A stretch of DNA of 33,188 bases, taken from assembly GCA_026391845.1 (NCBI GenBank), contig JAPLDG010000007.1, positions 1-33,188 on the forward strand, read 5' to 3'. Within the stretch, counting starts at the first letter, position 1; each line of letters starts with the position of its first letter. The stretch is from Bacteroidota bacterium (GTDB lineage: Bacteria > Bacteroidota > Bacteroidia > Bacteroidales > FEN-979). A program made the position numbers and the translations under genes. This document shows positions 1 through 33,188 of this stretch, piece after piece. Under the pieces are notes generated by a model. It did no database searches. It saw only the letters and a program-made list of their open reading frames with translations, and was not told the DNA's origin.

Positions 1-81
1 GGAGTTAAGAAGGTGATTGATTTTCTTAAATCATCATTCGATGGTAGCATTTCGGAAGCTGAAGAGAAGATCAACTTCTGA
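1..81 (+). CDS. C-terminal end of an upstream gene (partial)
   Basis: The first 27 codons of the window form an open frame that ends in TGA at 79-81. The visible tail is 26 residues, lysine- and glutamate-rich, ending EEKINF. It is followed six bases later by a strong terminator, which supports it being a real gene end. Too little is visible to name the product. Confidence 0.6.
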   Translation, partial: GVKKVIDFLKSSFDGSISEAEEKINF

Positions 82-86
82 TGATT

Positions 87-124
87 CGGGAGTTCCACCC
101 TGAGGGGCGGAACTCCCGTTTTTT
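87..124 (+). terminator. Rho-independent terminator
   Basis: A perfect 10-bp stem (CGGGAGTTCC at 87-96 pairing with GGAACTCCCG at 109-118) has further C/G pairing inside the loop and is followed at once by six T residues (119-124). It lies six bases after the stop of the partial upstream gene and separates that gene from the minus-strand ATPase gene that converges on it. Confidence 0.9.
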
Positions 125-165
125 ATGATCGTAATGACAATAGGCTTTCATTTTTTCTATCTGGA

Positions 166-1860
166 TCAATCCACTTGATCTTTGTTTGTTGCTAAATCAT
201 TTAGTTTGAAGCCAATTATGTTCCTTTTTCTTGATCTTAATTGGGCTTCTTCCTCCACATGATAGAGCAGCCTTTTGCTGTAATCAGTAGTTTCGGCAAA
301 CAAAATATTATCAATTAGGAACTTTTTCTTGATATTCTGAATCTGTCCTCCACTGAGCGAGTATTTCCCGCTAATCTCCTGCAGTAATGCCTCGGTTATA
401 TCGGGAAATTCATTTTTAAGAATTTTAAGCCGGATTTCTTCGTTTGGGGTCTGAAAGTTCAGTTTGTACAGCATCCTCCGGTCGAATGCTTTGTCAATAT
501 TGGCAATCAAATTAGTGGTGGCGATAAATATTCCCTGAAAATCTTCAAGTTCCTGTAACAGTATGTTCTGCATGGCGTTCAACATTTGATCAACAGAGTT
601 ATGTGTTTGCTTTCTTTCTCCTAAAATCCCATCCGCTTCATTAAAAAAAAGAATTGGGGTAATTCTGAAATGTTTAAGGGCAGCCTGGTACTCTTGGAAC
701 ACCTTCTTTAGGTTCTTTTCCGATTCGCCTACCCACTTGTTTTTAATCTGCGAGATCTCAACCTGCAATATGGTTCTTCCGTGAATTCGTGCAATTTGCT
801 TTACCAACTCTGTTTTCCCGGTGCCCGGTAATCCGTAAAACAACATTGTCAGACCAGGTTTCATGCCTTTATTGGTAAATCTACTTTCCATTTCAGAAAA
901 GTTGCCAGGAGCCATGAAATCTTTTATTTCATCAACAGATCGCTGGTTTTCGGGATTAAAAAACAACTCCTGCTCCCGAATCTTACTAGGATCATGTATC
1001 TGACAAAATTTCGAGACAAATATTGAATTGTCCCTTGATGAAAGATCATCGCCAAGTTCGGTTAGAATCCTGTCTCCAAGTACCATAGATGAAAAATCAG
1101 CCAATCCGGGATTCGTAAAACGGATAAAGCCATCCCGCAGTATCGCACTCCTGTGATCCTTTATCTGACAGAGCAAAAAACGTGTCTCTGAAGAATCGCA
1201 CGTCAATGATTCCAGGATTGTATTTAAATCAAACTCCTTCTGGCCAAGGAGAAATTCAGCGCTAAACAAAAACAAGATGAACTTTTCAATTTCGTTCAAA
1301 CTGGTATCATTGATGATATTTTCCACAAATGGACAAACGCAGAACCGTTCAATGTCAGTCAGGAAATCCCTGTTGTGATAGTTGCTATGGGAATAGCGAT
1401 CAGCCCGGATGATCTTACGGATAGCCGATAATATTTCCGGCAGAGTTCCCGGTACAGGTACAATCAACTTTTCGGGGTCGTTTTGCGTGACGGATTCGAT
1501 CACTTCTCCGGCAACTATGAATTCCGTGTTATTCCCAAAGTGCCTATCCCTTGATCTGACCATTATCCATCCGGCTTTTCGGAGTTCTGCCAAGGCACAG
1601 TTTATCGTGATAAAATCCAGGGGATTAAATCCTAAAAATCTCATGATCCTTTTAATAGAATCCGTATCCTCCATGATCTCATTACATATCATCACAGAAA
1701 GTAATGCGGCTGTTTTTTGATCCTTTCCGAAAAATCCCGATAAGACTGAAAGATCTGCCTCGACTGCGGACAACTGTTCCTGGTTCTTAAATAGGTCTTC
1801 TCTTTTTTCGTATACTGCGCTAATACTTTTCAGGATAGGATTATTCATGTCAATTTGCAT
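166..1860 (-). CDS. AAA+ family ATPase with N-terminal helical region
   Basis: This is a 564-residue cytoplasmic protein. Residues 1 to about 320 are helix-rich, with a segment that looks like a winged-helix fold (about 80-120), and match nothing I recognise. A AAA+ module follows: Walker A GLPGTGKT (343-350), Walker B ILFFNEAD (about 403-410), a sensor-1-like IATTN (about 447) and a DRR arginine-finger region (about 460). The Walker B box has Asn where most AAA proteins have Asp; I recall this in some bacterial AAA proteins of the Cdc48/VPS4-like type, so it need not mean inactivity. Start is ATG at 1860; a second ATG lies four codons inside. The gene diverges from the WYL regulator across 167 bp and has the shared operator/promoter module upstream. 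A remodelling role is inferred; substrate unknown. Confidence 0.85.
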   Translation of the reverse strand: MQIDMNNPILKSISAVYEKREDLFKNQEQLSAVEADLSVLSGFFGKDQKTAALLSVMICNEIMEDTDSIKRIMRFLGFNPLDFITINCALAELRKAGWIMVRSRDRHFGNNTEFIVAGEVIESVTQNDPEKLIVPVPGTLPEILSAIRKIIRADRYSHSNYHNRDFLTDIERFCVCPFVENIINDTSLNEIEKFILFLFSAEFLLGQKEFDLNTILESLTCDSSETRFLLCQIKDHRSAILRDGFIRFTNPGLADFSSMVLGDRILTELGDDLSSRDNSIFVSKFCQIHDPSKIREQELFFNPENQRSVDEIKDFMAPGNFSEMESRFTNKGMKPGLTMLFYGLPGTGKTELVKQIARIHGRTILQVEISQIKNKWVGESEKNLKKVFQEYQAALKHFRITPILFFNEADGILGERKQTHNSVDQMLNAMQNILLQELEDFQGIFIATTNLIANIDKAFDRRMLYKLNFQTPNEEIRLKILKNEFPDITEALLQEISGKYSLSGGQIQNIKKKFLIDNILFAETTDYSKRLLYHVEEEAQLRSRKRNIIGFKLNDLATNKDQVD

Positions 1861-1888
1861 GGTATATAGATTTTTGTTGTTTGAATTG

Positions 1889-1922
1889 CAAATTTAATTC
1901 GGCACTCCATAACCTAATTATA
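1889..1922 (-). promoter_or_regulatory. Shared operator/-7 promoter module, copy A (AAA ATPase promoter)
   Basis: On the minus strand the -7 box is TAAATTTG (1889-1896 as CAAATTTA on plus), matching TAnnTTTG. Exactly 11 bases further upstream lies CATAA-N5-TTATA (1908-1922), an almost perfect 15-bp palindrome. The same arrangement occurs in front of five other promoters of the window. The box ends about 28 bases before the ATG of the AAA ATPase. The palindrome sits where a -33 element would be, so it may be a repressor or activator site. On the plus side a TAACTTTG box (1986-1993) could serve the WYL gene, but no operator at the same spacing is visible there. Confidence 0.6.
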
Positions 1923-2027
1923 TTGCAATTATTAATGAACTTTTTGTTGCGAGAAAACATCGACTGCGTTCTTGTTTATTTCATATAACTTTGCTTTTAC
2001 ATTTACTTGTGTACTAACAAACATCCC

Positions 2028-3020
2028 ATGCCCGTAAACAAAAACGCATACAAACGCTACCTGATCATTCACAATCTTCTGGAAAAGTCGATTGGCTATC
2101 CCATCCCCAAAGACCGGATACTCAAAAGACTTGAACTTGCGGGATTCAAAATCTCCTCATCCATGTTCGAGAAAGATCTGGAATCACTGCGAAAAACCTT
2201 TAACCTGCCGATTAAATACGATTTTGCAAACCAGGGTTATTGCTATACCGATCTTGATGTCAGTTTTGATATCCCCATGAGTGATGATGTAATAAAAACC
2301 ATTTATGGAGCGCTAAGTCAGTTGGCTCTATTTCAAAATACGAAAGCCTTCAGGAATGCAAAAGAATCACTTGAAAAGATCATGTCCCGTCTTGAAATTG
2401 ATCTGAAAATGCCCGTTCCAGGAAAGGATGATATCATCTTTTACGAACCCCAGACAAAGTTTTGTGGCAGCGAATGGATTACATTTATCATGTTTAACAA
2501 TCATTCTGATCATAATTTTGAACCGTATGCTTTAAAAGAAATTTCAGGCCGCTGGTATGTCCTGGGTGCCGAAAATGAAAAGGTGGCTGTCTATGGCCTT
2601 GACAGGGTTGTAAATTTAAAAATCAGTGATCACTATTATACATTCAATGAAGTTTTCAGAAATAAGCTATTTCATAAAATTAGGTATTCCGTAGGTCATC
2701 TTGATTTCACAAAAAGAACTCACGAAGTTCAACTTCTTTATGACAACTCAGTCGCTCATGAAGTCCTTTCTACGAAAATCCCTCAGAGGACGATGTTCAT
2801 GGATGAACATAACCTCTTGATTTCCGTCAAAGTCAGTATCCATGAAGATTTTGTCCGAAGAGCTATCCTTGCCTATGGAGACAAGGTTGTTGTAACTGGA
2901 CCTCCGTTCGCAACAGACCTGGTGTTAAAAATACTTAACGCCACTTTACACAGGTATGATGACTATTCCAAAGAGCATAATGAAAAAGACAAACCTGCAG
3001 ATACAAAGCACTCGCAATAA
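2028..3020 (+). CDS. WYL-domain transcriptional regulator
   Basis: This is a 330-residue protein counted from the ATG at 2028; an in-frame TTG at 2007 would add seven residues but is less likely. The N-terminus (about 1-85) looks like a winged helix-turn-helix. The WYL core lies near residues 168-185 (ALKEISGRWYVLG, then a VYGLDRV segment), and the C-terminus (about 235-320) matches the WCX extension with an AYGDKVVVTGPP turn. Proteins of this family (for example BrxR and CapW) often sit beside defence loci as DNA-binding repressors that may sense nucleic acid or nucleotides. Here it diverges from the AAA ATPase next to one copy of the shared operator, which makes it the best candidate regulator of that regulon; this is inference. 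Its stop is only nine bases from the stop of the converging next gene. Confidence 0.88.
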   Translation: MPVNKNAYKRYLIIHNLLEKSIGYPIPKDRILKRLELAGFKISSSMFEKDLESLRKTFNLPIKYDFANQGYCYTDLDVSFDIPMSDDVIKTIYGALSQLALFQNTKAFRNAKESLEKIMSRLEIDLKMPVPGKDDIIFYEPQTKFCGSEWITFIMFNNHSDHNFEPYALKEISGRWYVLGAENEKVAVYGLDRVVNLKISDHYYTFNEVFRNKLFHKIRYSVGHLDFTKRTHEVQLLYDNSVAHEVLSTKIPQRTMFMDEHNLLISVKVSIHEDFVRRAILAYGDKVVVTGPPFATDLVLKILNATLHRYDDYSKEHNEKDKPADTKHSQ

Positions 3021-3029
3021 AAGTACATT

Positions 3030-3356
3030 TTACCTGGCTCTAATCCCAATCACTGCATTTAGCAAACATGCAAAATCCCCGATGGATTTGCGATCTTGCC
3101 CGATGGCAAAACGCCATTTTGAATCTTCACCTGTTTCCTTCATTTTCTGGCTTAACACCGCACAGGAACTAATAAATTCATCGTGGGCAACGGTTCGATC
3201 ATAGTCAAGTTCAAGCTGCTCATTCAACTCAGCATAATACCAGTCCACCCGGATCCGGGAATAAATTATAGCCCGTTCCATTAAAGTATTGAACTGTTGC
3301 GTGTGTTTTGAGCCTTCCAATGTTTCAAATATTTGCATTGCTTGATTCAGTTCCAT
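3030..3356 (-). CDS. Hypothetical protein (108 aa)
   Basis: A small, mostly helical, charged protein with no signal peptide or membrane segment. The N-terminal half has an MELNQAMQIFETLEG opening and a Tyr/Trp-containing helix (RVDWYYAELNEQLELDY). I do not recognise the family. It is the third and last gene of a minus-strand operon (4073 to 3030) with gaps of 54 and 42 bases, transcribed from the divergent promoter region at 4113-4240. ATG start at 3356. Confidence 0.65.
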   Translation of the reverse strand: MELNQAMQIFETLEGSKHTQQFNTLMERAIIYSRIRVDWYYAELNEQLELDYDRTVAHDEFISSCAVLSQKMKETGEDSKWRFAIGQDRKSIGDFACLLNAVIGIRAR

Positions 3357-3398
3357 TTTTTTCCTTTTACTGGTTTGTAAAGGTATCTGACTTCAGGA

Positions 3399-3833
3399 TT
3401 AATCCTCCTCAACATAATATGGTTCAAAATTGCCCTTCGGCCATTCCTCATTGTTATCCGCATCAACGATTACCATGACCCTGGCACCATCCCATTCTGA
3501 CCAATACAGATATCCACAGCCTGTTTCTCTGGCCAAACTTTTGGCATCTTGTTCGTTTTTGGCATCAAATAAAACCATCTCCTCTTTCCCAGTTTCAATT
3601 TCATTTCCTTTTATATCCAATGGAATGCGTACAACTTTTTTCAAGGAATCTTTATCCCTGTGACTTATCGCTGTTGCATAACTTGCCGGGATGATCGCAG
3701 CAAACATTGGAGCAACCTCCGGGTTCAGCAACCATAATCCAATTTCTCCCGGCCCATAAATCTTGTCGATTTGGTTTCCGTTTTCATCATTGATTTCGAA
3801 TGCATAGTTCAGGTACTGTTTCATATCTGTCAT
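3399..3833 (-). CDS. Hypothetical protein (144 aa)
   Basis: An acidic cytoplasmic protein with alternating strands and helices. Residues about 20-60 contain an IYGPGEIGLWLLNPEVAP stretch, and the C-terminal half has a short DAKSLARETGCGYLYW motif that resembles a small alpha/beta domain. No catalytic motif or transmembrane segment is evident. It is the middle gene of the three-gene minus-strand operon, between the zinc-knuckle protein and the 108-residue protein. Function unknown. Confidence 0.7.
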   Translation of the reverse strand: MTDMKQYLNYAFEINDENGNQIDKIYGPGEIGLWLLNPEVAPMFAAIIPASYATAISHRDKDSLKKVVRIPLDIKGNEIETGKEEMVLFDAKNEQDAKSLARETGCGYLYWSEWDGARVMVIVDADNNEEWPKGNFEPYYVEED

Positions 3834-3887
3834 TGTATGTGTTTTTAGTGACTGTTTAAATTAAACTTTGTAAAAAGACGTGTGCGA

Positions 3888-4073
3888 TTACTTAGCAGGC
3901 TTTAGGTATCCCCATTGACACTGGCTGCATTTCTTCCCTCCCGAAGAGTAAGGTCCTTTATGATATGCCACACATCCCGGACAAACCCGGAAGTTGCATT
4001 TATCGCAGACGTACCAGGAAAAATTAACAGGATACTGCTTCCCGCATGCCATACAAGAGATCAAATAGTGCAT
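3888..4073 (-). CDS. Small protein with four CxxC zinc knuckles (61 aa)
   Basis: Eight cysteines are arranged as four CxxC pairs (CMAC, CDKC, CPGC, CSQC) within 61 residues, which is the pattern of a small double zinc-ribbon or treble-clef protein; zinc binding is inferred. It resembles stand-alone zinc-ribbon proteins that act as nucleic-acid or protein adaptors. It is the first gene of the minus-strand operon and its ATG at 4073 lies about 40 bases after a TACCTTTG -7 box. It diverges from the AddAB-like pair and shares the duplicated regulatory region with it. Confidence 0.75.
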   Translation of the reverse strand: MHYLISCMACGKQYPVNFSWYVCDKCNFRVCPGCVAYHKGPYSSGGKKCSQCQWGYLKPAK

Positions 4074-4112
4074 AGGTTTTTGTTTTTAAGGGTTTGTTAA
4101 AACTTGATGGTG

Positions 4113-4240
4113 CAAAGGTAAAGGGGTCCAACATAATGTATTTATGGAGAGTAATAATAGCAACAAAAAAATTGAATTTCTGTTTTGCCGACAGAAAAAA
4201 TAGTAACGTAAATAGATTGCGTTGTGACTATTTACCTTTG
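4113..4240. promoter_or_regulatory. Divergent operator/promoter module, copy B
   Basis: The 128-bp core is bounded by inverted -7 boxes: CAAAGGTA (4113-4120, minus-strand promoter of the zinc-knuckle operon) and TACCTTTG (4233-4240, plus-strand promoter of the AddAB-like pair). Eleven bases inside each box lies an operator-like sequence: CATAA-N5-TTATG at 4132-4146, a perfect palindrome, and CGTAA-N5-TTGCG at 4207-4221. Between them is a further inverted repeat TTTCTGT/ACAGAAA. The whole core is repeated, at roughly three-quarters identity and almost equal length, at 11230-11358. The plus-strand transcript would have a leader of roughly 95 bases. Confidence 0.72.
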
Positions 4241-4343
4241 TCCCAACTGATTTATCCAAACAAATAATAAAAAATCATATGAACCCGTATAAGAGTGACA
4301 AATAGATTAGCTTTGAATGTGTTTTAGATTTTAACATAAAAAT

Positions 4344-7014
4344 ATGATGACAATTCATTTTTCACAGTACTTTGACGAAGGTGTATTCCTTGGGGAAAAT
4401 ATTGAAGAGCAGCCTTCGGTCAATATCAGTTACCTAGGTTCAATGGGATTACTTGGGTTCCTTGAAAGGGAACTCGGCCTGACCGGTGAATATCCGACCA
4501 CTTTCGAGCGCGCCAGCAAATATGCTGCTGCCTTGGAAAAACATTTGACAGAAGCACCAGATGCCTTTTATGCGGATGCCTTTAAGACCGATGAAATGGG
4601 AGTTGCCCGGGACCTGATGAACTGGCGTGATGACCTGGTTTGGCTGGGATGGAAAAAATTGTCTTTTAATAATCAGCCTCAGCGGTTAAAAACGCTTGCC
4701 CTGGTTGAGTTACACTTCATTGACCGCCATTTTCATTTTGGTGTTGTCGATCGATGGCAGGATGTACTTGAATCGTTATTGAAAGATGTTAAGTCCATCC
4801 AAATTCAACTTATCATCTATGATGATCCAGAGCTGGTACATCCTTTTTTCAAAAAGTTGTTCCATCAATTGAATAATTGCGTAAGCTTTAAAAAGCTGAA
4901 TGACAACGTCACCATTGATCAAAACAACCTGGGCATGGTGAAGAAACTGCTGCTTGGAAAAGTTCCAGGGGATGACCAACTCAAGCCACTTTCAGAAGAC
5001 ACCTCCTTTTCGATCCTGCGACTGAAAGACAACCACCTTGCAGCCGATGTGCTGGCAAACCAAATCAAACAAGGTTTTAATCCTTTGGTCATCAATAACG
5101 AAAACAAAATATTTGATTACTATCTGTTGGCCAATGGGCTGCCTGCTTCTGGTTCCACATTGACTAATTCAAATCCTCTTATCATTCAGCTTTTCAAACT
5201 GATCCTTGTCGGACTGATAGACCCGCTCAATGTTTACAACCTATTATCCTTACTCCAATCCCCATACTCCCCGATTCCAAAAAAATTATCCCGGGTTCTT
5301 GCCCGTCAGCTTATTGAGAAACCAGGAGTAGATAGTTTACAATGGAAAGATACCATCAGAAACTTTTTTACTGATTTGCAAAAGGAAAATCCTGAGGATA
5401 AAACGCTGAAGAATAAACAGGAGGATATCGCCTTATTCCTTTCGTTCAACCATGAACCGACCATCGATGTCACCCGGATTAAAGATGTTTATGCATCTCT
5501 GAAAGGCTGGGCTGATAAACATTCCCTGCTTAATATATTTGAACACACAGAGGAAGAAAGAGATCAGTTTGCCTGGTTAAGCAAACTTTCAGGAGCCATT
5601 CTTCAGAAAATCCAGAATGAAACAGAGCCATACACCGGGACCAGGTTGCTGAAAATGGTAGAAAGTATTTATGAACCAGCCTCCTTCCCCAATGAAATAA
5701 CACAGGCAGGCTCAGTTGAAAGGGTCAGTTCGCCTGGCGGCCTGCTTGCCAACCGTGATCAGGGCGGAGCACCATGCTTTTTTATATTCCGGTGAAATTG
5801 AATTTTTACACCAACATGGTATTGATACCTGGCTGCCTGCCAACCAGGTGAAAATAGCATACGGGAAATTAAAGAGAGGGATCCTTGCAGCAGAATCGAA
5901 ATGCATACTGGTTGTTGTTGAAAAACACGATGGCGAGGAAACCGCCACTCATCCTGTCATTTCGGAGATCGGTGCCGGATTTCAAAATATCAGCCAGATT
6001 ATTGCAAACTTCAATGAGATTGAATTACTGACAAAGGTCGCCATGGAGGTAAGCATTACAAGGAGAATCAACTTGCCTGAACCAAAAACCAGATGGCAGA
6101 TCAGCAATCCTGATAAACTTTCAAAACGCATAACAGAAAGCGCCTCAAGTGTCGAAAAATTGATTCAGACCCCCTTTGAATGGGTCATCCAATACCAGAC
6201 GAAACTGGATAGCGGCAATTCGTTCACCCTGCCTGATTTGTCAATTTTACGGGGGAATATTGCCCATACAACAACAGAATCCATTTTATCGGAACTTAAA
6301 AATGATCTGAATTTTAAATTGACCGATGCTCTTATTGAAGAACGGTTAGCCACTAAAATCAGGGAAGAGGGGCTTGTTTTCATGCTTACAGAAAGGAGGT
6401 TTGAACACGAGGAGCTGGTAAGAAAATACAAATACGCCATCCGATCGCTTGTTTCAATCATTACTGACAATGAATTAAACATAATTGGCTGTGAACATTT
6501 TGCAGAGAAAGATATTCCCGGAATCGGCCACGTTGCAGGAACAATGGACCTGGTGCTGGAAACCAATCAGGGCCAACAGATTATTTTTGACCTTAAGTGG
6601 TCAAAGAACAACAAAAAATACCAGGCTAAATTAGAGGAGGGCAGATCAGTTCAGTTGGCAATCTATCATAGCCTGCTTGGCACCGATCCGAAGACCGGGT
6701 ATTTCATGTTTGACAATGGAAAGCTATATACCGGGCAGCACTTTAGAGGGGAGCATATTGTTCCTGTGACTATTCCGCAGGATCTTAACGAACAGGGTGT
6801 TCTCCTGCAAACTGTTAATTCAATAGCATATCGTTGGGATGAACTTGCTATCGGGGAGATAGAGATCGGAGACAATACGAGCGTATCAGACCTTCCATAT
6901 TTCAATGCCATTGAGGAAAATCAACTGATTCCTTTTGAAATGGATAAAAAGACAAAAGTAAAGTATGGTGACGCCTATAGCGGGCTGGAATTATTTAAAG
7001 GAATTATTGAATAG
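4344..7014 (+). pseudogene. AddB/RexB-like PD-(D/E)XK nuclease subunit, frame-disrupted
   Basis: Two overlapping frames together make one protein of about 890 residues. The first runs 4344-5795 (483 aa) and the second, shifted by +1, continues to 7014. The first part resembles the N-terminal region of AddB/RecB-like proteins without a Walker A motif. The second holds a RecB-type PD-(D/E)XK nuclease: GTMDLVL (about 6538), FDLKW (about 6586) and QLAIY (about 6652). The first frame stays coherent to about SSPGGLLANRDQ (5760) and the second becomes coherent from about HAFLYSGEIEF (5780). The segment I would expect between them is missing, so a small out-of-frame deletion is more likely than a single-base slip. 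The AddA-like gene follows after 16 bases, so the two would form a heterodimeric helicase-nuclease for double-strand ends. A sequencing or assembly error remains possible. Confidence 0.75.
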
Positions 7015-7030
7015 AAACACAAAGTTGAAG

Positions 7031-10000
7031 ATGAAAAATATAACCTTTATCAATGCCGGTGCCGGCAGCGGAAAAACGTACAGTCTGACCGACCAGCTAT
7101 ACCATACTATCAATAATGACATTTGCAGGGGAGACCAGGTTTTGTTGACCACCTTTACAAAGCGGGCAGCTGAAGAGATCAGGCAGCGAGCGTATTCTAA
7201 ACTTCTTGAAAAGGGAAAGACCGGGGATGCAATAGCCTTGCAGAATGCCTATATCGGAACCATTCACTCGGTAGGATACCGTCTGATCAAGAAATTCTGT
7301 TACATGATCGGTATGTCTCCAAACATCAAGGAACTGTCAAAGGAGGATGCTGATTTTTATTTTTCCCAGGCCATTTCTGAAATCCCAACAGTTGAAGAAC
7401 TGAATCAACTGGCTGCTCTTTCTGAACGGTTTCTATTTCAAGCAAAGGGAGATCAAAACCATAGTGCATTCGATCCCTGGAAATGGAAAGAGCATATTCT
7501 GACCATCATCAACGAAGCTAGAAGGAATAACATTGCAGATCTGACCTTGAGTGGATTGAGCTTTATCAAATCCATCGAGTTTATAAATTCCATTTTCGGA
7601 ATTGGCTCAACTCAATCGTTGAATTTTGCGAAAATTACAACTGATGTATCCGCAATTCTTCTGTTTCTTGAAAACCTTCCTGACCCAAGGAACGGGGGCA
7701 GAAAAAAGGAGGGAAAAAAACTGGAGGCCAACCTTTACGGCAGAAAAATTTCATATTCAGATTTTATTGACATTTTTGATATTGCAAACGACATCATAGC
7801 TCAAAAGGATCCATCCAATGTGAATGCCCAAAATTTGATAAATGACCTGGGAGCGTTTTACCGTTCCAAAACCATACAGGATGACATGTCGGCATATACC
7901 GCATTGATCTTCAAAATTGCAGGTGATTGTATTACCGCTTTTTCAGAATACAAAAGAGAACATGGATTGGTGGATTATACCGACATGGAGACCCGGTTTC
8001 TTGAATTGCTGAACATCCCAACTGTACAAACTGAACTTAAGCAAACCATCAAGCTGGTGATGGTAGACGAATTCCAGGATTCAAACCCCATCCAGTTGAG
8101 CATCTTCATAAAGCTTGCTGAAATTGTTGACCAGAGTATCTGGGTGGGTGATCCTAAACAGGCGATTTACGGGTTCAATGGTTCAGATCCTGTATTGGTA
8201 AGCAATCTGTTGAAGGTGTTTTACGAACAAAACGACTGTAACCTCAAACTGCAATTGCTAAAAAACTCATGGCGCTCGAGGGGCGACCTGGTAAACCTGA
8301 CCAACAAAATGTTTGAAGTTTGCCTGGAAGATCAGTCTTCACCAGTTCTGATAAATAAAAATGACATCCTGGGTGATGGAAAATCCATTCAGCCCTGGAT
8401 CGCAGAGAAGTTCGGGGCAAAGGAACAGGTTACCCTAGCCGCCAAGGATACGATAGGGCTGATCCCGGTCCGCAATGACAAGGCTGATGGATTTATCCCT
8501 GATGAACAACAGCTTGCATTGAACCACTGGCATTTTATAAATGAGATCAAAGGGGCGGGAAACATTAATAATTTTAACTATTATCTTGCAAGGAGGATCA
8601 AAGATCTTATCGCAAAAGAACAACCTGTTTTTGATAAATCAATCCAAAAAACCAGGTCGATGCTGCCCTCGGATATCGCTGTTCTTTGCAGACAAAACAA
8701 GGAGGTAAAAGAGCTAGCCGCCGAGCTGATGAAGAACGGCATAGAGGTGGCAGCCAGTATTGACGGGTTATCCATTACAGCCGAATACCGGCTTATGATC
8801 AACATTCTCAATTACATTGCCGATTCCTCAAACTCACTGGCCGTTACGGAAATTCTGTTGCTAATCAACAAAGACAATGCCTTTACTGCGGAGTCTGTAA
8901 TAGAAAAAAGACTTGATTTTATTTCCGATAGTCCGGCCCGTACCGATGAAAATGGGCGGGAATACTACGATTATGTATCAAAATGGGGAAAGGACGATGA
9001 GTTCGTTCAAAAACTGGAACTTTTTGTAAATAGTTCCTTTCACCTCTCCGTTCCGGAACTGATTGAAAAAGCAGTTGCGGAGTTGGAAATAGTAAAGCAT
9101 ATTTCAGCCTGGGAAAAGACGGAACAGCGAAAGTCAAATATTCAGCAAATGATCTTGTATGCACATAATTATGATGATTATTGCGTAAAGCTTAACATCG
9201 CCTCCAGCCTTGCAGGTTTTGTGCAATGGTTGAAACTGGGCCAGGAAAAAAACCTGCAGGCTGCTTCCGTCAATCAGAATGCTGTGAATATTACAACCTA
9301 TCATAAAGCCAAAGGACTTGAATGGCCCTGCGTGATCTTAACCAGTTTGGGTCATGATCACGATTTCAAAACACTTCAAAAGGATTTTTTCAAAACCTCG
9401 GTAAAAATGTCGGCGCCTCTCGATATTGAAAATCCATTGAATAACCGATATATCAATTTCAGTTTCTGGCCTTTCGGATCTAAAGGGAATATCATGGGCT
9501 TCGAAGATGAAATCAAAAATTCCGAGGCTTTCATTGAAGTGCAAACAGCTAAAATAAAGGAGATCAAAAGGCTGTTATATGTTGGTATGACCCGTGCAAG
9601 GGATTATCTTATAACAACAAGTTTCCTCAAGAAAGAGGCCAAATGGATGAACTTGGTCAATGACCAAGAAGGTAACTGGAGTCTTGAAAACATGACACAA
9701 CAGAATACAGCATCCACCCTTCTTGACCTTTTCGATCATGGAATCATGGTCAACTACCAAGTAATACCAGATGACCGTGCTGAATTCATTTACGAATATG
9801 ATGCACAGGAATACAAACCGGCAACCTATTTTGCAAAAGAGGCTGTAAATGACTACCCCCCAAAATTCATTTCGCCAAGCAAATTGAAAGAAACGGCTGA
9901 TGTTACTGTCAGTCTGGTATGCAATTATGAACACCGGATTAAGACGGGAAATAAAATTAATGAGGCCTTGATGGGCAATTGTCTGCATGATATTCTGTAT

Positions 10001-10423
10001 CTCTGGCCAGATGGGCCGGATGAATCCCGGACAAACTCGATCATTGAACGTCACAACCTGGGCGGACAACTTGATAGTACTGACATTTCGAAAGCGGTTG
10101 AGCATCTGAAAAACTATGTTATGACGCTTGCTCCCATAAAGACATATCGTGAGCTGCCCATGCGAATGGCAAAAGACGGGCAGATCTACATTGGAACAGC
10201 TGACCTGGTATTGGAGTTCGATGACCAGCTATATCTGATCGACTACAAAACATACCCAGGAAGATTCACAGAGGTAACCGACAGGAATAGCGACCATTAT
10301 GCGGGAATCTACTCGGGACAATTAAATGCCTATTCGAAAATCCTCGAATTGGCTATGGGTAAAAAGGTGACTAAAAAAATGATTTATTATTCGGTACTTG
10401 GGAAAATTTTGGAAATTGTCTGA
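7031..10423 (+). CDS. AddA/RecB-like UvrD-family helicase-nuclease
   Basis: This 1130-residue SF1 helicase has motif I GAGSGKT (about 10-16), motif Ia TTFTKRAAEEI, GTIHSVGYR, motif II VDEFQDSN (about 344), motif III VGDPKQAIYGF (about 371) and motif VI LLYVGMTRARDYL (about 847). A C-terminal RecB-type PD-(D/E)XK nuclease follows: GTADLVLEF (about 1055), LIDYKT (about 1069) and QLNAY (about 1097). Length and order fit AddA. I chose the ATG at 7031, directly before KNITFINAG; an upstream in-frame ATG at 6965 would lie inside the preceding gene. With the AddB-like partner it would unwind and trim double-stranded DNA ends, either in recombinational repair or as defence against linear foreign DNA. 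The partner is disrupted, so the complex may be inactive. Alternative name: RecB-like. Confidence 0.88.
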   Translation: MKNITFINAGAGSGKTYSLTDQLYHTINNDICRGDQVLLTTFTKRAAEEIRQRAYSKLLEKGKTGDAIALQNAYIGTIHSVGYRLIKKFCYMIGMSPNIKELSKEDADFYFSQAISEIPTVEELNQLAALSERFLFQAKGDQNHSAFDPWKWKEHILTIINEARRNNIADLTLSGLSFIKSIEFINSIFGIGSTQSLNFAKITTDVSAILLFLENLPDPRNGGRKKEGKKLEANLYGRKISYSDFIDIFDIANDIIAQKDPSNVNAQNLINDLGAFYRSKTIQDDMSAYTALIFKIAGDCITAFSEYKREHGLVDYTDMETRFLELLNIPTVQTELKQTIKLVMVDEFQDSNPIQLSIFIKLAEIVDQSIWVGDPKQAIYGFNGSDPVLVSNLLKVFYEQNDCNLKLQLLKNSWRSRGDLVNLTNKMFEVCLEDQSSPVLINKNDILGDGKSIQPWIAEKFGAKEQVTLAAKDTIGLIPVRNDKADGFIPDEQQLALNHWHFINEIKGAGNINNFNYYLARRIKDLIAKEQPVFDKSIQKTRSMLPSDIAVLCRQNKEVKELAAELMKNGIEVAASIDGLSITAEYRLMINILNYIADSSNSLAVTEILLLINKDNAFTAESVIEKRLDFISDSPARTDENGREYYDYVSKWGKDDEFVQKLELFVNSSFHLSVPELIEKAVAELEIVKHISAWEKTEQRKSNIQQMILYAHNYDDYCVKLNIASSLAGFVQWLKLGQEKNLQAASVNQNAVNITTYHKAKGLEWPCVILTSLGHDHDFKTLQKDFFKTSVKMSAPLDIENPLNNRYINFSFWPFGSKGNIMGFEDEIKNSEAFIEVQTAKIKEIKRLLYVGMTRARDYLITTSFLKKEAKWMNLVNDQEGNWSLENMTQQNTASTLLDLFDHGIMVNYQVIPDDRAEFIYEYDAQEYKPATYFAKEAVNDYPPKFISPSKLKETADVTVSLVCNYEHRIKTGNKINEALMGNCLHDILYLWPDGPDESRTNSIIERHNLGGQLDSTDISKAVEHLKNYVMTLAPIKTYRELPMRMAKDGQIYIGTADLVLEFDDQLYLIDYKTYPGRFTEVTDRNSDHYAGIYSGQLNAYSKILELAMGKKVTKKMIYYSVLGKILEIV

Positions 10424-10466
10424 GAGGGTAGCCCAAAATCATTCTCCAAAGATATCTTTAAAGCGC

Positions 10467-11225
10467 CTAAGCGAGTGAAAGCGTTCTGAGTAGATCAAGG
10501 AATTGATCGATTACGGTTTTTACATGATCATAGCGGTCGCTCTTAGCAGATTTACCTTCAACCAGATATAACCTCCGGTTTACTTCCAGCATGATCGAAG
10601 TTACTCGTCGATCCTTCTGGTAGTATTTCAATGGAACCATGGTTCCCTGATAGGGCCAGTCCTTCCCCAGTGTAAAACCGCCTTGCTTAAAAAATTCAGT
10701 TGCTGCATCTACAACTTTTTGAGGAGTATGGAACATATCTGTGCCGATATTGAAATCCGGCCGGTCTGGAAGCTGACACTGATCACGCTTCATAGGGGTT
10801 TGGGTGAATGAATGGCAGTCGACGATAATGGCAGAACCGGTCTTGTCCAATTGACGGTCAACTGCATCAAGTAACATTTTATGATGTGGGTGGTAGTATT
10901 GCAACAGTATCTGTTCCCGTTCTGCTGGGGTCACTACTCGTAAGTGTGTTCTATCATCACAGGTTTCATACAATACTCCCATTCCCACTTTTGCCATGGG
11001 TTCCAGGTTGTCATTCACAAATCTTTCCACATCGCAAAACACCCTCGAAAAACCCGCCTTGATCGGAATATCCTTTTTCGATTCAAAAAGGTCATCGGTA
11101 AACCAGTCAGTGAGGAGGTCTATTTCTCTGTTTATTCGTTTCTGATCAACCAGAAACCCAGTGAAGTTAGGAATCTCAATAGATGAATGGGGTATGTGAA
11201 GGATTAACTTGTTCTTGATATCCAT
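10467..11225 (-). CDS. N-formylglutamate amidohydrolase family protein
   Basis: The 252-residue protein shows the family motifs: HIPHSS (10-15), CDVERFVND (about 64-72), KVGMGVLYE (79-87), VDCHSF (135-140) and a GTMVP segment near the C-terminus. The family hydrolyses N-formylglutamate to glutamate and formate in histidine breakdown, but members outside hut operons may act on other N-acyl substrates, and no hut genes are visible here. The ATG at 11225 is preferred because family similarity begins straight after it; upstream codons run through the promoter. The -7 box TACCTTTG ends only four bases before this ATG, so the transcript is probably leaderless or nearly so. The gene converges on the AddA-like gene and carries the shared operator. 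Confidence 0.82.
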   Translation of the reverse strand: MDIKNKLILHIPHSSIEIPNFTGFLVDQKRINREIDLLTDWFTDDLFESKKDIPIKAGFSRVFCDVERFVNDNLEPMAKVGMGVLYETCDDRTHLRVVTPAEREQILLQYYHPHHKMLLDAVDRQLDKTGSAIIVDCHSFTQTPMKRDQCQLPDRPDFNIGTDMFHTPQKVVDAATEFFKQGGFTLGKDWPYQGTMVPLKYYQKDRRVTSIMLEVNRRLYLVEGKSAKSDRYDHVKTVIDQFLDLLRTLSLA

Positions 11226-11229
11226 GTTG

Positions 11230-11358
11230 CAAAGGTAATCCGACACTCCATAATGTATATATGGAGAGGGAAAATAGCAACAAAGTTGTTTGAATTTCTG
11301 GTTTTCCAACAGTAAAAACAGCAACATAAATAGGTTGCGTAGTGCTTATTTACCTTTG
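11230..11358. promoter_or_regulatory. Divergent operator/promoter module, copy C
   Basis: A 129-bp region homologous to copy B at 4113-4240. It is bounded by CAAAGGTA (11230-11237, minus-strand -7 box of the amidohydrolase) and TACCTTTG (11351-11358, plus-strand -7 box of the 140-residue unknown gene). The operators at 11-base spacing are CATAA-N5-ATATG (11249-11263, within a longer CCATA/TATGG palindrome) and CATAA-N5-TTGCG (11325-11339). The plus-strand leader would be about 110 bases. Conservation of both promoter arms and of the middle suggests duplication of a whole divergent control region. Confidence 0.72.
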
Positions 11359-11475
11359 CTGCAATTCATTTTTCCACCAGCTCATTAAAAAAAATAGTGT
11401 CAGTTTAAAAAGGAAAATAGTCGTTTGTGGCAGCATGTTTTCCGTTTAATTTTTGAAACCAATAAAACCCAACAT

Positions 11476-11898
11476 ATGAAGAAATATTCACTCGCAATTT
11501 GCAAGACAAATCCTTCTGATTACCAAGTCATCAAATGGTATGACCTGAAACAGATCATGCAAAACCAACAAGTCACGGAGGCGATCATCTTTCCGGTTGC
11601 CGATGCAGCCTCAGAATACGAACTCGCCAAGCGGTACCTTATCGGTAAAATTATTATTGATAAGGACAGGGTTAAGCATCTGGACGAATGCTGCCTGGTT
11701 GACCATGAAAATGGGGATCAGCTATTACCGTGCATGATCCTCCTGGACCCAGATCTTCAGTATGCAATTGTAAAGGCCATGGAATTCAGGGCCAACAAGT
11801 CGTTCATCCAATGTGTCCTTAAACCCGATAACAGCTTTATCGTCAATGAATGCAACATGGCACCGGTTGATGAACAATTTAATATCCGTGTAAATTAA
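11476..11898 (+). CDS. Hypothetical protein (140 aa)
   Basis: A soluble alpha/beta protein of 140 residues from the ATG at 11476, preferred over a non-ATG extension to 11425 that would run into the leader. It opens MKKYSLAICKTNPSDYQV and has several hydrophobic strands but no motif I recognise. It is the first gene after plus-strand promoter C and is followed 21 bases later by a small membrane-protein gene, so the two may be co-transcribed. Function unknown. Confidence 0.65.
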   Translation: MKKYSLAICKTNPSDYQVIKWYDLKQIMQNQQVTEAIIFPVADAASEYELAKRYLIGKIIIDKDRVKHLDECCLVDHENGDQLLPCMILLDPDLQYAIVKAMEFRANKSFIQCVLKPDNSFIVNECNMAPVDEQFNIRVN

Positions 11899-11919
11899 TC
11901 CTAACCTAATTCATAAACT

Positions 11920-12099
11920 ATGAAAGCTTTAAACTCGTTGGCCTATTATGTTGGCTTTTACAGGAGAAGGATGCTTAATGGCATGAAAATTATTTTATTG
12001 CTGGCTTTAGCCTTTGTCGTAATCTATGTTGTCTTACACTTGTCGGGACTATCTGTTGAGATAAAAAAAGCAGATATTCTTTTATGGCACATTAGCTGA
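11920..12099 (+). CDS. Small single-pass membrane protein (59 aa)
   Basis: The ATG at 11920 opens a 59-residue frame ending in TGA at 12097-12099. Residues 1-22 are basic (YRRRMLNGMK) and residues about 23-44 form one hydrophobic transmembrane helix (IILLLALAFVVIYVVLHLSG), which suggests an inside-in topology for the N-terminus. It lies 21 bases after the 140-residue gene. It may also be the start of a longer gene that has decayed, because the following 244 bases hold no convincing frame. Confidence 0.5.
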   Translation: MKALNSLAYYVGFYRRRMLNGMKIILLLALAFVVIYVVLHLSGLSVEIKKADILLWHIS

Positions 12100-12343
12100 T
12101 GTCTATGGCTGCAGAGCATCCTGGTTCCGGCATTGCGAAAAAATAGCTTAACATAAGGTCAACGAGAATTATTTCCTATATTCGTTCAATGATCGACCGT
12201 CTTAATGGCACTTGGCATTATACTAAAGATGGCGTACAGGCTACTTACAGGCATCTTTCTAGAGCCAATTCTTTCACGGCTATTATAAGGATATTAAAAA
12301 TGAATTTGAACTGGGCAAAACCATTTAAAATAAATACGCAAAT
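12100..12343 (+). other. Intergenic stretch with no convincing gene; possible gene debris
   Basis: A 56-codon ATG frame (12189-12359) overlaps the next gene, and another frame reads SQFFHGYYKDIKNEFELGK before a stop at 12326-12328. Neither has a credible start plus coding character over its full length. The stretch could be the eroded end of a longer gene. No operator or terminator of note is seen. Confidence 0.3.
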
Positions 12344-13336
12344 ATGGATGATTTTATGAAGGTTATATTGGAACATGATTTCAGGGTCAAGTTCCTTTCA
12401 CAGAATGAAAGTTCCTTCCTGATGGCAGGTTTCAGAAAAAACCATTATCATTTTATAAAGAACAGATCAGAGCCTTATAACACGATTACACAATATCATC
12501 TACCAAGTTACCAGCTCGCCGAATGTTTTGAAATGCTCTACGAGACAAAATGGGGAACTCCTGACCGGCCACTATTTCATCAGTTGAATCCATATTTTGC
12601 CGTATTGAAATATTCCGGTGAACAGTACTCTCTGGTTTTGGGGAAGGATCAATATTCCCTCAGCAAAGAGCATTCGGCAACTTTTTTCAAATCGATTGAT
12701 AAGGATATCAAAAGGTTGAAAAAAGCCAAAAAACTGATAAAATGGGATGGCGATCATTGTTACTTGGAAAAATTCCTGACCACTGGCGGGAGAAAAATCG
12801 AAAGTGAAGTTGGGGATAATCGTTTGCTGGAAGCTGTAGCTTTCGAATTATTACAGTTCAGTAATTTAAAAACCGCGCCTCCGTTGGGAATTTTTACCCT
12901 GTTCAGCCAATTGGCTGATAGCAGCTATTTGATTGGAGATGAAGATATCAAAAGAATGGCTGAAGGAATTGAAAATTGGGCTTCAACAGCAACTATGGAT
13001 GACAACTGGAACTTGTTCGATCATGTTCAGCAAAAATGTTTCACTTCTCCAATTTTGGGCGAAAACGTAAAGTTTAGCAAGCAGAAAATAGCTACCCAGT
13101 TCATCAAGGCCTATCATAAACTGAGTCCTGCGCAGCAAGTTATGATGAAAACACTTAAACCCAGCTCTGGCATGTCGTTTCTATTATGCCTGGGGTTTTT
13201 GAATGAGGTAATCAGTTTGTTCGAATTCGATGACCTAGTAAACCATCATTTACAGCCAGATTCCAAATCTGAGCAAAATAATCGGTTTGAGACCAGCATG
13301 TTGAAATTTTTTGGAACATTTTTCAAAGCAGTTTAA
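12344..13336 (+). CDS. Hypothetical protein (330 aa)
   Basis: A soluble, mixed alpha/beta protein of 330 residues with no signal peptide, transmembrane segment, Walker motif or nuclease motif that I can recognise. The middle has a very basic helix (residues about 120-135, RLKKAKKLIKW), and the C-terminal third is hydrophobic and helical (SGMSFLLCLGFLNEVISLFEF). ATG at 12344, with another at 12356. It is the last gene before the BREX operon on the same strand, separated by 199 bases. It could be a BREX-associated accessory gene or the last gene of the left arm. Function unknown. Confidence 0.7.
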   Translation: MDDFMKVILEHDFRVKFLSQNESSFLMAGFRKNHYHFIKNRSEPYNTITQYHLPSYQLAECFEMLYETKWGTPDRPLFHQLNPYFAVLKYSGEQYSLVLGKDQYSLSKEHSATFFKSIDKDIKRLKKAKKLIKWDGDHCYLEKFLTTGGRKIESEVGDNRLLEAVAFELLQFSNLKTAPPLGIFTLFSQLADSSYLIGDEDIKRMAEGIENWASTATMDDNWNLFDHVQQKCFTSPILGENVKFSKQKIATQFIKAYHKLSPAQQVMMKTLKPSSGMSFLLCLGFLNEVISLFEFDDLVNHHLQPDSKSEQNNRFETSMLKFFGTFFKAV

Positions 13337-13465
13337 CAAACAAACCTACATTTCAAATTTAGGGGAATCTAGCAAAGAATAGTAAAAAGAAGCAAGAATA
13401 AAGTTCTACCTTCGTTACATGATTTACAAATTATGCATTCCTGACTATTACTAACAAAATCAACA

Positions 13466-13493
13466 ATGCTACAATTCATTTTTAAAGTAGCAT
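13466..13493. promoter_or_regulatory. Inverted repeat in the BREX leader region
   Basis: ATGCTAC (13466-13472) and GTAGCAT (13487-13493) form a perfect 7-bp inverted repeat with a 14-base AT-rich spacer, 43 bases before the brxA ATG. It may be an operator or a weak mRNA hairpin. Upstream, TACCTTCG (13407-13414) is a one-mismatch -7 box, so it may be the promoter. The full CATAA-N5-TTATG module of the flanking genes is absent; only a half-site (CATAA at 13491) is seen. Confidence 0.4.
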
Positions 13494-13535
13494 AAAATAC
13501 ATAGAAAAAAGCACACGAACAAATCCGGATATGAA

Positions 13536-14165
13536 ATGAATGAAAGTGCCTATTCAGCTTCTTTTTCAGCAGGAAGTCTATTACATAAGGAAACAACCGC
13601 ATTGCTTCCAATACTACTTTCTGAAAATCCAGAAGAACTAATTAAACTAGAAATCAAACAAAATAACCTGTTAAAAATTAATTCCGAAAGCTCAAGGAAG
13701 CGAACTGTTTCTGAAATTATTAAACGGTTGTCAACTGTTGATCAACCTTTTTGGGAGTATTATTCACACCGAATTGAGGAGGAACAAAAGTTATTACTTT
13801 TTTACCTATGCCTCAAATTATATAGAATAATGTTTGATTTTCACTTTAATGTTACACTTCAGCAGTGGAATTCCTCCTCACCTGTTATAGAACCTTTTTT
13901 GTATCAAATGGAATTGAATGAAATTTCAGGCAAAGAAGATACAGTGTTCAATTGGACAGATAAAACCAAAGCAAAAATCATATCCGTTTACATGAAGATC
14001 CTTAAAGATATAGGCATCTTGAATGCTGAAAGTTATCGGTTACAAGAACTTATTGTGGATAACTCCTTTTACTATTATTTTGTTCAGAAACGCGAGTTGT
14101 GGTTTTTAGATGCTTGCTTATTAAATATCCAAACAAAGAAAAATATAATAGATAGTGCCCTATGA
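13536..14165 (+). CDS. brxA: BREX protein BrxA
   Basis: A 209-residue protein of the DUF1819/BrxA family. Its N-terminus YSASFSAGSLLHKETTALL carries the family's Tyr-x-x-Ser-x-x-x-Ala-Gly-x-Leu start, and the helical body and Tyr/Phe-rich C-terminal part fit. BrxA is a small DNA-binding-like protein and the first gene of type 1 BREX operons. Its stop overlaps the ATG of brxB by four bases (ATGA, 14162-14165), which shows translational coupling. The gene is more AT-rich than the left-arm genes. Start is the ATG at 13536; no Shine-Dalgarno site is visible. Confidence 0.9.
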   Translation: MNESAYSASFSAGSLLHKETTALLPILLSENPEELIKLEIKQNNLLKINSESSRKRTVSEIIKRLSTVDQPFWEYYSHRIEEEQKLLLFYLCLKLYRIMFDFHFNVTLQQWNSSSPVIEPFLYQMELNEISGKEDTVFNWTDKTKAKIISVYMKILKDIGILNAESYRLQELIVDNSFYYYFVQKRELWFLDACLLNIQTKKNIIDSAL

Positions 14166-14770
14166 ATATGACCGTAGAAGAATTGTATCAAAAAATGGAA
14201 GACAAATCCTTCCAAGACAACTCGGTAGGATCAATGTTTTATAATGTGTATATTTTTCAGTATCCTGCTGAGGATGAATACGAAATATACAGACAGATTG
14301 ATGAGTTTAAAGTTAGACTAAAAAGGCCAAGTAATAATCTGGATATTTTAACTCTAAACATTTTCGATGAATTTTGTGCCTATTTAGACAAAAAGCCATT
14401 TGGAAAGAATCCGTCATATTTACAATACTTATTAAAAAAAGAAATCGGGAATTCACCTGCAATTCAAGAAACTCTAATTCGTCAGGCATGCGATGAAAAA
14501 TTCTTTGAGTGGATTGATAATCTGATCAGAGAACATCTTAACAAGGAAAATGAGTTGACTAAGTCTTTTGTTTATTTATATGGATTTGGACAAATGTATC
14601 CTTACTTACGAACTAATACCTTTTTATCAAATTTTGAACGATTTAACAACGGTGAACACTACAAAATTATCGTTTTTTATCCCGGCCATGCGCAGAAAAA
14701 CAGCTTTAGTCTGTTCGGCGTTTTAAAAGATGACCATACATATCGTTCAATTAACCTTATAAACGCATAG
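14162..14770 (+). CDS. brxB: BREX protein BrxB
   Basis: A 202-residue protein of the DUF1788/BrxB family. Recognisable features are the central NELTKSFVYLYGFGQMYPYLRT segment (quoted in part), the KIIVFYPGHAQKNSFSLFG block and a C-terminal DHTYRSINL, which corresponds to the family's closing YR-x-x-x-L motif. Its exact role in BREX is not settled; it is essential in the systems studied. It overlaps brxA by four bases and precedes brxC by 25 bases. Confidence 0.9.
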   Translation: MNMTVEELYQKMEDKSFQDNSVGSMFYNVYIFQYPAEDEYEIYRQIDEFKVRLKRPSNNLDILTLNIFDEFCAYLDKKPFGKNPSYLQYLLKKEIGNSPAIQETLIRQACDEKFFEWIDNLIREHLNKENELTKSFVYLYGFGQMYPYLRTNTFLSNFERFNNGEHYKIIVFYPGHAQKNSFSLFGVLKDDHTYRSINLINA

Positions 14771-14795
14771 ATCAACACTCTCCAAAAATAACAAC

Positions 14796-17700
14796 ATGAA
14801 ATTAGCCGAAATTTACAGTAAACTTATTGACCGCATTATTAATCCTGCAGTAGTTGCTCAAGATCAAAATGGATCAACAATTCAAGTAGAAATTGAAGAA
14901 TATGTTTTTACTGACGAAATTATCAACAGTCTTTATAAGGTATTAGTTGCTATTAAGGAAAGAAATATTGATAAAACCGGAATTTGGATCAATGGATATT
15001 ATGGATCGGGTAAATCTCACTTTCTGAAATATCTGCATTATTGCATAAATGTTGATACGCGTGAAAAAGCTTTTGGCCGATTTATACAAGCTGTTAAAGA
15101 CCGTGATGCAATGCTTCATTTGGACAGTCGGATAACAATGAACAATGATGAAATAGCATCACTTAAACGATGGTATGATAAAGCAGAAATTGAAGATGTA
15201 TTGTTCAATGCACAGGATGTCTCAAAAGCTAATCGGGATAATACCACTTTTACGCACATCTTTTTTAATATGTTTAATGAGTGTCGGGGATACAATGCAT
15301 ACAATATCCCATTGGCTCTGCTTCTTGAAAAGTATCTGGATAAGAATAACTCTTTCGATCTGTTCAAACAAAAACTTGAAGAAGAAGAAGGCTTTATTTG
15401 GGACACTGATGCTGCTGACGTGGTGAGCAATGAATTAGATACGGTATTAAGTGTAGCAAAGAAATGTGTTCCGTCACTCGATATAGATGCATTGAAGGCA
15501 ACACTTTTACACCCGGAATCCTATCATATTGATACACGCAAATTTTCAAATGAAGTTAAAAGTTATATAAGTACTAAAGGAGAGGATTACCGATTTCTTT
15601 TCCTGGTGGACGAAGTATCACAGTTTATAAATGCCAACAAAGATGTTTTGCTCGATTTGCAGACTGTAATTGAACGCCTCAGTCCGGATTGCAACAAACA
15701 AGTTTGGATTGCTTGTACCGCACAACAAACCATTGAATCTGTCACCTATGAATCAGGTATCTTTACAACGGATGAAGCATATGGTAAAATTATGGGACGA
15801 TTTGAGACACGTGCTTCGTTGGAAAGTACAGATCCCGCTTACATTACCCAAAAAAGAATTTTAGAGAAAAACTCTACTGCAGAAGCAGCGTTGAAGGTAA
15901 TTTATCGAGATAATCAGGATGCTATTCTGAACCAGTTTATTATGGGACATGAATTATATAAAGGATTTCGGACTGAAGAAGATTTTCAGCTTTCATATCC
16001 GTTCATCCCTTATCAGTTCAAGCTAATAGCAAAAGTTTTCGATGCTTTTCAACAATTGGAGTATGTTTTAGCCGAAGTAAAAGACAATGAACGATCAGTA
16101 CTGAAAATTACCCACGAAACAGCAAAACTTGCAAAGGATCTCGACTTAGGTACGTTTATCTCTTTTGATGCTTTCTTTAATCAGATGTTTTGGCAGAACC
16201 TGATTCACAGGGGAACTAAAGCTATTTCTCCTGCATTGGAACTTGGATTTGTAAAAGTTGACTTATTTGCACAACGGGTAGTGAAATTGCTTTTTATGAT
16301 TTCTAATCTTCTCGATACTGATAAGGCCAATTTTGGTTCAACCTTAGACAATCTGACTTTGCTAATGATGACCAAACTTGATGAAAACAAGTTGCAATTG
16401 AGGAATCAGATTGAGGACGTACTGAAAAAATTGATCGAAAACAATATTGTTCGAGAAGAAAGCAAAAACTATTATTTCTATAATGAGGATGAAGTAGAGT
16501 TGTCAAAATTGATTGCTAATACACAGCCCGGCAGCGATTTCATTGCTGAAACATTTAAAGGTATCCTTTTCCCCTGGTTAAAGGTCGACAACAAAATTCG
16601 TTTTGCAGGTAACGACTTTAAAATTGCAGCTAGCATTGATGGGAAAAATTATTTAGGTACCAATAGCGATGTCAATGTATCATTTACAATTTTTGATGAC
16701 ACTGAAACAACTCAAAAAAGTTTGAGTAATCCTTCCCATACATTAATATTTTGTTTGAATGAATGGTTCATGGAGGATAAAGAATTGAGGATTAACTTCC
16801 AGTGGTTTTGCAAAGTAGAAAAATATATAAAGAATAATCAGGAGTATGCCACTGAGGCACGCAAAAAATCGATTGATAATTTCAAAAGCAGAAATGCTGA
16901 AATCAAACTGACTTTGGGGATGCCTTTAACTCAGGAAGACCTGAAACTTCGTGCCAACCGTGCCATAGCTCCAAATGAATATAGCGAATTGAATCCAATG
17001 ACCGATGCTGAATCGATGATTAACGACCATATAACCCGCCAGGGGAATGAATTATTGCTTTCCGACTTATTGGATAAATATAAAGCAGCACCTTATGGAT
17101 GGAAAGATGTAAGTATTATTTACATTGTAACAGAGTTATGTAAACGCAAACTCCGGGATCTGACCTATAAAAACCAGCCACGATATTCCATTACAAACTT
17201 TGTGAACAAAGCATTGGTGGCAAGTGAGTACAAAAATTTAGGAATCACCTCCGCACAAGAAATTTCGCAAGACATTATCAATAAAGCTATCCAAGCCTGG
17301 CTTATCATTTTCAACGAACATATATCACCTAACGGTGATGGAAATTCACTTTTTGATACGTTAAATAATGGGTTGATAAAACATTTCGAAGATTGGAAAA
17401 TTTTAAAAAATGACTATGAGAAGTACCTTTTTGCCAAGCATTTTAACCAATTAACAGATCTATTGACCGAATGGATAAGCATTCGTGAACCAAAACGTTT
17501 ATTTGAAATCCTGGATAAAGATGCTTCCGAAACAGCTCTTTTAATAGACAAATGTCGCAACCTCAAAGACTTTACAATTCACTCGTTGAAAGACTATTCT
17601 GACATCAGACGTTTCTGCGAGCTGAACGAAGAAAACTTCCAACACCTCGACGAGGTAGAAACCGTAAAAGTGGATCGACTAAAAACCTTCTTTCTTTCCG

Positions 17701-18218
17701 ATTACCCGGTTGACGATTTTCATCTTTGTAAGAAAACCTATAAAGAACTTAAAGAGGCTCTTACAAAGAGCATTAAAGATATTAAGGCTGAAACTCATAC
17801 ATGCTATAATGCTATTTTCGATGAACTTGATGCATTGGCTATTGAGAATGCGGTTGCGAATAATGTTTACGCCAATCGGGAGCAGAGTTTGACTTTAATA
17901 ACTAACCTGCAATCCATTACTATGCTCCGACTCGAACTTTCGCGGGCCGATAGTTTCTTTAGTGACGAACGAGGTAAAATCCTGCTCGATGCAAACCGTC
18001 AACAGCAAGAAAAAAGTCAAATAGAGCAAAATAAAAAAGACTATCCTACTAATAAGGAGAAACCGGTTCCGATTGTAACCGAACCTCCAGCCAGTTATAA
18101 CCTTCCTAAAGCCAATAAAATTCTGACATCAGAACTTGAAGTAGATGAATATCTGGCAATTATACGGAAGCAGATGATGGCACTTATACATGGCAATAAA
18201 AATATCCTCGTAAAATAA
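14796..18218 (+). CDS. brxC: BREX ATPase BrxC
   Basis: A 1140-residue P-loop protein of the BrxC/PglY family. Walker A is GYYGSGKSHFL (about 67-77) and Walker B is FLFLVDEVSQF (about 267-277). The long remainder is helical, with a charged coiled-coil-like region before a C-terminal tail (about 1060-1140). BrxC is a large STAND/AAA-like ATPase needed for both host methylation and phage exclusion, probably as part of the complex with PglX and PglZ. It is followed by pglX after six bases. Length is typical, and no frame break is seen. Confidence 0.93.
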   Translation: MKLAEIYSKLIDRIINPAVVAQDQNGSTIQVEIEEYVFTDEIINSLYKVLVAIKERNIDKTGIWINGYYGSGKSHFLKYLHYCINVDTREKAFGRFIQAVKDRDAMLHLDSRITMNNDEIASLKRWYDKAEIEDVLFNAQDVSKANRDNTTFTHIFFNMFNECRGYNAYNIPLALLLEKYLDKNNSFDLFKQKLEEEEGFIWDTDAADVVSNELDTVLSVAKKCVPSLDIDALKATLLHPESYHIDTRKFSNEVKSYISTKGEDYRFLFLVDEVSQFINANKDVLLDLQTVIERLSPDCNKQVWIACTAQQTIESVTYESGIFTTDEAYGKIMGRFETRASLESTDPAYITQKRILEKNSTAEAALKVIYRDNQDAILNQFIMGHELYKGFRTEEDFQLSYPFIPYQFKLIAKVFDAFQQLEYVLAEVKDNERSVLKITHETAKLAKDLDLGTFISFDAFFNQMFWQNLIHRGTKAISPALELGFVKVDLFAQRVVKLLFMISNLLDTDKANFGSTLDNLTLLMMTKLDENKLQLRNQIEDVLKKLIENNIVREESKNYYFYNEDEVELSKLIANTQPGSDFIAETFKGILFPWLKVDNKIRFAGNDFKIAASIDGKNYLGTNSDVNVSFTIFDDTETTQKSLSNPSHTLIFCLNEWFMEDKELRINFQWFCKVEKYIKNNQEYATEARKKSIDNFKSRNAEIKLTLGMPLTQEDLKLRANRAIAPNEYSELNPMTDAESMINDHITRQGNELLLSDLLDKYKAAPYGWKDVSIIYIVTELCKRKLRDLTYKNQPRYSITNFVNKALVASEYKNLGITSAQEISQDIINKAIQAWLIIFNEHISPNGDGNSLFDTLNNGLIKHFEDWKILKNDYEKYLFAKHFNQLTDLLTEWISIREPKRLFEILDKDASETALLIDKCRNLKDFTIHSLKDYSDIRRFCELNEENFQHLDEVETVKVDRLKTFFLSDYPVDDFHLCKKTYKELKEALTKSIKDIKAETHTCYNAIFDELDALAIENAVANNVYANREQSLTLITNLQSITMLRLELSRADSFFSDERGKILLDANRQQQEKSQIEQNKKDYPTNKEKPVPIVTEPPASYNLPKANKILTSELEVDEYLAIIRKQMMALIHGNKNILVK

Positions 18219-18224
18219 CTATAA

Positions 18225-21200
18225 ATGAATACAAGCGCATTAAAACGGTTTGCCCAACAGGCACGCAATATTCTAAAAACAGGTATTGAAAAACAATTGA
18301 TCTATTGGGGATACAACCCAAAAACGAAGCAATTTACTACTGAAGCTCATGAAGTATTTGGGGGAGCAGAGTTTGGAGGTAAACTGATTGATGATCCGGA
18401 TTTTTATAAAAAATGGATAGCACTGAAAAGTGCTGTATTGATTAAAGGCGTCGATCAGGTTGCAGAGCAAGCTGCTTATACCTGGTTTAATCGTTTGATG
18501 GCTATTCATATATTGGCAAAAAACAACTACATAATACCCCAACTGGAATACACCAGCGCAGAAACCAGGACACCACTCATTGTGCAAGCAGCCAAACGGG
18601 GCATAAGTCCCAGAATGAGCACCAATCAGGCAGCAATGATGAACAGTCTGATTGAGGATGATCGCCTGGAAACTGAATTATTTACCTTATTAATAACCGC
18701 TTATTGCCATGGAAATGAGCTGTTACAGCGTGTATTTGGCCGGATGGATGATTTTACTGAACTGCTTCTTCCAGCCGATATACTTGCCACAAAAGGCTTT
18801 ATCGATTTATTAAACACTACGGATGCAATAACGGATGAGGATTACCGGCAGGTGGAACTTATAGGGTGGCTCTATCAATTCTATATTTCGGAGAAAAAGG
18901 CAGAAGTGGATAAAAAGCCCAAAGTTTTATTAGAAGATATTCCTGCAGCTACACAGATTTTTACTCCCAACTGGATAGTGAAATACATGGTACAAAATAC
19001 TGTGGGACGAATTTGGCTTGACCTGAATCCGGAATCACGTATACGGGAACAAATGAAATACCTGGTTGAAAATCCAGATGTAAAAGTACAACCCATTGTA
19101 AATGAAGTGGCTCAGATTAAATTACTAGACCCGGCTTGCGGATCGGGGCATATTTTGGTCGAAGGATTTGACATACTCTATTCCATGTATCGTGAAGAAG
19201 GCTATTCGGCAGTTGAAGCTGTGAAGTCTATTTTTACAGATAACCTCTGGGGATTAGACATTGACGCTCGGGCAACACAACTCTCCACGTTTGCTCTATT
19301 ACTAAAAGCAGCGGCAAAAGACCGTACCGTGCTCGATCGAAATATTCTGCCCCACGTCTACCCAATGCCCGAAACACAAGCGTTTTCCAAGCAAGAAGTG
19401 ATGGACTTTCTGGGCGAAGCTAATGCAGCTCATTCTGCTAAGTTATATGATGCACTAATACTTATGCAACAAAGCCAGAATCTCGGCTCTATCATGAAGT
19501 TCTCTTTCAATGACAAAGCGCAAGAAGCCATAAATCAACAAATTTCTGCTTGGGAATCCAAACCCAACCTTGACTTACTGCATCAAGACCTTTGGAAACG
19601 TCTTTCGCCTTATTTACAAGTGTTACAATTGCTTATGCAACACTATGAAGCAGTGGTTGCAAATCCTCCATATATGGGAGATGGTAAAATGAATGGAGAA
19701 TTGAAGAAATATATTCAAACAAAGTATCCTTTAAGTAAAGCAGATTTATTTTCGGTTTTTATGGAAGTTTGTTTGAATTTCTGTCAGATAAGGGGGCGTA
19801 TGGGAATGATAAATATGCACTCGTGGATGTTTCTTTCTTCGTTTGAAGCACTACGAAAAATGATTATCGATACCTATTATATCGAAAATATGTTGCATTT
19901 AGGTCCGCACACATTTGACGAATTAGGCGGTGAAGTAGTGCAAAATACAGCATTCGTATTTAGAAAATCAAAATCCTTTGAAACGGGTGTATACTATCGA
20001 TTGGTAAACGAGCCTAATTGTTCCGCAAAAGAAAATGCATTCTTCAAAATTGATAATTTATTTACAAATATTAATCAGTTTAATTTCGTTAAAATCAAGG
20101 GAAGTCCTGTCGCTTATTGGGCTAGTAAAAATGTTGTAAGTATTTTTAATAAAGCTGATTTATTGGATGATTCAACTACAATTAGGCAAGGATTAGCAAC
20201 TGGTAATAATCTACAATTTTTGAGACTATGGTTTGAAATAAACAATCTAAAGTTTTTTAGAAAATGTAAGTCAATTGAAGAGGCTAAGTCAATAAATATA
20301 AAATGGATGCCTTTTAATAAAGGAGGTGAAAATAGAAAATGGTCAGGAAATTATGATTTTGTTATTGCATTTGATAAGGAAAACATTGAATTATTATCAA
20401 AATCCGGCAATCAATTACCTTCTAAAGATTTATATTTTAAAAAAGGTATAACATGGACGGCAATTTCGACTAGCAAATTTAGTGTAAGAGAACATTTGAG
20501 TGGTTCTATTTTCTCCAATGCAGGAATGGTTTGTATTCTTGATAATAAGATTTTTGAATATGTAATGGCCTTATTGAATTCAAAAGTGCTTTCAGCGATA
20601 CTTAGTGTTTTAAGTCCAACATTAAATTTCAATGCAGGTGACATAAAAAGAATACCATTAATAATTAGCTCCAACCTTAAGATTAATGATTTTTGTCTGC
20701 TCAATATTGTTATTTCAAAATCTGATTGGGATTCCCATGAAACCTCTTGGGATTTTGAAAAACAACCATTAATTAATTTGAACAAAACTTCCTTGGAATC
20801 CGCTTATCAGTCTTGGGAAGAAAAAGTAACGCAGGACTTTTACCAGCTTCATGCCAATGAAACGGAGTTAAATCGTATTTTTATTGAAATCTATGGGTTG
20901 CAGGAGGAACTAACGGCTGAAGTAAAACTTAAGGATATTACCATATTGCAAGAAGAAATAGACAGCACAGCATTAAGCGATGCTACCAAACCAATTGGCA
21001 AACTACCCATAAAAAAGGATGTCGTGATACGTCAGATGGTTTCTTACATGATAGGTTGCCTGTTGGGGCGCTATCGCCTGGATAAACCGGGACTGTATAT
21101 TGCCCACCCAAACCCATCTGCAGAAGAAACGGCTGCTTACGAATATAATGGTTGTAGAGTAAATATCGATGAGGATGCCATTGTGCCATTAATGGATAAC

Positions 21201-21716
21201 TCCTGCAGTTTTGGCGACAACGCACTTATCCAACTAAAAAACCTGCTGGAAATACAATGGGGTGCAGATGAAAAATTGATAGAAACCATCAATTACTTGG
21301 AAGCAGCTTTAGGCAAGGAACTTGAAAATTACCTGGTAAAAGATTTCTGGAAGGACCATTGCCAGCGCTACCAGAAACGTCCAATCTATTGGTTATTCGC
21401 ATCGCCCAAAGGAGCTTTCCAGGTAATAACCTATATGCATCGTATGAATAAATACACGGTTGAGAAAATTCGCAAGTATCTGCTTCGGCATATCAGCAAT
21501 TTAGAAAATAGGGAAGCTGTATTATCTGGTACGAGCGATTCACTCGATCGTATTCAAATCCGTGAATTGGAAAAACTACAGCGCGACTTGCAGGAATGCC
21601 GCGATTATGACCTGGTTCTGAAAGATGTAGCCGATCATCAAATCGAATTCGATCTGGACGATGGTGTAACCGTAAATTACCAAAAGTTTGGAAGTGTAGT
21701 GGCAACGATAAAATAG
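18225..21716 (+). CDS. pglX: BREX type 1 adenine-specific DNA methyltransferase PglX
   Basis: A 1163-residue protein. Motif I LLDPACGSGH (about 299-308) binds S-adenosylmethionine, and motif IV NPPY (about 480-483) marks N6-adenine methylation. PglX methylates one strand of an asymmetric site in host DNA and so tells self from phage. The region after the catalytic domain (about residues 600-860, bases 20040-20800) should hold the target recognition domain; it is visibly more AT-rich than the two ends of the gene, which suggests recombinational replacement of the specificity region. The C-terminal region (about 900-1163) is conserved-looking again (KKDVVIRQMVSYMIGCLLGR). The frame is intact. 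pglZ follows after 37 bases. Confidence 0.95.
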   Translation: MNTSALKRFAQQARNILKTGIEKQLIYWGYNPKTKQFTTEAHEVFGGAEFGGKLIDDPDFYKKWIALKSAVLIKGVDQVAEQAAYTWFNRLMAIHILAKNNYIIPQLEYTSAETRTPLIVQAAKRGISPRMSTNQAAMMNSLIEDDRLETELFTLLITAYCHGNELLQRVFGRMDDFTELLLPADILATKGFIDLLNTTDAITDEDYRQVELIGWLYQFYISEKKAEVDKKPKVLLEDIPAATQIFTPNWIVKYMVQNTVGRIWLDLNPESRIREQMKYLVENPDVKVQPIVNEVAQIKLLDPACGSGHILVEGFDILYSMYREEGYSAVEAVKSIFTDNLWGLDIDARATQLSTFALLLKAAAKDRTVLDRNILPHVYPMPETQAFSKQEVMDFLGEANAAHSAKLYDALILMQQSQNLGSIMKFSFNDKAQEAINQQISAWESKPNLDLLHQDLWKRLSPYLQVLQLLMQHYEAVVANPPYMGDGKMNGELKKYIQTKYPLSKADLFSVFMEVCLNFCQIRGRMGMINMHSWMFLSSFEALRKMIIDTYYIENMLHLGPHTFDELGGEVVQNTAFVFRKSKSFETGVYYRLVNEPNCSAKENAFFKIDNLFTNINQFNFVKIKGSPVAYWASKNVVSIFNKADLLDDSTTIRQGLATGNNLQFLRLWFEINNLKFFRKCKSIEEAKSINIKWMPFNKGGENRKWSGNYDFVIAFDKENIELLSKSGNQLPSKDLYFKKGITWTAISTSKFSVREHLSGSIFSNAGMVCILDNKIFEYVMALLNSKVLSAILSVLSPTLNFNAGDIKRIPLIISSNLKINDFCLLNIVISKSDWDSHETSWDFEKQPLINLNKTSLESAYQSWEEKVTQDFYQLHANETELNRIFIEIYGLQEELTAEVKLKDITILQEEIDSTALSDATKPIGKLPIKKDVVIRQMVSYMIGCLLGRYRLDKPGLYIAHPNPSAEETAAYEYNGCRVNIDEDAIVPLMDNSCSFGDNALIQLKNLLEIQWGADEKLIETINYLEAALGKELENYLVKDFWKDHCQRYQKRPIYWLFASPKGAFQVITYMHRMNKYTVEKIRKYLLRHISNLENREAVLSGTSDSLDRIQIRELEKLQRDLQECRDYDLVLKDVADHQIEFDLDDGVTVNYQKFGSVVATIK

Positions 21717-21753
21717 TTCATAGATTCCTGACAACGTCAAGCAAAATCCAAAC

Positions 21754-24279
21754 ATGTTACAAGATAAAATTAAAACCTATTTCAACCGCAATCCTCAATT
21801 GAAGATTCTTTTCTTCTTCGACCCCGAAAGAGAAAATGAAGAAGAAGTCAAATTGATAAACATGGAGGGTGTGCAGGTAGAATATGCTCAGAATGATTGG
21901 TTTAACCTGAAAGTGAAATTTAACACAATTTGGAAAAACCAAAAGGTATTCCTATACCTGCGTATGTCGTCACCGCAAACCCAGGAAGACTTCCTCAACT
22001 TCCCGTTGCTTGGATTACTAAAGGCAAATAAAGAGTTGCGACTGGACAGCATCGCTGACTTTATGGAAGAGTTTGGGTTGAAATCGCACCAAATCAATTT
22101 GGTAAAAAAACATATAAAAGAATTGAAATACAGCCAAACGCAACAAGTACTGCGAGCTTGGTTAAATGCTGCCAACTTTGAAGAAAACAAAATACAGCAA
22201 GGACTTTTTTGTGTTTTTCTTGATCTCCCTAAAATGGAAGACTGGAATACCATAATTGTCCGGCTCTTGTCTTATTCAATTGAAAGCAAAGAAAAAGAGC
22301 TACTCCGTTTCTTTAAAAAAACAAAGGAGAATGGACTCTTGGATGTATTAAATAAACGCATCCGCCGCTGTTTTGGAGAAAGCCTTGAAGAAGCTGTGCC
22401 AGCTGAAGTTGTGGAATTAGTAAAACGGATGAAATATAATTCCATAGTCCAGGAATTTGTTGTCAATGAAGCCGACCCTTACAAGGCACTTAAAATAAAA
22501 GATGTTGACTGCATAGAGCCATTAAATCAACTTCGGGAGATGGGCTTGAATCATCCGTATCTGGGTAAAAATTTTGACGAAGTCCTCAAGATTAATGGTG
22601 CTTCAATTTTGGAATCCAGAATTATTGAACTCTATGGTGCAGATGCCAACTATGTGTACATGACTGATGAGCTAAAGTGGGAAGTCATTCGGTACTTGCT
22701 TAATCAATGTTTTGAACAACCTGGCAATTCAGGGAAGATATTGGAGCGAATATCGATTCAAACACAAGAGGATGGTTCACTGAAAGGAACTTTGTCATTT
22801 TTGGTATACACAACAGAGTTATTCAATAAAATTGATCAAATCAAAAGTTTGGTTTTTGATACACCGGACGAATATATTCAAAAATACACTGCTCAATTTT
22901 ACCTGATAGATCATCTGTACCGTAAATGTGTATTCATTTACCGTTCATTAGAATTAAATACAATTCCGGTGGAAGAGTTACTGGAACAACTTAAACTTCA
23001 GATTGAAAACAAATACAGTAAGTTTATTTATACACTGAATCGTGAATGGTTGTCCTGTTTGAGTTCAAAACAATTTGAATATAATAGTATAAGCTGCCCT
23101 AAACAATTCGATTTTTTCAAGAGGCTTATCCAACCATTGAAACAGAAAGTAGCTGTTATAATCAGTGATGCTTTACGCTACGAGGTTGCACAGGAATTGC
23201 TTAACGAACTGCATACTGATGATAAAAATGTATCTGAACTCAGTTGTCAATTAGCCTCACTTCCTTCCGAAACTGCATTTGGTATGGCTAATTTATTGCC
23301 GGGAAAATCGTTTGTTTATGATGGTGAAATCAAAATTGATGGTGAAAAACCTTTCAGTATTGACCAGCGCGATAAGATTTTAAAAAAACATTCAGATCGA
23401 TATAAAGCTGTCAGTTTCGAAACCATACTGAATGGTAGTAAACAAGATAACCGGGATTTATTTAAAGCAGATGTGATATATATATACCATGACATTATAG
23501 ACAAAGAGGGGCACAAAGGCACCGAGCGCAATGTTTTCAATGCTGCGCAAGTAGCAATCAATGAATTGTCTAAAATGGTAAAACAAATTCAAGGTGGATT
23601 TGGGGTTAATAAAGTAATCATCACCGCTGATCATGGGTTTATATACAATGACACTGAAATACAAGAAGCTGATAAAAATGAAATGGCCGAATGTCCCATT
23701 ATCGATGCTGGTGCTCGGCACTATGTAACCAATGGTGATCCAGAGATTGCAATTGGGCACAAGATTGCCTTATGTAAAACAACTAAATATCAGGGACCTT
23801 ATAAAGTTGTTATTCCTGACTCGGTCAATCGATTTAAAAAATCAGGATCACGTTACAAATTCACTCATGGAGGCGGAAGTATGCAGGAATTAATAGTTCC
23901 GGTAATTGAAAGCTCTCGTAAGGAAGATAAAGTTCAGAGAAAAGTAAAGCCACTATTACTTAGCCACAATCTGTCTATTGTATCGAATAATCTGAAAATT
24001 CAATTGTTACAGGAAAATCCACTTTCAGCCAGAGAAAAGGAGTGTACTATTGAGGTTGGAATTTTCAATGACACAGTTCTGGTATCCAACAAAGTAGTAC
24101 TAACATTAAACTCTATCGGTGAAATGCCATCGGAAAGAGCTTATACAGTTTCATTGGCGTTAAACATAAAATCAACTGAAAGCATACTCAAATTGAAAAT
24201 ATTTGACAGGGATGATTTGCTGAATCCACTTAATGAAGAAAACGTAAAGAATAATACTTTAATAGAAAGAGACTTTTAA
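21754..24279 (+). CDS. pglZ: BREX protein PglZ (alkaline phosphatase superfamily)
   Basis: An 841-residue protein. The PglZ domain lies in the second half, with AVIISDALRYEVAQEL (about 467-482) giving the metal- and nucleophile-site region and ITADHGF (about 623-629) a second metal-binding motif of the alkaline phosphatase fold. The C-terminal GGGSMQELIVPV is typical of the family. PglZ is required for BREX activity and binds the PglX complex; the N-terminal half is helical. The stop (24277-24279) and the brxL start (24281) are one base apart, so the two are almost certainly co-translated. Confidence 0.94.
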   Translation: MLQDKIKTYFNRNPQLKILFFFDPERENEEEVKLINMEGVQVEYAQNDWFNLKVKFNTIWKNQKVFLYLRMSSPQTQEDFLNFPLLGLLKANKELRLDSIADFMEEFGLKSHQINLVKKHIKELKYSQTQQVLRAWLNAANFEENKIQQGLFCVFLDLPKMEDWNTIIVRLLSYSIESKEKELLRFFKKTKENGLLDVLNKRIRRCFGESLEEAVPAEVVELVKRMKYNSIVQEFVVNEADPYKALKIKDVDCIEPLNQLREMGLNHPYLGKNFDEVLKINGASILESRIIELYGADANYVYMTDELKWEVIRYLLNQCFEQPGNSGKILERISIQTQEDGSLKGTLSFLVYTTELFNKIDQIKSLVFDTPDEYIQKYTAQFYLIDHLYRKCVFIYRSLELNTIPVEELLEQLKLQIENKYSKFIYTLNREWLSCLSSKQFEYNSISCPKQFDFFKRLIQPLKQKVAVIISDALRYEVAQELLNELHTDDKNVSELSCQLASLPSETAFGMANLLPGKSFVYDGEIKIDGEKPFSIDQRDKILKKHSDRYKAVSFETILNGSKQDNRDLFKADVIYIYHDIIDKEGHKGTERNVFNAAQVAINELSKMVKQIQGGFGVNKVIITADHGFIYNDTEIQEADKNEMAECPIIDAGARHYVTNGDPEIAIGHKIALCKTTKYQGPYKVVIPDSVNRFKKSGSRYKFTHGGGSMQELIVPVIESSRKEDKVQRKVKPLLLSHNLSIVSNNLKIQLLQENPLSAREKECTIEVGIFNDTVLVSNKVVLTLNSIGEMPSERAYTVSLALNIKSTESILKLKIFDRDDLLNPLNEENVKNNTLIERDF

Positions 24280-24280
24280 A

Positions 24281-26332
24281 ATGGATCTGAAAGAAAAAAT
24301 ATTGACGTACTTCGAGGGTAAAGTTGTAAGAAAAGACCTTGCCACTATAGTTAAAGGTAATCTGCCAGTACCAACCTACGTAATTGAATATTTATTAGCG
24401 CAATATTGTGCGGTTGACGATGAACAAATTATTGCTGAAGGAATTGAAAAGGTTAAGGAGATAATCCGGAATAACTATGTTAACCGAGCGGAAGCAGAAA
24501 TAATCAAGGGTCGTATCAGGGAACATGAACGTTATCGAGTGATTGACAAGGTGAATGTAAAGCTTAATGATAATATTCAAAATCAATTTGAGGCTGATTT
24601 TGCCAATTTAGCTATACCCAAAATTCCTATAAGTGATGATGTTGTTCAACGCAATCCTAAATTTTTGAGTGGAAACGGAGTATGGTGTATTGTTACTTTG
24701 GCATATGACCATTCAGAGACTGCACGTATCCGGTGGAGGATTGAGGATATAAAGCCAATCCAAATTTCAGCAATAGATTATGATTATTATATTAGTCAGC
24801 GTCAAAATTTTACAACTGAGGAATGGATCGACTTTTTGGTACAATCTATAGGAATTAAACCAGCAGTATTAAACAGAAGGGGTAAATTTATTCAATTAGC
24901 TCGCTTATTACCACATGTTGAGAATAATTATAACTTTATCGAGTTGGGGCCTAAGGGAACAGGCAAATCACATATATTTCTTGAACTTTCCCCAAATGGT
25001 GTGTTGGTTTCAGGTGGAGATATTACATCTGCACGACTGTTTGTTAAGCACTCGGGTAATAAGGAAATACTGGGGTTGGTTGGATACTGGGATGTAGTAG
25101 CAATGGATGAATTTGAGCGCCAACCTGGAAAAAAGGCGGATGCTGTTCTGGTAGATCACATGCAAACCTATTTGGCAAACAAATCTTTCAACCGCGGCGG
25201 AACTCCTCATGAAGCTGTAGCTTCCATGGCTTTTGTTGGCAATACAAAGCATACTGTTCCTTTCATGTTAAAAAATTCCAATTTATTTGAATCAATCCCG
25301 GAAGGTTTTATCAAAGGAGCGTTTTTGGATCGAATTCACCTTTATAATCCAGGTTGGGAAGTAAGAGTTTTGAAAAAAACGTGGTTCTGTGATGATTTCG
25401 GATTTATATCTGATTACTTAGCTGAATTACTGCATATTCTCCGCAAGCAAGACAATTCTTCTATGTTAAATGATTATGTAAAGTTCGATTCTTCATTGAC
25501 TGAACGTGATCACAATGCCATTAGAAAGACATTTTCTGGATTGATGAAACTCATTTATCCCGATAAAATTATCACCCAGGAAGAAGCATTGGAATTAATA
25601 GATTTTGCAACCGAAGGACGTAAAAGAGTTAAAGATCAACTGTATATAATAGATGAAACTTTTAAGGCAGAGCCAGTATCGTTTAACTATAAAATTCTCG
25701 CGACAGGCGAGACAGTGAATATAGAAACTCTGGAGCGAATAGACAATCCTGCCTTTTTTGCGACTATTCTGTCTCCTTTATCGTCTTCCACAAATGAAGA
25801 GGGTGATAATCGCAATGAATCAATTGAAGGAACACAAATTAAACGGCCCCGAATTGAACTTTTGCCCAAAGTAAAGAACCTTTCAGTTCGTGAGAATCAG
25901 ACGGGCATTTCATATGAAGCCTTATTCGGGGATTATTTAAAAGGGGCAAAACAAATTACTATTGAAGATCCATTTATTCGTATGCCTTATCAGATAAAGA
26001 ATTTGATTGAACTGCTAAGCTTGATTTCTCGTCTGAAAGAAGTGGATGAAGAAGTAAATGTTCATCTTCTGACTTCGAACAGTGACGAACGAATTCCAGA
26101 TTCTATCGACGCTTTTGACGAAATAACAGAATCTGTATTGGAAGTTGGGATTAATTTCACATACGAGTTCAAGGAATTCCATGATCGTAAAATTGTCACA
26201 GATACTGGTTGCGAAATTATTCTTGGGAGAGGGCTAGATATTTTTGAGGCAAGAAGAGGATATTCTATTGAGGAATTTATGCAGGAAAGGAGAAGATGTA
26301 AAGCTTTTTCAGCCGTATTTCTTAAAGGTTAG
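24281..26332 (+). CDS. brxL: BREX AAA+ protein BrxL with C-terminal MITD1-like (MIT_C) domain
   Basis: A 683-residue protein. The N-terminal domain (1 to about 150) has the BrxL signature GKVVRKDLATIVKG and the AVDDEQIIAEGIEKV region. The AAA+ domain has Walker A GPKGTGKS (about 223-230), Walker B VVAMDEFER (about 272-280) and GTPHEAVASMAFVGNT. BrxL family proteins form DNA-binding ring assemblies needed for phage exclusion but not for methylation. After an acidic, serine-rich linker (about 500-535) the C-terminus (538-683) does not look like a Lon protease domain. It reads like the PLD-like C-terminal domain of eukaryotic MITD1: SYEALFGDYL, ITIEDPFIRMPYQIKN, VHLLTS, FHDRKI (633-638) and LGRGLDIF. 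I saw no Lon Ser/Lys dyad. Last gene of the operon. Confidence 0.92.
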   Translation: MDLKEKILTYFEGKVVRKDLATIVKGNLPVPTYVIEYLLAQYCAVDDEQIIAEGIEKVKEIIRNNYVNRAEAEIIKGRIREHERYRVIDKVNVKLNDNIQNQFEADFANLAIPKIPISDDVVQRNPKFLSGNGVWCIVTLAYDHSETARIRWRIEDIKPIQISAIDYDYYISQRQNFTTEEWIDFLVQSIGIKPAVLNRRGKFIQLARLLPHVENNYNFIELGPKGTGKSHIFLELSPNGVLVSGGDITSARLFVKHSGNKEILGLVGYWDVVAMDEFERQPGKKADAVLVDHMQTYLANKSFNRGGTPHEAVASMAFVGNTKHTVPFMLKNSNLFESIPEGFIKGAFLDRIHLYNPGWEVRVLKKTWFCDDFGFISDYLAELLHILRKQDNSSMLNDYVKFDSSLTERDHNAIRKTFSGLMKLIYPDKIITQEEALELIDFATEGRKRVKDQLYIIDETFKAEPVSFNYKILATGETVNIETLERIDNPAFFATILSPLSSSTNEEGDNRNESIEGTQIKRPRIELLPKVKNLSVRENQTGISYEALFGDYLKGAKQITIEDPFIRMPYQIKNLIELLSLISRLKEVDEEVNVHLLTSNSDERIPDSIDAFDEITESVLEVGINFTYEFKEFHDRKIVTDTGCEIILGRGLDIFEARRGYSIEEFMQERRRCKAFSAVFLKG

Positions 26333-26507
26333 ATTTCGACAGTTGATCCTTTTTATTTTCCCAACCCACCGTTATATTACAATAATAAACCCTTTCCCTG
26401 AGAGCATGATCTTTGCACTGTTGTAAAAGGTTCAATGCATTTCCAATATGTCTTCAGAATGGTCGCAAAAAACATTATTGTTATGCTTAATATTGAGACC
26501 CATAGCA
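26333..26507. other. Convergent intergenic region between brxL and the SIR2-like gene
   Basis: AT-rich, 175 bases, with no credible gene on either strand and no strong terminator hairpin. It marks the right end of the BREX operon. Confidence 0.5.
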
Positions 26508-27542
26508 TCATTTTAAATGTTTAACTATATTAATAATTTGCAAATAAAATTCCTTGTATGTGCTACAAGGAACAGGTATCACCGATACACCAAGGGATCT
26601 AAGCACATCTGTGACAGCATCTGTTTTCTGGATAGCAAGCTTTTTCTTATACCGGTCTATGAACGGAATCTTATTGTCAGATTCGAAATCTAACCCGTGG
26701 TCTTTCTTTACCGCTGAGAAATAAATAATTTCATTATTGATTTCTATATCATGCTTATTTTTTGATCGCATGAGTTCTGCTCTATGAAGCAATAACCACC
26801 AAAGATGATTTTCGGAGAAATCCAGTGAGAATCCAGCAATAATAAGCTTGTGTGTGAAGAACAAATCCATCCAGTATCGTAATTCGTCATTATCACGTAT
26901 TCTTATCAGCAAGCTTTTTTTTCCGCTTTTCTTTTGTCTTCCACTTTCTCCAATGATAATCCTTTGAATCCTTTCAAAATATTCCGAGTAGTGTTCAAAG
27001 CCAATCATTATGGATTCTTGAGGAAAATTAGGCAAAGAGGGGTTGGTTTTTCGATTGTGATATAATTCGCCATGAACGTGTCTAACATTAATATCACCAA
27101 TCTTATATCCCCTATACAAACTGTGTTTGGATTCTGAATTATCGATTGAGTATTTGATTTTGTTTTCCATGAAATCAGTTGTCAAGGCATTTTCAAGGTT
27201 GTAATCATAATTTGTTGTGATGATTTCCTTAATGCCGCTTTCCATAAAGCCACAATGGACATTGATATCGACTAACTTACTGGCTTCCGCTTCCAATATT
27301 CTTGAAATACTAATTTTAAGTTGCTTCAATTTTTCTCCATTTTCTCCCGATCCTGGTTTTGAATAAAGCATCTCCTCAAATGCTAAAGGAAACGGCTTTA
27401 AATCATTTGTAAGGTCAACCTTTATCCGGAATGAATCTGAAATCAATTTCAATAAAGCGCCCCAGGATGCTCCTCTATTTTCCTCAGTCCTGTTTATACC
27501 ATTACCAAGAAATAATGCCGTTTGACCTTTAAAACTTTTCAT
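26508..27542 (-). CDS. SIR2-like domain protein (putative NAD+-consuming defence effector)
   Basis: A 344-residue protein from the ATG at 27542; a TTG five codons upstream is possible. SIR2-like features in order: LFLGNGINR (10-18, nucleotide-binding loop), EIITTNYDYNLE (about 106-117) and VRHVHGEL (about 153-160), with the histidine expected in catalysis. Later, IIAGFSLDFSENHLWWLL is typical of bacterial SIR2_2-type proteins. Several such proteins (ThsA, DSR and others) deplete NAD+ to abort phage infection, so an abortive-infection role is plausible but inferred. The C-terminal half shows no recognised sensor domain, and no partner such as an Argonaute is adjacent. The gene is AT-rich like BREX and converges on brxL. 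An 8-bp inverted repeat lies about 45 bases upstream. Confidence 0.8.
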   Translation of the reverse strand: MKSFKGQTALFLGNGINRTEENRGASWGALLKLISDSFRIKVDLTNDLKPFPLAFEEMLYSKPGSGENGEKLKQLKISISRILEAEASKLVDINVHCGFMESGIKEIITTNYDYNLENALTTDFMENKIKYSIDNSESKHSLYRGYKIGDINVRHVHGELYHNRKTNPSLPNFPQESIMIGFEHYSEYFERIQRIIIGESGRQKKSGKKSLLIRIRDNDELRYWMDLFFTHKLIIAGFSLDFSENHLWWLLLHRAELMRSKNKHDIEINNEIIYFSAVKKDHGLDFESDNKIPFIDRYKKKLAIQKTDAVTDVLRSLGVSVIPVPCSTYKEFYLQIINIVKHLK

Positions 27543-27586
27543 TTTTTCGAATGACAATTTGCTTTTGGATAAATTTCATCAGATAT

Positions 27587-27610
27587 CATTATTTACTGTA
27601 GGAAATAATG
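27587..27610. promoter_or_regulatory. Inverted repeat upstream of the SIR2-like gene
   Basis: CATTATTT (27587-27594) and AAATAATG (27603-27610) are perfect 8-bp arms around an 8-base spacer, beginning 45 bases upstream of the SIR2 ATG on its promoter side. It may be an operator. No TAnnTTTG box could be placed with confidence. Confidence 0.4.
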
Positions 27611-27690
27611 GACAACCTCGAATTACAAGTTCAAAACTGCAAGTTCACAATCATTTGTAATTATTATACTGAAAGTATGCTCCGTTGCAA

Positions 27691-27705
27691 TTCCATTTTA
27701 TGGAA
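27691..27705. repeat. Short hairpin just after sbcC
   Basis: TTCCAT-TTT-ATGGAA is a 6-bp stem with a 3-base loop, beginning four bases downstream of the sbcC stop. It could be a weak transcription end for the sbcDC operon, but no T-run follows on the minus strand. Confidence 0.3.
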
Positions 27706-27709
27706 ACTT

Positions 27710-30700
27710 TTATGCTTCCCAACTACCTCTCACTACACTCCCCCGCTCCTCATCATTCGTAACCTTCAGAAAAGTTTCAATTTCTGTCTGCATCTCCTCA
27801 ACATGTGAAATGACACCAACAATCCGGTTCTCTTTTCTCAGGGATTTTAATGTGTCGAATGCCACTTCGAGGGTCTCCTTGTCCAGGGTACCAAAGCCCT
27901 CATCAAGGAAGAAGAAATTTTCGGAGGAGGCTGCCAGTTTGTGAATACTATCGGCCAGGGAGAGCGCCAAGGAGAGGGAGGCCTGGAATGTTTGCCCGCC
28001 GGAGAGCGTCTTGACATTTCGGAGACGGCCGTCATTCATATAGTCACGAACCTCAAAGCTGTTATCTTCAGATAGTTCAAGGCCGAGTTTTTGCCTGGTC
28101 AGTTTATAAAAACGTTCATTGGCGGCTATACAAAGGTTTTGAAGGTACACGGTGGATACATAATTGACAAAACCATTGCTTCGGAAAAGGTTTTTCAATT
28201 CCGTTATATCCTGCCTCCTCAGTTCTTTTTGGTGCATCTCCTTTTTCAGGTTCTCATACTTTACCTGGTTGTTTTTCATGGTGGCGATAGCAGATTCAAG
28301 GCCGCCGATGTTCCGGTTTATGCCATCGACCGACAGTTTCATGGCATGGATCTCTTCTTTCATCAGTTGGTGTGCATCCTCATCATATGGCCGGTTGGCC
28401 AGTTCCAGCTCCAGTTCTGCCAGCATTTTAGATATCGTCGTCAATGATTGATTGAACTCCTCCAGTATGGCCCGCTCCTTGTCGACGTCCATGTCGTGCT
28501 TTAATACCGACAGTACATGAGAATATTCCAGTTTGCCATGATCCAGGAGCTTATCGTCAATTTTTTGTCGCAGGATTTTGACCTGGACTTCTAGTTCCGA
28601 ATGGCTCCGTTCCATTGCTCCGATTGTTCCATTGAGTTCGCCGATGGCAATGTTGATGGAATTCAGCTCTTTTTCCGTTGCGAGATAATTTCGGGTAAGT
28701 TCGGCATGCTGACTGGCCAGCTCCTGCGATTTTTCAAGGAGTTGTTCAAAGGAAAGTGCGTCATACTTCTCCATTGAATGCTGGTCAATCTGATCCTCCA
28801 GCATGTTTACGGTGGTATGAGCAGCAACTTTATGTTTTTCGATCTGGTTAATCTCCGTTTGTTGTTTTTCCAGCAATTTCCCTTGCTCTTCAACCTCATG
28901 GCTGACATTTTTCATTTCCTTTGCCAGGGAGCTGATCGATTTTGTAAGGAGGTCGAATTGGGCCTCCGCTTCTGCAACTTTTGCTTCATTGTTCTTTTCA
29001 TACATGGCCCAGCAAAAAGACTCTTCATGTTCCTTTGAGGCCACCTGTAATAAATTGAGCCCAATATGAAGCTCGGCATTTTGCGCTGCAACGGAATCCA
29101 GCTTCACCTGGATGCCGGTTAATGCTCTTTCCAGCTCAATGCATTTTTTTACCAGTGCTTCCAATGACTTTTTAGTGGTCCTTTCCCTAGCAATGTCGCT
29201 GTCAACATCCGTTGAATTGATCTTGTGGGGATGATTTTCTGAACCGCAGAGCGGGCATGGCTTTCCATCGTGAAGATCGGCTGCAAAATCCTCCAGCCTT
29301 TTCTGCACTTCCAGACCTGCTATCTGCAATTCCACTATGGTCAGTTTACCCTGTAGTTCAGTTTTACTGGCATCAATCCTGATCAATATTTCACCCGGAT
29401 CAACCTCATCTGACATGGTTTCAAACAGATCGGATCGGTTGATTTCTGTCAGTGTCTGGCTATTCAGGATTTTTAACAAGTCATCCTGTTCCCCGGCTTT
29501 CTTCAGATTTTCTGCAGTGGATTTGGTCAGTCTTTTCATTTCGCTAAACCAGGCCTTTACATCAGAAAGAATTTTATAATCCGGGAGATTCTTCCGCTGA
29601 ACACCAAGCTCGATGTCTATTTGTTCCTGTTTTGTTTTGTCGGCAGCGACAAGGCCGGTCAATCTTTCAATTTCCCTGCCGGCTGTTTCACCATTTTTCT
29701 GAAGAATTTCAAAGTATGCCAGCGTCTTTTTCACCTCTGCATATTTTTTTGTATCCTCCGATTCTGCAAGCAAGTGCTCTTTATTTCCGTAAGCATCCTT
29801 AAGTTCGTCAAACCTTATCCTGACAGGGATGGCTTTCTTCTGAAGATCAGCAAGGATGGTTTGTTGAATTGCGAGATCCTTGCCACTTTTCCCGAATTGC
29901 TCCTGCAAACCTTCAAACAGGGTAGCGTCTGCCTTGAAATGTTTGAATAGCAGATCATATTCCTTAACCCTGATCTCAAGTTCCTTCATTGCACCTTCCG
30001 ATCGCTTAAGCTCAGCTTGTGCCGTTTTTTTACCTACGATTTCGCCGACTAGTTTCTTCAGGCTTTCTGCCTCCTGGTCAGCTTTTTCCTTTATGGCAAG
30101 GTTGGTTGACATAACAACCTTTTCAGCCAGCAGGGAACCTTTCCTGATTTCGAGTTCAGTTATCATCTCCGTATTCACTTCTCCTATTCCCTTCATCTCA
30201 CCTTCAATGAACTGTATTGCTTTGTCATTCTTGGCATCAAGCCTTCCAATTTTATCAGATAATTCATACTTCGACAGGTTGAACAACTCTTTCAGCATGG
30301 TTGTACGATCTGTTGAACTCAATTGGAGGAATTCCTGGAATCTTCCTTGGGGAATGATGATGGTCCGGCGGAAATTCTGATAGTTCAATCCGGTGATCGT
30401 CTCAATCTCATTTGTCGAAATGGGAACCCACTCTTCATTTTCAAAACGAAAAGCTTTTCGTTCGAAGGCTCCCACCTCCTCAAATCTGATGTTATTTCTT
30501 TTTCCCTGGACGATGAACTTATAAATTGTTTCATTGTGTGATTTAAACTCAAAATCAATCAGCAGTTTTTTTGATTTCAGGTTCATCATGTTATAATTTC
30601 GCTTGTCCCTGGAATTCAACCGCTCCGATTCTCCATACAGGGCAAACGAAATTGCTTCCAGTATGGATGACTTACCGCTGCCAACGCCTCCGAAGATCCC

Positions 30701-30793
30701 AAAAAGGCCGGATTGGGTGAGGTTGGTAAAATCAATAGTTTGCCTGGTACGATAGGAATATAATCCTTCGATTGTTAAGTTTAATGGGATCAT
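27710..30793 (-). CDS. sbcC: Exonuclease subunit SbcC (Rad50-like SMC ATPase)
   Basis: A 1027-residue protein of normal length for SbcC. Walker A is GVGSGKSS (36-43), and the Q-loop region RTIIIPQGRFQEF follows. Two long coiled-coil arms surround a zinc hook CPLCGSENH (about 514-522). The ABC signature LSGGQTFQASL (about 934) and Walker B FFLDEGFGTLD (about 963) lie at the C-terminus. With SbcD it would form the ATP-dependent nuclease that opens hairpins and blocked DNA ends. Its ATG overlaps the sbcD stop by four bases (30790-30793), showing tight coupling. sbcD is disrupted, so the ATPase may lack its nuclease partner. More GC-rich than BREX. Confidence 0.93.
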   Translation of the reverse strand: MIPLNLTIEGLYSYRTRQTIDFTNLTQSGLFGIFGGVGSGKSSILEAISFALYGESERLNSRDKRNYNMMNLKSKKLLIDFEFKSHNETIYKFIVQGKRNNIRFEEVGAFERKAFRFENEEWVPISTNEIETITGLNYQNFRRTIIIPQGRFQEFLQLSSTDRTTMLKELFNLSKYELSDKIGRLDAKNDKAIQFIEGEMKGIGEVNTEMITELEIRKGSLLAEKVVMSTNLAIKEKADQEAESLKKLVGEIVGKKTAQAELKRSEGAMKELEIRVKEYDLLFKHFKADATLFEGLQEQFGKSGKDLAIQQTILADLQKKAIPVRIRFDELKDAYGNKEHLLAESEDTKKYAEVKKTLAYFEILQKNGETAGREIERLTGLVAADKTKQEQIDIELGVQRKNLPDYKILSDVKAWFSEMKRLTKSTAENLKKAGEQDDLLKILNSQTLTEINRSDLFETMSDEVDPGEILIRIDASKTELQGKLTIVELQIAGLEVQKRLEDFAADLHDGKPCPLCGSENHPHKINSTDVDSDIARERTTKKSLEALVKKCIELERALTGIQVKLDSVAAQNAELHIGLNLLQVASKEHEESFCWAMYEKNNEAKVAEAEAQFDLLTKSISSLAKEMKNVSHEVEEQGKLLEKQQTEINQIEKHKVAAHTTVNMLEDQIDQHSMEKYDALSFEQLLEKSQELASQHAELTRNYLATEKELNSINIAIGELNGTIGAMERSHSELEVQVKILRQKIDDKLLDHGKLEYSHVLSVLKHDMDVDKERAILEEFNQSLTTISKMLAELELELANRPYDEDAHQLMKEEIHAMKLSVDGINRNIGGLESAIATMKNNQVKYENLKKEMHQKELRRQDITELKNLFRSNGFVNYVSTVYLQNLCIAANERFYKLTRQKLGLELSEDNSFEVRDYMNDGRLRNVKTLSGGQTFQASLSLALSLADSIHKLAASSENFFFLDEGFGTLDKETLEVAFDTLKSLRKENRIVGVISHVEEMQTEIETFLKVTNDEERGSVVRGSWEA

Positions 30794-31900
30794 GATGCCT
30801 CCTCCTCTGAAATTACCTCTTTGAAAAGATTCATAATGCGTTCGCCGGGTTCCTGGCCTTTTTTGTGTTTAAAATAGTCCAGAAATAGCTCTTCCATCCC
30901 TTTTGTAAGATCAATGGCATTCGTTTCTGTAAGTCCGCCAATGCCCTGCCCCCTTGATTCAGGGATAATCGTAACGATACCGGCATGCGCTTCCAGCAAT
31001 CTTTTCCGGTCAACAGCAGCCAGGTATTGGTCAGAAACAATGGTCAGTTCCACAAAAACATCCGGATTTTCAAGTAGCCATTCCACCGCTTCCTCGATGT
31101 CCTCAAACCGGCTCCTTAAAAGCTTTTTTCCCGATTTAAGCATGACATCTTTTGAGTTAACCTTTTTTCCTGGTTTTGCATCAACGATTACCACATACTT
31201 TTCCTGATTTTCTTCACTGAAGCTATAGGCAATGGGGCTGCCGGAATAGACCATAGGGCAGGGTCTCGAATCAACCACTTGTTTCCGGTGCAGATGGCCC
31301 AAGGCAACATACTGGATTATTTCCGGAATATTTTCGGTAAAAATGGCCGGTGCGCCACCGATGTAATTGATCCGCCGCTCTTCTTCCGGTTCTTCCGGGA
31401 TCGATTCGGCATTGGTAGCGAAAAGCAGATGGGCCACAAGCATGTTGACGCCATTTTTATCGCAGTATTCTTAATGCAGATGGTTCCTCTGGTAGCAGTA
31501 GTTCGATAAAACCTGAATCGCTTTTGGTCAATTCCAGTCCGGATTCCAGTTTGAAAGGCATTATGGTTGCATTGGGATTCCCGGCAAAGATGATCCCACA
31601 TTCCCTGGCCAGGGGATCAGGCGCTTCGATCCGTTCGGGAGAATCATGGTTTCCGGCAATGGCAATGACGGCACAGGTGCCGTTTTTTGCCATCTTTTTC
31701 AGATACCTGTAAAAAAGTTCAACGGCTTCAGTCGGTGGATTGTAGGTGTCGAACAAATCGCCAGCCACGATCACTGCGTTAACCTGTTCTTTTTCCGCAA
31801 TCTCACAAATTTCGTTAAGTACCGCTTCCTGTTCTTCCAGTCGGGGAAAACCCTCGAGTCGTTTGCCTAGGTGCCAATCGGAGGTGTGGAGTATCTTCAT
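30790..31900 (-). pseudogene. sbcD: Exonuclease subunit SbcD, frame-disrupted by an apparent internal deletion
   Basis: The first fragment (31900 to 31457, 147 aa) carries phosphoesterase motifs TSDWHLGKR, VAGDLFDTYNPP and IAGNHDSPER. A second frame, shifted, runs from about 31466 to 30790 and carries YCDKNGVNMLVAHLLF, then ALGHLHRKQ and an intact C-terminal half. In SbcD the conserved LRIL segment and the segment before MLVAHL are normally separated by some 35-45 residues; here they abut. The metal ligands of the active site are split between the fragments, so neither is likely to be active. At the junction the minus strand reads AATACTGCG, where both edges could share ATACTG, consistent with a deletion between short direct repeats. 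The combined length of about 370 compares with about 400 for the family. An assembly error is not excluded. Confidence 0.82.
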
Positions 31901-31958
31901 CTTATTTCTTGTATTTATTCATGTGCTTGCGCTTCATCTGATGTATTGCAATGATTTA

Positions 31959-32675
31959 TTAAATCCCTAGTTTCTGCCAAAACAGGTAGTTTTCAAAAAT
32001 CTTCACCATCTGATCATAATTGAAAAATTCATAACAACCCTGGCCTTTATGGTGGGAGTGAAAAACGCGTTCATATCCCTTTGTGAAGATTCTCAGTTTA
32101 CCGCCCTTGTTTTTGTTCGAAAGCACATACGCTGTATTGACAGATGTTAATGATGCCCCCATGATGACCACTGCCATCAACTGAAATTTAGTAAGGCCGT
32201 TCAGCCATTTTTCAAGTTCGGGTTTTCGCTCCCCGATGGTTCCAAAATCAAGTCGCCATCTTTCCATTTCTTTTTCACTTCCGCGATTGTATGCAAAGGT
32301 CCAGTCATTTTCTGTATCACTCAATGCGGCGGTCTCGAGGTCCTCCCTTGTCGCTCCAATACCAAAATCAATAAAGGAATAAAGGAAAGTCAGGATCGAA
32401 TATGGCAAATGGTAATCTATGCCATGTTGGTTCAGATGATCAACACATCTGATGGCAAGTGATTCTGATGTAGTCGTAACAGGAATGCCCCCCGGTGTTG
32501 TAAGTTGCTCTTCGTTATTCCCTAAATGATATAAATTGTCGTACAAGAAATAATTGAATGGTGCGCCATTTATTTTTTCCGTAGTTGAATCAATTTCGAG
32601 AACATATCTTCGCTTGTTTTTTTTTACTGCCTTAATTTTGATTGGCTCTGTTTGTATTCCTTTTTTAATCTCCAT
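31959..32675 (-). CDS. Hypothetical protein (238 aa), first gene of the sbcDC operon
   Basis: A soluble protein of 238 residues with a basic start (MEIKKGIQTEPIKIKAVKKN, which includes the first 20 residues), then a beta-rich part with NGAPFNYFLYDNLYHLG and TTPGGIPVTTTSESLA, and a helical C-terminal half (LTKFQLMAVVIMGASLTS). The layout vaguely recalls the F1-ATPase chaperone ATP12 (strand-rich N-terminus with a TPGG turn, helical C-terminus), but similarity is too weak to assign. Fifty-eight bases separate it from sbcD, so it is co-transcribed with sbcD and sbcC. The shared operator/-7 module lies about 54 bases upstream of the ATG at 32675. Function unknown. Confidence 0.75.
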   Translation of the reverse strand: MEIKKGIQTEPIKIKAVKKNKRRYVLEIDSTTEKINGAPFNYFLYDNLYHLGNNEEQLTTPGGIPVTTTSESLAIRCVDHLNQHGIDYHLPYSILTFLYSFIDFGIGATREDLETAALSDTENDWTFAYNRGSEKEMERWRLDFGTIGERKPELEKWLNGLTKFQLMAVVIMGASLTSVNTAYVLSNKNKGGKLRIFTKGYERVFHSHHKGQGCYEFFNYDQMVKIFENYLFWQKLGI

Positions 32676-32728
32676 GACAAGTTCTTTTGCTGATCGTGAT
32701 TGTTTGAACTATTATTAAAACAGTTAAG

Positions 32729-32762
32729 CAAAATTAGGTTCTCAAAACATAATCTATTTATG
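32729..32762 (-). promoter_or_regulatory. Shared operator/-7 promoter module, copy D (sbcDC operon)
   Basis: On the minus strand TAATTTTG (32729-32736 as CAAAATTA on plus) matches TAnnTTTG. Exactly 11 bases upstream is CATAA-TCTAT-TTATG (32748-32762), a palindrome nearly identical to copy B at 4132-4146. It precedes the 238-residue gene and hence sbcDC. No partner promoter is seen on the other side, unlike copies B and C. Confidence 0.65.
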
Positions 32763-32847
32763 CTGCCTTAGGATCTTCTACATGAGAATTATTCAACTTA
32801 TTTTATTCAAGAAACAATCCCGATAGTTTATTGTAGCCGTTCAAGAA

Positions 32848-33048
32848 CTAACCTAGCATGCTTTTCATCCAGCCCATGATGATATCCAATTCCGCTTTCC
32901 GGCAATTTAAAGTAAATGTATTTATATTTAATGTATCGCCACAGGTGAGCCATGAAAAAAAACATCCAGGATAGTCCTTAATATCAAGAACCACCTTCAT
33001 TTTCAATGCTCCATAAATAACTCTATATTTTACTTTACTGATCATCAT
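32848..33048 (-). CDS. Doubtful small protein (66 aa)
   Basis: The ATG at 33048 opens a 66-residue frame ending MGWMKSMLG; a TTG at 33075 would add nine residues. It has a plausible mix of basic and hydrophobic residues (KMKVVLDIKDYPG, then LNINTFTLNCRKAELD) but no recognised motif and no clear promoter. It may be a real small gene or chance. Confidence 0.33.
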   Translation of the reverse strand: MMISKVKYRVIYGALKMKVVLDIKDYPGCFFSWLTCGDTLNINTFTLNCRKAELDIIMGWMKSMLG

Positions 33049-33050
33049 CC

Positions 33051-33088
33051 GAAAAACCTCATCAAAGACCCGCAAGGCGGTGTTTTTC
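33051..33088. repeat. Inverted repeat with GC-rich core
   Basis: GAAAAAC (33051-33057) and GTTTTTC (33082-33088) are perfect 7-bp arms. Inside is a second small stem CCGC-AAG-GCGG. On the plus strand the core is followed by TGTTTTT, so it may act as a terminator for transcription from the left; it may equally be a REP-like intergenic element. Confidence 0.35.
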
Positions 33089-33167
33089 AGTTATTAGTAA
33101 TTACAGTAGTAACCTGTTGCCAACTTATGATTTAGGATCGAAAATAGGGTGGTTAACCCGAAAAATT

Positions 33168-33185
33168 CTTTTGGGTACCCAAAAG
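33168..33185. repeat. 18-bp perfect palindrome at window edge
   Basis: CTTTTGGGTACCCAAAAG is a perfect dyad with no spacer, preceded about 20 bases earlier by a second small palindrome GGTTAACC inside GGGTGGTTAACCC. It may be an operator of a gene beyond the window; nothing on its right is visible. Confidence 0.5.
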
Positions 33186-33188
33186 GGT

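What the first reader, a model, noticed from the sequence alone, without database searches (positions are those of the whole stretch)
25892..26332. BrxL ends in a MITD1-like PLD (MIT_C) domain, not a Lon protease domain
Residues 538-683 follow the human MITD1 C-terminal domain in order: SYE-x-LF-x-x-YL, I-x-DP[FY]IR, QIKN, VHLLTS, HDR-x-I and GRGLD-x-F, with a closing cysteine-containing helix. In MITD1 this domain has a phospholipase-D-like fold and binds membrane in ESCRT-dependent cytokinesis. No Lon catalytic dyad is seen. A BrxL that joins a DNA-translocating AAA+ ring to such a domain suggests a different end function from proteolysis. I cannot say how widely this version is already described.
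Basis: partly seen in the sequence, partly recalled or inferred. Interest (0 to 1): 0.7.

Follow-up and report, generated by a model that had tools for sequence, protein, structure and literature searches.

The report
BREX protein BrxL with nuclease-like tail
A bacterial anti-phage protein ends in a domain of the same family as part of the human cell-division protein MITD1; this design is already described and is most likely a DNA-cutting tail, but its kinship to the human domain is closer than expected and open to test.

Summary
BrxL (24281-26332, +) is the last gene of a complete type 1 BREX operon. Its C-terminus matches Pfam MIT_C (PF16565; 130.6 bits, cut-off 25) and human MITD1 (phmmer E 6e-15). 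The predicted fold is that of MITD1 (Z 22), and no relation to the Lon-type BrxL tail was found. The architecture is known: PADLOC has a full-length model, and a January 2026 paper reports 1030 such tails among 2913 BrxL-bearing type 1 taxa, as an HKD-endoDNase with Lys changed to Arg (that this is MIT_C is my inference). My data fit: H634 is kept in 131 of 132 and R636 in 132 of 132 distinct domains, and fold matches below MITD1 include PLD-type restriction nucleases (SauUSI, NgoAVII, BfiI) but also phospholipid enzymes. A membrane role has little support. In no paper searched did I find this: human MITD1's domain is closest not to this BrxL (35% identity) but to another BrxL subgroup (up to 50% over 143 residues), tree support 100/99. 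Direction of any transfer is unresolved. No activity was tested.

The parts
24281..26332 (+). brxL, 683 aa: BrxL_N + BrxL ATPase + MIT_C (PLD-like) C-terminal domain
24308..24706 (+). BrxL_N domain, residues 10-142 (PF20442, E 2.2e-42)
24734..25672 (+). BrxL_ATPase (AAA+) domain, residues 152-464 (PF13337, E 1.2e-114)
25781..25855 (+). low-confidence linker, residues 501-525 (pLDDT under 50)
25904..26317 (+). MIT_C / PLD-like domain, residues 542-679 (PF16565)
26180..26203 (+). H-x-R-x4-D motif, H634, R636, D641 (HDRKIVTD)
   Evidence: (conservation), sequence
26225..26239 (+). GRGLD motif, residues 649-653
13536..14165 (+). brxA
14162..14770 (+). brxB
14796..18218 (+). brxC (pglY) ATPase
18225..21716 (+). 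pglX (brxX) adenine methyltransferase
21754..24279 (+). pglZ

Best explanation
This is the BrxL restriction factor of a type 1 BREX operon in the variant form whose C-terminal domain is a PLD-fold MIT_C domain instead of an inactive Lon-like domain. Most likely mechanism: the N-terminal domain and AAA+ ring assemble on unmodified phage DNA (ATP-dependent DNA assembly is shown for the Acinetobacter homologue, inferred here). The MIT_C tails, carried on a flexible linker, pair up, since single-motif PLD enzymes are known to build one active site from two subunits (general knowledge; not tested here). They then nick or cut the DNA through H634 with R636 in place of the usual lysine. The pairing may also take over the ring-to-ring contact that the Lon-like domain makes in Acinetobacter BrxL. 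Shown here: domain make-up, predicted fold, operon, conserved motif. Inferred: dimerisation, DNA cutting.
For: Domain order and full BREX operon. Fold: MITD1 Z 22.1-22.3, then SauUSI 9.5, NucT 8.7, NgoAVII 8.7, BfiI 8.1, Nuc 7.9 among 1000 chains re-aligned. H634 in 131 of 132, R636 in 132 of 132, D653 and R671 in 132 of 132 distinct rows; position 641 D 98, N 32, S 2. 107 of 112 fetched loci hold a BrxL core match and 91 of 112 a PglZ match. A short protein beside an NsnB-like ATPase matches both MIT_C and PADLOC's Menshen NsnC model, weakly (28.5 and 31.6 bits). A DNase reading of such tails is in print: PMC12839542 (passages).
Against: No activity has been measured here or, in the passages I read, by the authors of the DNase reading. 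The motif is not a true HKD: Lys is Arg, and position 641 is Asn in 32 of 132 rows, as in human MITD1. Fold neighbours also include phospholipid enzymes (PLDs, PS synthase at Z 9.2, vaccinia F13), so the fold does not choose the substrate; Z of 7 to 8 is only middling. In the solved Lon-type BrxL the tail sits far from the DNA in the pore (PMC10164562), so a tail in the same place would have to reach in. PglZ is already reported as a BREX nuclease (PMC12839542).
Confidence: 0.6

Rival explanations
1. Non-catalytic assembly and sensing domain: the PLD-like tail only joins two BrxL rings or docks BREX partners or DNA ends, as the inactive Lon-like tail does, and the conserved His/Arg pocket binds a phosphate without cutting.
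For: In the solved BrxL the tail mediates ring-ring dimerisation, has no protease motif and lies far from the DNA (PMC10164562, passages). The Lys of HKD is replaced and position 641 varies D/N. BrxL cores carry either tail type: of 57 BrxL_ATPase match rows in 395 Bacteroidota genomes I took the 46 near-complete ones; 25 have MIT_C, 13 have another long frame and 8 have short frames, at least 2 of those cut by contig ends.
Against: H634, R636, D653 and R671 are kept in 131-132 of 132 distinct domains that go down to 27% identity with the window's, which is more than assembly seems to need.
Confidence: 0.27
2. Membrane or lipid effector as in MITD1: the tail brings BrxL and bound DNA to the membrane, for instance at the phage entry site, or damages it.
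For: Close structural match to MITD1, whose PLD domain binds membranes (title of Hadders 2012 in the reference list of PMC9477494; paper itself not read). Phospholipid enzymes among the fold neighbours. One bacterial MIT_C is fused to a dynamin-family GTPase.
Against: 107 of 112 loci pair MIT_C with a BrxL core, whose solved homologue binds DNA; fold neighbours after MITD1 include restriction enzymes. I did not look for membrane segments.
Confidence: 0.1
3. A Lon-type protease domain too diverged to be recognised.
For: The family is annotated 'Lon protease-like'.
Against: Profile comparison with Lon-type BrxL tails gives 0.2% probability, E 0.37 (only two sequences on that side); Lon-type TIGR02653 matches only 3-467 of 675; confident PLD-like model, pLDDT 91.9.
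Confidence: 0.01

Closest known systems
BrxL with C-terminal HKD-endoDNase (PMC12839542, NAR 2026, passages; credited there to Li et al. 2025, not held)
   Same: Same architecture as described: BrxL N-terminus, MCM-like AAA+, PLD-type tail with Lys to Arg; type 1 BREX; PglZ kept
   Different: No difference seen in the passages. That its HKD domain is MIT_C is my inference: the main text has no occurrence of MITD1 or MIT_C, and its supplements could not be looked at
Acinetobacter BrxL (8emc, 8emh)
   Same: Residues 5-457 align over N-terminus and AAA+ ring; the full model aligns to it at 40-42% identity over about 480-490 columns in several chains
   Different: Its tail is Lon/RadA-like and inactive (PMC10164562); this one is PLD-like
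Human MITD1 C-terminal domain (4a5z, 2ymb)
   Same: Same Pfam family and fold, about 30% identity in structure alignment, same His, Arg, GRGLD, Arg, Cys
   Different: No MIT domain here; MITD1 has Asn at position 641; MITD1 lies nearer to BrxL subgroup II than to this protein
Menshen NsnC-like protein
   Same: Short protein in L146 scores to both PF16565 (28.5 bits) and PADLOC NsnC (E 3e-8) and keeps H-D-R-x4-D
   Different: Stand-alone, beside an NsnB-like ATPase; the similar protein in L147 has no NsnC match; a 2023 review describes Menshen by DUF262 and an OLD-type nuclease and names no PLD domain in it (PMC10952713, passages)
SauUSI, NgoAVII, BfiI (PLD-type restriction nucleases)
   Same: PLD fold at Z 8.1-9.5; SauUSI is ATP-dependent by its entry title, NgoAVII works with an ATPase (recalled)
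   Different: 6-18% identity, HKD motif with Lys (recalled), different ATPase type (recalled)

Membership tests
MIT_C (PF16565) | Profile score over the curated cut-off across the domain | tested here: met
   130.6 bits vs 25, positions 1-139 of 142
MIT_C (PF16565) | Fold of the MITD1 C-terminal domain | tested here: met
   predicted model: Z 22.1-22.3, rmsd 1.7-2.3 A over 149-152 residues; Foldseek E 1e-15
BrxL | BrxL N-terminal and ATPase domains | tested here: met
   PF20442, PF13337; TIGR02688 507.7 bits vs 329.3; PADLOC PDLC02508 over 3-693 of 698
BrxL | Place in a type 1 BREX operon | tested here: met
   brxA, brxB, brxC, pglX, pglZ, brxL in one row on one strand
Lon-type BrxL (TIGR02653) | Lon-like C-terminal domain | tested here: not met
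   499.1 bits vs cut-off 628.25, only 3-467 of 675 matched; hhalign 0.2%
HKD PLD nucleases | H-x-K-x4-D motif | tested here: not met
   H634 and D641 present, Lys replaced by Arg (R636); 132 of 132 distinct rows have Arg
HKD PLD nucleases | PLD fold | tested here: met
   (predicted model)
HKD PLD nucleases | Two motifs joined in one active site (dimer) and DNA cleavage | not testable with these tools
   monomer prediction only; no assay
MITD1 (ESCRT cofactor) | N-terminal MIT domain | tested here: not met
   Pfam scan lists only BrxL_N, BrxL_ATPase and MIT_C

The most novel reading that the evidence does not exclude
The C-terminal domain of the human cytokinesis protein MITD1 and the tail of one BREX BrxL subgroup come from one source by transfer between bacteria and eukaryotes, most likely from bacterial anti-phage defence into the ESCRT system, and both keep a PLD-type His/Arg pocket that may still bind or cut a phosphodiester.
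Probability: 0.35. Interest if true: 0.65.

Novelty: already known. Interest (0 to 1): 0.33.

Why it matters
For BREX, how phage DNA is finally blocked is not settled; a BrxL whose ring ends in a probable nuclease makes a direct test possible with two point mutations. For cell biology, the close match between a BrxL tail and human MITD1 gives a clear hypothesis on where a human ESCRT cofactor domain came from, and suggests testing MITD1 for phosphodiesterase or nucleic-acid activity.

Tried and rejected
Lon domain: rejected. The 50 rows shown for the tail model in each list no Lon entry, which alone would prove nothing.

'The MIT_C tail was gained several times by BrxL': on the core tree the label needs 3 changes (41 rows), but starred branches force only 1, and with three long-branch rows left out a single MIT_C group is not rejected (p-AU 0.097, 38 rows). 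So tail swapping is suggested, not shown. An earlier quick tree counted two 'short' BrxL rows (L168, L176) as a type of their own; one search showed both run to a contig end, and they were dropped.

RefSeq names as proof that the architecture was known: rejected. Only 2 of 24 plasmid records carry the name 'MIT C-terminal domain-containing protein', one for the loose end of a BrxL annotated in pieces and one for a dynamin fusion; 17 of the 24 are named 'Lon protease-like protein BrxL'.

Conservation count: the first count (136 bacterial rows) had L025 wrongly cropped and L136 left out. One search corrects it: 143 rows, 132 distinct, leaving out human MITD1, two Nsn-like proteins and the dynamin fusion. 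Also left out: L001 (the window itself), the weak or partial hits L003, L027, L028 and L029, and L030-L032, which scored under the cut-off and look like chance hits. L003 and L028 are the Nsn-like proteins later read from L146 and L147. Of the 143, L025 (Sel1 protein), L155 (349 aa, not BrxL) and L150 (BrxL annotated in pieces) are not intact BrxL.

Of the 29 MIT_C rows, 4 lie beside no BrxL.

Is human MITD1 inside subgroup II or its sister? Unresolved: the first tree put it inside (92/84), the second beside it (76/10). Only one eukaryotic sequence was available. In one search L025 was still mis-cropped and had a very long branch; one search repeats the tree with it corrected and the Nsn, dynamin and some other long rows left out. 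The Nsn rows were too distant to root the tree.

Phage collection: no match for the window's tail. Dynamin fusion: no second case found in plasmids or viral contigs.

Papers: the Menshen paper of Li et al. 2025 is not held. Searches for a stated link between BREX/BrxL or bacteria and MITD1: MITD1+PLD+bacteria, 8 papers; MITD1+phospholipase D+fold, 8; BREX+MITD1, 1 cancer review; BrxL+MIT domain, 0. One search, with loose terms, was uninformative. In one search one paper held both MIT_C and PF16565 (PMC12715929, passages); papers with PF16565 alone could be hidden in that list. I judged the lists from titles and abstract starts.

Full report
What is there. The window holds a complete type 1 BREX operon on the + strand: brxA 13536-14165, brxB 14162-14770, brxC 14796-18218, pglX 18225-21716, pglZ 21754-24279 and brxL 24281-26332. 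The closest tails found are from Bacteroidota (Proteiniphilum 69-71%, a Prevotella bin 65%). BrxL has 683 residues: BrxL_N 10-142, BrxL_ATPase 152-464 and MIT_C 542-679, all far over Pfam's cut-offs. The Acinetobacter BrxL structures match only residues 5-457, while human MITD1 matches 533-658 with E 6.4e-15.

Fold. AlphaFold2 on the last 177 residues with 43 sequences gave mean pLDDT 91.9; the full protein with 42 gave 83.2 with a poorly ordered linker at 501-525. Foldseek ranks MITD1 first (E 1e-15), followed by phospholipases D, PS synthase and vaccinia F13. VIA-align 2 gives MITD1 Z 22.1-22.3, then SauUSI 9.5, PS synthase 9.2, NucT 8.7, NgoAVII 8.7, PLD4 and PLD3 8.6, Tdp1 8.5, BfiI 8.1 and Nuc 7.9. 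So the predicted fold is clearly PLD-like; the step from MITD1 to all others is large, and fold alone does not tell DNA from lipid. A profile of the tail compared with two Lon-type BrxL tails gives 0.2% probability. The full model matches the solved BrxL rings over about 480-490 columns in several chains and MITD1 over the tail.

Conserved residues. Over 143 bacterial domains (132 distinct; mostly BrxL tails, exceptions named in Tried and rejected), H634 is kept in 131, R636 in 132, D653 in 132, R671 in 132, R567 and Q571 in 132, D563 and N574 in 130; position 641 is D in 98, N in 32 and S in 2. By spacing, H-x-R-x4-D/N corresponds to the H-x-K-x4-D of PLD enzymes (spacing recalled; the HKD triad and its Lys to Arg change are described in PMC12839542). 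Human MITD1 keeps H and R and has N. That pattern reads as a working site rather than a scaffold, but I could not inspect it in three dimensions.

Distribution. Two peptide patterns found 288 relatives in the species genomes, of which the best 80 were kept, plus 32 viral-catalogue contigs. Of these 112 loci, 107 hold a BrxL core match (presence in the locus, by tblastn), four of the other five have the frame cut at a contig end, and one (L056) has a frame that runs on from PglZ-like sequence; 91 of 112 hold a PglZ match (L056 frame read). In 395 Bacteroidota genomes, 25 of 46 near-complete BrxL ATPase matches, the window's among them, have MIT_C within 600 bases downstream on the same strand, 13 have other long frames and 8 have short frames, at least two of the short ones being contig-end cuts. 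Plasmid BrxL copies with the tail occur in Gammaproteobacteria, Alphaproteobacteria, Actinomycetota and Bacteroidota.

What is already known. PADLOC's model PDLC02508 covers the whole protein. PMC12839542 (passages) states that in 2913 type 1 BREX taxa with BrxL there are 1030 instances where a C-terminal HKD-endoDNase replaces the inactive Lon domain, with Lys replaced by Arg, and credits an earlier report (Li et al. 2025, not held). That this domain is MIT_C is my inference from place, fold class and the Arg change; the main text names neither MIT_C nor MITD1. PMC12715929 (passage) lists PF16565 with BREX. PMC10164562 (passages) reports that the Lon-like tail lacks protease residues, joins two rings tail to tail and lies far from the DNA; that disrupting the ATPase site equals deletion of the gene; and that of the remaining mutants only R104A was reduced (about 10-fold).

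Mechanism. I think the tail most likely cuts DNA held by the BrxL ring (0.6). The arguments are the motif, the company of a DNA-binding AAA+ ring, structural neighbours among restriction enzymes, and a weak link of the same domain to a Menshen NsnC-like protein beside an NsnB-like ATPase (a review of Menshen names no PLD domain in it). Against it: no assay, the Lys to Arg change, the tail's distance from DNA in the Lon-type structure, and a second nuclease (PglZ) in the same operon. A pure assembly role is the main rival (0.27). A membrane role is possible (0.1).

The unexpected part. Among the tails there is a second group: 18 of 131 distinct rows (those over 50% identical to L060, plus two Hymenobacter rows), 40-50% identical to human MITD1 against 25-38% for the 113 others. 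L060 is 50% identical to human MITD1 over 143 residues (142 bits), while the same L060 tail scores only 77 bits to the window's tail, and phmmer gives it E 3.1e-41 to MITD1. Trees put human MITD1 with this group at 98/98 (54 rows) and 100/99 (44 rows). Whether it lies inside the group is unresolved. With one eukaryotic sequence I cannot say who gave the domain to whom. I found no paper that makes this link in the searches.

Other bearers of the domain: a dynamin-family GTPase with a MIT_C end (L151), a Sel1-repeat protein near a DpdE-like helicase (L145), and short proteins after NsnB-like ATPases (L146, L147).

Scores. Observation confirmed; architecture already known; interest 0.33, mainly for the MITD1 kinship and the testable nuclease question.

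Noticed in passing
L060:5971-6438, L152:6381-8480, L153, L004, L005, L006, L050-L058, L061, L063, L064, L150: A separate BrxL subgroup has tails 40-50% identical to human MITD1, closer to it than the other BrxL tails are.
   Followed up: partly
L151:5640-8483 (Candidatus Thiodictyon syntrophicum plasmid pTs485): A 947-aa protein joins a dynamin-family GTPase (65-293) to a MIT_C domain (798-936) with HDR-x4-D kept; no second case in plasmids or viral contigs.
   Followed up: partly
L145:10113-13310: MIT_C (233-370) in a 1065-aa protein with 17 Sel1 repeats, downstream of a helicase best matching DpdE and of a 1299-aa ORF with an NPPW motif read by eye.
   Followed up: partly
L146:1215-1886 (-), L147:11780-12706: Short MIT_C proteins after NsnB-like ATPases; the one in L146 matches Menshen NsnC, the one in L147 does not.
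   Followed up: partly
window 26210-26212 (residue 644): Cys where 131 of 132 distinct rows have Trp, beside the H-x-R-x4-D motif; real change or assembly error unknown.
   Followed up: no
L018, L017: In two genomes of one genus the tail is changed at conserved sites: H634 to Gln (L018), R650 to Cys (L017).
   Followed up: no
L150:4424-6465: Hymenobacter sp. BRD67 plasmid brxL is annotated in several pieces, the MIT_C part as a CDS of its own.
   Followed up: no
window 26508-27557 (-) and 27710-30793 (-): A SIR2-like protein (weak ThsA match) and a long SbcC-like ATPase (partial LmuB and mad3 matches) lie just downstream on the other strand, possibly more defence genes.
   Followed up: no
window 5716-10423 (+): A PD-(D/E)XK protein and a UvrD helicase with a PD-(D/E)XK end, AddAB-like in layout (the AddAB name is recalled).
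   Followed up: no
window 12344-13336 (+): 330-aa ORF before brxA with no Pfam or PADLOC match.
   Followed up: no
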